Source: Dissulfurirhabdus thermomarina
Lineage (GTDB): Bacteria > Desulfobacterota > Dissulfuribacteria > Dissulfuribacterales > Dissulfurirhabdaceae
NCBI RefSeq assembly: GCF_012979235.1
Contig: NZ_JAATWC010000004.1
Span: forward strand, 62,001 to 126,000
DNA length: 64,000 nucleotides
Direction: 5' to 3'
Shown here piece after piece: positions 1-64,000 of this stretch. The notes under the pieces are model-generated. The model was given only the letters and a program-made list of their open reading frames with translations. It ran no database searches and was not told where the DNA came from. The number at the start of each line of letters is the position of its first letter. Positions within the stretch are counted from its first letter, which is position 1. Both the position numbers and the translations under genes were made by a program.

Positions 1-1
1 C

Positions 2-259
2 GCGGCCGAGATCATCGCCCCCGGCGAGCTCGTGGCCGAGGGCCGGGGCCGGCCCGTGGCCGTTCGGGAGCTGCTCCGCATCCTGCGGCGCCGGCCCTCC
101 ACCCCGGAAGACCTCGCCGTGGCCCTGGACCTCGAGCCGGCCGGGGTGCGGGACCTCCTCCACCGGCTGGAGGCCTCCGGGGAGGTGGCCGCGGAACGCC
201 TCTCCGGCGTGCTCTTCTACCGGGCGGCGGGGGACACCGGCGGGCCGCCCCGCCATTGA
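2..259 (+). CDS. C-terminal end of an unidentified protein with a winged-helix-like tail (partial)
   Basis: The reading frame is open from the window edge to a TGA at 257-259, so only the last 85 residues are visible. They read as a small winged-helix domain: a segment around ELLRILRRRPSTPEDLAVAL, a recognition-helix-like stretch (AGVRDLLHRLEASGEV) and a wing ending LFYRA. Tails like this occur on several radical SAM and regulatory proteins, but nothing here shows which. It stops about 65 bases before rng on the same strand, so the two could be co-transcribed. The function is not recognised. Confidence 0.55.
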   Translation, partial: AAEIIAPGELVAEGRGRPVAVRELLRILRRRPSTPEDLAVALDLEPAGVRDLLHRLEASGEVAAERLSGVLFYRAAGDTGGPPRH

Positions 260-323
260 CAGCCCCGCCGCGGCCGGGGTAAAGGACCCCCTGGCACCGG
301 CGCCGCACCGGGCCCCGACACCC

Positions 324-1844
324 ATGACGCACCCCACCGCCGCCAAGACCGCCCGCGATCCCGCCGCCGGGGAGCGGGGCCGCCGCCTCATCCTCGTCAA
401 CACCGAGGCCCCGGAGGAACACCGCGTGGCCCTCGTGGAGGCCGGGCGCCTCGAGGCCTTCGACGTGGAGACCCCGGCCCAGGTCCAGCTCCGGGGCAAC
501 ATCTACAAGGGCCGCATCGCCAACGTGGAGCCGAGCCTCCGGGCCGCCTTCGTGGAGATGGGCCTCGAGCGCCACGGCTACCTCCCCTTCCAGGACATCC
601 ACCCCGACTACCTGGGGAACCCGGAAAACGGCCGGCCCGTCCACGAGCTCCTCTCCCGGGGGCAGGAGGTCCTGGTGCAGGTGGTGAAGGAACCCACACA
701 CCTCAAGGGGGCGGCCGTCACCACCTACCTCTCCATCCCCGGCCGCTTCCTGGTGCTCATGCCCGGCACCGCCCACGTGGGCGTCTCGCGCCGCATCGAA
801 GACGAGGCGGAGCGCCGGCGCCTCAAGGAGATCCTCGCCGGGGCCGCCCTCCCCGAGGGAACCGGCCTCATCGCCCGGACCGCCTCCGCCGGGGTGCCCA
901 AGCGCGAGATCCTCAAGGACGGCAAGTACCTCCTCCGCCTCTGGCGGGCCATCCGGCAGAAGGCCCAGAAGGCCAAGGTCCCCGCCCTGGTCCACCGGGA
1001 GCGGGACCTCATCACCCGCTTCCTCCGCGACCACCTGGACGCCGACGTGCAGGAGATCCTGGTGGACCAGCGGGCCACCTTCGACGCGGTCCGGGGCTTC
1101 CTCCGCGTCATCGCCCCCCGCCAGGCCCGGGCCGTCCGCCTCTACCAGGAGAGCGAGCCCCTCTTCTCGCGCTTCCACCTGGAACACCAGATCGAGCAGA
1201 TCTACCAGCCGCGGGTGGAGCTCCCCTCCGGCGGGTTCCTGGTCATCGAGCCCACCGAGGCCCTGGTGGCCGTGGACGTGAACTCGGGCCGCAACGTCCA
1301 GGGGAAGGACCTGGAGGAGACGGCCCTGGTCACCAACCTCGAGGCCGCCGACGAGGCCGCCCGCCAGCTCCGGCTCCGGGACCTCGGGGGGCTCGTGGTC
1401 ATCGACTTCATCGACATGAAGGGCCGGGCCAACCGGGCCCGGGTGGAACGCCGCCTCCGGGAGGGCCTCCGCAAGGACCGCGCCCGCACCGACGTGGGCC
1501 GCATCTCCCGCTTCGGCCTCCTCGAGATGGTCCGCCAGAAGATCCGGGCCCCCCTGGAACTCGGGACGTACCGGCCCTGCCCCACCTGCCGGGGCCGGGG
1601 CCTGGTCCGGTCCGTGGAGACCCTGGCCCTGGTGTATCTTCGCCGGATCCGCTCCCGCCTGGCGGGCATGAAGCCCGGGGAGGTCACCCGGGTGGCCCTC
1701 GAGGTGCCGGGCGCGGTGGCGGGCTACCTCCTCAACCGGAAACGGGCGGAACTCCTCCGCCTCGAGGAGGCCTTCGGCGTCCAGGTCGAGGTGACCGGAA
1801 GCGCCGCCCTCGGACCCGAGGAACACCGGCTGGAGCTGCGCTGA
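324..1844 (+). CDS. rng: Ribonuclease G
   Basis: Endoribonuclease of the RNase E/G family, acting in rRNA 5' maturation and mRNA decay in the cytoplasm. The 506-residue length fits RNase G, which lacks the long C-terminal scaffold of RNase E. An S1-like RNA-binding region lies near residues 50-130 (NIYKGRIANVEPSLRAAFVE). The two catalytic-site aspartates appear as D318 in AVDVNSG and D361 in VVIDFIDMKG. The Zn-link cysteines are C419 and C422 in CPTCRGRG. A short polar N-terminal extension precedes the usual start of homology. hisC follows 28 bases downstream and is probably in the same transcript. The assignment is firm. Confidence 0.95.
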   Translation: MTHPTAAKTARDPAAGERGRRLILVNTEAPEEHRVALVEAGRLEAFDVETPAQVQLRGNIYKGRIANVEPSLRAAFVEMGLERHGYLPFQDIHPDYLGNPENGRPVHELLSRGQEVLVQVVKEPTHLKGAAVTTYLSIPGRFLVLMPGTAHVGVSRRIEDEAERRRLKEILAGAALPEGTGLIARTASAGVPKREILKDGKYLLRLWRAIRQKAQKAKVPALVHRERDLITRFLRDHLDADVQEILVDQRATFDAVRGFLRVIAPRQARAVRLYQESEPLFSRFHLEHQIEQIYQPRVELPSGGFLVIEPTEALVAVDVNSGRNVQGKDLEETALVTNLEAADEAARQLRLRDLGGLVVIDFIDMKGRANRARVERRLREGLRKDRARTDVGRISRFGLLEMVRQKIRAPLELGTYRPCPTCRGRGLVRSVETLALVYLRRIRSRLAGMKPGEVTRVALEVPGAVAGYLLNRKRAELLRLEEAFGVQVEVTGSAALGPEEHRLELR

Positions 1845-1872
1845 CCCGGCCGAAACGGAAAGGACCCCCGTC

Positions 1873-2970
1873 ATGAAGGAACTCCGCCTCCACGTCCCGG
1901 CCCACATCGCCGACCTCGTCCCCTACCCGCCCGGGAAACCCCTGGAGGAGCTGGAACGGGAATACGGCATCACGGGCGCCGTCAAGCTCGCCTCCAACGA
2001 GAACCCCCTCGGGCCCTCGCCCAAGGCCGTGGCCGCCGTCCGCGAGGCGGCGGCGAACCTCCACCGCTACCCCGACGGAAGCGGCTACTACCTCAAGCAC
2101 CGGCTGGCCGAACGCCTCGGCGTGGACCTCGCCGGGATCGTCCTCGGCAACGGCTCCAACGAGCTCATCGACCTCCTGGTGCGGGTCTTCGTGGCCCCGG
2201 GGGACGAGGTCGCGAGCAGCGACCCGGCCTTCCTCGTGTACCGGAAGATGGTCCAGGCCGCCGCGGGCCGGAACGTCCTGGTCCCCCTGCGCGGCCACCG
2301 GCACGACCTCCCGGCCATGGCGCGCCGGGTGACGGACCGGACCCGGCTCGTCTTCCTCGACAACCCCCACAACCCCACGGGCTCCATCCTGGCCCGGCCC
2401 GACTTCGAGGCCTTCCTGGCCGACCTCCCGGAGACGGTCCTCGTGGTCCTGGACGAGGCCTACGCGGAGTTCGTCCGGGGGGAGACGCCCCGCGCCCTCG
2501 ACTACCTGGGCCGCGACCGGCGGGTGGTGGGCCTGAGGACCTTTTCCAAGGCCCACGGCCTGGCCGGGCTCCGGGTGGGCTACGGGGTCATGGACCCGGA
2601 GGTGGCCGGCTACCTCGAGCGGGTCCGCCAGCCCTTCAACGTGAACGCCGCGGCCCAGGCCGGCGCCCTGGCCGCCCTCGACGACGAGGCCCACCTGCGC
2701 CGCACCCTCGAGGTCACCTGGTCGGGCATGGACCGGCTGCGGGAGGGGCTTTCCGCCCTCGGCTGCCGGGTGCTCGAGAGCCACACCAACTTCCTCATGG
2801 CCGACATGGGCCGGGACGCCGGCGAGGTCTACGAGGCCGTGCTCCGGCGCGGGGTCATCCTCCGTTCCATGGCGGCCTACGGCTACCCGACGTGGATCCG
2901 GATCACCGTGGGCCGCCCGGAGGAGAACGAGCGGTGCCTGGCGGCCCTGGCCGAGGTGCTGACCGGCTAG
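1873..2970 (+). CDS. hisC: Histidinol-phosphate aminotransferase
   Basis: PLP-dependent fold-type I aminotransferase converting imidazole-acetol phosphate and glutamate to histidinol phosphate in histidine synthesis. The 365-residue length is normal. Family features are visible: KLASNENPLGPSP near the N-terminus, the DNPHNPTG motif, DEAYAEF, and the Schiff-base lysine K226 in TFSKAHGLAGLRVGYG. The ATG at 1873 follows an AAAGGA-type ribosome site by a few bases. No other his genes are nearby. It converges with the sugar transferase gene downstream, with about 80 bases between the stops. A related aromatic or cobalamin-pathway aminotransferase cannot be fully excluded. Confidence 0.9.
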   Translation: MKELRLHVPAHIADLVPYPPGKPLEELEREYGITGAVKLASNENPLGPSPKAVAAVREAAANLHRYPDGSGYYLKHRLAERLGVDLAGIVLGNGSNELIDLLVRVFVAPGDEVASSDPAFLVYRKMVQAAAGRNVLVPLRGHRHDLPAMARRVTDRTRLVFLDNPHNPTGSILARPDFEAFLADLPETVLVVLDEAYAEFVRGETPRALDYLGRDRRVVGLRTFSKAHGLAGLRVGYGVMDPEVAGYLERVRQPFNVNAAAQAGALAALDDEAHLRRTLEVTWSGMDRLREGLSALGCRVLESHTNFLMADMGRDAGEVYEAVLRRGVILRSMAAYGYPTWIRITVGRPEENERCLAALAEVLTG

Positions 2971-3049
2971 GAAGCAAGGAGTCCGACGATTCGCCGAGCC
3001 GGCCGCTCCGGCACGTTCCGGGCCCGCTCCCCGGCCCCCGGCCCGCCCT

Positions 3050-4438
3050 TCAGCACCCCCCGTTGCGCCCCGGGACGAAGAGCACCCGGAGGGTCCGGAG
3101 GATCAGCCGGACGTCGAGCCAGAAGCTCCAGTTGGAGATGTAGTAAAGGTCCAGCCGGACGATCCGGTCGAAGTCGCGGATGCGGTTCCGCCCGCAGACC
3201 TGCCAGAGCCCGGTGATCCCGGGCCGTATGCTGATCCGCCGGTAGTGCCAGGCCGCATACTGGACGACCTCCTCGGGCGTGGGCGGCCGCGTCCCCACCA
3301 GCGACATCTCCCCCTTGAGGACGTTCCAGAACTGGGGCAGCTCGTCGAGGCTCGTCCGCCGGAGGAAGCGCCCCACCCGGGTCACCCGGGGGTCGTCGGG
3401 CACCTTGAAGATGGGGCCGTCGTGGTGGTTGCGGTCGAGGAGCTCCGCCTTGCGGCGTTCGGCGTCGGCGATCATGGTCCGGAACTTGAGGATGCGGAAC
3501 CGCCGGCCGTTTCGCCCCACCCGGACCTGGCGGAAGAGAACCGGGCCGGGGGAATCGAGCTTGATGGCGAGGGCGATGGCGGGGAAGAGGACCGCCGTGG
3601 CGGCGAGGCCTACCAGGGCGCCGGTCACGTCGAGCCACCGCTTGAGGAGCAGGAGGTCCGGGTCGAGGGGCAGGGAATAGAGGCAGAGCGCCGGCCACTC
3701 CCCCAGCCGACAGGGCGCCATCCGGGCGTACCCGGTCTCCTCGTGCACGGCGGTGAGCACCCGGGTCACCTTTCCGAACTCTTCGCACAGCCGTAAGAAG
3801 GCCCGAACCTCCCGGGGACCCGGGGGGGTGCCCCGGTCCAGGGCCACGAAGACCTCGTCCACCACCCGCCGCCTGAAGAGGCGGCGCACCCGCTCCAGGA
3901 CGTCGCCCTCCGCCCAGTCCACCGCCTCCACCACCCGGATCCCGAGCTGGGGCCGGGCCGCGATCCAGTCGAGGAGCCGCCGGAAACGCTCCCCCCGCCC
4001 CGCCACCAAGACGTGGCGGAGGTTCCGTCCCCGGCGCCGGAACGCCCCCTGGATCCACCGGATCAGGATCTTCTCCGCAACGAGGGCCCCGGCGGCGAGG
4101 AGCAGGAAGAGGCCGAAGAAGCTCCGGCTGAACCCCCCGGCGTGGGCGAGGTAGAGGGCGGCGCCCGAGAGCACCGCCGCCCAGGCGGCGGCGGAGAGCA
4201 CGCGCCGCACCGTGGTCCAGGCGGGATCGTAGCGCTGGGAGCCGTAGAGCCCGTACCGGTGCAAGAGGAACAGGAAGAGCGCCGAGAAGGGGACCACGTA
4301 CCAGAAGTAGCGCGGGTCGAGGGTGCGGCCGAGGAGCCGCCCCTGGAGGAGGCAGGCCGCGGCGAAGGCCGCGGCGATGACGAGCCCGTCCAGGGCAGCC
4401 GCCAGGAACACCAGGATGCGGGAATATTCCCGGAGCAC
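3050..4438 (-). CDS. Polyprenyl-phosphate sugar-1-phosphate transferase (initiates polysaccharide synthesis)
   Basis: Membrane enzyme of the WcaJ/WbaP type that moves a sugar-1-phosphate from a nucleotide sugar to undecaprenyl phosphate, the first step of exopolysaccharide or O-antigen repeat assembly. Several N-terminal membrane helices and a CoA-binding-like middle region are followed by the conserved C-terminal bacterial sugar transferase domain: KLDSPGPVLFRQVRVG, FRILKFRTM, the DELPQFWNVLKGEMSLVG block and RPGITGLWQV. The GTG at 4438 (462 residues) is preferred because GGGGAGGAAGGGCC lies just upstream. An in-frame GTG at 4465 would add nine residues. The sugar it uses cannot be read from sequence. 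It is separated from the rest of the polysaccharide genes by the lipoprotein/LuxR block. Confidence 0.9.
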   Translation of the reverse strand: MLREYSRILVFLAAALDGLVIAAAFAAACLLQGRLLGRTLDPRYFWYVVPFSALFLFLLHRYGLYGSQRYDPAWTTVRRVLSAAAWAAVLSGAALYLAHAGGFSRSFFGLFLLLAAGALVAEKILIRWIQGAFRRRGRNLRHVLVAGRGERFRRLLDWIAARPQLGIRVVEAVDWAEGDVLERVRRLFRRRVVDEVFVALDRGTPPGPREVRAFLRLCEEFGKVTRVLTAVHEETGYARMAPCRLGEWPALCLYSLPLDPDLLLLKRWLDVTGALVGLAATAVLFPAIALAIKLDSPGPVLFRQVRVGRNGRRFRILKFRTMIADAERRKAELLDRNHHDGPIFKVPDDPRVTRVGRFLRRTSLDELPQFWNVLKGEMSLVGTRPPTPEEVVQYAAWHYRRISIRPGITGLWQVCGRNRIRDFDRIVRLDLYYISNWSFWLDVRLILRTLRVLFVPGRNGGC

Positions 4439-4535
4439 GGCCCTTCCTCCCCTCGAGGCTTCCACCCGCCCGGCGGCGCCGCCCCCGGCGCGGCCGGCGG
4501 ATCCAATCCACCCTTCTGTATGATTCTATATCAAA

Positions 4536-4564
4536 GGCGCCCGCTCATGGGGTGAGCGGGCGCC
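4536..4564 (-). terminator. Perfect 12-bp hairpin between convergently read-through units
   Basis: Arms 4536-4547 and 4553-4564 are exact complements around a five-base loop. On the minus strand the hairpin follows the end of the lipoprotein pair (stop at 4639) and is followed by TTTGATATAG, a short T run. It would insulate the sugar transferase gene from the lux-box-controlled lipoprotein operon. On the plus strand a six-T run lies about ten bases after the stem, so termination in both directions is possible. Confidence 0.6.
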
Positions 4565-4638
4565 GGGGGGTGCACTTTTTTCCTGCCGGCGCCGCGACGA
4601 TGGGACCGGGCCGGCGGCGGAGATACGCCTCGGGCCGG

Positions 4639-4992
4639 TCAGCGCCTCCGGGTCCGCACGGCGGTTCCCTCGACCCGCCACTCGGACTGCGCATAGAGAA
4701 AAGGAATGCAGAACCAGTTCCTGTGGACCACCGCATCGGTCAAGACATCACCGCCGGATCGATCCAGGGCGTCGTCGATGGCCTCCTCCAAGGTCGGCGG
4801 GCCGCCGATGGGAATGAACAGGATGGTCCGTTGCACGTCCCGTCCCACCGTCTTCTGCCGCCGGCCGTCGTTCAATGCGAAATCCTTCGTGTTCACCAAC
4901 CGGTTCGAAAGCACGGTGAAGTCCCCCTGCCGTACCGAGCAGGCACAGAGAAGAACCGCCGCCGACAGGATCCCGATCCACGTGAATTTCAT
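4639..4992 (-). CDS. Predicted lipoprotein, second member of a tandem pair
   Basis: A 117-residue protein beginning MKFTWIGILSAAVLLCACSV, a lipoprotein signal with a lipobox (LCAC) whose cysteine would be lipidated at residue 18. The mature part contains FIPIGGPPTLEEAIDDALDR and GGDVLTDAVVH, which match the neighbouring paralog at 5010-5384 almost position for position. The start is set by GGAGG five bases upstream. It begins 17 bases after the stop of the paralog, so the two form one transcript. The function is unknown. The pair lies downstream of a lux box and a LuxR gene, so expression probably responds to that regulator. Confidence 0.8.
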   Translation of the reverse strand: MKFTWIGILSAAVLLCACSVRQGDFTVLSNRLVNTKDFALNDGRRQKTVGRDVQRTILFIPIGGPPTLEEAIDDALDRSGGDVLTDAVVHRNWFCIPFLYAQSEWRVEGTAVRTRRR

Positions 4993-5009
4993 GCCGACCT
5001 CCGCCGAGC

Positions 5010-5384
5010 CTAGCGGGACGCCCCGGTGCCCAGGTGCCGGGTATCCACCACCGTTCCCTTGACCTTGACCACCTGCTGACCGATCACGACGGCGGACCAT
5101 TCGTCCGTATAGACAACCGCATCGGTCATGAAATCTCCGCCGGCCCTGTCCAGGGCGTCGTCCACCGCCTCCTCGATCGTGGGCATGCCGAGCGGGATGA
5201 ACAGGACGACGAACTTCTTGCTCACCCCCCAAACCCGCTTTCCGGGCGCACGATCCAGGTCGATGCCGTCGAGCTTCACATTCCGGGTGGAGATGGCGGT
5301 GAGGTCCGCCTGTCTCACCGCGCATCCCGACAACGCCACGAGACCCGCCAGCACTACGGAAAAAGGCACCAGGCGCCGCATCAC
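5010..5384 (-). CDS. Predicted lipoprotein, first member of a tandem pair
   Basis: A 124-residue protein with a lipoprotein signal (VVLAGLVALSGCAV; the lipobox cysteine is near residue 21). The mature domain is short and ends in a beta-rich segment (VKVKGTVVDTRH). FIPLGMPTIEEAVDDALDRAGGDFMTDAVVY is shared, with conservative changes, with the gene immediately downstream, so the two arose by duplication. An AAGGAGG site lies four bases before the ATG. The promoter candidate is at 5489-5535: a lux box followed, at the usual distance, by a -10-like hexamer. No enzymatic motif is visible and no function is assigned. Confidence 0.8.
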   Translation of the reverse strand: MMRRLVPFSVVLAGLVALSGCAVRQADLTAISTRNVKLDGIDLDRAPGKRVWGVSKKFVVLFIPLGMPTIEEAVDDALDRAGGDFMTDAVVYTDEWSAVVIGQQVVKVKGTVVDTRHLGTGASR

Positions 5385-5488
5385 GGCCTCCTTTCCTCCC
5401 CCGAAACCGGGAGACGTTTCGGGATCGGCCCCGCCGGCGCCCCTCCCCTGCGGGGGACACCCGCGGATCCCGTCCCATTCACGCGTCT

Positions 5489-5535
5489 ATTTTCCAAGAA
5501 AGATCCGGCCTTGCCACCTGTCCAAAGGTACAGGT
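5489..5535 (-). promoter_or_regulatory. lux box and LuxR-type promoter upstream of the lipoprotein pair
   Basis: Positions 5516-5535 form the palindrome ACCTGT-N8-ACAGGT, with both six-base arms exact. This is the architecture of the classical 20-bp lux box. On the minus strand, 21 bases downstream of it, is GAAAAT (5489-5494), a 4/6 match to the -10 consensus. That spacing places the box about where the -35 element would be, as in LuxR-activated promoters. The likely target is the 5384-4639 lipoprotein operon, whose first start is about 100 bases beyond the predicted transcription start. Confidence 0.72.
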
Positions 5536-5601
5536 CGGGCGGATCCCGGGGCTGGACGGGAATTCGGGCATGCACGGCCCGCATCCACGGCGAGGGAGGG
5601 G

Positions 5602-5717
5602 CCGCGGGCGCGGCGGCAGCCCTCGCGGTGAGCGGCCTGGCCAAGTCCTTCGTGGCCGACGGCCACGAGCTGGAGGTGCTCCGCGGCCTCTCCTTCACGA
5701 TCCGTCCCGGCGAGGCC
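5602..5717 (+). pseudogene. Isolated 5' fragment of lolD (116 bp duplicate)
   Basis: This stretch is a near-exact copy of 39308-39423, the first coding part of the intact lolD, with two mismatches that I could count. It encodes ALAVSGLAKSFVADGHELEV and stops resembling lolD just before the Walker A region, so it cannot be functional. It sits between the lux-box promoter and the end of luxR. The rest of the 5385-5729 gap holds only the lux promoter and no open frame that I could support. Confidence 0.88.
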
Positions 5718-5729
5718 TCCGTGCCGGGA

Positions 5730-6485
5730 TCAGCCGAGGTCCAGGAAGCCTTCCTCCAGGGCCCGGGCCACGGCGTGGGCCCGGGTCTCCACGTCGAGCT
5801 TCCGGAGGATGTTCCCCACGTGGAACTTTACGGTTCGCTCGCTGATCCCCAGGATCACGGAAATTTCCCACGTCCCCTTTCCCTCCTTGATCCATCGGAG
5901 GACTTCCGTCTCCCTGCGGGTCAGGGGGGAGGCCCGCATCGGGACGCCCACCGCCCGGCGCAGGGCCTCATGGAGGTGGGGGACGACCAGGGAGAGGATC
6001 TCCTCGGTCCGGGGGCACCGGGGGAGGCCGTGGAAGCAGAAGAAACTGCCGACCCTGCCCCCGCGGTCCCGGGCGCCGTGGGCGTAGCCGACCCCCTCCC
6101 GGGTCCGGTGGAACCCGAAATCCTCGGCAAGGGAGGCGATCTCGAGCATCCGCGGGGAGGGGCGCCGCTGGATGGTATCCGCCCAGTACTGGAGGCGGAA
6201 GCTCCGGAAGTTCTCGACCAACACCGGGTCGTGGAACACGAGCCCGCGCTCCTGCAGCACTTCCAGGTAGGGCTCCGGGTAATCCACGTTGACGGGATGC
6301 AGGGCCTTGGCGGTCTTCCCGGGCGGCAGGACCGCCGCGCAGGACAGGGCCGCCTGGTAGGGCAGCAGGTCCGAGAGACGGCCGACGAGCCGCCGGAGAT
6401 CCTCCTCCGTCGTGCAGGAGAGGCTTTCGTCGATCATCTCCAGGAGGAGAACGGCGTCCCGATGGGACAAGTGCTGGATCTTCAT
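5730..6485 (-). CDS. LuxR-family regulator with autoinducer-binding domain (LuxR solo)
   Basis: A 251-residue transcription factor. Residues ~15-165 match the autoinducer-binding domain and ~180-245 the LuxR helix-turn-helix (LTRRETEVLRWIKEGKGTWE, ISERTVKFHVGNILRKL). Using the TraR/LuxR frame, YPEPYLEVL...FHDP aligns without gaps: D70 and P71 are kept and the later W85 is present (LQYWADT), but W57 is tyrosine and Y61 is leucine. Both replacements are in the ligand pocket. No LuxI-type synthase is in the window. A lux box lies about 200 bases past its stop, in front of two lipoprotein genes on the same strand. The ligand is unknown. Confidence 0.9.
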   Translation of the reverse strand: MKIQHLSHRDAVLLLEMIDESLSCTTEEDLRRLVGRLSDLLPYQAALSCAAVLPPGKTAKALHPVNVDYPEPYLEVLQERGLVFHDPVLVENFRSFRLQYWADTIQRRPSPRMLEIASLAEDFGFHRTREGVGYAHGARDRGGRVGSFFCFHGLPRCPRTEEILSLVVPHLHEALRRAVGVPMRASPLTRRETEVLRWIKEGKGTWEISVILGISERTVKFHVGNILRKLDVETRAHAVARALEEGFLDLG

Positions 6486-6971
6486 CTATCCAGGACGGCG
6501 TGACAAGAATACGCCAACCGCTGCGGTGCTTCGGATGCCCTCGTCATTGCGGCGTACCCAGCGGCGCCTCGTTCCTCGATGGCGTCAAAATGCGCGGGCT
6601 GCTGCGGTGCTTCAAGCTCCTCGCCCCTCCGCAGTCCCCGTGCGCCCCTCATCCGCCGACAGCCTCGCGCCGTGCATTTTGCGATTCGGGGTGCGCCACC
6701 CACCCCCTGAGGCCTCTTTGGATGAGACCATCGATCAAGACAGGCAAAAAATCCCTTTTTCACTAGATTAGGCCAATCTTCCTGCGTTTTCAAGACTCGT
6801 TCTGGTTCCATCGGCGGCGTCCCCTTTCCCCGCATGCGGCGGCAACGGACCGGGGGCAGGCCGGTGCACGTCGCGGTGGCCGGCCCCGCCCCGTTGGGGT
6901 ACCCTGGAAGCGGTACCGGCCGGCCACCGGCCGGGGAGACGCCGGCGGCGGCATTCGCGCTGGAGGATTCC
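6486..6971. repeat. Intergenic region with a copy of a dispersed repeat
   Basis: A 486-base spacer between divergent luxR and the phosphomannomutase gene. Roughly 6515-6740 resembles three other spacers in this window (near 18.2, 26.3 and 38.9 kb). Shared pieces are CTTCGGATG...CTCGTCATTGCGGCG, CTCGCGCC.TGCA, GGGGTGCGCCA and GAGGCCT followed by a T-rich end. No coding frame in it is convincing. The part after 6745 is ordinary upstream DNA of the next gene. Confidence 0.6.
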
Positions 6972-8525
6972 ATGGACCTGCATCCCGAAACGGACCGGGT
7001 CGCCATCTCGGACCTCATGGCACAGAGCGGGGTCCGGTTCGGGACCAGCGGGGCCCGGGGCCCGGTCCGCCGGATGACCGACCTCGTCTGCTACGCCTAC
7101 ACCCGGGCCTTCCTGGAATACCAGCGCGAGACCGGCGCCCTGCCCCCGGCGGGCGGCGCGGTGGTCCTGGCCGGGGACCTCCGTCCCAGCACCCCGCGCA
7201 TCCTGGCCGCCGCGGCCCAGGCCGCCCGGGACCTCGGCCTCGACATCGTCCACGCCGGCCGCGTCCCCTCCCCGGCCCTCGCCTGGGCCGCCATCCGCCG
7301 GGGCATCCCCGGCGTCATGGTCACGGGGAGCCACATCCCCGAGGACCGAAACGGCATCAAGTTCAACCGCCCGGACGGCGAGATCCTGAAGGCGGACGAG
7401 GCCGCCATCCGCCGCCGGTCCGTCCGCCTCCCGGCCGGCCGCTTCGACGCCGCCGGGGCCTTCCGCCCGCCCCCCGGCCCGCTCCCGCCGGCGGACCCCT
7501 CGCCCCTCGCCGACTACCTCTCCCGCTACCTCGCCTTCTTCCCGCCGGGATGCCTCGCCGGGCTCCGGGTGGGCCTCTACGAGCACTCCTGCGTGGGCCG
7601 GGAGGTCATCGGCGAGGCGCTGGCCGCGCTGGGGGCCGAGGTGATCCGGCTCGGCCGAACGGCGGCCTTCGTCCCGGTGGACACCGAGGCCATCCGGCCG
7701 GAAGACCGGGAACTGGCGCGGCGCTGGGCCCGGGAGGAGGAGCTGGCCGCCCTGGTCTCGGCGGACGGCGACGCGGACCGCCCCCTGATGGCCGACGAGG
7801 CGGGGCGTTGGCTGCGGGGCGACGTGGCGGGCATCCTGGCGGCCCGCTACCTCGAGGCCGACACCGTGGTGACCCCCGTCAGCTCCAACACCGCCCTGGA
7901 GCGATCGGGGCTCTTCCCGGAGGTGCGCCGGACCCGCATCGGCTCGCCCTACGTCATCGAGGGGATGCTGGCCGCCGCCCGGTCGGGCCGGGGCCGCGTG
8001 GTGGGCTACGAGGCCAACGGCGGCTTCCTCACCGCCTCGCCCATCGCCCTGGGCGGCCGGACCCTGGCCCCCCTCCCCACCCGCGACGCCCTCCTGGTGA
8101 TCCTCTGTCTCCTCCACGAGGCGCGGCGGCGGCGGGTCCCCCTCTCGGCGCTGGCGGCGGAGCTGCCGCCCCGGTTCACCGCCAGCGACCGGCTCCGGGA
8201 CTTCCCCCCGGAGCGGAGCCGCGCCGTTCTGGCGGCCCTGGCGCCGGAGGGCACGGCCGAGGCCGCGGCCGAGCGGGCCCTCGGGGACCTCTTCGGCCCC
8301 GTCCGCCGGGTGGACCTCACCGACGGCGTCCGCCTCACCTTCGCCAGCGGGGAGATCGTTCACCTGCGCCCGTCGGGGAACGCCCCGGAGTTCCGGTGCT
8401 ACACCGAGGCGGACACGGAGGAGCGGGCGGCGGAGCTGCTCGGCCTCGCCCTGGGGCGCATGGAGGCCTGGCGCGGCGGGGAGGCGGGCCCTCAGGCGGG
8501 TTCGCCCTCCCCCTCCCGCCCGTAG
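6972..8525 (+). CDS. Phosphomannomutase/phosphoglucomutase
   Basis: Alpha-D-phosphohexomutase that interconverts mannose-6-phosphate and mannose-1-phosphate (or the glucose forms), supplying the adjacent manC. From the ATG at 6972 the protein has 517 residues. Motifs in order: FGTSGARG near the N-terminus, the phosphoserine loop TGSHIP with S120, the metal loop DGDADRP (D265, D267, D269), EANGGF in the sugar-binding region and the phosphate-binding RPSGNAPEFR near the C-terminus. An upstream in-frame ATG exists at 6834 but adds a low-complexity extension. Its 3' end overlaps the convergent manC stop by 34 bases. The mannose preference is inferred from its neighbours. Confidence 0.9.
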   Translation: MDLHPETDRVAISDLMAQSGVRFGTSGARGPVRRMTDLVCYAYTRAFLEYQRETGALPPAGGAVVLAGDLRPSTPRILAAAAQAARDLGLDIVHAGRVPSPALAWAAIRRGIPGVMVTGSHIPEDRNGIKFNRPDGEILKADEAAIRRRSVRLPAGRFDAAGAFRPPPGPLPPADPSPLADYLSRYLAFFPPGCLAGLRVGLYEHSCVGREVIGEALAALGAEVIRLGRTAAFVPVDTEAIRPEDRELARRWAREEELAALVSADGDADRPLMADEAGRWLRGDVAGILAARYLEADTVVTPVSSNTALERSGLFPEVRRTRIGSPYVIEGMLAAARSGRGRVVGYEANGGFLTASPIALGGRTLAPLPTRDALLVILCLLHEARRRRVPLSALAAELPPRFTASDRLRDFPPERSRAVLAALAPEGTAEAAAERALGDLFGPVRRVDLTDGVRLTFASGEIVHLRPSGNAPEFRCYTEADTEERAAELLGLALGRMEAWRGGEAGPQAGSPSPSRP

Positions 8526-9919
8526 GCGTCCTCGAGGCGGACGATGTCGTCCTCGCCGAGGTAGCTCCCGGTCTGGACCTCGATGATCTCGAGGGGGATC
8601 TTGCCGGGGTTCTCCAGGCGGTGGACCGTGCCCAGGGGGATGTAGGTGGACTGGTCCTCGGTGAGGACCAGGACCTCGTCGCCGCGGGTGATCCTGGCGG
8701 TGCCCCGGACCACCACCCAGTGCTCGGCCCGGTGGTGATGGCGCTGGAGGGAGAGCCGGGCCCCGGGCTTCACGGTGATGCGCTTGACCTGGAAGCGGTC
8801 GCCCGCGTCCACTTGCTCGTAGCTCCCCCAGGGGCGGAAGACCCGCCGGTGGGTCTCGGCCTCGCCGCGCCCCTCGGCGCGGAGCCGCGCCACCAGGGCC
8901 TTCACCTCCTGCACCCGGTCGCGGGGCGCCACGAGCACCGCGTCCGCCGTCTCCACCACCACGTGGTCCTCGAGGCCCACCGCCGCCACCAGCCGGTGCT
9001 CGGCCCTGAGGAGGCACCCCCGGACGTCCTCGGCCACGACGTCGCCCTCGAAGACGTTGCCCCGGCGGTCGGCACCGCCGGCCGCCCAGAGGGCCGACCA
9101 GGAGCCGAGGTCGCTCCAGCGGGCGGGCAGCGGCACCACCACGGCGTCGCCGGTGCGCTCCATCACGGCGTAGTCGATGGAATCGGAGGGGCAGGCCCCG
9201 AAGGCCTCCGGATCGAGCCGCAGGAAGTCGAGGTCCACCCGGGCCCGGGCGTGGGCCTCGCGGCAGGCGGCGAGGATCTCCGGGGCGAAGCGCTCGAGTT
9301 CCTCGAGGTAGCGCCGGGCGCGGAAGAGGAAGATCCCGCTGTTCCAGAGGCAGCCGGCGGCCACGTAGGCCTCGGCGGCCTCCCGGTCGGGCTTCTCCAC
9401 GAACTCGGCCACCGGGACCGGTCCCGGCCCCTCGCCCCCGGGGCGGATGTAGCCGTAGCCCGTCTCGGGCCCGGCGGGAGTGACGCCGAAGGTGACCAGC
9501 GCCCCCGCCTCGGCGGCGGGGCGCCCGGCGGCCACGGCCCCGGCGAAGGCGGCCCGGTCTTCCAGCAGGTGGTCCGCCGGCGACACCAGGAGCAGGGCGT
9601 CGTCCCCCTCGGCCCGGAGCACCTCCAGGGCCGCGCAGGCCGCCGCCGGGGCCGTGTTCCGGCCCGCGGGCTCGAGGATGAGGGTGGCGTCCTCGACCCC
9701 CGCCCCGCGCAGCTCCTCGGCGGCCAGGAAGCGGTGCCGGTGGTGGCAGACCAGGACCGGCGCCCCCCGCCCCGGCAGCGCCGCCATCCGTTCCACCGTG
9801 TCGCGGAGGAGGCTCGGCCCCGCGCCGAGCCGCAGGAACTGCTTGGGGTGCGCCGCCCGGGAGAGCGGCCAGAGCCGCGTCCCGGACCCCCCGGAGAGGA
9901 TCACCGGTACGAGCTTCAC
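8492..9919 (-). CDS. manC: Mannose-1-phosphate guanylyltransferase / mannose-6-phosphate isomerase
   Basis: Bifunctional 475-residue enzyme making GDP-mannose. The N-terminal nucleotidyltransferase begins VKLVPVILSGGSGTRLWPLSR and shows HPKQFL and VEKPD. The C-terminal cupin (type II isomerase) contains RPWGSYE, VKPGARLSLQRHHHRAEHWVVV and ENPGKIPLEIIEVQTG. The start is GTG at 9919, immediately before the first beta strand. It is the last of three genes read in the order gmd-fcl-manC on the minus strand, which together with the phosphomannomutase give GDP-mannose and GDP-L-fucose. Confidence 0.95.
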   Translation of the reverse strand: MKLVPVILSGGSGTRLWPLSRAAHPKQFLRLGAGPSLLRDTVERMAALPGRGAPVLVCHHRHRFLAAEELRGAGVEDATLILEPAGRNTAPAAACAALEVLRAEGDDALLLVSPADHLLEDRAAFAGAVAAGRPAAEAGALVTFGVTPAGPETGYGYIRPGGEGPGPVPVAEFVEKPDREAAEAYVAAGCLWNSGIFLFRARRYLEELERFAPEILAACREAHARARVDLDFLRLDPEAFGACPSDSIDYAVMERTGDAVVVPLPARWSDLGSWSALWAAGGADRRGNVFEGDVVAEDVRGCLLRAEHRLVAAVGLEDHVVVETADAVLVAPRDRVQEVKALVARLRAEGRGEAETHRRVFRPWGSYEQVDAGDRFQVKRITVKPGARLSLQRHHHRAEHWVVVRGTARITRGDEVLVLTEDQSTYIPLGTVHRLENPGKIPLEIIEVQTGSYLGEDDIVRLEDAYGREGEGEPA

Positions 9920-9932
9920 GCCGCGCCCCCCC

Positions 9933-10874
9933 TCACCGGCGGATCTCCGCCAGGTGCTCCAGGAACCACCGGTAGGTGTCCCGGAGCCCTTCTTCCAGGG
10001 GGATCCGCGCCGACCAGCCCAGGGCACCGAGCCGCGAGACATCGAGGAGCTTGCGGGGCGTCCCGTCGGGGCGGGAGGTGTCGAACTCGATCCGCCCCGG
10101 GTACCCCACCACCTTCCGCACCAGTTCGGCCGCCTCGCGGATGGTGACGTCCGACCCCACCCCGACGTTGACGATCTCCTCCCCGTCGTAGCGTTCCATG
10201 AGGAAGAGGGCCGCGTCGGCCAGGTCGTCCACGTGGAGGAACTCGCGCCGGGGCGTCCCCGAGCCCCAGACGGTGACCGACGGGGCGCCGGCCTCCTTGG
10301 CCTCGTGGAACCGGCGGATCAGGGCGGGCAGCACGTGGCCGTCCTCCAGGCTGAAGTTGTCCCCCGGGCCGTAGAGGTTGGTGGGCATGAGGGAGATGGC
10401 GCGGAAGCCGTACTGGCGCCGGTAGGCCTGGCACATCTTGATGCCCGCGATCTTGGCCACCGCGTACCACTGGTTGGTGGGCTCCAGGGGGCCGGCGAGG
10501 AGGCAGTCCTCCCGCATGGGTTGGGGGGCGAGGCGCGGGTAGATGCAGGAGGAACCCAGGAAGAGGAGCTTTTCCACGCCGGCCCGCCACGCCGCGTCGA
10601 TGACGTTCACCTCGATGAGGAGGTTGTCGCGGATGAAGTCGGCGGGATAGGTGTCGTTGGCGTGGATGCCGCCCACCCGCGCGGCGGCGAGAAAGACGTA
10701 GCGGGGCCGCTCGCGGTCGAAGAAGGCCCGCACCGCCGCCTGGTCGGTGAGGTCCAGCTCGGCGTGGGTCCGGAGCAGGAGGTTCCGGAACCCGGCGGCC
10801 TCGAGGCGGCGGCGGATGGCCGCCCCCACGAGACCCCGGTGGCCGGCGACGTAGATGCGGGCGTCCCTTTCCAT
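9933..10874 (-). CDS. fcl: GDP-L-fucose synthase
   Basis: Short-chain dehydrogenase/reductase family epimerase-reductase that converts GDP-4-keto-6-deoxymannose to GDP-L-fucose with NADPH. The 313-residue protein starts with the Rossmann motif [12 protein letters not shown] and carries [25 protein letters not shown], the catalytic YxxxK in [11 protein letters not shown], and NLYGPGDNF. It lies between gmd and manC on the minus strand, with 13 bases to manC. This context fits a fucose-containing surface polymer. Confidence 0.95.
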
Positions 10875-10911
10875 GGCCGGTGTCTCGATTCCCTTCCCCT
10901 GCCGGGCGCCG

Positions 10912-12042
10912 TCACTCGTTGTAGTCGAAGGTCCGGAAGCCCCGCCGCCGGCACAGCGCGTCGCGCCGGGCGTCGTGGAGGTCGGCGGCCACCATCTCGC
11001 GGACGAGCTCGTCGAAGGTCACCTCCGGCACCCAGCCCAGCCGCTCCCGGGCCTTGGTGGGGTCGCCGAGCAGGGTCTCCACCTCGGTGGGGCGGAAGTA
11101 GCGGGGATCGACCCGCACCACCACGTCGCCCGCCCGGGGCCCCCGGCCCTCGGCCCCCTCCACCGGGGCCGTCACCGCGTCCACCACCCCCGTCTCGTCG
11201 AGCCCCTCGCCCTCCCAGCGGAGGCGGATGCCCAGCTCGGCGAAGGCCCGCTCGCAGAACTCCCGCACCGAGTGCTGCTCGCCCGTGGCGATGACGTAGT
11301 CCTCGGGCTCGTCCTGCTGGAGCATGAGCCACTGCATGCGCACGTAGTCGCGGGCGTGGCCCCAGTCGCGCCGGGCGTCGAGGTTGCCCAGGTAGAGGCA
11401 GTCCTGGAGGCCCAGGGCGATCCGGGTGGCGGCCCGGGTGATCTTGCGGGTCACGAAGGTCTCGCCGCGGACGGGGGACTCGTGGTTGAAGAGGATGCCG
11501 TTACAGGCGTAGATCCCGTAGGCCTCCCGGTAGTTCACGCAGATCCAGAAGGAGTAGAGCTTGGCCACCGCGTAGGGGGAGCGGGGATAGAAGGGGGTCC
11601 GCTCGGTCTGCGGCGTCTCCCGGACCTTGCCGAAGAGCTCCGAGGTGGAGGCCTGGTAGAACCGGGTCCGCTTCTCGAGGCCGAGGATGCGGATGGCCTC
11701 CAGAAGGCGGAGCGTTCCCAGGGCGTCGGCGTTGGCCGTGTACTCCGGGGTCTCGAAGGAGACCTGGACGTGGCTCTGGGCCGCCAGGTTGTAGAGCTCG
11801 TCGGGCTGCACCTCCTGGATGATGCGGATCAAGTTGGTGGCGTCGGTGAGGTCGCCGTAGTGGAGGATGAAGCGCCGGTCGGGCTCGTGGGGGTCCTGGT
11901 AGAGGTGGTCGATGCGGTCGGTGTTGAAGAGGGAGGCCCGGCGCTTGATGCCGTGGACCTCGTAGCCCTTCCCGAGCAGGAACTCGGCCAGGTACGCCCC
12001 GTCCTGCCCGGTGATGCCGGTGATCAAGGCCTTCTTGGTCAC
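10912..12042 (-). CDS. gmd: GDP-mannose 4,6-dehydratase
   Basis: NADP-dependent dehydratase that removes water from GDP-mannose, giving the substrate of Fcl. From GTG 12042 the protein is 376 residues, starting [23 protein letters not shown]. It has [15 protein letters not shown], the active-site [15 protein letters not shown] (YxxxK), and [10 protein letters not shown]. The start follows a strong GGGGAGGAGGACACC sequence. Immediately upstream is an insertion-sequence remnant whose open frame runs into this ribosome site. The normal promoter or upstream partner of gmd may therefore have been replaced. Confidence 0.95.
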
Positions 12043-12087
12043 GGTGTCCTCCTCCCCTGCCGGTATCGGGGCCGGCACCCGCGCGCC

Positions 12088-12851
12088 GGCTCCCGGTCCG
12101 CCCCAGGATAGCCGGGTTCGCGCCCGGCGTCCACCGCCGGCCGGGGCCGAAGCCGCAGGAGTTCCGCCTCGAGGCGGCCGAGCACGGCCTCGCGGTCGAG
12201 CCGGTCCACGGCGTAGGCGCGGGCCGCGGCCCCCAGGGCGTCTTCTTCCTCGACCTCCCGGGCCGCCGTCTCCAGCTCCGCCTTGGCCCGGCGGATCCAC
12301 TCCAGGCGCCGCTCGGCCGTCGGCAGCTCCTCGGGAAACTCGTCTTCCCGGCGGCCCCCGTAACACGGGTCCTCGGCCCGGTCCGTCTCGTCGGCCTTGG
12401 CCAAAAGCGCTGTCACCTCCTTCCGAAGCGCTTTCGCCTCCATCCGAAGCTTCTTGTACCGGCGATTCCGACAAAGTGCCGCCCTGGCCCGGACCTTCGT
12501 TTCGTCCAGGACAATCACCCCGGGCCAGGCCCGCCCGCCGGCACAGCGGAAGTCCGGCAGGTTGCCGGCGGACAGCCACCGGAAGGCCACGTCGTTCACC
12601 AGCGCCGCCTCGATCTTCCGGCTCGAGGTGATCCCAACGCAGTAGGCATAAAGCAGGACCTTGACCCTCATCGCCGGATGATAGGCCGCCCGTCCCTGGC
12701 CGTTGGCCCGGTAGTAGCCGTAGATCTCCCGGAGGTCCATCACCTCCACCGTCTCGGAGATGAACCTGGCTAAGTGTCCCTCCGGGAGCCAGTCATCAAT
12801 GGAGGGCGTAAGCAGAAAATTCGGGTGGTACGGAAGGAAGTTGTAGGACAT
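12088..12851 (-). pseudogene. IS1182-like transposase remnant joined to a glycosyltransferase tail
   Basis: The first ~100 residues are the typical N-terminus of IS1182-type DDE transposases ([61 protein letters not shown]). About 25-30 residues expected next are missing before [13 protein letters not shown], and the C-terminal catalytic part is absent. After residue ~204 the frame continues as [20 protein letters not shown], which looks like the C-terminal helix of a GT4 glycosyltransferase (about 12146-12245). The open frame then runs on to 12039 into the gmd start. It cannot transpose. It marks the left border of the AT-rich island. Confidence 0.75.
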
Positions 12852-12958
12852 GCCCCTCTACCCTGAACGTCATCAGGCCGGAATTATTGAAAATATACTA
12901 TCCTGGCCTCCGGCGCCACCCGCGTGGCCCGAAAAATCAAAATGTCTGCTGGACAGGT

Positions 12959-13738
12959 TCAATCCACGTTTTTGGAGTTCGCGAGTTCATGTAGAAGTAT
13001 TTTTACAAATTGCAAATCATCAAAAAGGTATCTCTTACTAAGTCTGCGAGGCTCTAGCATTAAACGGAAAAACCATTCTAGACCTAAGCGACGCATCAAG
13101 AGAGGGGCACGCCTTTTTAGACCTGTATAAAATTCAAATGCTGCCCCCAGCAACAGAAAAACGGGAACATATTTCCTTCTTTCCATCAATTTCAAAAAAA
13201 TTAATTTCCCCAACCTTTCTTGTTTTGGGAATCCAAGGCCTATAAAGACGTATTTAGGCATCTCTCGCTCTATTACACCACTATATTTATTAGCAAGATT
13301 GCCAATCATCACTCTATCATCAGCATCGAAAAAAGGAGCAGCCTCCCAAATAATATTATCATATTCAGACATTAGCTTAAGACCAATTTTGTTTCTTGAA
13401 ACGACAAAAAAACACCTCTCATTTTTAGCCTTTATTCTCTTGAATAAAACGCCAAAAAGGTCACTTCCAGTCAATCGTCCCGCCAATGGTTTACCAAGCA
13501 GCCGACTAACGACAATAACAGGAGCCCCATCAGGCAATATTAAAAATGACTTATCATAAAATGACCTCAATTCAAAATAATGATTAAATTTGACAATCTG
13601 ATCAACATTAGGTGTAATAACAAAAGGAATCTTATTGTCATCTAGATCGAATATTTCGAAATTAATGATATATTCAGCTACGTGCTCGACACATTCACAA
13701 GTCACAAAATCAAATCCAAACAGTTTGTTACGCTCCAT
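12959..13738 (-). CDS. WecG/TagA/CpsF-family glycosyltransferase
   Basis: GT26-family enzyme; known members add N-acetylmannosamine(uronic acid) or related sugars to lipid-linked intermediates. Visible motifs: VITPNVDQIVKFN, LILPDGAPVI, RLTGSDLF, YVFIGLGFPKQE and the arginine-rich tail (LMRRLGLEWFFRLMLEPRR) thought to hold the protein at the membrane. The ATG at 13738 is chosen because GGAGG lies six bases upstream; an ATG at 13744 abuts that site directly. This gives 259 residues and an 11-base overlap with the upstream GT4 gene. The coding sequence is AT-rich, unlike the flanking chromosome, which suggests acquisition. The substrate is unknown. Confidence 0.88.
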   Translation of the reverse strand: MERNKLFGFDFVTCECVEHVAEYIINFEIFDLDDNKIPFVITPNVDQIVKFNHYFELRSFYDKSFLILPDGAPVIVVSRLLGKPLAGRLTGSDLFGVLFKRIKAKNERCFFVVSRNKIGLKLMSEYDNIIWEAAPFFDADDRVMIGNLANKYSGVIEREMPKYVFIGLGFPKQERLGKLIFLKLMERRKYVPVFLLLGAAFEFYTGLKRRAPLLMRRLGLEWFFRLMLEPRRLSKRYLFDDLQFVKILLHELANSKNVD

Positions 13739-14951
13739 ATTCATCCTCCAAAATATCATAGAAAGCTTCTGTAGAATACATATCCATAATTCTATCAAAA
13801 CATGTGTAATTCATAGCCCCACACATCATGCGTTCTGCATCATTAATAATCAGCGACACAATATGCTGCGCAAATTCCTGAGGAGTTGCTCCGACCCTCA
13901 CTCCCGCCGTATCTGGTATGCCTTCAGCTCCGACCGGAGTTGTCACAACCGGGAGCCCTCGCATCATTGCATCAAGGATTTTAATTTTTATACCACTTCC
14001 TGACAAAAGCGGAGCCACAAAAACATCTGCATTTTCATAATAACTATCTATTTCGTCAATATAGTCAAAAACTTGAATAAAATCTCCATCTCCATATTTC
14101 TTGATGCTATGAGGTGTTCCCTTCCCTATATGTATAAATCTAACATTTTTTATTTTCGCCCTAACTAGCGGCAAAACATGTCGCAGAAAGTATTTTAAAC
14201 CAACAATATTAGGAGGCCAATGGCCAGTACCAATATGTAAAATAGTATTAGTACGCCTCAGCAAAGAAACTCTATGCCTTTTATGAAGTAAGCGTGACGG
14301 GAAAAAAAACTGAAATCGGCTGCTCTTTGGACAAAGCTTTCTAGCAATATTGTAATCATTAGAAGAAATAAATATTACTTTATTAGCAAAGCCCCAAAAT
14401 TTTTTCTCCCACAATTGTATCAAAAAAAGCTCTCCAATAAGGAAAAACTTACCTAACTTTAGCATATTGTTAGCATAACGGCGCACAAGAACGCTTTCAA
14501 TATTGTGTGACTGAATCAATATCTTGGCACCCTGTTGTTCTACAAATATACGTTTTAAAAATTTATTCAAAAAAACACGAGCACCGAAAATCTCATCTAT
14601 AAATACAATATCATATTTATACCTTGAAGATAACATGTATATTCTCCGAATATAATCAATGTATGAATCTCTAAAAAAATAATAAGATTTGCAAAAAATA
14701 TTATAAAACGGAAAGAGAAAAGATGGCAATCTCCGAATCCGCGCCAATTCAATATGGCAAACATTAGCGAGGCCTAATATCTCCTTGTCTTTAGCACTTA
14801 TTTTTTGAGCACATAAATCATCTTTAAAAGCAACAACATCACAAATATATTTCTCACTTAACAACTGTAATGTTGACAGAGAAACTTTTTTCCCCCCACT
14901 TATTGCAGGAACAGGAAAGTTTCTACACAAAAACAAGACTCTTTTGGCCAT
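13728..14951 (-). CDS. GT4-type glycosyltransferase
   Basis: A 407-residue GT-B-fold glycosyltransferase. The N-terminus has a first strand with a glycine loop (RVLFLCRNFPVPAISGGKK). The C-terminal half shows HIGTGHWPPNIVGLKYFL, DYIDEIDSYYENADVFVAPL and GSGIKIKILDAMMRGLPVVTT, the nucleotide-sugar binding E(x7)E-like region with a conserved PVG loop. It likely adds one sugar of the polysaccharide repeat at the inner membrane. It overlaps the polymerase gene before it and the WecG-type gene after it, so the three are translationally coupled. It is AT-rich. Donor and acceptor cannot be deduced. Confidence 0.88.
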   Translation of the reverse strand: MAKRVLFLCRNFPVPAISGGKKVSLSTLQLLSEKYICDVVAFKDDLCAQKISAKDKEILGLANVCHIELARIRRLPSFLFPFYNIFCKSYYFFRDSYIDYIRRIYMLSSRYKYDIVFIDEIFGARVFLNKFLKRIFVEQQGAKILIQSHNIESVLVRRYANNMLKLGKFFLIGELFLIQLWEKKFWGFANKVIFISSNDYNIARKLCPKSSRFQFFFPSRLLHKRHRVSLLRRTNTILHIGTGHWPPNIVGLKYFLRHVLPLVRAKIKNVRFIHIGKGTPHSIKKYGDGDFIQVFDYIDEIDSYYENADVFVAPLLSGSGIKIKILDAMMRGLPVVTTPVGAEGIPDTAGVRVGATPQEFAQHIVSLIINDAERMMCGAMNYTCFDRIMDMYSTEAFYDILEDEYGA

Positions 14952-16218
14952 ACCATCTCCTCCAAATAATATGTTTTGTGTAAACTAAGCCAAGCAAGAA
15001 AAAGATATAACCACTTCCAATATAAGATATTGATGATTCGCTAAGACTTGCAACAACACACGTCGAAAAAGCTACGGCTAGTACAATTGAATGGAGCTTC
15101 CGCTGCTCAGATATAGAAAGATAATACAAATGAGATAACAACCAGAGATAAATTATAAATCCAACAATTCCAATCTGCCCAACAAAAGCTCCCAGATAAC
15201 TCTCCCCTATTCCAATTTCAGTTTCTGGAGAAAATAGTTTGGCAAAGTTCCCAGATCGTCCCAGACCACAACCCAACGGGAACTTAAACATCAGCAAAAA
15301 ATTGTATAACAAACCTGCCACATGGTTCCTGACAGATTGGCTATGTTCCATAAAGAAAAATACAATTACCACAAACAAAAAAAACGAACATAGGATAAAA
15401 ATAAATCGGAAAAATAGACTTTTGTTGCTTAAGGCAAATATGCCAAGAGAAATAAAGACAACAACCAACCCCCCCTTACTAAATGTCAACAAAAGAGCTA
15501 CAAAACACAGAACAAAGATAATCCAGTTGCGTGTCAAAAAAGATAAAACAACAACATAGGACAGAAAATGACCCGACAATGTAGGCTCAACAAGAAGTGT
15601 CACATTTCTCCGTAATGGCCTGCCAACCCATTCCACAAAATCATATGTATAGAAATTCCCGGGAAGACCTCCAGGCCCATATGCCCATTGTCCCATTCTT
15701 TTCTGCATCATGTAACTATTTATTCCGAATTTTTGCCAAAAGGTATCTCCTAAAAATATCATCTCAAAAAATCCAAATAGCACAACAAGAAGCGAGATGG
15801 CTAAAACTACCTTGTTCAAACTCCACAATTCGACTTTGCCCATTAGTCGGCCAACGAAGAAAAAAGACGGAACTATAAGAAGTTGCCTTGCTGAAATAAT
15901 TTTCGAAGTCAAATTTGAAGCATCAGGGTAAAAAATATAGACGCATATTACAAGAATCCATAAAATCATGCATATATCTAAATAACCAAAGATATTATTG
16001 ATCCTGGAAAACATGAATGTGAACAAAAACGAAACAGCAAACAACATTAATAAAAAAATAATAAGAAAATCTTTTATAAAAATAATAGGAACGATACTAA
16101 TAAATGGAGACAAAATAACTGACACAATATTTTGAAAAGCAAGCAACAAAAATAAGACTATTATGAGAAAATTTCTAAGCATTATTAAGCCCAAGTTTCT
16201 TGTATCTAAATATTCCAT
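14923..16218 (-). CDS. O-antigen/polysaccharide polymerase or ligase-like membrane protein
   Basis: A 431-residue integral membrane protein with roughly ten hydrophobic segments and a larger periplasmic loop in the second half (GAFVGQIGIVGFIIYLWLL follows it). The pattern, with GLGRSGNFAKLFSPE before GIGESYLGAF, resembles the Wzy/WaaL O-antigen ligase-polymerase superfamily, which diverges strongly in sequence. In a cluster with flippase, Wzz and an export channel, Wzy-type polymerisation is the most likely role. The annotated ATG lacks a clear ribosome site; an internal ATG starting MLRNFLIIV would be 12 codons later. Polymerase versus ligase is not decided by sequence. Confidence 0.78.
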   Translation of the reverse strand: MEYLDTRNLGLIMLRNFLIIVLFLLLAFQNIVSVILSPFISIVPIIFIKDFLIIFLLMLFAVSFLFTFMFSRINNIFGYLDICMILWILVICVYIFYPDASNLTSKIISARQLLIVPSFFFVGRLMGKVELWSLNKVVLAISLLVVLFGFFEMIFLGDTFWQKFGINSYMMQKRMGQWAYGPGGLPGNFYTYDFVEWVGRPLRRNVTLLVEPTLSGHFLSYVVVLSFLTRNWIIFVLCFVALLLTFSKGGLVVVFISLGIFALSNKSLFFRFIFILCSFFLFVVIVFFFMEHSQSVRNHVAGLLYNFLLMFKFPLGCGLGRSGNFAKLFSPETEIGIGESYLGAFVGQIGIVGFIIYLWLLSHLYYLSISEQRKLHSIVLAVAFSTCVVASLSESSISYIGSGYIFFLLGLVYTKHIIWRRWYGQKSLVFV

Positions 16219-16237
16219 GTGGCGATTCTAGAATTTT

Positions 16238-17134
16238 TTAAAATATAACTCTGCTTAATATATGTAGTGACTCTTCATATAAACCAATACTTTTCGCTAT
16301 AGATAAAAATCTTTGCTCTTCATCAAATGTCATAAAACTATTTCTATTAGCTGGACGCAACTTTCCTGCATAGTCAAAATGTACACCGAAACTTTCAAAA
16401 ACAGATTTACTTTTCCCTGGATTACGCACGATCTCCTCATAGCACAATACATTTCCGCCCACTTTTTGAATTTTCTTCAGTGCGACAAAATTTGAAACGA
16501 TCCAGACTCCAAAAAATCGATTCATTGCCTTAAATCGCCACAAAATTCTATCTAAGATCCCCAAATCATAAGGCGAACAGCCATACCTCATTTCTATATA
16601 TTTATACATTTCATCAATGTAAAAAAAACGCCCCCTAATGAAAGGCCCAAGTCCAATGCGCAGTATTTTCTTCAGAAACGAGCCAAACCTAAAACTACTT
16701 CTTATAATAGATCTATATACATCAAAAGGATTTCGAACTATATGGACGACCCCGCAACCATAGGATGCTGCTATTTTGTCAAGAAAAAAATGCCATCTAT
16801 TGCTTTGCAGAATAATTGGCGTGTCTGAATCGTGAAACAATTTGACATATGAAAGTAATTCATCACAGGAAGTAGGGAAAACAATTCCAACGTTCGGGTG
16901 ATGCCAGCGAAGAGCGTCAAGAAAGTCCATATCTAATAAATATTCATCAAACAATACCGTTTCATGGAGAGGATCAGCTTCCCTATTGAGCCAATAATCA
17001 CGTACCAACAAAAATAAGCGCTCGTGACATGGCTCATAGTATACTCTATAATAAGGGTTGCTTTCTTTTAATATTCTCCATACAATTGTTGTGCCACTCC
17101 TAAAGAAACCATTTACAAGAAGTCGAAGAGGCAT
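16238..17134 (-). CDS. Sulfotransferase family protein
   Basis: A 298-residue protein with the two nucleotide-binding elements of PAPS-dependent sulfotransferases: the 5'-phosphosulfate loop near residues 8-22 (VNGFFRSGTTIVWRIL) and the 3'-phosphate site VVHIVRNPFDVYRSIIRSS (R...S). It likely transfers sulfate to a sugar hydroxyl. Its place between the polymerase and methyltransferase genes suggests a sulfated surface polymer, or modification of a lipid-linked intermediate. It is AT-rich like its neighbours. PAPS synthesis genes are not in the window. The acceptor is unknown. Confidence 0.83.
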   Translation of the reverse strand: MPLRLLVNGFFRSGTTIVWRILKESNPYYRVYYEPCHERLFLLVRDYWLNREADPLHETVLFDEYLLDMDFLDALRWHHPNVGIVFPTSCDELLSYVKLFHDSDTPIILQSNRWHFFLDKIAASYGCGVVHIVRNPFDVYRSIIRSSFRFGSFLKKILRIGLGPFIRGRFFYIDEMYKYIEMRYGCSPYDLGILDRILWRFKAMNRFFGVWIVSNFVALKKIQKVGGNVLCYEEIVRNPGKSKSVFESFGVHFDYAGKLRPANRNSFMTFDEEQRFLSIAKSIGLYEESLHILSRVIF

Positions 17135-17394
17135 CTATTCTCTCCTTAGGAATCGAACGCAGAAACATTCCAAAATCGGACTCCAAAGTAATATTAGTCG
17201 CCCATAGTCTTGGCTTCAAGACCTTTGAACGTGCCCGCCTTGCACTGACACCCACTTGCTCTTGTAATCTGGACTACACTTGTTTTGTGCCGAACAATAG
17301 GCTCAAAGATTGTCCATAATTTTTGCACTAATATCGACCCATCTAAACAGGGCCATTCCGCGCAACAGTCCATTTAATGGAGCATATTTATAGA

Positions 17395-18117
17395 TTAACC
17401 TTGTTTTATAAGATAAAGCTTTCTTCCAAGAGCGCCATGACGATTTAAGTCTGCCAAAACTGAAAACTCTCTATTCTCACTTAAAAAGTGATTAGTACCC
17501 TTGGTAACACCTGGCCATTGACTATTATAGTAATCATCCACGGCAATAATACCATTCTCGATAATATGTTTGCTGCAAAGATTAAGATCAAAATACACCT
17601 GATCCATAGAATGACCGCCATCTATATGGGCAAAGCGAAATATTTCTCTGCCAAGTTTCAATTTATTACTTAAACACTTATGAATAATGATACGCTCATT
17701 CTCGACATTAGGGTTCAATCGTTTAATATTAGAAACTAGCCTTTCAGGAGAAGGCTTATCCGAATACTTGTCATCCGTATCGATCTCAAAGGCGTCACAT
17801 ATAACAATCTTCTCATCTGGCTGAAGACATTTTGCCATTAATGCTGTGGACCGTCCATGATAGCTGCCTATCTCTAGCAAATCTCCTTTTAGCCCTATTG
17901 CTGACTGATACGATAATATTAGAAAAAAGTGAGCGCAGTCGTCAATGTTAAACCAACCAGGAATGTCTTTTATTTTATCGAATACGCACCTAATTAATGG
18001 CCCTGCCTCTCCAATATAAGCATATTTTGTTGATTCTCTAAGGTAAGCTGAATGCTGATGGCTCTTAAGTTTTCTTTTTAATGGCTCTGGAATGATTTTT
18101 TTCAGAATGTGTAGCAC
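17395..18117 (-). CDS. Class I SAM-dependent methyltransferase (Methyltransf_24 type)
   Basis: A 240-residue protein with the SAM motif I region GDLLEIGSYHGRSTALMAKCL, an acidic motif II (IVICDAF), and AHIDGGHSMDQVYFDLNLCS followed by GIIAVDDYYN, typical of methyltransferases found in polysaccharide and antibiotic clusters. The start is GTG at 18117 with GGAGG eight bases upstream. It is the first gene of the AT-rich island in transcription order. Between it and the sulfotransferase, 17135-17394 is an AT-rich spacer with no supported gene. The substrate is unknown; a sugar or lipid-linked glycan is inferred. Confidence 0.83.
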   Translation of the reverse strand: MLHILKKIIPEPLKRKLKSHQHSAYLRESTKYAYIGEAGPLIRCVFDKIKDIPGWFNIDDCAHFFLILSYQSAIGLKGDLLEIGSYHGRSTALMAKCLQPDEKIVICDAFEIDTDDKYSDKPSPERLVSNIKRLNPNVENERIIIHKCLSNKLKLGREIFRFAHIDGGHSMDQVYFDLNLCSKHIIENGIIAVDDYYNSQWPGVTKGTNHFLSENREFSVLADLNRHGALGRKLYLIKQG

Positions 18118-18149
18118 TTAAGTATCCTCCACGCAATCCAACTAGTTCT

Positions 18150-18300
18150 TCTGACTTGCGTGCTTAAGAGCCTGTCCTCAAACTTCAGAGGATACGCCGC
18201 ACGACAAGAGTATCCGAAGCACTGCGGCGATCGGCTATTTTTTTGTGACGCCATCAAGCCTGGACCGTCCACCATCATCCAGGCGACACCGGCCGAGCAA
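18150..18300 (-). repeat. Dispersed repeat copy at the right border of the AT-rich island
   Basis: On the minus strand this spacer contains GTGCTTCGGATACTC, then TGCGGCGTATCC, preceded by GATGGCGTCAC and a long A run. These match the repeat near 6.52-6.56 kb (GTGCTTCGGATGCCC, TTGCGGCGTACCC). Base composition changes from AT-rich to GC-rich across it. No gene is supported between 18118 and 18399. Confidence 0.5.
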
Positions 18301-18399
18301 TAAATAAGATGTTGGCTTGCCTCTTCACCGACACGTCTCCCTCCTCTACTCCCGAGATAGAACAACGGCGCTCATGCCCATGCCACCTTGTGGTCCGCC

Positions 18400-19737
18400 T
18401 CACCTCCCCCCTCCCTTCCAAAACACCGTCCACACCCCCAGGTTCCGCCGGATATAGACTACCATGGCGGCGTTCCAGAAGACCATGCACGCCGCGCTGG
18501 CCGCGGCGGCGCCGTTCATCCCGAAGAAGGGGATGAGCACCGCGTTGAGCCCCACGTTCATCACCGTGGCTGCTGCCACGATGTTCCGCGCCGCCACGTG
18601 GTGCCCCGTCATCTGGAGGATGTAGCCCACCGAACCGCAGGAGGCGTTCACGAACTGGGCGAGGGTGAGGATCACCAGGGCCGCGGCCCCGGCCTCGAAC
18701 CCCGCTCCGAAGAGGCCGAGCAGGGGCCCGGGCGCCGCCAGGAAGACCGCGAGCACCGGGGCCGACCACCAGAAGATCATCCGGGTGGACTGCCGGGCCA
18801 CCCGGCCCAGGCCCGCCACGTCGCCCCGGCCCCAGAACTCCGAGAACTTCGGCGCGGCGATGCTGTTCACCGCCACCAGGGCGAGGCTCGTCACCGTGGC
18901 GAGCCGGACCGCCACGTTGTAGATCCCCACCTCGGCCTCCGCCCGGAAGACGCCCAGCATCAGGATGTCGGTCCAGTTCATCACCATGCCCAGCGAGGTG
19001 GTGACCATCATGGGGAAGGAGACCCCCACGAGCTCCCGGATCGGGAGGAAGGGCTCGCGCCGCACCCGGAGGAGGCCGGAGCGGGCCGTCCAGGAGACCA
19101 ACGCCGCGGCCAGGGCCGCGAGCATCCCCTGGACGTAGACCCAGAGGGCGTAGCGCGGGGAGAGGCCGGCCCCGGCGGCGAGGTAGAAGGCCGCCGCCGC
19201 CCACAGGAAGGGAAGCGCCAGCTGGTAGAACCCGTATTCCGCGGTCCGCTTGAGGCCCCGGAGCGACTCGGTGACGAGGTAGAGCGCCACGTAGGGCGGA
19301 AGGGCCCAGGCGGCCAGCTCGAGAAGCGGAGCGAGGCCGGGCTTCCGGAAGACGGCGTCCGCAAGCCACCCGGCGGCGGCGTGGATCACCAAGGCGAGCC
19401 CCGCGGCGGCGGGGAGCCCCAGCCCCAAGGCCTTCAGGAAGACGTCCTTCACCCGCCCCGGCCGCCCGGCCGAGGCCCCGGCCGCCACGAAGCGAAGGAG
19501 CGCGAGATCCAGCCCCAGACGCCCGGCCATCCCCGCCACCTGGAGCACGGTGAAGGCCAGGGCGAAGAGGCCCCACGCCTCGGCCCCCAGCCGGCGGGTC
19601 ACCAGCAGGGTGAACCCGTAGGCGGCGGCCATGCCCAGGACGCGGAGGACGAGAAACACCCCGCTCCCCCGGACCAGCTCGGCCAGGTCCCGGTCGCCGG
19701 CGACCCGCTCCCGCAGGCGGCTCAACCGCCGGATCAC
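18400..19737 (-). CDS. Polysaccharide flippase (Wzx-like, MATE/PST family)
   Basis: A 445-residue protein with about 12 predicted membrane helices, starting LVRGSGVFLVLRVLGMAAAY and containing LLVTRRLGAEAWGLFAL, both typical of PST flippases that move undecaprenyl-linked repeats across the inner membrane. The C-terminal half has FGAGFEAGAAALVIL and IPFFGMNGAAAAS, also common in this family. It is GC-rich, unlike the adjoining AT-rich genes, so it belongs to the resident part of the locus. Its ATG overlaps the stop of the upstream acyltransferase by four bases. Confidence 0.88.
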   Translation of the reverse strand: MIRRLSRLRERVAGDRDLAELVRGSGVFLVLRVLGMAAAYGFTLLVTRRLGAEAWGLFALAFTVLQVAGMAGRLGLDLALLRFVAAGASAGRPGRVKDVFLKALGLGLPAAAGLALVIHAAAGWLADAVFRKPGLAPLLELAAWALPPYVALYLVTESLRGLKRTAEYGFYQLALPFLWAAAAFYLAAGAGLSPRYALWVYVQGMLAALAAALVSWTARSGLLRVRREPFLPIRELVGVSFPMMVTTSLGMVMNWTDILMLGVFRAEAEVGIYNVAVRLATVTSLALVAVNSIAAPKFSEFWGRGDVAGLGRVARQSTRMIFWWSAPVLAVFLAAPGPLLGLFGAGFEAGAAALVILTLAQFVNASCGSVGYILQMTGHHVAARNIVAAATVMNVGLNAVLIPFFGMNGAAAASAACMVFWNAAMVVYIRRNLGVWTVFWKGGGR

Positions 19738-20906
19738 GGCCCGGCGCCCCCGCCATCACCGCTCCCCCTTTCCCCGTGCCGAAACGCACGCTGTTCCACC
19801 TGCCATTCCGGCCACCCCGCCCGGAAAAACGGCCGGCCCGCCGCCGCCCAGGCGGCGCCGCGGGCGAAGAGGGCGTCGGCCGACCGCCGGAGGCGCCGCA
19901 AGAGAGGCCGCTCGACGTGGCGGTGCAGCAGGAGCCCGGCCCCCACGGCGCTCGCCGCGAGGAAAAAGAGCACCAGGGCGGCGCCGGGCTGGGAGCCGAT
20001 CGCCCCGCCCCAGAGCGGGTCCAGGGCCGTGACCAGCTTGAAGGCCAGCCGCTCCACCTGGCCGTGCACCAGATAGATGGCGTAGGAGGCGTCCCCCACC
20101 AGGGAGAGGAGGCGCCGCCGCGCGAAGAAGCCCTCCACCGCCGGGGAGGCGGAGCCCAAGACCAGGAGGAGGCTCCCGGCGCCGAGGCCCAGGATGGAGG
20201 GAAGGTCCCTCGGCCAGGTCGCGACGGACGCCGGCCTCGCAAAGAGGGCGGCCGCCGTGGCCGCGAAGAGGATGCCGCCGGCCGCCAGGCAGGCCGCCCC
20301 CACCCTCCCCCCGGCCGCCGGCCGGAGCCGCCGGAGCCCGAACCAGAGACCGCCGGCCGCGAGACCGAAGAGGAACAATAGGTTGAAGGGATGGAGCAGG
20401 ATGCCGCCCCGCCAGGGGCCGGCCAGGAGCAGGCCGAGCCAGGCCGCCGCCACCGCGGCCCCGAGCCGCCGGTCCAGGACCAGGGCGGAGAAGAGGGCAT
20501 AGAAGAGCACCTCGTAGCGGAGCGTCCAGCTCACCGGGATCACCAGCACGTTCTCCTTCATGAAGAAGAGGGCGTTCAGCCAGAACTCCCGGAGGTCCGG
20601 GCCGTGGACGAGGAACCGCCACCCCCCGGAGGCGAGCAGGATGATCCAGTAGAACGGGTAGATCCGGACCAGGCGCCGCGTCCAGTACCACGGCAGGCGC
20701 CGGGGCCGGCCCACGTCGCCGGCGTGGGCGAAGAGGATGATGAACCCGCTGATCACGAAGAAGAGGTGGACGCCGCAGAAGCCCACGCGGAAGGCCCCCC
20801 AGAGGGGCGCCACCCCGTAGTGGCCGGCCACCCGGAGCGTCCCGTGGAAGAGGACCACCAGGAGGACCGCCAGGGCCCGCCAGGCCTGGATGGTTTCAAG
20901 TTTCAC
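19734..20906 (-). CDS. Acyltransferase 3 family membrane protein (OafA/YrhL-like)
   Basis: A 390-residue multi-span protein of the acyltransferase 3 family, which usually O-acetylates surface sugars. Characteristic positions: ETIQAWRALAVLLVVLFHG with the early Arg and His, FFVISGFIILFAHAG, RRLVRIYPFYW, and SYAIYLVHGQVE near the C-terminus. It sits between wzz and the flippase gene and is coupled to the latter through ATGA. O-acetylation of the polymer encoded here is the natural inference. Confidence 0.9.
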   Translation of the reverse strand: MKLETIQAWRALAVLLVVLFHGTLRVAGHYGVAPLWGAFRVGFCGVHLFFVISGFIILFAHAGDVGRPRRLPWYWTRRLVRIYPFYWIILLASGGWRFLVHGPDLREFWLNALFFMKENVLVIPVSWTLRYEVLFYALFSALVLDRRLGAAVAAAWLGLLLAGPWRGGILLHPFNLLFLFGLAAGGLWFGLRRLRPAAGGRVGAACLAAGGILFAATAAALFARPASVATWPRDLPSILGLGAGSLLLVLGSASPAVEGFFARRRLLSLVGDASYAIYLVHGQVERLAFKLVTALDPLWGGAIGSQPGAALVLFFLAASAVGAGLLLHRHVERPLLRRLRRSADALFARGAAWAAAGRPFFRAGWPEWQVEQRAFRHGERGSGDGGGAGP

Positions 20907-20924
20907 ACCGTCGCTCTCGCCAGG

Positions 20925-21881
20925 TCACGGCCCGGCGCCCCCGTCCTTCTCATCCGCCCGCTCCCGCTGCCGGTCCAGGAACTCCAGGAAGAAGGCCAGG
21001 AAGAGGGCGAGGAGCCCCCCGCCCAGGGTCCCCCCCACCACGATGAGGGCCCGGCGCGGGCGTTCCTTCTCGCGGGGCGGGGCCGCCGGGTCGATGACCC
21101 GGAAGGCGTACTCCTCCCGGACGTTGGCCAGCATGATGGTCTTGATCTGCCCCTCGATGAGCCGGTAGATGGCCTGCTGGAGCTCCACCACGTCGGTCTT
21201 CCTGAGCTCCCGCTCGAGGTAGTCGATGCTGCGGCGCGCCTCGGCCACCGCCCGCTCCCGGAGGCGCGCGTTCACCCGCCGGACCAGCTCGTTGGCCCAC
21301 CGGGCGGCCAGCTCCGGGTCGGTCCACTCCACGGCCAGGGTGACGAGCCCGGTCTTGCGGTCCTCCTCCACGAAGCGGACGTCCTCGTCGAATCGGCGCC
21401 AGGCGTCCCACAGGGTGGGCCGGTCCTCCGGGTCCGCCGCCTTCCAGCGCCGTTTTTCGGTGTCCCACTCGTCGGCGAAGAGGACGGGAAGCAGCTTCTC
21501 CTCCTTGATGAAGGCCTCGGTGAAGGAACGCGAGGTGAGGGTGGCCACCGCCTCCGCCTTGCTGCTCTCCGTGCCCCCGATGTCCACCCCGGCCATGGCG
21601 GCCAGCCCCCCGAACCGGGAGGCCAGGCTCGAAAGGCGCGCATCCTGGTCCTGGTCCGTCACCGGGGCCAGGAGCACCTCGGCCCGGTAGACCGGCGGGA
21701 GAAGAAGGGCCGCCAGGAGGGCCGCCGCGGCGGCCAGGAGCGTCACCCCGGCCAGCAGCCGCCGGCGGCGGCAGAGCACTCCCCAGAGGGCCGCGAGATC
21801 CACCTCCTCCTCTTCCAGGGCCCCGGAGACCGGGACGAAGTAACCCTGGAGCGCGGGCCGCCGAGGTTCCCGAGGTTCCAC
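20925..21881 (-). CDS. Wzz-type polysaccharide chain-length determinant
   Basis: A 318-residue inner-membrane protein with two transmembrane helices (about residues 43-62 and 285-305) framing a coiled periplasmic domain, as in Wzz/PCP co-polymerases. The second helix is preceded by the proline-rich motif region (VIDPAAPPREKERPRRALIV). There is no C-terminal tyrosine kinase domain. It starts 10 bases downstream of the SLBB gene on the same strand. It would set polymer length together with the polymerase and connect to the export channel. Confidence 0.88.
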   Translation of the reverse strand: MEPREPRRPALQGYFVPVSGALEEEEVDLAALWGVLCRRRRLLAGVTLLAAAAALLAALLLPPVYRAEVLLAPVTDQDQDARLSSLASRFGGLAAMAGVDIGGTESSKAEAVATLTSRSFTEAFIKEEKLLPVLFADEWDTEKRRWKAADPEDRPTLWDAWRRFDEDVRFVEEDRKTGLVTLAVEWTDPELAARWANELVRRVNARLRERAVAEARRSIDYLERELRKTDVVELQQAIYRLIEGQIKTIMLANVREEYAFRVIDPAAPPREKERPRRALIVVGGTLGGGLLALFLAFFLEFLDRQRERADEKDGGAGP

Positions 21882-21891
21882 GTCCCCTCCC

Positions 21892-24423
21892 CTAGAAGGC
21901 GCCCACGGCGTTGGCCGCGGCGGCGGCCAGCGCCAGGCGGTAGATGATCTCCGTCACGTCGCCGAAGAGGGCGAGCGGCCGGATCCGTTCCGCGTCGAGG
22001 GGCACCACGATGGTGTCGCCGGGCTCGATGCGCCGGTCGTAGGTGTGGATGAACCAGAGCGTGGTGCTGCTGCCGAGGACCGAGCCGTCGGCCCGCACCA
22101 CGTACACCCGACCCGGGTCGGCCTTCTGGGTGAAGCCGCCGCTCTTCTGGATGTAGTCGTTCCGGGAGAGCGCCGGGTCGTAGAGGTGCGAGGTGGGGTA
22201 GAAGACCTCCCCGATGACGCTCACCTCCTGCGGCCGCCGCGGCACGAGGAGCCGGTCCCCGTTCTCGAGGACCACGTCCTTGTCCGCCCGGCCGGCGAGG
22301 ATCCCCGGCAGGTCGATCACCATGCGCCCCGTGGCGTTGGTGCTCTCGAGCTCCTCGGCCAGGGAGCGGGCGAGATCCAGGGCCTGGGCCTTCTTGGGGT
22401 CTTCCTGGACCTGGCGAAGCGAGATGGAAGACAGGTCCGCCCGGAGCCGCCGGGCCATCCGGTCCATCTGCTCCTGCTCCTTGGCCCGGAGAGAGGCCCG
22501 GAGGAAGACCGCCCCCCGCGGGTAGGCGAGGTCGGTGAGCCCGCCGGCCCGGCGGATCACCGACGAGAGGGTCTCGCCCCGGCGGATGGCGTAGCTGCCG
22601 GGAAAGCGCACCTCGCCCCCCACCTCCACCCGCTCCTGCTTCCGCCAGCGGGGGATCTCCTTGACGTTCAGGTAGTCGTGGGGCCGGAGCGCCAGGTCCG
22701 CCGCCGGGTCACCCCGGAGCACGGCGGCGAGATCCACCGGGACGTGCGCCGTCTGCCGGTAGGCGCCCTTGACCACCTCGTACCGGGTCAGCTCCGCCTC
22801 CAGGGCATAGGCGGCCTCCTGGAGATCGCCCCCCGCCCGGATGAGGTCGCTCACCCGCATCCCGGGCTCCAGGGGGTAGCGCCCGGGCGCCCGCACCCGG
22901 CCCCCCACCGCCACCTCCGGAAGCGGCGCCCCGTGCCGGGCCTGGGCGGCGAGCTCTCCTAGCAGCCGGTCCACCACCGGGGCCCGGTCCCCCGCCGAGG
23001 CAAAGACGTAGAGCGTGTCCCGCGGCCGGAGGGGGACGTCCGCCGGGCCGCCCCTCTCGGCGAAGGCCCGGCGAAGATCCACGGAGAAGACCTCGACGAA
23101 CCGCTCCGGCTGCCGCTCCCGCCGGACGAGCACGTAGCCGAGGTCCGCCCGGGGCTTCAGGGCGTAAGCCGAGGGGACGAGGTCCGTGACCCGCATCCCC
23201 TCCTGCCACTGGTACCCCCCGGGCCGCTGGACGTGGCCGGCGAGCCACACCACGTCCTCCATCTCCGCCAGCACGGACGGGACCCGCACCCGGTCGCCGT
23301 CCTGGACCGGCACCGCCCGCCCCGCCTCGGCGGCGAGGTCCACGTCGATCAGGGTCCGCTCGCGCCGATCGCTGATCCGCTCCACCCGGACGGCCGACGG
23401 GTCCGCCGTGGGAAGGAGCCCGCCCGCCAGGGCCACGGCCTCGCCCACGGTCCGCTCGCCCCGGAGCTCGTAGACGGCGGGCCGCTTCACCTCCCCCGCC
23501 ACCCACACCCGGGCCCCCACGGGGGGGACGAAGATGACGTCGCCGGGCTGAAGCCGCGCATCCGAGCTGGTGTCGCCCCGCAGCAGCAGGTCGTAGAGGT
23601 CGATCCGGCCCACCACCTTGCCCTGCCGCTTGAGCTGGATGTCGCGCAGCGAGCCGGTGAGCGCCACCCCGCCACCGACGAAGAGGGCGTTGGTCATGGT
23701 GGAGAGGGCGCTCACCGTGTAGGAGCCCGGCCGGAAGGCCTCGCCCAGGAGGAAGACCCGGATGGACCGGAGCGGCCCCATGGTGACCCCCGCCTTGACG
23801 CCGATCATCTGGCGGGCGATCCGGTCCCGGACGAGGCGGCGCAGCTCCTCGAACCGGAGCCCCGCCACCGGGACCGGCCCGATGCCCGGCAGGTGCAGCA
23901 GCCCCTCCCGGGTCACCACCAGGGTGTAGTCCGCGTTCTCCTTGCCGAAGAGCTGGACCTGGACCGTGTCGCCCGGCCCCACCACGTAGTCGGCGGGCAC
24001 GGGGATGTCCGTGGCCGGGGCGAAGGTGCTGGGGACCCCGGCGAAGAGGTCGTAGCCGAAGTAGCGGAGCCCCCCCGGGCCCCGCCCGGCGGTGGCGTTC
24101 GCGGCGCCGGTGGCGTTGTCCCCTTCCTCGCGCAGCCAGGGGGGCAGCACGGGGCCGGGCGCGGGGGCCGGGGGGACCCGGCGCGGGGTCACCAGCTCCG
24201 GCTCGGCCAGCGGGGCCTCGGCACCGCCGGCCCCCTCCCGCCGCTTGAGCTCCTCGAGGAGGGCCGCCCGCTGGTCCGGGGTGAGGCCCCGGAGGAGTTC
24301 GAGGCCGGCGGCACCCGGCGTCGCGCCCCCGGCCGCCCGGGCCGGTCCCGCCGGCACGAAGGCGCCCGCGGCCAGCACCGCCGCCGCCAGCACCGCCGCC
24401 ATGAGCCACCGCCTCGGTCGCAT
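21892..24423 (-). CDS. Polysaccharide export protein with multiple SLBB repeats
   Basis: An 843-residue periplasmic/outer-membrane export component. There is a signal peptide (residues 1-30, ending ARAAGG) without a lipobox cysteine. A Wza-type export domain follows (DYVVGPGDTVQVQLFGKENA). About six beta-grasp SLBB units come next, each with a G-V/E-x-R-P-G-x-Y core: LGEAFRPGSY, AGEVKRPAVY, AGHVQRPGGY, GGRVRAPGRY, GGEVRFPGSY and IGEVFYPTSH. The C-terminus is hydrophobic and alanine-rich. It is longer than classical Wza (~380 residues), with an expanded repeat stack. The ATG at 24423 is preceded by GGAGAAGGAGGAGGG. Confidence 0.92.
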   Translation of the reverse strand: MRPRRWLMAAVLAAAVLAAGAFVPAGPARAAGGATPGAAGLELLRGLTPDQRAALLEELKRREGAGGAEAPLAEPELVTPRRVPPAPAPGPVLPPWLREEGDNATGAANATAGRGPGGLRYFGYDLFAGVPSTFAPATDIPVPADYVVGPGDTVQVQLFGKENADYTLVVTREGLLHLPGIGPVPVAGLRFEELRRLVRDRIARQMIGVKAGVTMGPLRSIRVFLLGEAFRPGSYTVSALSTMTNALFVGGGVALTGSLRDIQLKRQGKVVGRIDLYDLLLRGDTSSDARLQPGDVIFVPPVGARVWVAGEVKRPAVYELRGERTVGEAVALAGGLLPTADPSAVRVERISDRRERTLIDVDLAAEAGRAVPVQDGDRVRVPSVLAEMEDVVWLAGHVQRPGGYQWQEGMRVTDLVPSAYALKPRADLGYVLVRRERQPERFVEVFSVDLRRAFAERGGPADVPLRPRDTLYVFASAGDRAPVVDRLLGELAAQARHGAPLPEVAVGGRVRAPGRYPLEPGMRVSDLIRAGGDLQEAAYALEAELTRYEVVKGAYRQTAHVPVDLAAVLRGDPAADLALRPHDYLNVKEIPRWRKQERVEVGGEVRFPGSYAIRRGETLSSVIRRAGGLTDLAYPRGAVFLRASLRAKEQEQMDRMARRLRADLSSISLRQVQEDPKKAQALDLARSLAEELESTNATGRMVIDLPGILAGRADKDVVLENGDRLLVPRRPQEVSVIGEVFYPTSHLYDPALSRNDYIQKSGGFTQKADPGRVYVVRADGSVLGSSTTLWFIHTYDRRIEPGDTIVVPLDAERIRPLALFGDVTEIIYRLALAAAAANAVGAF

Positions 24424-24527
24424 CCCTCCTCCTTCTCCGGCGGGCCCGCCCCGCCGCCACCCCCTCTCCGCGGCCCGCCCCGGCGCCCCCACGCCGGCCC
24501 GGCGGCCGCCCCCGGCCGGGCGGAGGG

Positions 24528-25283
24528 TCACACCCGGCCGGTCTTCTTCATCCAGCGCGCCACGCCGAAGAACGCGAGGAAGGCCAGGAAGGGGACGGCC
24601 AGCAGCCCGGGCCGCTCCGGGACCGGCGACGGCGCGTAGAGCCGGTAGTACTTGTAGAGGAGAAGGACGTAGAGCCCCGAAGAGAGCTGGAACAGGGTCC
24701 CGTACTCCTTGTTCACCACCCGCTTCCAATCGAACCGGTGCTGCGCCAGGGTCCGCCCCAGGCCCCGGAGGCGGGGCCAGAAACGGTTCACGTCCCGGCA
24801 ATAGGCCTCGTAGCCCGGGCCGAACCGGCCCCGGAGGTAGTGCTCCTCCGCCCGGGTGATGCTGAGGTAGACCAGGAGGAAGAAGGGAAACGCCCCCAGG
24901 ATCACCCAGGGCGAGCCGTAGGCCAGGCACGCGCCCGCGGCGATGAGGAGGTTTCCGAGGTACATGGGGTTCCGGGTGTGGGCGTAGATCCCCTCGGTCA
25001 CCAGGTCGGCGGCGTAGATGCGCCGCTTCTTCCCGCCCCGCTTGATGTAGACCAGGCCGATGGTGGCGCACCGGACCACCTCGCCCGCCAGGGCCAGCAG
25101 GACGCCGGCCGTCACCCCGGCCAGGTCCAGGCGGGGATCGCCGCCGAGCCGCGCCGGCGGCACCGTCACCGCCAGGACCACGAACAGCACCGGGAACAAC
25201 CCGTTGCGGTAGCGGAAGAAGAAGTTCCCCAGCCGGACGGAAAGGGGGACGCGGGAGGCGGAAGCGTCGGCGGTCTCGTTCAT
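24528..25283 (-). CDS. Isoprenylcysteine carboxyl methyltransferase-like membrane methyltransferase
   Basis: A 251-residue membrane protein with the ICMT/PEMT signature: VTEGIYAHTRNPMYLGNLLIAAG, then RAEEHYLRGRFGPGYEAYCRDVNRFWP, which form the SAM- and substrate-binding ends of the last helices. Bacterial members methylate unknown lipids or membrane substrates. It lies between cmoA and the SLBB gene on the same strand; about 105 bases separate it from the latter. The link to polysaccharide export is by position only. Confidence 0.82.
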   Translation of the reverse strand: MNETADASASRVPLSVRLGNFFFRYRNGLFPVLFVVLAVTVPPARLGGDPRLDLAGVTAGVLLALAGEVVRCATIGLVYIKRGGKKRRIYAADLVTEGIYAHTRNPMYLGNLLIAAGACLAYGSPWVILGAFPFFLLVYLSITRAEEHYLRGRFGPGYEAYCRDVNRFWPRLRGLGRTLAQHRFDWKRVVNKEYGTLFQLSSGLYVLLLYKYYRLYAPSPVPERPGLLAVPFLAFLAFFGVARWMKKTGRV

Positions 25284-25377
25284 GGCACCTCGTGGAAACC
25301 CAGAGGGCGCGGGCGGTCATGCGGGGACCACCCGGCGCGGCGCGGTGTCGATGCGGTGGACGGCGGCACCATTATCA

Positions 25378-26106
25378 TCACTTGATGGCCAGGATGCCGC
25401 AGAAGTTGTACCAGCGGAAGAAGTTGTCCACCTGGCGGAAGCCGCTCTCCAGGAGCAGCTCCCGGTTCTCCACGTAGTGGTAGGGGATGAGCACGTTCTC
25501 GAGGGCCTCCCGCTTCTGGGCGATCTCCAGCTCGGAATACCCGTTCCGCCGCTTCATCTCGTGGTAGTACTTGATGAAGAGCCGGTTGATGGTGGAGTCC
25601 GGGCTCAGGACCTTCTCCACCAGGATCAGGCACCCGTTCGGGAGGATGCCGTCGGCCACGGACCGCATGAGCCGGTTCCGGTAGAGGGGCCGGACGAACT
25701 GCAGCGTGAGGTTCAGGATGACCACCGAGGCGTTCTCCACCTCGACGCCCTTGTTGAGGTCCCCCTGGACCAACCGGCACGGGCGGGTGACCCCGGCGCG
25801 TTCCAGCTTCTCCCTCGCCCGGTCGAGCATGGCCTGGGAGGAGTCCACCCCCACGAATGTGACCTCGGGGGAGACCACGCGGTCGATCTGGAGGAAGGTG
25901 TTGCCGGTGGAGCAGCCCAGGTCGTAGAGGTTCGTCCCGGGCACGGCGAAATCCGCGGACATCTCGCCGATCATGCGCTGGATCTCGGCGTAGAAGGGGA
26001 CCGAGCGGTCCAGCATGTCGTCGAAGACCTCGGCGACGTTCGTGCCGAAGTCGAAGTCCTCGATGAAATCCTTCGGGTCGCGGAAGACCTTGTCGGACTT
26101 GGTCAT
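25378..26106 (-). CDS. cmoA: tRNA uridine-34 carboxymethyl-SAM synthase
   Basis: CmoA converts SAM and prephenate to carboxy-SAM, used to make cmo5U34 in tRNA. The 242-residue protein starts MTKSDKVFRDPKDFIEDF, a hallmark beginning (DxVF..., DF.F). It continues with VAEVFDDMLDRSVPFY, YDLGCSTGNT, VILNLTLQF and FFRWYNFCGILAIK, all close to known CmoA. The ATG at 26106 is used; a longer frame upstream lacks homology. The partner cmoB is not in the window. Confidence 0.92.
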   Translation of the reverse strand: MTKSDKVFRDPKDFIEDFDFGTNVAEVFDDMLDRSVPFYAEIQRMIGEMSADFAVPGTNLYDLGCSTGNTFLQIDRVVSPEVTFVGVDSSQAMLDRAREKLERAGVTRPCRLVQGDLNKGVEVENASVVILNLTLQFVRPLYRNRLMRSVADGILPNGCLILVEKVLSPDSTINRLFIKYYHEMKRRNGYSELEIAQKREALENVLIPYHYVENRELLLESGFRQVDNFFRWYNFCGILAIK

Positions 26107-26604
26107 GGAAGACTGCCTCCTGCATGCGGCGGGCGTCCGCCCCGGCTCCGGGGCCGCGCCCACCGGCCTCGTCAATTCATAGTCGCCCGTCCCCCCGGGT
26201 GTCAAGGAAGGGGGGGCGGCGCCTCGTTTCCCGATGGCATCGCGAGAAGCACCAATGACGGCGTTGCTGCGGCGCACCCTATACGCCTCATCCCTCGACA
26301 TCCTCGCGCCTTGCACCCGGCGATCTGGGGTGCGCCATCTACCCTGAGGCCTTTTCGGCCCATTGCCGGCTCCCGCCCTCTGTGGAGCCGAAGGCGCCGA
26401 GGGGACGGGGCTCCACAGAGGGCCGCCCTTTTAAAGTAACGCCCGCCGCAGGCGACAAGCGGTTTCGCTTCCATCGAGGCACCGAATTCCCACCCCGCCC
26501 CGTGCGAATTTGAACTCCAAGCACCCGAATCGATACGGGATGTCCCGGAATGAGACGTACTTTGGGCCCGTCGCGCAGCCGGCGATTCCTTCGCGACGCC
26601 ATCG
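26107..26604. repeat. Intergenic region: dispersed repeat copy and a long perfect hairpin
   Basis: Positions 26215-26355 carry a repeat copy with CTCGCGCCTTGCACCCGG, GGGGTGCGCCAT and CTGAGGCCTTTT, close to copies near 6.66 and 38.94 kb. Then 26375-26389 and 26409-26423 are exact 15-bp complements around a 19-base loop, followed by CCGCCCTTTTAAA. The rest, to the Wzi-like stop at 26605, has no supported gene. TTCGCGACGCCATCGTCAG at 26589-26607 echoes the ACGCCATCA ends of the repeats. Confidence 0.6.
26375..26423 (+). terminator. 15-bp perfect inverted repeat with nearby T run
   Basis: Two 15-base arms pair exactly, with a 19-base loop and TTTT at 26429-26432. It could be a terminator for plus-strand transcription, but there is no obvious plus-strand gene upstream. 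For the minus strand it lies beyond the Wzi-like gene, which ends at 26605. It is recorded as a strong structure whose role is uncertain. Confidence 0.45.
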
Positions 26605-28239
26605 TCAGAAGGTCACCTCCCACGCCAGATACCCGAACCCCTCCCGGGCCGTGTGCCCGGAGGCCGTGGTGCGCCGCTCCCGGAGGCCGCCGCCCCAGAG
26701 GAACCGGTGCCGGCCGATGGGCACGGCGCCGCCGATCTCCGCCGTCCGCCGCCCCTCCTCCCGGGGCGCCGCGGGATTGAGGCCCGTGCCGTTTCGGTTC
26801 ATCCGGACGCGGGCCGCCCGGAGCCGCCAGCTCCGCCCGCCGCGCTCCACCAGCAGGAGCTCCGCCGCGATCATCTCCCCGTCGTTGTCCATGGCGTGGC
26901 CCAGGGTCCGGTCGTAGTAGCGGTACCCGTCGCGGTAGATGGCGTGGTTGTAGGCATAGTCCCACTTGGGCTCCGAGAGGTAGAAGGCCGCCGTGGTGTC
27001 GGCGACCTCCACGTGGAGCCGCCAGGAGAGGCCCGCGCCCTCGAGGGCGCCCCAGGCCTCCAACCCGGCCAGCCCCACGAAACGGCTCGGCAGCATCCCG
27101 GCCTCGTCCTCGCCGATGAACTGCCCGTAGAGGGCGTAGGGAAGGTCCAGGACCGGGGAGACCAGCCGCAGGTCGTAGCCGGCCAGCTGGTTGCCGGGCT
27201 CGTTGGCGACGTCGATGTGGTCGTCGCCCCGGTTGTCGCGGCCGATGAGGAGCTTTCCGAAGGTCTCGAGGTCGGAGGGCCGCCCTTTCCCCCCCCACTG
27301 GGCGGCCCGGGAGAGCCCGATCTCGAGCTTCCGGAAGGGGCGGCAGGCAAAGCGCATCCCCAGGAACCGGGCGTGGGAGACCGCCCGGCCGTCCTCGAAG
27401 CGGCCGAGGACGGCCACGAAGGTCCAGGGACCGATCCAGGCGAGCCACGGCGTCTCGAAGGCGTCGGCGTAGTTCCGGCGAAGGGCCACCGAGGGGAGCG
27501 GGCGGGCGTTGGTGGAGAGGACGAGGCTTCCGTCCCAGCCCGGCCCCCACCAGCGCTCCACCTGCCCCACGGTGAGGGCCCAGTTGCCGAGGATGCCGGA
27601 GAGGTAGGAGCCGTCGAGGCGGACCCGCTTGTGGTCCGGGGGCGCCACCGCGCCGGTGACCCGCAGCCGGAAGGCCGCGTAGCGCCCCATCCAGTCGAGG
27701 CCGGCCCGGGTCTCCCCCTTCTCGCGGGGGACGTCCGTGAAGGTGCGGAGGTAGTGGCGGGCGGCGGCGAGCCCCCCCGCCGCGGCCTCGGACCGGAACC
27801 GGCCCGCCAGAGCCTCCTCCGCCACCCGCTCCCGGAGGCGCCGGAGCGAGAGGGCGGCCGCGCTCCCGGGTGGCGGGGCGGCGTCCAGGTCCACGAGGCG
27901 GCGGGAGATCTCGCCCCAGGAGAGGGGCCAGGTGGTGACGGGGCCCTCCACGAGCCCCGCGTCGGCCAGCACCTGGACGTCGTGGCGGAGGACCGGGTCG
28001 CCGGGGTCCGCCCAGGGCGCGGCGCGGGCCGGGGCGACGCCGAGGCAGGCGAGGAGACAGGCGAGCACGGCGAGCCGGGCGGGGAAACCGGGCCGGGGGG
28101 AAGAAGGTGCAGTGGTGGCGGGCCTTCCGGGACGAATCGTGGCGTCTCCTCTCCCCAGGGTGCAGGCACCGGCCGCCCGGGGGACCGGCGGCGCCCCCAC
28201 GCCGCCCTTCCCCCGAAATCCCGGGGCCTTGCGGTCCAT
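26605..28239 (-). CDS. Capsule-assembly protein Wzi-like outer-membrane beta-barrel
   Basis: A 544-residue reading from ATG 28239. A signal-peptide-like core (RLAVLACLLACLGVAPARA) sits only at about residues 55-73. The mature part matches Wzi-family outer-membrane barrels: helical N-terminus (LRHDVQVLADAGLVEGPVTTWPLSW), VGQVERWWGPGWDGSLVLS, NARPLPSVALRRNYADAF, and FLGMRFACRPFRKLEIGLSR. Wzi anchors or orders surface polysaccharide. The 50-residue stretch before the signal peptide is atypical and there is no ribosome site at 28239, so the true start is uncertain. A bamA fragment begins 44 bases upstream. Confidence 0.82.
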   Translation of the reverse strand: MDRKAPGFRGKGGVGAPPVPRAAGACTLGRGDATIRPGRPATTAPSSPRPGFPARLAVLACLLACLGVAPARAAPWADPGDPVLRHDVQVLADAGLVEGPVTTWPLSWGEISRRLVDLDAAPPPGSAAALSLRRLRERVAEEALAGRFRSEAAAGGLAAARHYLRTFTDVPREKGETRAGLDWMGRYAAFRLRVTGAVAPPDHKRVRLDGSYLSGILGNWALTVGQVERWWGPGWDGSLVLSTNARPLPSVALRRNYADAFETPWLAWIGPWTFVAVLGRFEDGRAVSHARFLGMRFACRPFRKLEIGLSRAAQWGGKGRPSDLETFGKLLIGRDNRGDDHIDVANEPGNQLAGYDLRLVSPVLDLPYALYGQFIGEDEAGMLPSRFVGLAGLEAWGALEGAGLSWRLHVEVADTTAAFYLSEPKWDYAYNHAIYRDGYRYYDRTLGHAMDNDGEMIAAELLLVERGGRSWRLRAARVRMNRNGTGLNPAAPREEGRRTAEIGGAVPIGRHRFLWGGGLRERRTTASGHTAREGFGYLAWEVTF

Positions 28240-28282
28240 GGTAGCGGACGAACCCGGCGGCGGCAAGGGCGGGGCCGCCCTT

Positions 28283-28743
28283 CTTCTCGCCCAAGGCCCT
28301 CTCCGCCGACCTCAAGGCCGTCTTCGCCCTGGGCTACTTCGACGACGTCCGGGTGGAGGGCGAGCCGGGGCCGAAGGGCCACCTGGTCACCTTCGTGGTG
28401 AAGGAGAAGCCCGCCATCCGCAGCATCCTCTTCACCGGCAACAAGGCCCTCAAGGACAAGGACCTCAAGGCCGTGCTGGATCTCAAGCCCTTCACCGTGG
28501 TGCAGGAGAAGGCCCTGCGGGAGAACGCCGACAAGATCGAGGCCCTCTACCTCACCAAGGGCTACGTGCACACCACGGTGAAGCCGGTGGTGGTGAAGGT
28601 CTCGGACCGGTCGGCGGACGTCCGCTTCGAGATCGAGGAGGGCGAGCGGATCCTGGTCAAGCGGATCGAGATCGACGGCAACGAGGCCTTCCCGGACGAC
28701 ACCTTGAAGGACCTCATGGAGACCAAGGAGAAGGGCCCTCGAT
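28283..28743 (+). pseudogene. Internal fragment of bamA (461 bp duplicate, POTRA region)
   Basis: Nearly identical to 40574-41034 of the intact bamA; I count four mismatches. It encodes a continuous POTRA segment (ALSADLKAVFALGYFDDV through DTLKDLMETKEKGPR) and then leaves homology at GGGCCCTCGAT, followed by a stop within four codons. It has neither signal peptide nor barrel, so it is a non-functional copy. It is oriented like the parent gene and divergent from the Wzi-like gene. Confidence 0.92.
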
Positions 28744-29373
28744 CTCACTGACGGCGACCGGCTCCTCGTGCGCTCCCGGAGCCGCCCGGAAGGGATCCCG
28801 GACTTCAGCAGCACCCGGGTCGAAGTCATCGCCATGGACCGGCCCCGGAGATCGAAGCCCCCGGGAAAGACGGCATGGTCCCCCCGCCGACGCCGGTTCG
28901 ACCCCTGGGCCCCAACGGATCGGGATCCCGCGCCGGGCCGGCCGCCTCCCCCTCGAGGCCCGGATCCACACCGCCACCCGGATGGCAACAGCTTATCCGA
29001 CCCCCATTTATTATTGGCATTTCCTATTTGACTGAAAGGTCCCTTCGCCCTTTTATTAGGCTCCGTGTCTCGGCATCCGGCGCCGTGCCGCCCGAGACGA
29101 TACCGCGCCGGCGGGCAGGCTGGAGGCCCCCGGCCTGTCTCGCAACACCCCAAGGAGCGCAGATAAAGCAGATGAAGATCGTCTATCGGTCACACTGATC
29201 CCTGCGGCTGGGAGGCCGCCCGGTCCGGGCGGCACAGACGACAGGCGCAATGCCCCCACCGCCGCTCCGCTGCTAACGCCCACGCCTGATGAGGGCTTCG
29301 CCGCCGCGGGGACGGGACAGCGCGCCAACCCAAGCGTGCAGGAGGCATCCACCCCGTGCAGGAAGAGGCCCTC
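28744..29373. other. 630-base region without a supported gene
   Basis: After the bamA fragment the DNA is GC-rich, with a short frame beginning LDLTDGDRLLVRSRSRPEGI that might be a decayed gene tail but has no clear start or family. AT-richer sequence follows around 28980-29050. A small hairpin (29215-29221 with 29227-29233) lies upstream of the redox operon, which must have its promoter and leader here. I could not identify a reliable promoter, riboswitch or RNA gene. Confidence 0.4.
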
Positions 29374-32300
29374 ATGAACGCCCAGACTCCGAACCAGGCC
29401 CCCTCTCCCATTGGCGCCGTGATGGTCGTCGGCGGCGGCGTCGCCGGCGTCCAGGCGGCCCTCGACCTCTCCGCCCTCGGCTACAAGGTCTATCTCGTCG
29501 AGAAGAGCACCGCCATCGGCGGCATCATGGCCCGGCTCGACAAGACCTTCCCCACCAACGACTGTTCCCTGTGCATCCTCGCCCCAAAGCTGGTGGAGAC
29601 GGGGCGCGACCCCAACATCGACATCCTCACGAAGGCCGAGTTGGTCTCCCTCCACGGCGAGCCGGGCCGCTTCACGGCCAGGGTCAGAAAACGGCCGCGC
29701 TACATCGACGAGACCGTCTGTAACGGCTGCGGCCAATGCACCCAGTACTGCATCCGGATCGTCAGGGACGGATACAACGAAAACCTGTGCACCACCCACG
29801 CCGCCCGCATCGACTTCTCGCAAGCGGTGCCCACCAGCTACCACATCGATCCCGAGGCCTGCCTGCGGCTCAACCACCAGACCTGCGGCCTCTGCGCCGT
29901 GGTCTGCCGGACCGGGGCCATCCGCTTCGACCAGCAGGAGGAGGTCCTCGATCTCGAGGTGGGGGCCGTGATCCTGGCGCCGGGATTCGGCCGGGTCGAT
30001 ACGGAGGTCTTGGGCGCCTATGGCTGGGGACGTTACGACGACGTCCTCACCGCCCTCGAGTTCGAAAGGCTGATGTGCGCCAGCGGGCCGACCGGGGGTG
30101 AGATCGTCCGGATCTCCAACGGCCGGCACCCGAAGAAGATCGCCTTCCTGCAATGTATCGGCTCCAGGGACAGCCGATGTCACAACGGCTATTGTTCCTC
30201 CGTCTGCTGCATGTACGCCATCAAACAGGCCACCCTGGCCCGCGAGCATGACCCGGAAGCCGCGATCACGCTCTTCTTCATGGATATCCGGACCCACGGC
30301 AAGGGATTCGATGCCGCCCGGGAACGTGCCATCGCCGAAAACGGCTTCCGGGTCGTCTATGCCCGGCCGCCGCGCGTCGAAGGCGCCGGCGACCGCCTGT
30401 TCCTCTCCTGGACGGACGAAGCCGGGGCCTCCCACTGCGAAGACTTCGACATAGTCGTGCTCTCGCAGGGGCTCGAGGCCCCGGACGACGCCGAACCACT
30501 GGCCGAGGCTGCGGGCATCGCCCTGAACCGGTACCACTTCGCCGCCACCGATCCCTATGCGCCCCTCGCCACCACCCGGCCCGGCGTCTACGTGGCCGGT
30601 GCCTTCCAGGGCCCCAAGGACATCCCCGATTCCGTCACCCAGGCCAGCGGGGCCGCCGGTATCGCAACCGCCCGCCTGGCCCCCGCCAGGGGCCGCCTGA
30701 CCACCACCGCGACATTCCCGGCGGAGCGGGAGGTCGCCGGCGAGCCCCCCAGGGTGGGCGTCTTCGTCTGCCACTGCGGCATCAACATCGGCGGGGTGGT
30801 GGACGTACCGGCGGTGCGGGACTACGCCCGAACGCTCCCGAACGTGGTCCATGCCAGCGACAACCTGTACTCCTGTTCTCAGGACACCCAGCGCCACATG
30901 GCCGACGTCATCCGCAGACACGGTTTGAACCGCGTCGTCGTCGCGGCCTGCACCCCCAGGACCCACGAGCCCCTCTTCCAGGCCACCCTCCGAGAGGCCG
31001 GACTCAACCGCGCCCTCTTCGAGATGGCCAACATCCGGGACCAGTGCTCCTGGGTCCACATGCACGAGCGGGAGGCGGCAACGGAAAAAGCCAAGGACCT
31101 GGTCCGGATGGCGGTGGCCAAGGCCTGCCGGCTCACCCCGCTGGGAGAGCAGGAGTTGCCGGTGATCCCCAGGGCCCTGGTGATCGGCGGGGGGCTGGCC
31201 GGCCTGACCGCGGCCCTGACCATCGCCGAGCAGGGCTTCGTCTGCACCCTGGTGGAACGGGAGCAGCGCCTGGGCGGCCGGGCCCTCCTCCTGAGCCAGG
31301 ACCGCTTCGGCACCGATCCCCGGAAGGCCATCCGAGAGCTGGCCCGCCGGGTGCGGCGCCACCCGCGGATCACCGTCCTCACCGGTGCGAAGGTCTCCGC
31401 CGTCTCGGGTCACGTGGGACGCTTCACCACCACCGTCGATACCCGCCGGGGCCAAGAGACCGTCGAGCACGGCGTCGTGGTCCTGGCCACCGGCGGCAGG
31501 CCCCATGTACCGAAGAGATTCGGCTACGGGGCCTCGCCCCGCATCCTGACCCAGATCGACCTGGAAAAACGGCTGGCCGGCTCGCGCCCCCTCCCCGCCC
31601 GGTGCCGGCAGGTCGTGATGATCCAGTGCGTCGGCTCCAGGGGGGACGACCTCCCCTACTGCAGCCGGGTCTGTTGCGGCCAGGCGGTCAAGAACGCCCT
31701 GCGTCTCAAGGCGTTGGCCCCGGAGATCCAGGTGACCATTCTCTACCGCGACATGCGCACCTACGGCTTCATGGAAGATGCCTACCGAACGGCCCGCGAA
31801 CAGGGGGTGATCTTTACCCGCTACCAACCGGAACGCCCCCCGCAGGTCAGGGTGCTCGCACGGCCCACGGTGACCTACTTCGATCCGATCCTGGGCCGGG
31901 ACGTAGAGCGGACCGCCGACCTGTTGGTCCTCTCCACCGGCATCGAGGCCGACGACCCGACCGGCCTGGCCAGGCTCTTCAAGGTCCCCCTCACCGCCGA
32001 GGGATTCTTCCTGGAGGCCCATGTCAAGTTGCGCCCGGTGGACCTGGCGGTGGACGGCGTCTTCGTCTGCGGCCTGGCACACGGCCCCAAGAACATGGAA
32101 GAAACCATCGCCCAGGCCCAGGCCGCCGGGGCCCGTGCCTGCCAGCCCCTGGCCGGGGGGCGCATCACCCCGGAACCCATCGTCTCGAGCGTCGATCCGG
32201 AAAGGTGCATCGGCTGTGGCGCCTGCGAATCTTTCTGCCCGTACAAGGCCATCGAACTCTACCGGGAGGACAAGGTCCGGAAGGCCCGCGTCATCGCCGC

Positions 32301-32412
32301 CGCCTGCAAGGGATGCGGCATCTGCGCCAGCCGCTGCCCCACCCTGGCCATCGACATGGGCCGTTTCACCTACGAGGGGATCATGGCCCAGATCCACGCC
32401 CTCCGTCCATGA
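29374..32412 (+). CDS. HdrA-like iron-sulfur flavoprotein, double-HdrA fusion
   Basis: A 1012-residue soluble flavoprotein made of two HdrA-related halves. Residues 1-450 have a FAD motif (VVGGGVAGVQAAL), DKTFPTNDCSLCILAPK, ferredoxin-like cysteines (CNGCGQCTQYC, CGLCAVVC) and CIGSRD...CSSVCC. Residues 460-1012 form a full HdrA: CHCGINIGGVVDV, CTPRTHEPLFQ, a second FAD motif (VIGGGLAGLTAAL near 603), CVGSRG...YCSRVCC and two C-terminal [4Fe-4S] motifs (CIGCGACESFCP, CKGCGICASRCP). HdrA is the bifurcating flavin subunit of heterodisulfide reductase complexes. The ATG at 29374 is preceded by GGAAGAGG; an in-frame GTG at 29356 with GGAGG upstream is possible. It overlaps the next gene or lies just before it. 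Confidence 0.92.
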   Translation: MNAQTPNQAPSPIGAVMVVGGGVAGVQAALDLSALGYKVYLVEKSTAIGGIMARLDKTFPTNDCSLCILAPKLVETGRDPNIDILTKAELVSLHGEPGRFTARVRKRPRYIDETVCNGCGQCTQYCIRIVRDGYNENLCTTHAARIDFSQAVPTSYHIDPEACLRLNHQTCGLCAVVCRTGAIRFDQQEEVLDLEVGAVILAPGFGRVDTEVLGAYGWGRYDDVLTALEFERLMCASGPTGGEIVRISNGRHPKKIAFLQCIGSRDSRCHNGYCSSVCCMYAIKQATLAREHDPEAAITLFFMDIRTHGKGFDAARERAIAENGFRVVYARPPRVEGAGDRLFLSWTDEAGASHCEDFDIVVLSQGLEAPDDAEPLAEAAGIALNRYHFAATDPYAPLATTRPGVYVAGAFQGPKDIPDSVTQASGAAGIATARLAPARGRLTTTATFPAEREVAGEPPRVGVFVCHCGINIGGVVDVPAVRDYARTLPNVVHASDNLYSCSQDTQRHMADVIRRHGLNRVVVAACTPRTHEPLFQATLREAGLNRALFEMANIRDQCSWVHMHEREAATEKAKDLVRMAVAKACRLTPLGEQELPVIPRALVIGGGLAGLTAALTIAEQGFVCTLVEREQRLGGRALLLSQDRFGTDPRKAIRELARRVRRHPRITVLTGAKVSAVSGHVGRFTTTVDTRRGQETVEHGVVVLATGGRPHVPKRFGYGASPRILTQIDLEKRLAGSRPLPARCRQVVMIQCVGSRGDDLPYCSRVCCGQAVKNALRLKALAPEIQVTILYRDMRTYGFMEDAYRTAREQGVIFTRYQPERPPQVRVLARPTVTYFDPILGRDVERTADLLVLSTGIEADDPTGLARLFKVPLTAEGFFLEAHVKLRPVDLAVDGVFVCGLAHGPKNMEETIAQAQAAGARACQPLAGGRITPEPIVSSVDPERCIGCGACESFCPYKAIELYREDKVRKARVIAAACKGCGICASRCPTLAIDMGRFTYEGIMAQIHALRP

Positions 32413-32423
32413 GGAACCGCCCG

Positions 32424-33038
32424 ATGAAGACCGAACACCAGCCCCGCATCCTGGGCTTCCTGTGCAACTGGTGCTGCTACACCGCCGCCGACTCCGCCGG
32501 GGTGGGCCGCTATCAATACCCGCCGAACCTGCGGGTCATCCGCCTCATGTGCACCGGCCGCCTCGACCCCTCCCTGCCCCTGGAAGGCCTGGCCGCCGGC
32601 GCGGACGCCGTCTTCGTCGGCGGGTGCCACCCGGGGGAATGTCACTACCAGGACGGCAACTTCCATGCCCTGGTCTCCGCCGCCCTGGTCCACGAGGTCT
32701 TGGCGCGGCTCGGCGTCGCCCGCGAGCGCTTCCTGATCGATTGGGCCTCGGCCGCCGAAGGCCCCCACTTCGTCCAGGTCATCACCGAATTCACCGAACG
32801 CGTCCGATCCCTCGGCCGCCTGGGAACGGCGGAGGGCACCGACGAAGAGACGCTGCGACACCGGCTGGCCGAGGCCGCCGAGATGGCGCGGGGTCGGCAG
32901 GTCCGGATCGGCCTGGTCCACGCCGCGCGGGAGATGATCCAACAGCGGGAGTACTCGCGGGACGGGATCGCCGCCCTTGTCCAGGCCCGATGTGCCAAGG
33001 CCCTGGCGGCCTGGCAACCGGAGGGGACCGCTCCATGA
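32424..33038 (+). CDS. MvhD-like hydrogenase/Hdr electron-transfer subunit
   Basis: A 204-residue protein of the MvhD/FrhD family. MvhD is the [2Fe-2S] subunit that carries electrons from a hydrogenase or formate dehydrogenase to HdrA. Signature: ILGFLCNWCCYTAAD, IRLMCTGRLDPSL, GADAVFVGGCHPGECHYQDGN. The selenocysteine seen in some homologs is cysteine here. The extended C-terminus is not typical of minimal MvhD. The ATG at 32424 has GAGGAA upstream; an ATG at 32409 would overlap the HdrA stop. Its stop overlaps the next gene as ATGA. Confidence 0.9.
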   Translation: MKTEHQPRILGFLCNWCCYTAADSAGVGRYQYPPNLRVIRLMCTGRLDPSLPLEGLAAGADAVFVGGCHPGECHYQDGNFHALVSAALVHEVLARLGVARERFLIDWASAAEGPHFVQVITEFTERVRSLGRLGTAEGTDEETLRHRLAEAAEMARGRQVRIGLVHAAREMIQQREYSRDGIAALVQARCAKALAAWQPEGTAP

Positions 33039-36000
33039 CGGCCCGCCGGAGACACCACCGCTGCCGCATCGACGGCCGAGAGATCCGGGTCGCCCCCGGC
33101 ACCACCATCCGGGCAGCGGCCGCCGACATCGGCATCGAGATCCCCGGCCTCTGCCACCTGGAAGGCCGCCCGGATGCCGATTTTCCATGCCTCATCTGTA
33201 TGGTGGAGGCGGACGGCCGCCTGGTTCGTTCCTGCCAGACCCCCGTGGCCGACGGGATGGAGATCCGGACCGCCAGCCCGGCCGTCGAGTGCCACCGACG
33301 GCAGCGGCTCGAGTTCCTCTCCTCCTTCCACTACGGCGACTGCAAGCCCCCCTGCACCCTCGCCTGCCCGGCAGGCATCAACGTCCAGGGCTACATCCGC
33401 TACATCGCCCGCGGAGAATACGGCGCCGCCCTGGACCTCATCCGGGAGAAGAACCCCCTCCCCGGCATCGTCTGCCGCGTCTGCCCGCGTTTCTGCGAGA
33501 GCCGGTGCCGACGGACCCTGGTCGACGAGCCGATCGCCATCAACCACCTCAAGCGCTTCGCGGTGGAAAACGGCCGGGAGACGGCGCCTCCGATCGTCCC
33601 CGGTCCGCCCACCGGCTTCAGCGTGGCGGTGATCGGGGGCGGTCCGGCAGGGCTCTCCTGCGCCTGGTACCTGCGACGTTTCGGCCACGATGTCACCCTC
33701 TTCGAGGCAACGTCACGGCTCGGCGGCATGCCCGCCGCGGCCATCCCCACCTTCAAGCTCCCCGCCGCCGAGGTGACCCGCGAGGTGGAGCAGGTCATCG
33801 GCCTCGGGGTCCACGTGCGCCTCGGCAAGCGATGGGGCCGAGATTTTTCCCTCGCCGACCTCCTGGACGGCGGATTCCATGCCGTCTTCCTGGCCACCGG
33901 CATCCCCGGCCAAGGGCCCCTCGAGGTCCCGGGCGCAGCACACACCCGTGATGCCCTCGCCTTCCTGAAAGAGGTGCGCGCCGGTCGTCCCCCCGCCATC
34001 GGCGACAAGGTCCTGGTCCTGGGCGGCGGCCGCATCGCCGTGGAGACGGCCCGCTGTGCCCGACGGGCCGGTGCCGCCCAGGTCACGGTGGTCCATCCGA
34101 GGGCCCGAGTGGAGCTTGGGGCCCCGCAGCGGGACATCGCCGAGGCGGAACGGGAGGGGGTCCAGTTCTTCCTGATGGCCCAGCCGTTGCGCCTCACGCG
34201 AGACGGGGCCCGGATCCGGGTGGAACTGGCCCGCACCCTCCTGGGCCCTCCCGACCGCCGGGGCACCCGGCAGCCGGTCGTCCAGGAAGGGTCCTCCCTG
34301 TGGTGGGAGGGCGAGACGGTCTTTGCAGCACCCGGCCAGGCCAGCGACGGCGCCTTCACGTCCTACGGCCGGATCGAGGCCCGCCTGGCCCTCACCCCGC
34401 GCCAGACCCTCAAGGTGCACCCGGCCACCCTTCGGACCAATATCGACCGGGTCTACGCCGGCGGCGACCTGACCAGCGGCCCCCGAACCGTCATCCAGGC
34501 GGTGGCCGCCGGCAGGCGAGCCGCAGAGGCCATCCACGAAGACCTCACCGGCACCCCGGCGGCCAGGCCCCTGGACGGCCGGATCAACTTCAGCCGCGGC
34601 CGGCGATTCGAAGAGGTCGCCATGGTCAACTTCGCCGGCCGGGCCATCGCCCTGCAGGAATCCCCCCCGGTCCGCCCGCCGGAACGCCGCATCGGGGATT
34701 TCGACCCGGTGGACCTCGGCTATTCGGAGGAGATGGCCGTGCGGGAGGCAAAACGGTGCCTCCAGTGCGGCTGTATGGGTCTGGCCAAATGCGGTCTGCG
34801 GCCCCTGCTCAACACCTACGGCGTCCAACCGAAGGCCGCCCCGAGAAGGCCACGGGCCGACATCGACGACCGTCACCCCTTCATCCGGATCGATCCCAAC
34901 CGGTGCATCGGCTGCCAGCGCTGCCAGCGGTCGTGCGAATTCGAGGCCCTCACCGTGAAGGTCCGGGAGGTTGAAGACGGCCTGCCGAACCCTTCCCTCT
35001 CCATTTCCCCCTCCTGCGTCGCTTGCGGGGCCTGCGTGGATGCCTGTCCCACCGGCGCCCTCACCAAGAAGGACCTGCCTGCGCCCTTCCTGCCGGGCGA
35101 GACGGCCACGGTCCGAAGCGTCTGCACCTACTGCGGCACGGGCTGCGCCGTCGATCTCCACGTCAAGAACGGTATCCTCCAAGAAGTCACGGCGGATCGA
35201 TCCCAGCCCCCCAACCACGGAGATCTCTGCGTCAAGGGACGGTTCGGATTCGACTTTCACCGCCACCCGGACCGGCTGATCCAGCCCCTGGTGCGGGAGT
35301 CCGTCGAGGCGCCGTGGCGCCCGGCGACCTGGGACGAGGCCCTGGCCATGGCCGCCGCCGGTCTCAAAAAGGCCCTGGCGGAATACGGCCCGGAGGGCGT
35401 CGGGGTGCTGGCCTCGTCCCGATGCGAGAACGAAGCGGCCTACGTGGCCCAGAAGTTCGCTCGGGTCGTCCTCCGGACCAACAACGTCGACAACTGTGCG
35501 CGGGTCTGCCACGCCCCCTCCGTGAGCGGCCTGCGCATCGCGTTGGGGAGCGGCGCCGCCACCAATCCGCTGGAGAGCATCGAACTGGCCGAAGTCCTCC
35601 TCGTCTGCGGCTCCAACACCACCGAGGCCCACCCGGTGGTGGGCCTGAAGATCCGGCGGGCGATCCGACGCGGCGCCCGCCTGGTCGTCATCGATCCCCG
35701 CCGCACGGAGCTGGCGGACATGGCCGACATCTGGCTCTCGCCCCTCCCCGGCACCAACGTGCTCCTCCTCAATGCCCTTGTCCACGTCATCCTGGACGAG
35801 GGCCTGGAGAACAAGGAATTCATCGCCGCACGCACCGAAAACATCGAGCCGGTCCGCGCCCATGTCCGGTCCTTCTCTCCGGAGGCCACCGCGGCAGCCA
35901 CCGGGGTGGACCCGGCCCGGGTCCGGCAGGCGGCCCGTCTCTATGGCGCCACACGCCGGGGAATGATCCTCTACGGCCTGGGGGTGACCGAACACCGAAA

Positions 36001-37174
36001 CGGCACCCTGGGCGTGATGGCGCTGGCCAACCTCGCCCTGGCCACCGGCAACATCGGGCGGCCCGGTGCCGGCATCTGCCCGCTCCGAGGTCAAAACAAC
36101 GTCCAGGGCTCGTGCGACATGGGGGCCCTGCCCTACGTCTATCCCGGCTACCAGGACGTGGCCGATCCGGCCGTTCGCCGACGTCTCGGCCGTGCCTGGG
36201 GGGTGGAGCTGCCCGCCACCGCCGGGATGACCGAACCCGAGATGTACGAGGCCGCCCGACGCGACCGCTTCAAGGCCCTCTATTGCATCGGCTACGACCC
36301 GTTACAGACCCAGGCGGATCTCCATGCCGTCCGAAAGGCCTTTGCCCGGATGGATCTGGTGGTGGTGCAGGACCTCTTCCTCACGAAGACCGCCGAGCTG
36401 GCCCACGTCGTGTTGCCCGCCGCCTGTTTCTATGAAAAGGACGGCACCTTCACCAATGCCGAGCGACGCATCCAGCGGATCCGGAAGGCGGTGGCACCCC
36501 CGGGGGCCGCGCTCCCCGACTGGCAGATCACCTGCCGACTGGCAGAGGCCATGGGCCATCCCATGCACTACGAGGGACCGGAAGAGATCTGGCGAGAGAT
36601 CGCCCGCATCACCCCCTCCATGGGCGGCGTCCGCTACCGGCGGCTGGAAGGCGCCGGCCTGATCTGGCCCTGTCCCAACACACGGCATCCCGGCACGCCC
36701 ATCCTCCATGCCGACACCTTCACCCGCGGCAGGGGCCGTTTCTCGGTGCTCACCGACGTCCCGCCCCTGGAGGCACCGGACGAGGCGTTCCCTTTCCGCT
36801 TGATCACCGGCCGCCGCCGGGCGCACTACAACAACGGGTCCATGACCCGGCGGTGCCGGGGCTTGTCGGCCCTGGTGCCCGAAGAGACCCTGGAGATCCA
36901 TCCCGATGACGCCAAACGCCTGGGGATCACCAACGGGATGGAAGTAGAGGTCCGATCCCGCCGGGGCGCCGTGCGGCTGCCCGCCGCGATCACCGATCGC
37001 AGCCGGCCCGGCACCGTCTTCTGCAGCTTTCATTTCGACCGCCCCGAGATCAACACCCTCACCAGCCCGGGACTGGACGAGATCTCCCACACACCTGAAT
37101 ACAAGGTCTGCGCCGTGGCAGTCGCCCCGGCGCGCCCCGATGCAGGACCCCAGGAGGACGCCCATGACCGATGA
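33035..37174 (+). CDS. Giant fusion: [2Fe-2S] ferredoxin, GltD/NfnB-like flavoprotein and molybdopterin formate dehydrogenase-like enzyme
   Basis: A 1379-residue protein. Residues ~1-90 are a [2Fe-2S] domain (C40, C52, C55, C68). Residues 100-545 match GltD/NfnB oxidoreductases: CTLACPAGINVQGYI, CRVCPRFCESRC, FAD motif VIGGGPAG (199-206), NAD(P) motif VLGGGRIAVE (~328-337), and YAGGDLTSGPRTVIQAVAAG. A cysteine-rich linker (RCLQCGC) is followed by ferredoxin motifs at 623-634 and 661-671. From ~690 comes the molybdopterin catalytic subunit, with C697/C700/C704/C732 for [4Fe-4S] and NNVDNCARVCHAPSV. There C825 takes the place of the selenocysteine of FdhF. Formate is the likely substrate and NAD(P) a likely partner. 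It overlaps mvhD by four bases and selD by eleven. Confidence 0.9.
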   Translation: MTARRRHHRCRIDGREIRVAPGTTIRAAAADIGIEIPGLCHLEGRPDADFPCLICMVEADGRLVRSCQTPVADGMEIRTASPAVECHRRQRLEFLSSFHYGDCKPPCTLACPAGINVQGYIRYIARGEYGAALDLIREKNPLPGIVCRVCPRFCESRCRRTLVDEPIAINHLKRFAVENGRETAPPIVPGPPTGFSVAVIGGGPAGLSCAWYLRRFGHDVTLFEATSRLGGMPAAAIPTFKLPAAEVTREVEQVIGLGVHVRLGKRWGRDFSLADLLDGGFHAVFLATGIPGQGPLEVPGAAHTRDALAFLKEVRAGRPPAIGDKVLVLGGGRIAVETARCARRAGAAQVTVVHPRARVELGAPQRDIAEAEREGVQFFLMAQPLRLTRDGARIRVELARTLLGPPDRRGTRQPVVQEGSSLWWEGETVFAAPGQASDGAFTSYGRIEARLALTPRQTLKVHPATLRTNIDRVYAGGDLTSGPRTVIQAVAAGRRAAEAIHEDLTGTPAARPLDGRINFSRGRRFEEVAMVNFAGRAIALQESPPVRPPERRIGDFDPVDLGYSEEMAVREAKRCLQCGCMGLAKCGLRPLLNTYGVQPKAAPRRPRADIDDRHPFIRIDPNRCIGCQRCQRSCEFEALTVKVREVEDGLPNPSLSISPSCVACGACVDACPTGALTKKDLPAPFLPGETATVRSVCTYCGTGCAVDLHVKNGILQEVTADRSQPPNHGDLCVKGRFGFDFHRHPDRLIQPLVRESVEAPWRPATWDEALAMAAAGLKKALAEYGPEGVGVLASSRCENEAAYVAQKFARVVLRTNNVDNCARVCHAPSVSGLRIALGSGAATNPLESIELAEVLLVCGSNTTEAHPVVGLKIRRAIRRGARLVVIDPRRTELADMADIWLSPLPGTNVLLLNALVHVILDEGLENKEFIAARTENIEPVRAHVRSFSPEATAAATGVDPARVRQAARLYGATRRGMILYGLGVTEHRNGTLGVMALANLALATGNIGRPGAGICPLRGQNNVQGSCDMGALPYVYPGYQDVADPAVRRRLGRAWGVELPATAGMTEPEMYEAARRDRFKALYCIGYDPLQTQADLHAVRKAFARMDLVVVQDLFLTKTAELAHVVLPAACFYEKDGTFTNAERRIQRIRKAVAPPGAALPDWQITCRLAEAMGHPMHYEGPEEIWREIARITPSMGGVRYRRLEGAGLIWPCPNTRHPGTPILHADTFTRGRGRFSVLTDVPPLEAPDEAFPFRLITGRRRAHYNNGSMTRRCRGLSALVPEETLEIHPDDAKRLGITNGMEVEVRSRRGAVRLPAAITDRSRPGTVFCSFHFDRPEINTLTSPGLDEISHTPEYKVCAVAVAPARPDAGPQEDAHDR

Positions 37175-38213
37175 CGGGACAATCCGACTGACCCAGACCG
37201 TCAAGGCCGCCGGATGCGCCGCCAAGCTGCCGCCAGGCGATCTGGACCGGGCCCTGTGCGGCCTCGACCTCCCGGTGGACGACAACCTGATCGTCGGCCT
37301 GGAACGGGCCGACGACGCCGGGGTGTACCGGATCTCGGACGACCTCGCCCTCGTCCAGACCCTGGACTTCTTCCCGCCCATGGTCGACGACCCGTACACC
37401 TTCGGCCGGATCGCCGCGGCCAACGCCCTCTCCGACATCTACGCCATGGGCGGCACCCCACGAACGGCCATGAACATCGTGGCCTTTCCGGCCCGGAGGC
37501 TCGACCTCTCGATCCTCCGCCGCGTCATCGAGGGCGGTCTCCACACCCTGCGCCAGGCCGGAGTGGTCCTGGTGGGCGGACACAGCGTGGACGACCCGGA
37601 GCTCAAGTACGGCCTGGCGGTGACCGGCTTCATCCATCCGGGCCGGGTGCTCACCAAGCGGCGGCTGCGGGCCGGTGACCGGTTGATCCTCACCAAACCG
37701 CTGGGAACGGGGATCGTCTGCACCGCCCTCAAGGCGGGCCTGGCCGATGAGGCGACCGCGGAGCGGGTCATCGCCTCCATGTCCGCCCTGAACCGGACGG
37801 CGGCCGACCTCCTGCGCGATTTCCCGGTCAGCGCCTGTACCGATGTCACCGGCTTCGGCTTCCTGGGACACCTGGCCGAGATGGTGGTGGACTCCGGCAC
37901 GGGCGTGCAGGTGCGGTGGGCGGCGGTTCCCGTCTTCCCCGAGGCCCTGGAGTGGGCCGACATGGGCCTCCTGCCGGCCGGGACCTATCACAACCGAGAA
38001 TTCCGGGGGCCCTTCGTCACCTTCGCACCGGATGTCCCGAGAAACCGACGCGACGTCCTCTTCGACCCCCAGACCTCCGGCGGCCTCCTCGTGGCGGTGC
38101 CGGCGGCGGAAGCGGAGGCGCTGCAGGCGGCCCTCGTGGCCCGCGGTGTCACCGAAGCGGCCATCGTGGGAGAGGTCATCGCGGAACCCCGAGACCGGAT
38201 CCTGGTGGGATGA
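37164..38213 (+). CDS. selD: Selenide, water dikinase
   Basis: Makes selenophosphate from selenide and ATP, the donor for selenocysteine and selenouridine. The 349-residue protein starts MTDDGTIRLTQTVKAAGCAAKL, with the catalytic-loop cysteine C18 and lysine K21. It also has DDAGVYRISDDLALVQTLDFFPPMVDDPYTFGRIAAANALSDIYAMG and VTGFGFLGHL. The position often held by selenocysteine in bacterial SelD is cysteine. AGGAGG lies seven bases before the ATG at 37164, and the gene overlaps the fused dehydrogenase by eleven bases. No selA, selB or selC is in the window. Confidence 0.94.
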   Translation: MTDDGTIRLTQTVKAAGCAAKLPPGDLDRALCGLDLPVDDNLIVGLERADDAGVYRISDDLALVQTLDFFPPMVDDPYTFGRIAAANALSDIYAMGGTPRTAMNIVAFPARRLDLSILRRVIEGGLHTLRQAGVVLVGGHSVDDPELKYGLAVTGFIHPGRVLTKRRLRAGDRLILTKPLGTGIVCTALKAGLADEATAERVIASMSALNRTAADLLRDFPVSACTDVTGFGFLGHLAEMVVDSGTGVQVRWAAVPVFPEALEWADMGLLPAGTYHNREFRGPFVTFAPDVPRNRRDVLFDPQTSGGLLVAVPAAEAEALQAALVARGVTEAAIVGEVIAEPRDRILVG

Positions 38214-38238
38214 CACCCTCGATCAAGGAGGTGCCGGC

Positions 38239-38844
38239 ATGGCACGCGAACTGGACTGCCGGGGGCTGACCTGCCCGGGGCCGGTGATGCAAGTCCGGGA
38301 GATCCTGGAGAAGGAGCACCCGGCGACCATCGTCGTATCCGTCGACAACGAGGCGGCCGGGGAGAACGTGAGCCGGTTCCTGGAACACCACCGCTATCAG
38401 GTCACGGTGGAGCAGGCGGACGACGCCATCCACGTGATCGGCCGTTACGGCGAGGACGGCCAGTGCGAACTCATGCCACCCTCGCAGCCCAAGGCCCTCT
38501 CGGGTGACCGAAAGATCCTGGTCATGGTGACGACGAACCGCATCGGCCACGGCGACGACGAGTTGGGGGAAGCCCTCCTTCGCAACTTCCTCGAGACCCT
38601 GCCGGAGATGGGACCCGATCTGTGGCGCCTGATCCTCGTCAACGGCGGCGTCAAGCTGGCCGTCCGGGGCTCCGCGGCCATCACCGCCCTCCGACGACTG
38701 GCCGATGCCGGCGTCAGTATCCTGGTCTGCGGTACCTGCCTCAATCACTTCCATCTCCTGGACCAAAAGGAGGTGGGAGAGACGACCAACATGCTGGACA
38801 TCGTCACGTCCCTCCAGCTGGCCGACAGCGTCCTCAATGTCTGA
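38239..38844 (+). CDS. yedF: Selenium-metabolism protein YedF (TusA-like plus DsrE-like domain)
   Basis: A 201-residue protein. Residues 1-75 are a TusA/SirA-like domain with the active motif DCRGLTCPGPVMQ (C12 in CPGP). Residues ~95-201 are a DsrE-like domain (KILVMVTTNRIGHGDDELGEALLRNFL, LILVNGGVKLAV, VSILVCGTCLNHF). This arrangement is the YedF protein that accompanies selD in selenium-using bacteria; its exact reaction is unresolved. AAGGAG lies eight bases before the ATG, 25 bases after selD. It is the last gene of the operon. Confidence 0.92.
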   Translation: MARELDCRGLTCPGPVMQVREILEKEHPATIVVSVDNEAAGENVSRFLEHHRYQVTVEQADDAIHVIGRYGEDGQCELMPPSQPKALSGDRKILVMVTTNRIGHGDDELGEALLRNFLETLPEMGPDLWRLILVNGGVKLAVRGSAAITALRRLADAGVSILVCGTCLNHFHLLDQKEVGETTNMLDIVTSLQLADSVLNV

Positions 38845-39273
38845 ATCCTGGATCCGGGATGGCATCGCAAAGATGCGCGGATCTCGGATGCTCTCGGTCA
38901 TTGCGGCGAAGCTCAAGGACGCCTCATCTCTCGCATCCTCGCGCCTTGCACCTGGCGATTTTTGCTGAGCCCGCCACTCCGAGGCCTTTTTACGACGCCA
39001 TCATCCGTGGGCATCCGAAAACGGCCAGATGCAAGGCAGCTCGCGCATCTTTCATGTGCGACACCATCAAAGGCCGGAACCCCTCTTCCCTTGAACCCCC
39101 CCGCCCTTTCTGGTATCTCTAGCACCCGGTGCCGGCGCTCCGGAGCGGCACCCGGGGGCCGGTCCCGGCGCCCCCAACGGATCCCGAGCGACGACCATGG
39201 CTCCCACCACCCACCCGCCCACATCCGCCGGGAAGCCGCGCCCCGGGCGGCACACCCGCCCCCCGGTCGAGGC
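38845..39273. repeat. Intergenic region with a dispersed repeat copy
   Basis: The spacer begins right after yedF. Around 38884-38992 it carries TCGGATGCTCTCGGTCATTG, CTCGCGCCTTGCACCTGG, GGCGATTTTTG and GAGGCCTTTTTACGACGCC, shared in varying degree with copies near 6.6, 18.2 and 26.3 kb. The segment 38995-39085 (ACGCCATCATCC ... ACACCATCAAAGG) resembles the ends of other copies. The remainder to 39273 is the upstream region of lolD; no gene is supported. Confidence 0.6.
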
Positions 39274-40041
39274 GTGAGCACCGCCCCCTCCCCCACCCCC
39301 GGAGGGCCCGCGGGCGCGGCGGCCGCCCTCGCGGTGAGCGGCCTGGCCAAGTCCTTCGTGGCCGACGGCCACGAGCTGGAGGTGCTCCGCGGCCTCTCCT
39401 TCACGATCCATCCCGGCGAGGCCGTGGGCGTGGTGGGCGCCTCCGGCGTGGGCAAGACCACCCTCCTCCACATCCTCGGCACCCTGGAGCAACCCACCGC
39501 CGGCGAGGTCCGGCACTTCGGCGAGGACGTCTTCGCCTGGGACGACACCCGCCTCTCCCGGTTCCGCAACCGCCGGATCGGCTTCGTCTTCCAGTTCCAC
39601 CACCTGCTGCCGGAGTTCACGGCCGTGGAAAACGTCATGATGCCCGGGCTCATCGCGGGTCTGCCCCGCGCCGAGATCCGGCGCCGGGCCGAGGCGGTCC
39701 TCGCCGCCATGGGCCTCGCCGGCCGCATGGACCACCGGGTGGGCCGCCTCTCCGGCGGCGAGCAGCAGCGGGTGGCCCTGGCCCGGGCCGTGGTCCTCGA
39801 GCCGCCGCTGCTGCTCGCCGACGAGCCCACGGGCAACCTCGACGAGCGCACGGGGCGCCAGGTGGAAGACCTCCTCTTCGCCTTGAACCGCGACCGCGGC
39901 GTCACCCTGGTGGTGGTGACCCACAACCTCTCCTTCGCCCGGCGCATGGACCGGTGCCTCGGCCTCACGGAAGGCCGCGCCGTGGAACTGGCGCCGGGGG
40001 AGCTCGCCGCCTTCGGCGTGGGCCGGGCGGAAGGCGCCTGA
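39274..40041 (+). CDS. lolD: Lipoprotein-releasing system ATP-binding protein
   Basis: ABC ATPase of the LolCDE complex, which lifts lipoproteins from the inner membrane to LolA. The 255 residues show Walker A (GASGVGKTT), Q-loop (FVFQFHHLLPEFTAVENVMMP), the LolD/MacB-type signature LSGGEQQRVALARA, Walker B (LLLADEPTGNLD) and the switch histidine (VVVTHN). The GTG at 39274 is used; a long frame upstream runs into repeat DNA and is not coding. lolC/lolE are not adjacent; upstream is the selenium operon and a repeat. Its first 116 coding bases are duplicated at 5602-5717. The bamA start is five bases downstream. Confidence 0.93.
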   Translation: MSTAPSPTPGGPAGAAAALAVSGLAKSFVADGHELEVLRGLSFTIHPGEAVGVVGASGVGKTTLLHILGTLEQPTAGEVRHFGEDVFAWDDTRLSRFRNRRIGFVFQFHHLLPEFTAVENVMMPGLIAGLPRAEIRRRAEAVLAAMGLAGRMDHRVGRLSGGEQQRVALARAVVLEPPLLLADEPTGNLDERTGRQVEDLLFALNRDRGVTLVVVTHNLSFARRMDRCLGLTEGRAVELAPGELAAFGVGRAEGA

Positions 40042-40046
40042 GCCGC

Positions 40047-42692
40047 ATGGCCGCCCGAGTCGCCAGGCACCTCGGCCTCCTCCTCTGGGCGCTGGCCGCC
40101 GCCCTCTCCCCGGCGGCCGCCGGGGCGGCCCCGCCGGCCGTGGTGGCCCTCGCCCCCTTGGACTGGCACGGGCCGTCGGCACAGGCCGGCGAGGCGCCTC
40201 GGCTCGCCGCCGCCCTCTCCCGCCGCCTCGCCGAGGCCGGGATCCCCGTGAAATCCCTCCCCGGGGAGGCCGATCCGGCGGCCGCCCGCCGCCTCGGCGC
40301 AACACACCTCCTCTCCGGCAGCCTGAACGCCCTGGGGCCGGCGCGCTTCGCCGAGATGCACCTTGCGGCCCTCGACTCCGGGGCGGTCTTTCCCCTCTCC
40401 GCCGAGGCCGAGGCGGGCGCCGGATCGGCGGACCGCCTCGCCGCGGCCCTGGCCGGCGCCGTCCGGGAGGCCGTGGCCGCGCCGGACCGCGTCCTGAAGG
40501 TCCGCGTCACCGGCAACCGCCGCATCGACGCCGAGGTCGTGCTCGGCGCCGTAAAGACCCGACCCGGGGCCCCCTTCTCGCCCAAGGCCCTCTCCGCCGA
40601 CCTCAAGGCCGTCTTCGCCCTGGGCTACTTCGACGACGTCCGGGTGGAAGACGAGCCGGGGCCGAAGGGCCACCTGGTCACCTTCGTGGTGAAGGAGAAG
40701 CCCGCCATCCGCAGCATCCTCTTCACCGGCAACAAGGCCCTCAAGGACAAGGACCTCAAGGCCGTGCTGGATCTCAAGCCCTTCACCGTGGTGCAGGAGA
40801 AGGCCCTGCGGGAGAACGCCGACAAGATCGAGGCCCTCTACCTCACCAAGGGCTACGTGCGCACCGCGGTGAAGCCGGTGGTGGTGAAGGTCTCGGACCG
40901 GTCGGCGGACGTCCGCTTCGAGATCGAGGAGGGCGAGCGGATCCTGGTCAAGCGGATCGAGATCGACGGCAACGAGGCCTTCCCGGACGACACCTTGAAG
41001 GACCTCATGGAGACCAAGGAGAAGGGCCCTCGATGGCTGCCCACGTGGCGGAACATCAAGGCCCTCTTCGGCGAGGAGGAGGCCGTGCTGCGCTGGGACA
41101 CCCTCGAACGCGACGCCGGCCGGATCAACGCCTACTACCGGAACCACGGCTTCATCGACGCCCGGGTCGGAAAGCCCCGGGTCCGCCAGGAGGGCAAGTG
41201 GCTCTACGTCACCATCCCCGTGGAGGAAGGCCGGCGCTACCGGGTGGGCGAGGTCCGGATCGAGGAGTCCCACTTCCACGACACCTCCAAGATCCTGGAC
41301 CGGCTCGAGACCCAACGGCAGGAGTACTTCAGCCAGGAGGTCCTCCGCAAGGACATCCTCACCCTCACCGACATCTACGCCGACGAGGGATTCGCCTCGG
41401 CCGAGGTGGACCCCCGCTTCCAAAAGGACCCCGCCAAGGGCACCGTGGACATCACCTTCCACGTGGAGACGGGGCCCAAGGTCCACTTCGGGCGCATCGA
41501 GATCACGGGCAACACCCGGACCCGCGACAAGGTCATCCGCCGGGAACTGCGGGTGACGGAACTCGAGCCCTTCACCGCCACCGGCCTCCGCAAGAGCACC
41601 GATCGCCTCCGGCGCCTGGGCTACTTCGACGACGTGGACCTCACCCCCTCCCAGGGTGCCCGGGAGGACGTCCTCGACCTCGCCGTGAAGGTCAAGGAGC
41701 GGCTCACCGGCACCTTCAGCGTGGGGGCGGGCTACAGCTCGGTGGACCGGCTGGTCTTCATGGCGGACATCACCCAGCGCAACCTCTTCGGGCGCGGCCA
41801 GAGCCTGTCGTTCAAGGGGCAGCTCGGCTCGGTCTCGAACCGCTACACCCTGAGCTTCACCGAGCCCTATTTCCTGGACACCCGGCTCTCCGCCGGCATC
41901 GACCTCTACAACTGGGAGAGCGACTACGACGACTACACCCGGAAGAGCACCGGCGGGGCGCTCCGGTTCGGTTACCCCCTCACCGACAACCTCGGCTTCT
42001 TCTGGGGCGGGCGCATCGACAACACCACCCTGAGCGACGTCTACGACACCTCGTCGGTGGTGATCCGCGACTCCCTCGACATCCACACCACCCGGGCGGT
42101 GAACCTGGGCCTCTCCTACGACACCCGAAACGACTACTACAACCCCACCCGGGGCTGGACCAACAGCGTCTCGGTGGAATACGCCGGGGACGTGCTCGGG
42201 GGAGACGCCGCCTACTTCAAGACCCAGGCCGTTCTGGGCTTCTACCACCCCATCTGGAAAAACCTCGTGGGCCACGTGAAGACCGGGGCCGGCTACGTCA
42301 CCTTCGGCCGTACCGGGCGCCTGCCCGTCTACGAGCGCTTCTTCCTGGGGGGAATCGACAGCGTCCGGGGCTACAAGTACGGGCGAATCAGCCCCACCGA
42401 CCCCACCACCGGGGAGTACATCGGCGGCAACCGGATGTTCTACGCCCAGTTGGAGGCCATCTTCCCCCTGGTGAAGGACATGGGCCTCAACGGCGTGGTC
42501 TTCTTCGACACGGGCGCCGTCTGGCAACACGGGGAGAAGAACGATCTGCGCGACCTTCGGAAATCCGTCGGCTTCGGCATCCGCTGGCTCTCGCCCATGG
42601 GCCCCATCCGCCTGGAGTGGGGCTTCAACATCGACAAGAAGCCCGGCGACGATCCCAACAACTGGGAGTTCCGCATGGGCGGGGCCTTCTAG
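40047..42692 (+). CDS. bamA: Outer-membrane protein assembly factor BamA with extra N-terminal domain
   Basis: An 881-residue Omp85 protein inserting beta-barrels into the outer membrane. There is a signal peptide (ending AAAGAAPP), then ~120 residues resembling a TolB-N/CsgG-like alpha/beta domain (VVALAPLDWHGPS ... GATHLLSGSLNALG). POTRA repeats follow (KVRVTGNRRIDAEVV, IRSILFTGNKALKDKDL, VKRIEIDGNEAFPDDTL, VGEVRIEESHFHDTS, FGRIEITGNTRTRDKVI). The C-terminal barrel carries the VRGYKYGRISP lid motif (Omp85 VRGY/F) and a terminal phenylalanine. An internal 461-bp piece is duplicated at 28283. No skp gene lies between bamA and lpxD. Confidence 0.96.
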   Translation: MAARVARHLGLLLWALAAALSPAAAGAAPPAVVALAPLDWHGPSAQAGEAPRLAAALSRRLAEAGIPVKSLPGEADPAAARRLGATHLLSGSLNALGPARFAEMHLAALDSGAVFPLSAEAEAGAGSADRLAAALAGAVREAVAAPDRVLKVRVTGNRRIDAEVVLGAVKTRPGAPFSPKALSADLKAVFALGYFDDVRVEDEPGPKGHLVTFVVKEKPAIRSILFTGNKALKDKDLKAVLDLKPFTVVQEKALRENADKIEALYLTKGYVRTAVKPVVVKVSDRSADVRFEIEEGERILVKRIEIDGNEAFPDDTLKDLMETKEKGPRWLPTWRNIKALFGEEEAVLRWDTLERDAGRINAYYRNHGFIDARVGKPRVRQEGKWLYVTIPVEEGRRYRVGEVRIEESHFHDTSKILDRLETQRQEYFSQEVLRKDILTLTDIYADEGFASAEVDPRFQKDPAKGTVDITFHVETGPKVHFGRIEITGNTRTRDKVIRRELRVTELEPFTATGLRKSTDRLRRLGYFDDVDLTPSQGAREDVLDLAVKVKERLTGTFSVGAGYSSVDRLVFMADITQRNLFGRGQSLSFKGQLGSVSNRYTLSFTEPYFLDTRLSAGIDLYNWESDYDDYTRKSTGGALRFGYPLTDNLGFFWGGRIDNTTLSDVYDTSSVVIRDSLDIHTTRAVNLGLSYDTRNDYYNPTRGWTNSVSVEYAGDVLGGDAAYFKTQAVLGFYHPIWKNLVGHVKTGAGYVTFGRTGRLPVYERFFLGGIDSVRGYKYGRISPTDPTTGEYIGGNRMFYAQLEAIFPLVKDMGLNGVVFFDTGAVWQHGEKNDLRDLRKSVGFGIRWLSPMGPIRLEWGFNIDKKPGDDPNNWEFRMGGAF

Positions 42693-42814
42693 GGCGACGC
42701 GCCCCGGGCGGTTGCCGGCCGGGCCCGGATCTGGGATAATCCCCCGCGGAACCGCCCGGCGGCGCCCGAGGGTCCCCGGCGCGCCCGCGGCCAGTTCATC
42801 CCCCGGAGACGGCC

Positions 42815-43861
42815 ATGCACGAAACCCCGAAGACGATGCGGCTCGGCGACATCGCCGCCCTGGTGGGCGGAGAACTCCACGGCCCGGAGGGGCTCGAGGT
42901 CTCCGGCCTCCAGGCCCTCGACCGGGCGGGCCCGGACGAGCTGAGCTTCGTCGTGAGCGGCCGCTACCGAGAGGCCGCGGCGGCGAGCCGGGCGGCGGCC
43001 CTGGTCCTTCCGGCGGACTGGGCCGAGCCGCCGGACCGCCCGGCCGTCTTCGTGCGCGACCCGTACCTCGCCTACGCGAAGATCGCCCAGGCCTTCTTCG
43101 AGGCGCCCCGAGCCCACACCGGGGTCCACCCCGGGGCCCGCGTGGCCGAAGGGGCCCGGGTGGAAGAGCCCGTCACCGTACACGCCGGAGCCCACGTGGC
43201 CGACGGGGCGGTGATCCGCCGGGGCGCCGTGCTCCACCCCGGGGTGGTGGTGGGGGAAGGGGCCGAGATCGGCGAAGAGACCGAGCTCTTTCCCAACGTG
43301 GTGATCTACCCCGGCTGCCGGGTGGGCGCCCGGGTCCGCATCCACGCCGGGGCGGTGATCGGCGCCGACGGCTTCGGCTACGCCCAGGAGGAGGGCCGCC
43401 ACGTCAAGATCCCCCAGGTGGGGATCGTGGTCATCGAGGACGACGTGGAGATCGGGGCCAACACCACCATCGACCGGGCGGCCTTCGGTGAAACGGTCAT
43501 CGGCCGGGGCACCAAGATCGACAACCTGGTGCAGGTCGGCCACAACGTGCGCATCGGGCCCGACTGCATTATCGTGGCCCAGGTGGGCATCTCGGGCAGC
43601 TGCCGCCTCGGCCGGGGCGTGATGCTCGGAGGCCAGGCCGGGCTCTCCGGGCACATCACCCTGGGCGACGGGGTCCGGGTGGTGGCCCAGTCGGGGCTCC
43701 TCCAGCCCGTCCCGGCGGGAGAGACGGTGGCCGGGACACCGGCCGTCCGCCACCGGCTCTGGCTCCGGATCAGCCAGGCCCTGCGGCGGCTCCCCGACCT
43801 GGCGCGGGAGGTGCGGGACCTGGCCCGCCGCCTGGAGGCCCTGGAGCAGCGAAGGGACTGA
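42815..43861 (+). CDS. lpxD: UDP-3-O-(3-hydroxyacyl)glucosamine N-acyltransferase
   Basis: Third step of lipid A synthesis. The 348-residue protein has an N-terminal uridine-binding domain ([18 protein letters not shown]) and a left-handed beta-helix of hexapeptide repeats, with [22 protein letters not shown] and the catalytic-histidine region [13 protein letters not shown]. It ends in a short helical tail. It follows bamA and precedes fabZ and lpxA, the common lipid A order. All are on the same strand. Confidence 0.95.
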
Positions 43862-43956
43862 ACCCGGGGGCCGAGCCGCGACCGGCATCCTTCGAGGCGC
43901 CACGAAACGCCCGGGATCTCAACTCGATCATGGAATATCCAGCACCGGAGGTCGCC

Positions 43957-44427
43957 ATGTGGAAACGAACGAAGGGCCCGGAGGAACCGGCCATCACCCT
44001 CGAGCCCCACGAGGTCCTCGAGATCCTGCCCCACCGGTACCCGTTCCTGCTCGTCGACCGCGTGACCGAGGTCATCCCGGGGGAATCCATCCGGGCCGTC
44101 AAGAACGTCACCGCCAACGAGCCCTTCTTCCAGGGACACTTCCCCGGCAACCCCATCATGCCCGGGGTCCTGATCCTGGAGGCCCTCGCCCAGGCCGGCA
44201 TCATCTTCGCCAAGAAGAGCGACCCCGAGGGGCTCCGCGACAAGCTCTTCGTCTTCGCCGGGATGGACGAGGTGCGGTTCCGGAAGCCGGTCTTTCCCGG
44301 CGACCAGCTCGTCCTCGAGGCGACGCTCCTCAAGCGCAAGAAGCTCCTCTGGAAGATGGCAGCCAAGGCCTCGGTGGACGGCAAGGTCGCCGCCGAGGCC
44401 GTCCTCATGGCCGCCGTCCAGGCCTAG
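43957..44427 (+). CDS. fabZ: 3-hydroxyacyl-[acyl-carrier-protein] dehydratase
   Basis: Hot-dog-fold dehydratase of fatty acid synthesis that also balances hydroxyacyl-ACP supply for LpxA/LpxD. From ATG 43957 it has 156 residues, chosen because CGGAGG lies five bases upstream; an ATG at 43930 would add nine residues. The family core [14 protein letters not shown], the catalytic histidine in [12 protein letters not shown] and the glutamate in [10 protein letters not shown] are present. Confidence 0.95.
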
Positions 44428-44467
44428 GCCACCGCGCCGCATTCCGCCAGGAGAGGAAGCCCTCCCC

Positions 44468-45283
44468 ATGTCCATGCCCGCCGCATCCCGCATCCATCCC
44501 ACCGCCGTGGTGGCCCCCGGGGCCGAGCTCGCGGCGGACGTCACCGTGGGCCCCTTCGCCGTGGTGGGCCCGGAGGTCCGGGTGGGCCCCGGCGCCGCCA
44601 TCGGCCCCCACGCCGTGGTGGAGGGCCGCACCATCCTGGGCGCCGGCGTCCAGGTCTTCCAGTTCGCCTCCGTGGGGGCGGCCCCCCAGGACCTCAAGTA
44701 CCGGGGCGAGCCCACCGAGACCGTGGTGGGCGAGGGAACCATCCTCCGCGAGTTCGTCACCGTGCACCGCGGAACCGCCCACGGGGACGGGGTCACCCGC
44801 ATCGGGAACCGGTGCCTCCTCATGGCCTACTGCCACGTGGCCCACGATTGCCGGGTGGGCGACCAGGTGGTCATGGCCAACGGCGCCACCCTGGGCGGCC
44901 ACGTCCAGGTGGGCGACCACGTGGTCATCGGGGGTCTCTCCGCCGTCCACCAGTTCTGCCGCATCGGGGACTACGCCTTCCTGGGCGGGATGTCGGGCGT
45001 GAACAAGGACGTGCCGCCCTACGTGAAGTACTGGGGGCAGCGGGGGCGCATCTACGGACTCAACCTGGTGGGGCTCCGGCGAAACGGCTTCCGCAAGGAG
45101 GTCCTCGACTCCCTCCGCGAGGCCTACCGGATGCTCTTCCAGGCGGGCGAGCCCGTCGGCGCCGCCCTCGAGAAGGCCCTGGACCGCTTCGGCGAGATCC
45201 CCGAGATCCGCCGCTTCCTCGACTTCATCGCCGAGTCACAGCGCGGCATCCCCCAGACGGGAGATGAAGAAGAACCGTTCTGA
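44468..45283 (+). CDS. lpxA: UDP-N-acetylglucosamine O-acyltransferase
   Basis: First committed step of lipid A synthesis. The 271-residue protein is a left-handed beta-helix with hexapeptide repeats. It has the QDLKYRGE motif, the catalytic-histidine segment [15 protein letters not shown], and the C-terminal helical part starting GLRRNGF. The stop overlaps lpxI by 20 bases, suggesting translational coupling. Confidence 0.96.
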
Positions 45284-46142
45284 GACCGGCGCCGCCTGCG
45301 ACGGGACACCGCCGGCCGCCGGGGCCGGCCCCCTGGGCCTGGTGGCCGGCGGCGGACAGTTCCCGCTCCTCTGCGCCCGGGCGGCCCGGGCCCGCGGCCG
45401 CGAGGTGGTGGCGGTGGCCCACCGGGGCGAGACCGACCCGGCCCTGGCCGACGAGGTGAGCCGCATCGAGTGGGTGCACCTCGGCCAGCTCGGGCGCCTC
45501 CTCCGGTTTCTCAGGGAGGCCGGGGCCCGCGAGGTCCAGTTCGCCGGCACCATCACCAAGAAGCGGATCTTCCGGGACGTGCGGCCGGATCTCCGGGCCC
45601 TCAACCTCTGGAACCGAATCGACCGGCGCCTGGACGACGGGATCCTCCGGGCCGTGGCGGACGAGCTGGCCGCCGAGGGCATCGAGGTGGTGCCCTCCAC
45701 TCTCTACCTCGAAGATCTCCTGGCCCCGGCCGGGGTGCTCACCCGGCGCAGGCCCACCCGGGAGCAGTGGGACGACATCCGGTTCGGCTGGAACATCGCC
45801 AAGGAGATCGGCCGGTTGGACATCGGCCAGTGCCTCGTGGTAAAAGACCGGGCGGTGCTCGCCGTGGAGGCCATCGAGGGGACGGACGAGACCATCCGGA
45901 GGGGGGGGCGCCTCGCCCACGGGGGCGCCGTGGTGGTGAAGATCTTGAAGCCCGGCCAGGATACCCGGTTCGATCTCCCGGCCCTGGGCCTTCGCACCGT
46001 GGAGACCATGGCGGAGGTCAAGGCCGCGGTCCTCGCCCTCGAGGCAGGAAGGGCCCTCTTCTTCGACCGCCGGGCCGTAGTGCAACGGGCCGACCGGCTG
46101 GGCATCGTCATCGTCGGGCTGAAGGGAGACGAATGGACGTGA
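45264..46142 (+). CDS. lpxI: UDP-2,3-diacylglucosamine pyrophosphatase, LpxI type
   Basis: LpxI hydrolyses UDP-2,3-diacylglucosamine to lipid X; it replaces LpxH in many non-gamma proteobacteria. The 292-residue protein shows [46 protein letters not shown] and [20 protein letters not shown], all features of the family (DUF1009). It lies in the usual place between lpxA and lpxB, with a Gfo/Idh gene in between, and overlaps the latter by ten bases. Confidence 0.94.
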
Positions 46143-47119
46143 TGCGGGTCGCGGTGATCGGGGTGGGCTACCTCGGGCGGTTCCACGCCCAGAAGTACGC
46201 CCGGATGGAAGGAGTGGAACTGGCCGGGGTGGTGGACGCCGACCTGGAGCGGGCCCGCCGCGTGGCGGAGGAGGTGGGCTGCCCGGCCTACGCCCACTGG
46301 CGCGAGATCCCGGGCCGGCTCGACGCCGTCTCCGTGGTGGTCCCCACCGTGCACCACCACGCGGTGGCCTCCGAGGTCCTCGGGGCCGGGATCCACTGCC
46401 TGCTCGAAAAGCCCATGACCACCACCGTGGAGGAGGCCGACGACCTCATCCGCATCGCCGCCGACAAGGGCCTGGTCCTTCAGGTGGGCCACCTCGAGCG
46501 CTTCAACCCCGCGGTCCGGGTCCTCGAGGAGCAGGTCTCCCACCCCCTCTTCATCGAGGCCCACCGCCTGAGCGGGTTCAAGGCGCGCTCCACCGACGTG
46601 GACGTGGTCCTCGACCTCATGATCCACGACCTCGACATCGTGCTCTCCCTGGTCCGGGCCCCCCTCGAGGAGATCCGCGCCGTGGGGGTCCCGGTGCTCA
46701 CCCCCCTGGTGGACATCGCCAACGTCCGCCTGGTCTTCGCCTCCGGCTGCACCGCCAACCTCACGGCGAGCCGCATCTCCCTCCAGGACATGCGCCGGAT
46801 AAGGGTCTTCCAACCCGGCACCTACCTCTCGGCGGACTGCATGGAACGCAAGAGCCTCGTGGTGCACCGCGAGGTGACCGGCGGAGAGACGCCCTCCATC
46901 CAGCCCCGGCTGACGTCCCACGAGGGCGGCGACATCCTCTACGACGAGCTGGCCCACTTCGTGGAGACGGTCCGGACCGGCGGAACCCCGAAGGTCTCGG
47001 GCCGGGACGGGAGGGCCGCCCTGGAGCTTGCCACCCGCATCAACGCCCTCATCGCCGAGGGTCTCAAAAAGGCCAAGGACTTCGGAAGCCCGGTGAACAT
47101 GCCGGGCGGCACCTCCTGA
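46133..47119 (+). CDS. Gfo/Idh/MocA-family oxidoreductase
   Basis: A 328-residue NAD(P)-dependent sugar oxidoreductase fold: N-terminal Rossmann motif (RVAVIGVGYLGRFHAQKY), the family motif LLEKPMTTTVEEADDL, and a C-terminal substrate domain containing DLMIHDLDIVLSL in the catalytic region. Homologs sit between lpxI and lpxB in many Desulfobacterota, hinting at a role in lipid A sugar chemistry, though the substrate is unknown. The ATG at 46133 is supported by GGGAG four bases before it; an ATG at 46142 lies three codons later. Confidence 0.86.
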   Translation: MDVMRVAVIGVGYLGRFHAQKYARMEGVELAGVVDADLERARRVAEEVGCPAYAHWREIPGRLDAVSVVVPTVHHHAVASEVLGAGIHCLLEKPMTTTVEEADDLIRIAADKGLVLQVGHLERFNPAVRVLEEQVSHPLFIEAHRLSGFKARSTDVDVVLDLMIHDLDIVLSLVRAPLEEIRAVGVPVLTPLVDIANVRLVFASGCTANLTASRISLQDMRRIRVFQPGTYLSADCMERKSLVVHREVTGGETPSIQPRLTSHEGGDILYDELAHFVETVRTGGTPKVSGRDGRAALELATRINALIAEGLKKAKDFGSPVNMPGGTS

Positions 47120-47139
47120 TCGCCGGGCCGGGAGACCCC

Positions 47140-48321
47140 ATGCGCGAACCCCGCGTCATGATCGTGGCCGGAGAGGCCTCCGGCGACCTCCACGCCGCCG
47201 GCCTGGTGGAGGCCGCCCGGCGGCTCCGCCCGGGCATCCGGTTCACCGGCATCGGCGGCGGGCGCATGCGGGAAGCCGGGGTGGAGATCCTGGTGGACGC
47301 GGGGGAATTGGCCGTGGTGGGGCTCGTGGAGATCCTGGCGCACGCGGGACCCATCTGGCGGGCCTGGCGCACGGCGACCCGCCACCTCGAGACCCGGAGG
47401 CCCGACGTCCTCGTGCTGGTGGACTACCCGGGCTTCAACCTGCTCCTCGCCCGCCGGGCCCGGGCCCTGGGCATCCCGGTCTTCTACTACATCCTGCCCC
47501 AGGTCTGGGCCTGGCGCCGGAGCCGGGTCCGCAAGATCCGCCGCCGCGTCAGCCGGGCCGCGGTGATCCTCCCCTTCGAGGAGGACTTCTTCCGCGCCCA
47601 CGGGGTGGAAGCGCGCTTCGTGGGACACCCCCTCCTGGATCACCTCCGGGTCCAGGCCCCGCGGGAAGAGCTCCGCCGCCGCTTCAACCTGCCCCCGGAG
47701 GCCCGGGTGGTGGGGCTGCTTCCGGGGAGCCGCTACGGCGAGCTCCGCCGCCTCCTCCCCGTCCTCGTGGACACGGCGGTGGAACTCCACCGGCGGCGGC
47801 CGGATCTTCGATTCCTGCTGCCGCTGGCCCCGGCCTTCCGCCCGGAGGCCATCCGCGCCCTCCCCGCCTTCCAGCGGGAGGGGGCGCGGGAGATCCCCCT
47901 CACCCTGGTCCACCGGCGCACCTACGAGGCCATGGCCGCCTGCGACGCCCTGGTGGCCGCCTCGGGAACGGTGACCCTCGAGGCCGCCATCCTCGGGGTC
48001 CCCATGGTGGTGGTGTACCGGATGGCCCCCACCTCCTACTGGCTGGCCCGGCGGGTGGTGAAGATCCCCTTCGCCTCCCTGGTGAACCTCATCGCCAAGC
48101 GCCAGGTGGTCCCGGAGATCTTCCAGGAGGACGTCAACCCCGACCGTCTCACCGCCGAGGTCCTGGATTTGCTGGAGAACGAGGAACGTCGGCGGCAGGT
48201 GACCTGGGGGCTCAAGGAAGTCCGGGCCGCCCTGGGAAACCCCGGGGCCTCGGACCGTGCCGCCGCCATGCTCCTCGACCTCCTCCCGCGGGAGGCGGCG
48301 GAGGAGACTCCCGCCGGCTGA
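47140..48321 (+). CDS. lpxB: Lipid-A-disaccharide synthase
   Basis: GT-B enzyme (GT19) joining UDP-diacylglucosamine and lipid X. The 393-residue protein begins VMIVAGEASGDLHAAGLVEA, then has GIGGGRM, DYPGFNLLLARRA, YYILPQVWAWRRSR, FVGHPLLD, LLPGSRYGE and VAASGTVTLEAAILGVPMVVVY, all strong LpxB markers. It ends the lipid A operon and converges with tsaB, 17 bases apart. Confidence 0.96.
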   Translation: MREPRVMIVAGEASGDLHAAGLVEAARRLRPGIRFTGIGGGRMREAGVEILVDAGELAVVGLVEILAHAGPIWRAWRTATRHLETRRPDVLVLVDYPGFNLLLARRARALGIPVFYYILPQVWAWRRSRVRKIRRRVSRAAVILPFEEDFFRAHGVEARFVGHPLLDHLRVQAPREELRRRFNLPPEARVVGLLPGSRYGELRRLLPVLVDTAVELHRRRPDLRFLLPLAPAFRPEAIRALPAFQREGAREIPLTLVHRRTYEAMAACDALVAASGTVTLEAAILGVPMVVVYRMAPTSYWLARRVVKIPFASLVNLIAKRQVVPEIFQEDVNPDRLTAEVLDLLENEERRRQVTWGLKEVRAALGNPGASDRAAAMLLDLLPREAAEETPAG

Positions 48322-48338
48322 GCCGCCCCGGGGGAGGC

Positions 48339-49037
48339 CTACGCCCCGGGAAGCCGTGCGTCGGAGGGCCGGACGTAGACGGGGGAGAGGGCCGCCGGGT
48401 CGTCCCCCTTCCCTGTCGCGCGCCAGCGTTCCAGGGCCGCGGCCCCCACCGCCGCCGCCCGGAAATGAAAGAGCCCTCCCGGGCACGGCCGGGCCCCCGG
48501 CCCCGCCGCCTCAAGGAGCCGGTCCCGGTAGAGGTCCAGGCCGTCGCCCAGGAGCCAGGCCCGCCCCGCCCCGGCCGGGAGAAGACGCGCCAGGTCCTCC
48601 GGGCGGAGGGCCTCGGGGCCGGCGACCCGGTCGAGTTCCCCCGTCCCGCCGGCCCGGTAGACCGCGGCGTAGACCTCGCGACGCCGGGCGTCCACCAGCG
48701 GGCAGACGAGGTCACCGGGCGCCGGGGTCACCAGCCGGGCCAGCGCGTCCAAGGTCGGCACGCCGAGGATGGGCCGGTCCAGGGCGAAGGCGAGGCCCTG
48801 GGCCGTGGCCACGCCCACCCGGAGCCCGGTGAACCGCCCCGGTCCGAGCCCCACGGCCACGAGGTCCACCGCCTCCCACGCCGTGCCCGTCCGCTCGAGC
48901 AGCCATGCCACCAGGGCCGCCAGCCCCCGGGAGAAGGTCTCGCGGGGTTCGATGACCACCTCGCCGAGGAGGCGGTCCCCTTCCAGCAGCGCCGCCCCGC
49001 CCAGCCGGCCGGAGGTCTCGATGGCCAGGACGCGCAT
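48339..49037 (-). CDS. tsaB: tRNA threonylcarbamoyladenosine biosynthesis protein TsaB
   Basis: An ASKHA-fold partner of TsaD in t6A37 formation. The 232-residue protein starts MRVLAIETSGRLGGAALLEG, with VGLGPGRFTGLRVGVATAQGLAFAL and PLVDARRREVYAAVY. It is a degenerate kinase-fold protein acting as a scaffold. It is the last gene of the rpsB-rseP operon, 11 bases after rseP. Confidence 0.93.
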   Translation of the reverse strand: MRVLAIETSGRLGGAALLEGDRLLGEVVIEPRETFSRGLAALVAWLLERTGTAWEAVDLVAVGLGPGRFTGLRVGVATAQGLAFALDRPILGVPTLDALARLVTPAPGDLVCPLVDARRREVYAAVYRAGGTGELDRVAGPEALRPEDLARLLPAGAGRAWLLGDGLDLYRDRLLEAAGPGARPCPGGLFHFRAAAVGAAALERWRATGKGDDPAALSPVYVRPSDARLPGA

Positions 49038-49048
49038 CGCGCCCTCTC

Positions 49049-50134
49049 TCACCGCGGCAGGCCGGGGGAGAGGCCCAGGAGCCGGAGGATGTCGTTGTAG
49101 GTGACGAGCAGGACGAGGGCGCCCAGGAGGACGAGGCCCACCTGCTGGGCCACCGCCACCTGCCGCTCGCTGAGGGGCCGGCCCCGGAGCGCCTCCACGA
49201 GGTGGAAGAGGAGGTGCCCGCCGTCGAGGAGCGGGATGGGAAGCAGGTTCAGGAGCCCGAGGTTGATGCTGAGAAAGGCCATGAAGTAGAGGAGGCTCAA
49301 AAGGCCTTGCTCCGCCACCTGCCCGGAGAGCTGGGCGATCAGGATGGGCCCCCCCAGGGACGAGAGCGGCACCACCCGCTGGACGATCTTCCAGAACCCC
49401 TTCCCCACCAGGACGATCCCCTCCCAGGTCTTGGCGAGGGCCGCGCCCGCGGCCCGGGCGGGGGAGAGGCGCCGGATGCGGAGCTTGCCCGAGGCCACCA
49501 CCCCGATCACCGGGTAGGTGATCCGCTCGCCGAAGATGTTGCGCCCCTCGTGGAGCCGGGGGGTGACCCGGGCGGTGAATTCCGTGCCATCCTCCCGGTG
49601 CAGTCGGACTCGGACCGGCGCCCCGTTGCCGGATCGGATCCGCTCCACCACCTCGGACCAGGTGGCCACGGGGTGCCCGTCCACGGCGACGATGGTGTCC
49701 CCCGGGCGGATGCCGGCGGCCTCGGCGGGGGAATCCTTCTGGACGTCCCCCACGTGGGGGAGCACCAGGGGCTGGCCCACGGAGAGGAAGACCCCGAGGT
49801 AGACAAGGCAGGCGAAGAGGAGGTTGGAAACCGGGCCGGCGGCCACCACCAGGGCCCGCTTCCACACGGGCTGGTGGGAGAAGGACCGGGGGCGGTCGGC
49901 CTCCGGGACGGGCTCCCCGGCCACCTCGCCGAGCATCTTGACGAAGCCGCCGAGGGGCACGGCGGAGATGCAGTAGTCCGTCCCGCCCCGGACCACGCCC
50001 CAGAGCCGGGGGCCGAAGCCGAGGGAGAACTTGAGGACGCGGATCCCGAAGGCCCGGGCCACCAGGAAGTGGCCGAACTCGTGGACGAAGATGAGGCCGC
50101 TCAGGACCAGCAGGAAGGACCAGAAGGTGGTCAT
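49049..50134 (-). CDS. rseP: RIP metalloprotease RseP
   Basis: Site-2 membrane zinc protease that cleaves anti-sigma factors and signal peptides. The 361-residue protein has the HEFGH zinc motif in the first helix (H18, E19, H22), VPLGGFVKMLGE, a periplasmic PDZ domain (SPAEAAGIRPGDTIVAVDG), and the third metal motif NLLPIPLLDGGHLLF. The ATG at 50134 is preceded by AGGAG. The usual second PDZ domain appears reduced, as in many non-enteric RseP proteins. Confidence 0.95.
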   Translation of the reverse strand: MTTFWSFLLVLSGLIFVHEFGHFLVARAFGIRVLKFSLGFGPRLWGVVRGGTDYCISAVPLGGFVKMLGEVAGEPVPEADRPRSFSHQPVWKRALVVAAGPVSNLLFACLVYLGVFLSVGQPLVLPHVGDVQKDSPAEAAGIRPGDTIVAVDGHPVATWSEVVERIRSGNGAPVRVRLHREDGTEFTARVTPRLHEGRNIFGERITYPVIGVVASGKLRIRRLSPARAAGAALAKTWEGIVLVGKGFWKIVQRVVPLSSLGGPILIAQLSGQVAEQGLLSLLYFMAFLSINLGLLNLLPIPLLDGGHLLFHLVEALRGRPLSERQVAVAQQVGLVLLGALVLLVTYNDILRLLGLSPGLPR

Positions 50135-50195
50135 GTCGTCAACTCCTAGGGAATGATGGCGCCGCACCCGAACACGGGCCTCGGGCCGCCCGGGT

Positions 50196-51362
50196 TCATC
50201 CGGCCGCCCCGAGCCGCTCCACCGCCGCCTCGGCCCGGACCCGGGCCAGGGCGTCGGCGGAGAGGACGTCCTCGAGCCGCTCGATTCGGCCCGCCGGGAA
50301 GTCTTCCAGGACCGCCCTCACCACCCGGGGGATGGCGAGGAAGGGGAGCCGTCCCCCGAGGAAGGCCTCCACGGCCACCTCGTTGGCGGCGTTCAGGGCC
50401 GTGGGCGCGGTGCCGCCCGCCCGGGCCGCCTCGTAGGCCAGGGCGAGGCACGGAAATCGTTCGAGGTCCGGCGGTTCGAAGGTGAGGGGCTCGGCCCGGG
50501 CGAGATCCAGCCGGGGAAGGTCCAGGGGCAGCCGTTCCGGCCAGGCCAGGGCGTAGGCGATGGGGATCCGCATGTCCGGGATCCCCATCTGGGCCACCAC
50601 CGACCCGTCCACGTACTCCACCATGGAGTGGACGATGCTCTGGGGATGGACCAGGACGTCGATGCGGTCCACCGGCACATCGAAGAGCCACCGGGCCTCG
50701 ATCACCTCGAGCCCCTTGTTCATGAGGGTGGCGGAATCCACGGAGATCTTGGCTCCCATGGACCAGTTGGGGTGGGCGACGGCCTCCTCCGGGGTGACCC
50801 CGGCGAGCTCCGAGCGGGGCCGCCCGCGGAAGGGCCCGCCCGAGGCCGTGAGCACCAGGCGGCGGACGTCGCACCGCCGGTGGCCCTCCATGGACTGGAA
50901 GAGGGCGGAGTGCTCGCTGTCCACAGGAAGGATCCGGCGCCCCCGCTCGGCCGCGATCCGGGTCACCAGGGGCCCGGCGGTGACGAGGGTCTCCTTGTTG
51001 GCGAGGGCCACGTCCCGCCCGGCCTCGAGGGCGGCCAGGGTGGGTTCGAGCCCGGCCGCCCCCACCATGGCCGAGACCACGAGGTCCACGCCGTCGGCTT
51101 CCGCCACGGCCTTGTAGCCCTCTTTCCCGTGGCGGATCTCCACCGCCGCGTCCCCGAGGCGCCCGGCCAGCTCGTCGGCGAGCCCCCGGGTCAGCACGGC
51201 CACCAGGCCCGGCCGGAATTCCCGGACCTGTTCCGCCGCGAGGGCCACGTTCCGCCCCGCGGCCAGGGCCGCGACCTGGAACCGGCCGGGGAAGCGCCGG
51301 ACCACGTCCAGGACGCTCCGCCCGATGGAACCGGTGGATCCCAGGATGGAAAGCCGCTTCAT
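50196..51362 (-). CDS. dxr: 1-deoxy-D-xylulose 5-phosphate reductoisomerase
   Basis: Second enzyme of the methylerythritol phosphate isoprenoid pathway, using NADPH and a divalent metal. The 388-residue protein starts MKRLSILGSTGSIGRSVLDV. It has LANKETLVTAGPLV, PVDSEHSALFQ, the LTASGGPFR and NWSMGAKISVDSATLMNKGLEVIEA block, and VHPQSIVHSMVEY. The order cdsA-dxr-rseP is a classical envelope arrangement. Confidence 0.96.
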   Translation of the reverse strand: MKRLSILGSTGSIGRSVLDVVRRFPGRFQVAALAAGRNVALAAEQVREFRPGLVAVLTRGLADELAGRLGDAAVEIRHGKEGYKAVAEADGVDLVVSAMVGAAGLEPTLAALEAGRDVALANKETLVTAGPLVTRIAAERGRRILPVDSEHSALFQSMEGHRRCDVRRLVLTASGGPFRGRPRSELAGVTPEEAVAHPNWSMGAKISVDSATLMNKGLEVIEARWLFDVPVDRIDVLVHPQSIVHSMVEYVDGSVVAQMGIPDMRIPIAYALAWPERLPLDLPRLDLARAEPLTFEPPDLERFPCLALAYEAARAGGTAPTALNAANEVAVEAFLGGRLPFLAIPRVVRAVLEDFPAGRIERLEDVLSADALARVRAEAAVERLGAAG

Positions 51363-51382
51363 GACGCCCCCGCGGCCCGGCC

Positions 51383-52213
51383 TCAGCCGGGCGCGAACCG
51401 GAAGGCCCCGGCGGCCTGCATCCAGGCCAAAAGCCAGTAGAAGGCCGGCAGGGCGAAGAGCACCGCGTCGATCCGGTCGAGCATGCCGCCGTGGCCGGGA
51501 AGCAGTTTCCCGGAGTCCTTGGCCCCCGCCGCCCGCTTGGCCATGGAGGCCACGAGGTCGCCCACCTGCCCGGCCGCTCCGGCCGCCACCATGGTGAGGA
51601 TGATCATCCAGGGGTCTTCGCCGGGGAAGAGGAGGTACCAGAGGAGGAAGGCCGCCGCCGCATTGGCCGAAAGCCCCCCGAAGGCCCCCTCCACGGTCTT
51701 CCCCTTGCTGAGCGCGGGGGCGAGCTTGTGGCGGCCCAGGGAGCGGCCCACGTAGTAGGCCCCGGCGTCCCCGGCGAAGACACCCACGAGCAGGAGCACG
51801 ATCCACCGCTTGCCCCCGGGCAATTCCCAGAGGAAGCAGGTGTGGGCGGCGCAGAAGCCGAGGTAGGTGGCAAGGAGCGTGAAGACGGCCCAGGCATGGA
51901 AGGCGCGCCCCTGCCAGCGGGCGTAGGTGGCCACGAAGCCCAGGGCCGAGAGCACCAGGACTGCGGCCAGGGCGGGCGCGAGCACCGCCGGGTCCGGCCG
52001 CACCACCGCGGCCGTCAAGGGGGCCAGCCCCGCGGCGACCCCGGCCCACCGGGCGGCGGGGGCATCCGGGAAGGCCAGCCGCCCGAACTCCAGGCAGGCG
52101 ATCCCCGTGGAGAGGACCACCACCGGCCAGAAGACCGGCGGGCCGCCCCACCAGATCACGGCGAAGAGGACCGGGGAGGCCACGAAGGCCGTCAGGAGCC
52201 GCTGGCGGTGCAT
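51383..52213 (-). CDS. cdsA: Phosphatidate cytidylyltransferase
   Basis: Membrane enzyme forming CDP-diacylglycerol for phospholipid synthesis. The 276-residue protein has about eight helices and the family signature near the C-terminus: SMAKRAAGAKDSGKLLPGHG, then GMLDRIDAV. The N-terminal half also has the conserved DAGAYYVGR and LSKGKTVEGAFGG. The start overlaps the uppS end by 22 bases. Confidence 0.95.
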   Translation of the reverse strand: MHRQRLLTAFVASPVLFAVIWWGGPPVFWPVVVLSTGIACLEFGRLAFPDAPAARWAGVAAGLAPLTAAVVRPDPAVLAPALAAVLVLSALGFVATYARWQGRAFHAWAVFTLLATYLGFCAAHTCFLWELPGGKRWIVLLLVGVFAGDAGAYYVGRSLGRHKLAPALSKGKTVEGAFGGLSANAAAAFLLWYLLFPGEDPWMIILTMVAAGAAGQVGDLVASMAKRAAGAKDSGKLLPGHGGMLDRIDAVLFALPAFYWLLAWMQAAGAFRFAPG

Positions 52214-52899
52214 GGGTCTTGGACCTGCTCGTCGGTGCGGCCGAAGCGCCGCTGGCGCCGGCCGAAGTCATCGATGGCGGCGAGGAGTTCCGCCTCGCCG
52301 AAGTCCGGCCACAGGACCGGCGTCACGTAGAGCTCCGTGTAGGCGGCCTGGTAGAGGAGGAAGTTGCTCAGGCGCATCTCCCCACCGGTGCGGATCAGGA
52401 GGTCGGGGTCGGGGAGGTCCGCCGTGTAGAGCTCCGCGGCGAAACGGTCCTCGTCGATGGCCGCCGGGTCGAGCCGGCCGTCCCGGCAGGCCTCGGCCAG
52501 CCGCCGGGCGGCCCGGACGATCTCGTCCCGCCCGCCGTAGCTCAGGGCGAGGTTGAGGACGAGGCCGTGGTTGTCCCGGGTCCGGGCCATGGCGTCCTCC
52601 AGGGCCCCGCGGACACGCTCCGGCAGCCGGTCGATCTCCCCGATGGTCCGGAGCCGGATGCCGGTGGAGAGCATCTCGTCCAGCTCCCGCTGGAGGTAGT
52701 CGTGGAGGAGGTCCATGAGGGCCCGGACCTCTTCCGGGGGCCGCCGCCAGTTCTCGGTGGAGAAGGAATAGAGGGTGAGGACGGGGATCTCCAGGCGGCG
52801 GCAGGCACGTACCACGGTCCGGACCGCCTGGACTCCCTGCCGGTGTCCCATGAAGCGGGGAAGCCCCCGGCGCCGGGCCCACCGGCCGTTTCCGTCCAT
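52192..52899 (-). CDS. uppS: Undecaprenyl diphosphate synthase (start uncertain)
   Basis: Cis-prenyltransferase supplying the lipid carrier for peptidoglycan, O-antigen and polysaccharide. It shows the MDGNGRWARRRGLPRFMGHR active-site region, LTLYSFSTENWRRP, LSYGGRDEI, PDLLIRTGGEMRLSNFLLYQ and YVTPVLWPDF. The annotated ATG at 52899 starts inside the conserved block: the upstream in-frame codons encode IRHLAVI, which normally precedes MDGNGRW. No ATG, GTG or TTG occurs in that frame from 52900 to 53040. ATT (52980) or CTG (52977) after AAGGAG could be a non-canonical start, overlapping the frr stop. Confidence 0.92.
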   Translation of the reverse strand: MDGNGRWARRRGLPRFMGHRQGVQAVRTVVRACRRLEIPVLTLYSFSTENWRRPPEEVRALMDLLHDYLQRELDEMLSTGIRLRTIGEIDRLPERVRGALEDAMARTRDNHGLVLNLALSYGGRDEIVRAARRLAEACRDGRLDPAAIDEDRFAAELYTADLPDPDLLIRTGGEMRLSNFLLYQAAYTELYVTPVLWPDFGEAELLAAIDDFGRRQRRFGRTDEQVQDPCTASGS

Positions 52900-52973
52900 G
52901 ATGACGGCGAGGTGCCGGATGGCCGAGGCGGCGGCGGGCGGCGCCCCGCCCGCGTCCCTTTCTGGCGCCCGGT

Positions 52974-53531
52974 TCAGAATTCCAGGATCTCCTTTTCCTT
53001 CGCGGCCAGGATCTCGTCCACCCGCTTCACGAAGGCGTCGGTGAGCTTCTGAATCTCGTCCTGGAGCCGGAACATGTCGTCCTCGGAGATCTCTTTCTCC
53101 TTCTTGCGGCGCTTGAGCCGCTCGATGGCGTCCCGGCGGATGTTCCGGACGGCCACCCGGGCCTCCTCCGCCATCTTCCGGACGAGCTTGACGAGATCCT
53201 TGCGCCGCTCCTCGGTCAGGGGCGGCACGCTCACCCGGATGACCTTGCCGTCGTTGTTGGGGGTGAGCCCCAGCTCCGAGCGGAGGATGGCCTTTTCGAT
53301 CTCGCCGAGGACGTTCACGTCCCAGGGCTGGACGACGAGGAGCCGGCTCTCGGGGACCGACACCGAGGCCACCTGGTTGATGGGCATGGACGAACCGTAG
53401 TAGTCCACCGCGATGCCCTCGAGGAGGGCCGGCGTGGCCCGGCCGGTGCGGACCTTGGCAAGGTCCTTCTCGAAGGCGGACGTCGCCTTCTCCATGCGTC
53501 TTTCGGAGTCCGAGAGTACCTCGTCCTTCAT
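52974..53531 (-). CDS. frr: Ribosome recycling factor
   Basis: Releases ribosomes after termination with EF-G. The standard 185-residue length shows [57 protein letters not shown] and [20 protein letters not shown]. Its ATG overlaps the pyrH stop by three bases, so it is coupled to pyrH. Confidence 0.97.
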
Positions 53532-54262
53532 GACCTGGTTCCTCCTTCCACGAGGGTTCCGATCACCTCTCCCTGCACGGCCCGGCGGATGTTGCCGGGC
53601 TGGAGCATGTTGAAGACCACCACGGGCAGGGCGGCCTCCCGGGCCAGGGCCACCGCCGCCGCGTCCATGACCCGGAGCCCCCGGTCCAGGACCTCGTCGT
53701 AGCTCAAACGGTCGAAACGGCGGGCCGAGGGATCCCGCTCCGGGTCCCGGTCGTAGATCCCGTCCACCCGGGTCGCCTTGAAGAGCACGTCCGCCCCGAT
53801 CTCCAGGGCCCGGAGCGCCGCCGCCGTGTCGGTGGTGAAGAAGGGATTCCCCGTCCCCCCGGCGAAGAGCACCACCCGCCCCTTCTCGAGGTGACGCAAG
53901 GCCCGGGCCCGCACGAAGGGTTCCACGACCCCTGTCACCTGGACGGCGGAGAGGACCCGGCAGGGGACGCCGTGGCGGCGCAGGGCGTCCTGGAGGGCCA
54001 GGGCGTTCATCACCGTGGCCAGCATGCCCATCTGGTCCGCCGCGGCGCGGTCCATGCCCCGGGCCGCGCCGGAGACACCCCGGAAGATGTTGCCGCCGCC
54101 GATGACGAGCCCCATCTCCACCCCGAGGCCGTGGGCCTCCCGGAGCTCAGCGGCCAGGACGTCGAGGACCTCCGGGGAGATCCCGTAGGACGCCCCGCCG
54201 AGCAGCGCCTCCCCGCTCAGCTTCAGGAGGATGCGCCGGTAGGCGGCGGAGGGCTCGGTCAC
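53528..54262 (-). CDS. pyrH: Uridylate kinase
   Basis: UMP kinase of the amino-acid-kinase fold, making UDP for pyrimidines and UDP-sugars. The 244-residue protein from GTG 54262 shows [48 protein letters not shown], and [20 protein letters not shown] followed by [12 protein letters not shown]. The GTG overlaps the tsf stop by four bases. Order and strand match the common rpsB-tsf-pyrH-frr operon. Confidence 0.97.
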
Positions 54263-54864
54263 TGCTCCTCGGCCCCCACCTGGTACCGGACGAAGCGGCG
54301 GACGGAGATGTTCTCGCCCATCTTGGCCACCAGCTCGTTCAGGAGGTCCTGGATGGTCACGTCCGGGTCCTTGACGAAGGGCTGCTCGAGGAGGCAGACC
54401 TCTCGGTAGAACTTCTCCACCCGGCCCTCGACGATCTTGTCCACGATGTGCTCGGGCTTTCCGGATTCCAGGGCCTGGTTGCGGAAGATCTCCCGCTCCC
54501 GCTCCAGGACCTCCGGGGGCATATCCTCGCGGCGGATGCAGACCGGGTTGGTGGCGGCCACGTGCATGGCCAGCTCGCGGGCGAATTCCACGAACTGGTC
54601 CGTCTTGGCCACGAAGTCGGTCTCGCAGTTCACCTCGACCATGGCGGCCATCTTGTTGCCGGCATGGACGTAGCACTGGATGACCCCCTCGGAGGTCGAG
54701 CGCCCGGCGCGTTTGGCGGCCACGGCGAGCCCCTTCTGCCGGAGCCACTGGACGGCCTTCTCCATGTCGCCCCCGCACTCCTGGAGGGCCTTCTTGCAGT
54801 CCATCATGCCGGCATTGGTCCGCTCGCGGAGTTCCTTGACCATTGCGGCGGTGATCTGTGCCAT
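54259..54864 (-). CDS. tsf: Elongation factor Ts (short form)
   Basis: Nucleotide exchange factor for EF-Tu. The sequence begins [34 protein letters not shown] and has [23 protein letters not shown]. At 201 residues it is shorter than the ~280-residue enteric protein, resembling compact forms seen in Thermus and many other bacteria. The single core domain and the C-terminal [10 protein letters not shown] are present. Confidence 0.97.
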
Positions 54865-55036
54865 GTCTGTCGTCTCCTTCGCGGGTCGGCGGCCGGGAGC
54901 CGGCCGCCCGTTCGTCCACGGGTGGCGCCGGAGCGGGCCGGCGTCACCCCGGTGTCGGATGTCGGAATTCGCCGGGGCACCGGGCGGGCCCTTTTCCCGC
55001 CGCGGCGGCGCGGCCGCCCTGCCCCCGGCGGAAGGT

Positions 55037-55855
55037 TCAGGCGGAGGCGGTGTCCGCGGCCTCGGCCTCGGGGGCGACCTCGCCCGCCACGGCCGCGGCG
55101 GCTTCCGGGGCCTCGGCGGCGGCCGCGGCCTCTTCCTCGGCCTTGTCGGCGGCGGCCTGCTGGGCCTCGAGGTACCGCTGCCGCCCCTCGACGCAAGCGT
55201 CGGCGACCTTGGAGGTGATGAGCCGGATGGCCCGGATGGCGTCGTCGTTGCCGGGGATGACGTAATCGATCCCGTCGGGGTCGCAGTTGGTGTCGGCGAT
55301 GGCCACCACCGGGATCCCCAGCTTGTTCGCCTCGCTCACCGCGATGGCCTCCTGCTTGGAATCCACCACGAAGACCGCGGCCGGCAGACCGGGCATATCC
55401 TTGATGCCGCCGAGGTTCCGGTGGAGCTTCTGGCGGAGCCGGTCCAGCTGGAGGACCTCCTTCTTCGGAAAGCGCTCGATGGAGCCGTCCTCGAACATGG
55501 CCTCGATGCGCTTCAAGCGCTGGATGCCCTTCTGGATGGTGGCGAAGTTGGTGAGCATGCCGCCCAGCCACCGGTGCTGGACGTAGGGCATGCCGCAGCG
55601 GGTGGCCTCCTCCACGATGGCGTCCTGGGCCTGCCGCTTGGTACCGACGAAGAGGACCTGCCCGCCGGCGGCGGTGGTCTCGACGACGAAGTTGTAGGCG
55701 ACCTTGAAGAGCTTGACCGTCTTCTGGAGATCGATGATGTAGATGCCGTTTCGGGCCCCGAAGATGTAGGGCTTCATCTTGGGGTTCCACCTCCGGGTCT
55801 GGTGACCGAAGTGGACCCCGGCCTCGAGGAGCTGCTTCATCGTGACGAGTGCCAT
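55037..55855 (-). CDS. rpsB: 30S ribosomal protein S2
   Basis: 272 residues with [60 protein letters not shown] and the C-terminal region [13 protein letters not shown]. An alanine/glutamate-rich tail (about 40 residues) extends past the usual end. It is the first gene of the long minus-strand operon and is separated by 171 bases from tsf. A good promoter candidate lies at 55992-56020. Confidence 0.97.
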
Positions 55856-55991
55856 GGAACGATACCTCCTGTGTGGTTGGTCCTCCGCCCGGGCGTGGCA
55901 GCCGCTCCCAGGCCGGCCAATCGCGGCCGGCACCACCGGGGGCCGCCCGGGCGTGCGTGATGGGTGCCGGAGCACCGGTGAAAACCCGATT

Positions 55992-56020
55992 CTCTTAACA
56001 CCTGCGGCGTGTTTTGGCAA
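55992..56020 (-). promoter_or_regulatory. Candidate sigma-70 promoter for rpsB
   Basis: On the minus strand TTGCCA (56015-56020) is followed after exactly 17 bases by TAAGAG (55992-55997). The transcript would begin about 130 bases before rpsB. The spacer also separates rpsB from the divergent YciO-type gene. Confidence 0.5.
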
Positions 56021-56106
56021 GCGGTGCCCCGGAGCCCCCCCCTTTACGGGGGCCCGCGCCGGCACTATCGTAACGGGCGGTGCCCGCACGGGTGCCGGGG
56101 AACCGC

Positions 56107-56727
56107 ATGCGGATCGAGATCGACCCAGAACGCCCACGCCCGCGGGCCGTCCAACAGGTGGTCCGGGCCCTCGAGGCCGGGGGCGTCGTCGTCTACCCCA
56201 CCGACACCTGCTACGGGCTCGGGGCCGACATCTTCAACAAGAAGGCCATCGAGCGCATCTACCGGCTCAAGGGGGTCCCCAAGACCGAGCCCTTCAGCTT
56301 CGTCTGCGCCGACCTCCGGGAGATCAGCCGCTACGCCCGGGTCACCGACCTCGCCTACCGGATCCTGCGGCGCATGCTCCCCGGGCCCTACACCTTCGTC
56401 CTGGAAGGCTCCCGGCAAGTGCCGAAGATGATGCTCACCAAGCGCCGCACCGTGGGGATCCGGGTCCCCGACCACCCCATCTGCCAAGCCATCGCCGCCG
56501 CTCTCGGCCGCCCCCTGATCAGCACCTCCGCCACCCTGGCCGGCTCGCCCATCTTCGAAGACCCCCGGGAGGCCGCCGAGGCCTACGGCAAAAACGTGGA
56601 CATCGTGGTGGACAGCGGGCTGATCCTGCCGGAACCCTCCAGCGTGGTCTCCCTCATCGGTGACGAGCCGGAGGTCCTCCGGGCCGGCAAGGGCGACGTC
56701 TCCCTCTTCGAGGCCGCCGGCGCCTGA
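56107..56727 (+). CDS. YciO/YrdC/Sua5-family protein (threonylcarbamoyl-AMP synthase-like)
   Basis: A 206-residue single-domain protein with the double-stranded-RNA-binding fold of the TsaC/YciO family. Motifs: [33 protein letters not shown]-like [30 protein letters not shown] and [10 protein letters not shown]. The spacing after KG (VPKTEPFS) is more YciO-like. TsaC makes threonylcarbamoyl-AMP for t6A; YciO members are less certain. It is divergent from rpsB and converges with the HU/IHF gene, two bases apart. Confidence 0.88.
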
Positions 56728-56729
56728 GA

Positions 56730-57011
56730 TCAGCCGGGCCGGCCGTTGTTCCGGAGTTCCTTGCCGGGCTTGAAGACGATGCGGTAGCCGGGCGGGCACT
56801 CCGTGCGGCGCCCGGTCTTGGGATTGACGAAGGTGCGGCCCTTCTGGGGATGGAGGCAAAAGGAGCCCAGGCCCCGGATCTCGATGCGGCGGCCCGCCTT
56901 GAGGGCCTCCGCCATGGTCTCGAAGACGACGTCCACCACCGCCTCGATATCCTTCTTGAGGTGTTCCGGGAAGGCCGCATGCAGCGCGGCCACGAGGTCA
57001 CCCTTCAGCAT
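56730..57011 (-). CDS. HU/IHF-family DNA-binding protein (IHF beta-like)
   Basis: A 93-residue nucleoid protein bending DNA. The sequence LKGDLVAALHAAFPEHLKKDIEAVVDVVFE is followed by GRRIEIRGLGSFCLHPQKGRTFVNPKTGR, the beta-arm with the proline-containing tip (NPKTGR), and YRIVFKPGKELR. It lies 13 bases after sppA and belongs to the cmk-rpsA-ihfB-type neighbourhood, which favours IHF beta over HU. Confidence 0.93.
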   Translation of the reverse strand: MLKGDLVAALHAAFPEHLKKDIEAVVDVVFETMAEALKAGRRIEIRGLGSFCLHPQKGRTFVNPKTGRRTECPPGYRIVFKPGKELRNNGRPG

Positions 57012-57024
57012 GCCGGTACCGTGC

Positions 57025-57972
57025 TCAATGGGCGGGTTCCAGGGTCAGCCGGGGCCGGAGCGAATCGGCCAGCCGGCCGGCCAGCCGGGCGAGGCCCTCG
57101 GCCCCCTCCTCCTCGAGGAGCTCCCGGAGCAGCGTCATTCGATCCTTGCGAGGATAGACCAGGGTGGGCTCCCCCTCGATGCGCGCCAGTTCCGCCGCCC
57201 GCTGCACCGCGAGGGAGAAGTTGCCCAGCTCGTCCAGGAGGCCGGCATCCCGGGCCTGGCGGCCGGAGAGGATCCGCCCGTCGGCCAAGGGCTCCACGGC
57301 GGTCACCTCGAGCCCCCGGCTCCTCGCCACCGCCTCGATGAACTGCCGGTGGATGTCCGACATGACCCCCTGGAGCACCCGCCGTTCCGCGGGGGTGAGA
57401 TCCCGGGTCACCGAGCCGAGGTCCTTGAGCTTGCCGCTCTTCACCACGGTGGTCCTGATGCCCAGTTTCTGGAGGAGCCGGCCGAGGTTGGGGATCTTGA
57501 GGATGACCCCGATGCTGCCGGTCACGGTGCCGGGGTTGGCGATGATCTTGCGCGCCCCGAGGGCGGCGTAGTAGCCCCCGGAGGCGGCCACGGAACCCAT
57601 GGAGGCCACCACGGGTTTGACGGCATCGAGACGGCGGATCTCCTCGTAGATCTCCTGGGAGGCCCCCACCGCCCCGCCGGGGCTGTCGATCCGGACCACC
57701 ACGGCCTTGATGGAGGCGTCGAGCCGGAACTCCCGCAGGGCCTTGAGGGTGGGGGCGGGATCGTCGATCACCCCGGTGACGGGGACGACCCCCACCTTGT
57801 CGCCGGTTCCGGGCAAGACGGTGCGGGACTCCGAGGCCTGGTGGAGAACCGAGTAGAGGAGGAAGAAGAGGCCCGCCAACGCCAGGAGGGAGAGCCCCCC
57901 CACCGTGGCCAGGACCACGAGCACCGGGTTCCAGGCGGAACGCCGGAGTTCTCCGTTCGGGTCGTTGTTCAC
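57025..57972 (-). CDS. sppA: Signal peptide peptidase SppA
   Basis: A 315-residue single-domain (36K) serine/lysine protease anchored by one N-terminal helix (VLVVLATVGGLSLLALAGLFFLL). It carries VRIDSPGGAVGASQEIYEEI, the nucleophile-containing SMGSVAASGGYYAALGARKI and TGSIGVI, and the later lysine region VVKSGKLKDLG. It removes cleaved signal peptides from the membrane. It lies between rpsA and the IHF gene. Confidence 0.93.
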   Translation of the reverse strand: MNNDPNGELRRSAWNPVLVVLATVGGLSLLALAGLFFLLYSVLHQASESRTVLPGTGDKVGVVPVTGVIDDPAPTLKALREFRLDASIKAVVVRIDSPGGAVGASQEIYEEIRRLDAVKPVVASMGSVAASGGYYAALGARKIIANPGTVTGSIGVILKIPNLGRLLQKLGIRTTVVKSGKLKDLGSVTRDLTPAERRVLQGVMSDIHRQFIEAVARSRGLEVTAVEPLADGRILSGRQARDAGLLDELGNFSLAVQRAAELARIEGEPTLVYPRKDRMTLLRELLEEEGAEGLARLAGRLADSLRPRLTLEPAH

Positions 57973-58047
57973 GGTGGTGCTCCCAGGTTACCGGCTGCGG
58001 ACAGGCGCCCCCGGGACGCACCCCGGGGCGGCGCGGCCCCGGGTCTC

Positions 58048-59886
58048 CTACTCGTCGCCCTCGTCCTCCTCGGAGGCCCGGGCCCGGCTCTGCTGCTGGA
58101 CCAGCTCCTCCTGGAGGAGGCTCCCCAGGGTGGTCCCGCCGTGACCGGCGCCGGTGGCGGAATATTCCTCGTAGTAGGACTGTTCGGCCTCTTCGTCGAT
58201 CCGCTTGATGGAGAGGCCGATCCGCCGTTCCAGGGGCGCCACGTGGATCACCTTGGCGGTGACCTCCTGGCCCTCCTCGAACATGCCCACGGGGGTCTTG
58301 ACCTTCCCGGGCCCCAGCTCGGAGACGTGGATCAGCCCCTCGACCCCCTCCTCGAGCTCCACGAAGACCCCGAACTCGGTGACGTTGGTGACCTTTCCGG
58401 TGACGACGCTCCCGGCCGGGAACTTCTCGGGGACGCTCTCCCAGGGGTCGGGCTGGAGCTGCTTCACCCCCAGGGAGAACCGCTCCCGCTCCTTGTCCAC
58501 GTTCAAAACCACGGCCCGGATGGCGTCACCCTTCTTGTAGAGCTCGCCGGGGTGCTTGACCCGCTTGCTCCAGGACAGGTCCGAGATGTGGACCAGGCCG
58601 TCGATGCCTTCCTGGATGCCGATGAAGACGCCGAAGTCGGTGACGTTCTTCACGGTCCCCTCGATCACGGTGCCCGCGGGGTAGCGCTCCTGGACCTCTT
58701 CCCAGGGGTTGCCCGTCACCTGCTTGAGGCTGAGCGAGATCCGCTTGGCCTCCGGGTCCACCTTGAGCACCGCCGCCTGGATCCGGTCCCCCACGTTCAC
58801 CACCTGGGAGGGATGCCGCACCCGCTTGGTCCAGGACATCTCGGAGACGTGGATCAGCCCCTCGACCCCCTCCTCGAGCTCCACGAAAGCCCCGTAGTCG
58901 GTGAGGCTGACCACCGTCCCCTCGACGGTGGTGCCCACGGGGTACTTCTCCTCGACCCGGAGCCAGGGATCCTCGGCAAGCTGCTTCGTACCCAGGGAGA
59001 CCTTCTCGGTCTCGGGGTCGAAGGAGAGGACCTTGACCTGGATGGTGTCACCCACCTTGAAGACCTTGGAGGGATGTTCCACCCGGCCCCACGACATGTC
59101 GGTGATGTGGAGGAGCCCGTCGATACCGCCGAGATCCACGAAGGCCCCGTAGTCGGTGATGTTCTTCACCACGCCCTCCCGGACCTGGCCCTCGGCGAGT
59201 TCGGCCAGGGTCTTGGCCCGCTTCTCGGCGCGGTCCTTCTCGAGGAGCGTCCGCCGGGAGACCACCACGTTCTCGCGGCGCTGGTTGCACTTCAGGATGG
59301 CGCACTCGACCTCCTGGTCGATGAAGCTCTCGGGGTCGCGCACAGGCCGGATGTCGATCTGCGAATACGGGAGGAAGGCGGTCACCCCGCCGCGGCCCTC
59401 CCCGATCCGGACGGAGAGCCCGCCCTTGATCCGGGCCACCACCGTGCCCTTGATGGGGGCCTCGGCCTCGTAGGCCGCCACGATTTCCTTCCAGACCTTG
59501 CGGCGCAGGGCCTTGGAACGCGAGAGCCGGATCATACCCTCTTCCGGGTCCCACCGCTCGAGGAGCACCTCGACGGTGTCGCCGGGCTGGACGTCCACGG
59601 TGCCGTCGGGACCGGCGAACTCCCGGACGGGGATCTGGCCCTCGGACTTGTACCCCACGTCCACCAGGACGAATTCCTTGTCAACGCGGACGACCTTCCC
59701 CTCGAGCACCTCCCCTTCCTGGAAGGTCTGGAGGCTCTGCTCGAAGAGGTCCTCGAACTGGCTCATGTCCCCGACGTCTTCCGCGTCGTGGTTGTCGGCG
59801 GGTGCTGCGTCGGTCGGTCGGCTGGGCCCCTCCCCCGTGTCGGCGGCGGCGGCTGGGTTACGTTCCTGGGTTGCCTCGGTTGCCAC
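58048..59886 (-). CDS. rpsA: 30S ribosomal protein S1 (six S1 repeats)
   Basis: A 612-residue protein from GTG 59886. Six S1 domains are visible by their GxVVxxxxxxFGxFVxL-type cores. The first two are divergent (EGKVVRVDKEFVLVDVG, KGTVVARIKGGLSVRIG); the last four are typical (DYGAFVDLGGIDGLLHITD, DYGAFVELEEGVEGLIHVSE, DFGVFIGIQEGIDGLVHISD, EFGVFVELEEGVEGLIHVSE). It binds mRNA during initiation. The GTG is followed by an acidic low-complexity leader. An ATG at 59766 starting MSQFEDLFEQ is the alternative start. A promoter lies at 59945-59973. Confidence 0.95.
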   Translation of the reverse strand: MATEATQERNPAAAADTGEGPSRPTDAAPADNHDAEDVGDMSQFEDLFEQSLQTFQEGEVLEGKVVRVDKEFVLVDVGYKSEGQIPVREFAGPDGTVDVQPGDTVEVLLERWDPEEGMIRLSRSKALRRKVWKEIVAAYEAEAPIKGTVVARIKGGLSVRIGEGRGGVTAFLPYSQIDIRPVRDPESFIDQEVECAILKCNQRRENVVVSRRTLLEKDRAEKRAKTLAELAEGQVREGVVKNITDYGAFVDLGGIDGLLHITDMSWGRVEHPSKVFKVGDTIQVKVLSFDPETEKVSLGTKQLAEDPWLRVEEKYPVGTTVEGTVVSLTDYGAFVELEEGVEGLIHVSEMSWTKRVRHPSQVVNVGDRIQAAVLKVDPEAKRISLSLKQVTGNPWEEVQERYPAGTVIEGTVKNVTDFGVFIGIQEGIDGLVHISDLSWSKRVKHPGELYKKGDAIRAVVLNVDKERERFSLGVKQLQPDPWESVPEKFPAGSVVTGKVTNVTEFGVFVELEEGVEGLIHVSELGPGKVKTPVGMFEEGQEVTAKVIHVAPLERRIGLSIKRIDEEAEQSYYEEYSATGAGHGGTTLGSLLQEELVQQQSRARASEEDEGDE

Positions 59887-59944
59887 TTTTTTTCCATTAC
59901 CCTGGTTTCCCCCTCGAAAGAATCGCTGAACACTGAAATGACCG

Positions 59945-59973
59945 ACTATAACAGCCCCCCCGGCAAAGTTCAA
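59945..59973 (-). promoter_or_regulatory. Promoter for rpsA
   Basis: On the minus strand TTGAAC (59968-59973) is followed after 17 bases by TATAGT (59945-59950), a close match to the sigma-70 consensus. The predicted start near 59938 leaves about 50 bases before the GTG, or about 170 before the alternative ATG. Confidence 0.72.
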
Positions 59974-60018
59974 CGGACCCGCGCCGCGCCGGATCCGGCG
60001 GTGCCGGCGGACGAAAAG

Positions 60019-60045
60019 GGGCGTCCCGGCACGGCCGGGACGCCC
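60019..60045 (-). terminator. Rho-independent terminator of the lipoprotein gene
   Basis: Arms 60019-60030 and 60034-60045 pair perfectly (12 bp) with a three-base loop. On the minus strand the hairpin is followed by CTTTTC. It lies 73 bases past the lipoprotein stop and just before the rpsA promoter. Confidence 0.78.
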
Positions 60046-60117
60046 AGGGAGGAGGGAGGATGGTGGCAGGGAAGCCGCGGGAGAGGCGGAGGCGCACCGC
60101 GCCTCCGGGACCCGCTA

Positions 60118-60504
60118 TCAGCCGTAGCCGTGGACGTGGTAGCCGTAGAACTCGAAGGCGCGGATGAGGGAGACCCGGGCGTCGTCGGGCAGGGCATTGA
60201 AGAACTCGTAGCAACCCTTCACCGAGCACTTCTCACCGCAGACCAGCTGGTAGAATTCCTCCTGCTGCTCCAGGGAAAGGTCGGACTGGGCCAGGATCTC
60301 CCGGAGGTCTCCGCCGCAGAGGCCCCGGTAGACCGGGCAGGAACGGTCGCTGCCGAGAAAGGTCATGCCCTGGTAGTCCTCCCGCTCCTCCGGGCTCCCC
60401 TTGGAGACGATGACGCTCTTCTGGGCGCACCCGGAGAGGGAGAAGACCACGGCCAGGACCAGGCCGAGTACGAACGAAGGGACGAAGCGAGGTGTTTTCT
60501 TCAT
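60118..60504 (-). CDS. Predicted small lipoprotein, probable MarR-regulated
   Basis: A 128-residue protein with a lipoprotein signal (VLGLVLAVVFSLSGCAQK; lipobox LSGC, Cys about residue 26). The mature part carries five cysteines (CPVYRGLCGG, VCGEKCSVKGC), which may form disulfides or bind a cofactor. No known family is recognised. It is flanked by its own terminator and by a promoter region with a palindrome (60559-60570) similar to a site upstream of the adjacent marR. It is inserted between cmk/marR and rpsA. Confidence 0.82.
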   Translation of the reverse strand: MKKTPRFVPSFVLGLVLAVVFSLSGCAQKSVIVSKGSPEEREDYQGMTFLGSDRSCPVYRGLCGGDLREILAQSDLSLEQQEEFYQLVCGEKCSVKGCYEFFNALPDDARVSLIRAFEFYGYHVHGYG

Positions 60505-60558
60505 GGTTGGAAACCTCCTGGGCAGACCCGCCTCCCGGTTCCTTTATTGTGGGCAAAT

Positions 60559-60570
60559 TTAGTAAACTAA
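60559..60570. promoter_or_regulatory. Candidate MarR operator upstream of the lipoprotein gene
   Basis: TTAGT-AA-ACTAA (written on the plus strand) has exact five-base inverted half sites in an AT-rich promoter-like stretch. On the minus strand TTTATC and TAAATT are spaced by 17 bases around it, so a bound regulator would cover the promoter. Confidence 0.55.
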
Positions 60571-60607
60571 CTTTTTGAGATAAAAATAAACCCGCCGGAG
60601 CCGGGTG

Positions 60608-61033
60608 TCAATCGGACAGGTTCTCCCAGATCTTCCGGAGGAAGCGCCGGAGATCATCGGCGTCCTTCTCGGACATGCCCACGGTGGCCACCTCGTGGAC
60701 CTCGTTCCCGATACGCTCGACGGTATCCCTCAGCTGGCGTCCCTTCTCCAGCAGGTAGATCCGGTAGGCGCGGCGGTCGTCGGGATCGCGCCGGCGTTCG
60801 ATGACCCCCGCCCGCTCGAGGCGGTCCAGGGTGCGGACCAGGGTGGGATTTTCGATGTAGAGCCGGCTGGCGAGTTCCGTCTGGGTGAGTCCCTCTTCCT
60901 CGTAGAGCTTGGCGAGGACACAGAACTGGGCCGAGGTGAGGCCGTAGGGGGCGAGCCGCCGGTCGATGGCCTTCTGGAAGACCTGGACCAGCTTGTTGGC
61001 GATGAACCCGAGGCAATCGTCGATCTTGAACAT
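60608..61033 (-). CDS. MarR-family transcriptional regulator
   Basis: A 141-residue winged-helix regulator of the MarR type. It has the N-terminal dimer helices (FKIDDCLGFIANKLVQVFQKAIDRR), PYGLTSAQFCVLAKLYEEEGLTQTELASRLYIENPTLVRTLDRLERAGVIERR, then the wing DPDDRRAYRIYL, LLEKGRQL and a C-terminal helix. It likely represses its own gene and the neighbouring lipoprotein gene, since operator-like sites precede both. The inducing ligand is unknown. Confidence 0.92.
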   Translation of the reverse strand: MFKIDDCLGFIANKLVQVFQKAIDRRLAPYGLTSAQFCVLAKLYEEEGLTQTELASRLYIENPTLVRTLDRLERAGVIERRRDPDDRRAYRIYLLEKGRQLRDTVERIGNEVHEVATVGMSEKDADDLRRFLRKIWENLSD

Positions 61034-61043
61034 GACCTTTGTG

Positions 61044-61052
61044 TAGCAAACT
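61044..61052. promoter_or_regulatory. Operator-like motif upstream of marR
   Basis: The minus strand reads AGTTTGCTA at this position, matching the AGTTTACTA core of the palindrome at 60559-60570 with one difference. It lies 10-20 bases before the marR start, a position consistent with autorepression. Confidence 0.42.
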
Positions 61053-61142
61053 TTTCTAACGAAAACAAGTCCCCGTGAATCTTTTTCAGGGAGAGACCTT
61101 GAGGACCCAAACCAAGCCCGGGGGAGGCGGGCCGTCCCCGGA

Positions 61143-61826
61143 TCAGGAGGCGGCGGGCCCGCGACCCGTCCTCCCCTGGAGCCGCTCCCGCACCACGTCC
61201 AGGAGGGCGGCCAGGGAAGCCTCGAGGTCCTGGCCGGTGGTGTCGATGATCACGGCATCGGCCGCGGGCCGGAGCGGTGAAACCCGCCGCGAGGCGTCCG
61301 CCGCGTCCCGATCCCGGATCTGGCGCCGGAGCTCGGCCTCCGGGACATCCCGCCCCTTCTCGAGCAGCTGGCGCCGCCGGCGCGCCGCCCGCTCCGCCAC
61401 CGAGGCGGTGACGAAGAACTTCACGGCGGCGTCGGGGAAGACCACCGTGCCCATGTCGCGCCCCTCGGCCACCACGCGGCCGCGGGCGCCGAGCTCCCGC
61501 TGGAGGCGCGAAAGGCGGCGCCGGACCTCAGGGTTCCGGGAAACGGCGGACGCCAGGGCGTCCACCTCCGGCGTCCGGATCTCCCCGGTGACGTCGACCC
61601 CGTCCGCCAGGACCCGCCCGCCCTCCAGCTCCAGCCGGAGTCCCCGGCACAGCTCCTCCAGGGCCGCCGGGTCCGCCGGGTCCACCCCCCGCCGGCGGGC
61701 GGCCCATCCCACCGCGCGGTACATGGCCCCGGTGTCCAGGTAGGTCCAGCCGAGCTCGGCCGCCAGCCGGCGGCTGAGGGTGCTCTTGCCCGCCCCGGCC
61801 GGGCCGTCGATGGTGATCACCTGCAT
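61143..61826 (-). CDS. cmk: Cytidylate kinase
   Basis: Phosphorylates CMP and dCMP. From ATG 61826 it has 227 residues: MQVITIDGPAGAGKSTLSRRLAAEL (P-loop), YLDTGAMYRAV, VAEGRDMGTVVFPDA, FFVTASVAERAARR and RDRDAADASR. AAGGG lies seven bases before the ATG; an ATG at 61844 would add six residues. The gene order cmk, rpsA, sppA and IHF beta is common, but here marR and a lipoprotein interrupt it. Confidence 0.94.
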   Translation of the reverse strand: MQVITIDGPAGAGKSTLSRRLAAELGWTYLDTGAMYRAVGWAARRRGVDPADPAALEELCRGLRLELEGGRVLADGVDVTGEIRTPEVDALASAVSRNPEVRRRLSRLQRELGARGRVVAEGRDMGTVVFPDAAVKFFVTASVAERAARRRRQLLEKGRDVPEAELRRQIRDRDAADASRRVSPLRPAADAVIIDTTGQDLEASLAALLDVVRERLQGRTGRGPAAS

Positions 61827-62008
61827 ACTCCGTCCCTTAGCCATGCCGCCCCCGTTCACGTTCCATCCACCCGGGTGCATCCCCGAAACCCGGTCCCCGC
61901 CCGGGCGGCGCCGTGGAATTTGTCATCCGCGGTAAAGGATTCGATAAGCATAGTAAGGAAGAACGGTGGGCGAAAGCCTCTCGTCCCTGCAACCCGAAGG
62001 AGGCCCCC

Positions 62009-62605
62009 ATGTACACGCCCGACACCGAGCCGAGATACGCCCTGGACCGGCTGGAGAGCGCCATCGACGAGGCCGAGAGCCTCGCCTTCCAGATCGACGT
62101 CATCCACTCCTTCGAGGAACGGGGCTGGGCCCTCTACGAGATCGGCATGGCGGCCCCCCTGGCCTCCTTCCTGGAGCTCAAGCCCGTGGTGGAGGCCGGC
62201 CGGGCCTGGTACGGCCTCAACTTCCGCTCCCGGTACATCCCCCTGCCCCTGGTGCCGGACGACACCAACTGGCCCAAGGTCCGCGACCTGGCCTTCGCCC
62301 TGGTCAGCCAGGGCCGGGGCCCCTACTTCGTGGACCTCGAGGAGACCGACGACGGCCGCATCCAACCCGTGGGCGTCTACCTGGTGGACTCCGTCATCCT
62401 GGACCCGCCCCTGCTCCGCCTGGTCATCGACCGGAACCTGTCCCGGATCAAGGACCCCGCCCGGATCCCGGACTTCGAGGGCGAGGCGGGCCTCGAGGTG
62501 CCCATCCACCTGGCCGACCTCTGGAAGATCCGCCGCCAGCTCATGCTCGCCTGCCGCGGGCGCCCGCCGGGCGGCGGCCGGTATCTCGCCCCCGCCGCAT
62601 CCTAG
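62009..62605 (+). CDS. Conserved-looking hypothetical protein
   Basis: A 198-residue soluble protein from ATG 62009, preceded by AAGGAGG. It is acidic in the first half (LDRLESAIDEAESLAFQIDVIHSFEERG) and more basic toward the end (DLWKIRRQLMLACRGR). No signal peptide, membrane segment or recognised domain is visible, and no function is proposed. Codon use matches the neighbouring genes, so it is likely real. It is divergent from cmk and precedes the radical SAM gene by 91 bases. Confidence 0.75.
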   Translation: MYTPDTEPRYALDRLESAIDEAESLAFQIDVIHSFEERGWALYEIGMAAPLASFLELKPVVEAGRAWYGLNFRSRYIPLPLVPDDTNWPKVRDLAFALVSQGRGPYFVDLEETDDGRIQPVGVYLVDSVILDPPLLRLVIDRNLSRIKDPARIPDFEGEAGLEVPIHLADLWKIRRQLMLACRGRPPGGGRYLAPAAS

Positions 62606-62696
62606 CCCCGGCCCCGCCGCCCCGGGTGGCGCCGCCGCCCCGGAGGCATTATAAAGGGTGGCGCATCAGCCACTCTCTTCCCCGCGGGACCGGACC

Positions 62697-64000
62697 ATGC
62701 ACATCCTCTTCGTGGTGCCCGGATGGCCCAGGGACAGCTTCTGGGACGTCCTCTGCTTCAAGTTTCCTCCCCTCGCCCTGGCCACCCTGGCGGGGCTGAC
62801 GCCGCGGCGCCACCGCCTCTCCTACGTGGACGAGAGCCTCGCGCCCGTGGACTTCGACCTCGGACCCGACCTCGTGGTGATCTCCGCCATGACCCCCCTG
62901 GCCCCCCGGGGCTACGAGATCGCCGACGCCTTCCGCGCCCGGGGGGCCAAGGTGGTCATCGGGGGGATCCACGCCTCGAACCTCCCCGAGGAGGCCGGCC
63001 GGCACGCCGACGCCGTGGTGGTGGGGGAGGCCGACGAGATCTGGCCCGAGATCCTGGCCGACGCCGAGCGGGGCCGGCTCAAGCCCCTCTACCGGCAGGC
63101 CGCCTACACCCGCATGGACCGGGTCCCCGCCGCCGACCGCGGCATCTACCCCCGCAAGGGCTACTTCTTCGAGAACATGATCCAGACCACCCGCGGCTGC
63201 CCCTACCGCTGCGAGTTCTGCACCGTGACCGCCTTCTTCGGCGGGACCTACCGGTGCCGCCCGGTGGAACGCATCCTCGAGGAGGTGGCGGCGCTCCGCC
63301 GGGCGCCGGGCTACGTCTTCTTCTGCGACGACAACCTCATCGCCCGCCGCGACCACGTCCTCCGGCTCCTGGACGGCCTCCGCGGGCACCGCCTCCGCTG
63401 GGTCTGCCAGGCGCCGGTCACCCTGGCCAAGGACGACGACCTCCTCCGCCGCATGGCCGAGGCCGGATGCCACGGGGTCTTCATCGGCTTCGAGAGCCTC
63501 CGCCCCGAGAACATCGAGGTCATGGGCAAACGCCACAACAAGGTGGAGTTCTACGAGGAGGCGGTCCACCGGATCCACGACCACGGCATCGGCGTCCACG
63601 GCTCCTTCGTCTTCGGCTACGACCACGACACGCCGGCGGTCTTCGACCAGTTCCTCGACTTCGCCCACCGGACGGCCCTGGACGGGGCCTTCCTGCCGGT
63701 GCTGACCCCCTTCCCCGGCACCCGCATCCACCGACGCCTCAAGGCCGAGGGCCGGATCCTCACCGAGGACTGGCGCCGCTACGACATGGCCACCGTGGTC
63801 TACCGGCCCCGGGGGATGAGCGTGGCGGAACTCCAGGAGGGCTTCTGGAAGGTGAACGCGGGCTTCTATTCCCTGGGCTCCACCCTGCGCCGCCTCTTCC
63901 GCCCCTCGGGCCTCCGGCGCCGGAGCCACATCATCTTCATGCCCATGAACTTCGGCCATATCCCGGCGGTCCGGAAGGCCCGCCGGGCCTTCACGCCCAC
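62697..64000 (+). CDS. B12-binding-type radical SAM protein (runs off window)
   Basis: The frame is open from ATG 62697 to the window end (434 residues seen). Residues ~1-140 resemble a cobalamin-binding-like Rossmann domain (HILFVVPGWPRDSFWDVLCFKFPPLALATLAGLTP, VVIGGIHASNLPEEAGRHADAVVVGEADEIWPEIL). A radical SAM core with CPYRCEFC at ~163-170 follows, then a TIM-barrel body (FFCDDNLIA, IGFESLRPENIEVMGKRHNK, GSFVFGYDHDT, LTPFPGT). The family is broad: methyltransferases, hopanoid or bacteriochlorophyll enzymes. The substrate is unknown. Confidence 0.88.
   Translation, partial: MHILFVVPGWPRDSFWDVLCFKFPPLALATLAGLTPRRHRLSYVDESLAPVDFDLGPDLVVISAMTPLAPRGYEIADAFRARGAKVVIGGIHASNLPEEAGRHADAVVVGEADEIWPEILADAERGRLKPLYRQAAYTRMDRVPAADRGIYPRKGYFFENMIQTTRGCPYRCEFCTVTAFFGGTYRCRPVERILEEVAALRRAPGYVFFCDDNLIARRDHVLRLLDGLRGHRLRWVCQAPVTLAKDDDLLRRMAEAGCHGVFIGFESLRPENIEVMGKRHNKVEFYEEAVHRIHDHGIGVHGSFVFGYDHDTPAVFDQFLDFAHRTALDGAFLPVLTPFPGTRIHRRLKAEGRILTEDWRRYDMATVVYRPRGMSVAELQEGFWKVNAGFYSLGSTLRRLFRPSGLRRRSHIIFMPMNFGHIPAVRKARRAFTP

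Follow-up and report, generated by a model that had tools for sequence, protein, structure and literature searches.

The glycosyltransferase, wzx and wzy genes of Salmonella O-antigen clusters contain 28–37% GC in a genome of 51–52% and lie between nucleotide-sugar genes (PMC3715488). The galactose-initiated O-antigen (rfb) clusters carry manC, manB and wbaP at one end, and their low GC has been explained by horizontal gain (PMC3715488). Horizontal transfer was also credited for sulfotransferase and glycosyltransferase genes with atypical GC content in the locus for the sulfated capsule of Vibrio sp. KMM 8419 (PMC11641403). The published genome paper of Dissulfurirhabdus thermomarina describes two genomic islands, the first made up of carbohydrate genes, mostly for mannose (PMC7463578).

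Here we analyzed a 64,000-nt stretch of this genome (the window; positions 62001–126000 of the 234,957 bases of contig 4, in a genome of 2,461,349 bases and 34 contigs), which contains a short AT-rich block in a surface polysaccharide locus. D. thermomarina SH388T is a thermophilic, anaerobic, deep-branching and sulfur-disproportionating bacterium from a sea vent, with GC-rich DNA. The block region may be included in the first of the published islands (PMC7463578). We conclude, with a probability of roughly 85%, that the block lies at the center of a Wzx/Wzy surface polysaccharide locus as the cassette that determines its specificity, and that it was horizontally acquired from an AT-rich donor and has not been ameliorated.

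Composition of the block

The DNA at 12959–18117 contained 36.0% GC, which placed it at −16.7 SD from windows of the same size in the same genome (62 windows from eleven sampled stretches; 71.0 ± 2.1% GC, minimum 66.1%). Its dinucleotide distance was 180.8, compared to a background maximum of 103.7. Along the window, the GC content remained at 66–77% until ~12.9 kb, was 33–39% at 13,001–18,000, and then returned to 61% and to more than 72%; the compositional edges of the block were refined to ~12,950 and ~18,150. The third-position GC (GC3) was 0.29–0.34 in the five genes of the block versus ~0.95 (0.94–0.98) in most flanking genes, and the low values were not attributable to amino-acid content. 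The windowed GC and codon-usage calculation thus bore out the original prediction of five strikingly AT-rich genes with AT-ending codons between GC-rich nucleotide-sugar and flippase genes, and none of the 62 windows from the rest of the genome showed a similar composition.

Runs of at least 18 A/T bases were present at ~10 places genome-wide, one of them inside the block. Further low-GC patches were located at positions 1–10000 of contig 4 and at 153–155 kb and 30–31 kb of contigs 2 and 6, respectively; those examined at 1-kb resolution went down to ~41–49% GC only. The patch on contig 4 (sampled stretch L044) is a 10-kb end-of-contig island of 41–55% GC with IS1182-like and IS30-like transposases, a CAAX-protease-like gene and unknown genes. 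A second sulfotransferase gene, unrelated to the one described below, was found at 153511–154590 of contig 2 (positions 9512–10591 of sampled stretch L042) in an AT-rich patch of 33–49% GC, beside a beta-ketoacyl synthase gene, and is possibly another acquired sulfation gene.

A contrast this extreme across 5 kb would also be expected if foreign DNA had been joined to the contig through an error in assembly or binning. We regard such an artefact as extremely improbable, because the sequence comes from an isolate genome with ~1384× coverage (PMC7463578), and because the block lies inside a 235-kb contig with functionally coherent one-strand genes on both sides.

Gene content of the block

The five genes are all encoded on the minus strand, in the transcription order methyltransferase, sulfotransferase, Wzy-like polymerase, GT4 glycosyltransferase and WecG-type glycosyltransferase. 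Three of them were identified by Pfam. The first gene of the block (17395–18117; GC3 0.32) encodes a class I SAM methyltransferase (Methyltransf_24, PF13578, E = 3e-14). The last gene (12959–13798; GC3 0.32), with a true start likely at ~13740, encodes a glycosyltransferase of the WecG/TagA/CpsF family (PF03808, E = 2e-33), for which the best match in the phylum was 34% identical. The glycosyltransferase encoded at 13728–14951 (GC3 0.29) matched PF13692; its score of 89 bits against the XrtA-system family TIGR03087 fell short of the equivalog cut-off of 317, and it was classed only as GT4. A GT4 alignment proved too divergent to serve as a search query and was dropped.

The protein encoded at 14923–16218 (GC3 0.34) has many hydrophobic segments and no match in Pfam. 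A relative, 27% identical over 264 aa, belongs to a plasmid exopolysaccharide cluster, where its gene adjoins sugar transferase and polysaccharide tyrosine kinase genes, and the position of the protein in the block corresponds to that of a weak Wzy_C protein in two Acidobacteriota loci, L112 and L113. Its membrane character, its context and the plasmid relative point to a putative Wzy-like polymerase. A single-sequence structure model of this protein (pLDDT 49.5) was discarded.

The remaining gene (16238–17134; GC3 0.31) encodes a PAPS-type sulfotransferase, as judged by motifs, relatives and the predicted fold. Its translation contains the 5′-phosphosulfate motif FRSGTT and the 3′-phosphate motif HIVRNPFDVYRS / RNPFDVYRS, the core positions of which were invariant or nearly so among 17 homologs. 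The protein itself missed the Pfam Sulfotransfer_3 family (16.4 bits versus a cut-off of 27); its relative in L113 passed both this family (PF13469, 27.7 bits) and PF00685, and another relative, in locus L114, scored 45.7 bits. A sequence search against solved structures returned no relative of the sulfotransferase. A Foldseek comparison of its structure model (mean pLDDT 70) with the PDB gave sulfotransferases as the top matches (E = 1e-4, probability 1.0), with a TM score of only ~0.41.

The reading frames of the polymerase and GT4 genes overlap, as do those of the GT4 and WecG-type genes, suggestive of a single operon. Between the methyltransferase and sulfotransferase genes lies a 260-bp gap (17135–17394) with 43% GC and no intact frame, which may represent a gene that has decayed or a former junction.

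The resident export frame

The flanks hold the other parts of a Wzx/Wzy locus in genes that also lie on the minus strand. To the left of the block are genes for GDP-mannose 4,6-dehydratase (gmd, 10912–12036; TIGR01472, 601 bits), GDP-L-fucose synthase (fcl, 9933–10874; NF047922, above the cut-off) and the mannose-1-P guanylyltransferase/mannose-6-P isomerase ManC (8492–10042; PF00483 and PF01050), followed by a phosphomannomutase gene and by the initiating sugar-phosphate transferase of WbaP/PssY type (3050–4465; PF02397 and PF13727). To the right are the Wzx flippase (18400–19737; PF01943 and PF13440; 72% GC, GC3 0.96), an acyltransferase-3 for O-acylation (19734–20906; PF01757), the chain-length regulator Wzz (20925–21881; PF02706), a Wza-like outer-membrane export protein with Poly_export and SLBB domains (21892–24300, start approximate; PF02563 and PF10531) and the capsule assembly protein Wzi (26605–28266; PF14052, E = 8e-81). 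Two methyltransferase genes are also present upstream of the block, in the export set with the SLBB protein and Wzi. Of the components that define a Wzx/Wzy locus, a flippase, Wzz, an outer-membrane export protein, an initiating transferase and further glycosyltransferases were found, along with the putative polymerase of the block.

Among the flanking genes scanned, there was no glycosyltransferase besides the initiating transferase and no other polymerase, so that the block, which supplies both non-initiating glycosyltransferases and the polymerase of the locus, provides the core of a Wzx/Wzy pathway that is standard in its other parts. This statement is confined to the locus under study, since the genome encodes another Wzy_C protein elsewhere and has, at ~265–275 kb of contig 1, a second polysaccharide locus. 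The second locus has its own GC dip to 56%. The single strong match to APS kinase in the genome was at 259443–259886 of contig 1, and PAPS can therefore be made; this gene and that of the only other Wzy_C protein lie side by side at 259443–260682. Within the polysaccharide locus, at 5730–6485 of the window and directly downstream of a copy of the dispersed repeat described below, lies a gene for a LuxR-type regulator that contains an autoinducer-binding domain, and quorum control of the locus is possible.

A genome of the same order (G003) encodes homologs of the SLBB protein, Wzz and Wzx (28–33% identity) that keep their relative order, and the genes between them differ; this supports an export frame that is conserved around a variable middle. 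The five cassette genes were absent from all of the order-level loci examined. The GC-rich flanks, with their initiating transferase, nucleotide-sugar and export genes, and the recurrence of the SLBB-Wzz-Wzx order in the relative support the proposed resident frame.

Borders of the block

On the left, the block is bordered by a remnant of an IS1182-family transposase gene (12124–12851, minus strand; DUF772), the sole copy in the genome. It scored 111 bits against the NCBIfam IS1182 model (cut-off 270 bits) in two separate stretches, with the N-terminal part retained, an internal deletion, and the C-terminal half missing. On the right, the 5′ half of a dispersed hairpin repeat (18190–18272, minus strand) breaks off, on the side facing the cassette, close to the apex of the hairpin. 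The full repeat of ~137 bp (consensus TGATGGCGTCGCAAAAA...TTTTTGCTGAGCCATC) folds as one long hairpin (z = −3.65), is MITE- or REP-like, and recurs at least 21 times as a near-full copy in D. thermomarina; of the 41 Dissulfuribacterales genomes searched, 14 contain it, that of D. thermomarina included. Besides the border copy, the window contains copies at 6479–6719, 26263–26355 and 38850–38992; others were observed in L054, L042, L056 and elsewhere. The Rfam search gave no match in the window, the repeat included, at gathering scores.

Insertion of the block into one copy of the repeat was considered and found unsupported, as the search for the second half at the left border gave no match above background. 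Because the repeat is dispersed genome-wide, a copy near the edge is weak evidence of anything, mobility included. Apart from the IS1182 remnant, no tRNA, integrase or convincing direct repeats bounded the block. An integrase, a tRNA site and direct repeats are typical for genomic islands but are not required. The IS remnant and the repeat predicted at the borders are therefore both real and in place, but they mark the two ends less firmly than had been implied, the former being truncated and the latter genome-wide.

Homologs and origin

Close relatives of the five proteins were scarce in the phylum, which was surveyed in 297 genomes including that of D. thermomarina. The polymerase had no match in any of the 296 other genomes and the sulfotransferase had one, weak and distant, in a single genome; homologs of the GT4, methyltransferase and WecG-type proteins were only distant, mostly 25–36% identical. 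This scarcity bears on the view that the genes are native and held AT-rich by selection, low GC being common for wzy and wzx. The Salmonella O-antigen processing genes are indeed low in GC, which was called unexplained (PMC3715488), and the polysaccharide locus of G003 also has 32–44% GC over much of its length. However, the flippase of the same D. thermomarina locus is GC-rich, the methyltransferase and glycosyltransferase genes are AT-rich to the same degree as the polymerase gene, and almost no close relatives exist in the phylum, all of which makes a native origin very unlikely.

Among ~85,000 species genomes, sulfotransferase relatives were found in 20 loci, the best of them in two Acidobacteriota MAGs (JAADJC010000030 and JAADGL010000033, carrying L112 and L113). 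In both loci a GT4 gene lies two genes beyond the sulfotransferase gene, with the gene for the weak Wzy_C protein between them; in the remaining 18 loci, the GT4 match was weak or absent. These two loci also hold the best GT4 match found anywhere, at 202 bits and 32% identity along 389 aa, compared to at most 124 bits elsewhere. The order sulfotransferase, polymerase-like gene and GT4, shared by the block and the two MAG loci, suggests that the three genes travel together; a BLAST comparison of the cassette polymerase with the polymerase-like protein from Acidobacteriota showed no similarity. In L112 and L113, three or four sulfotransferase-like genes surround a single polymerase gene and a single GT4 gene, and both loci are probably clusters for heavily sulfated polysaccharides. 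We tentatively propose that the sulfotransferase, Wzy-like polymerase and GT4 genes make up a mobile module of conserved order that passes between the distant phyla Thermodesulfobacteriota and Acidobacteriota and would install a sulfated repeat unit in unrelated export loci.

The WecG-type and methyltransferase genes fall outside this three-gene module, which raises the possibility that, rather than being swapped as one cassette, the five genes entered a locus that never had glycosyltransferases of its own or had lost them, perhaps step by step and with more than one donor involved. The absence of these two genes from the Acidobacteriota loci and the gap of intermediate GC that sets the methyltransferase gene apart are consistent with such additions, but the low GC and GC3 common to all five genes, their single strand and the tight packing of four of them argue for a single cassette. 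We consider piecemeal addition a genuine possibility, albeit one that we lean against, and retain acquisition as one cassette as the preferred reading.

The search for donor lineages located a best joint match in Acidobacteriota, but the nearest homologs were only ~25–35% identical, too low for a donor to be named. A plasmid origin was rejected, with the sulfotransferase unmatched in plasmids and the plasmid matches of the other proteins ~22–34% identical; a search of viral contigs found nothing. The predicted horizontal acquisition is nevertheless well supported by composition, by codon third positions, by the scarcity of close relatives among the phylum genomes and by a best joint match that lies in another phylum. 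The evidence for the composition and the horizontal origin of the block is solid, and, judging from its sequence, the block likely forms the core of a Wzx/Wzy locus for a sulfated polysaccharide.

Discussion

In the proposed working of the locus, the initiating transferase (3050–4465) would load the first sugar onto undecaprenyl phosphate, and the GT4 and WecG-type enzymes of the cassette would extend the repeat unit with sugars that are probably mannose or fucose, supplied by ManC, Gmd and Fcl. The cassette sulfotransferase would add sulfate from PAPS, and the methyltransferase and the resident acyltransferase may decorate the unit further. The resident Wzx would then flip the repeat unit, the cassette Wzy-like protein would polymerize it under the resident Wzz, and Wza and Wzi would export and anchor the polymer. 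We infer the transfer from a donor, the sugar identities, the sulfation and the replacement of an earlier resident cassette; both the swap and the serotype role in the original prediction are putative.

The 35-point GC contrast within one operon-like locus makes this a very clean case of a putative exchange of the specificity core of a surface polysaccharide. Known examples of such exchange come mainly from Enterobacteriaceae and marine Gammaproteobacteria; the present one is from a deep-branching anaerobic thermophile. The organism with this predicted sulfated polysaccharide makes its living from the production and consumption of sulfur species; if the module reading is true, the three genes moved into a thermophile that disproportionates sulfur and produces its own sulfate. 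Our understanding of the evolution of such loci in general is not altered by this finding.

Among the described systems, the Salmonella rfb clusters share with D. thermomarina a central glycosyltransferase/wzy block far below the genome GC (PMC3715488). Unlike in Salmonella, the D. thermomarina flippase is GC-rich and resident, the cassette includes a sulfotransferase, and the GC contrast with the genome is ~35 points compared to ~15–23. The Vibrio sp. KMM 8419 locus resembles that of D. thermomarina in its sulfotransferase and glycosyltransferase genes of deviant GC and in the presence of PAPS synthesis genes (PMC11641403). However, the Vibrio capsule relies on an ABC transporter and lacks wzy, in contrast to the Wzx/Wzy type of D. 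thermomarina, and its PAPS genes lie inside the locus, whereas the APS kinase of D. thermomarina is encoded elsewhere (at 259 kb of contig 1). The Acidobacteriota loci L112 and L113 have the sulfotransferase, polymerase-like and GT4 genes in identical order; they differ in identities of only 27% and 32%, a polymerase without detectable sequence similarity, extra sulfotransferases, no WecG-type or methyltransferase gene, and a GC content of 48%. The phenomenon is thus well known, and the D. thermomarina block is an unusually clean case of it, with the sulfotransferase as its most distinctive part.
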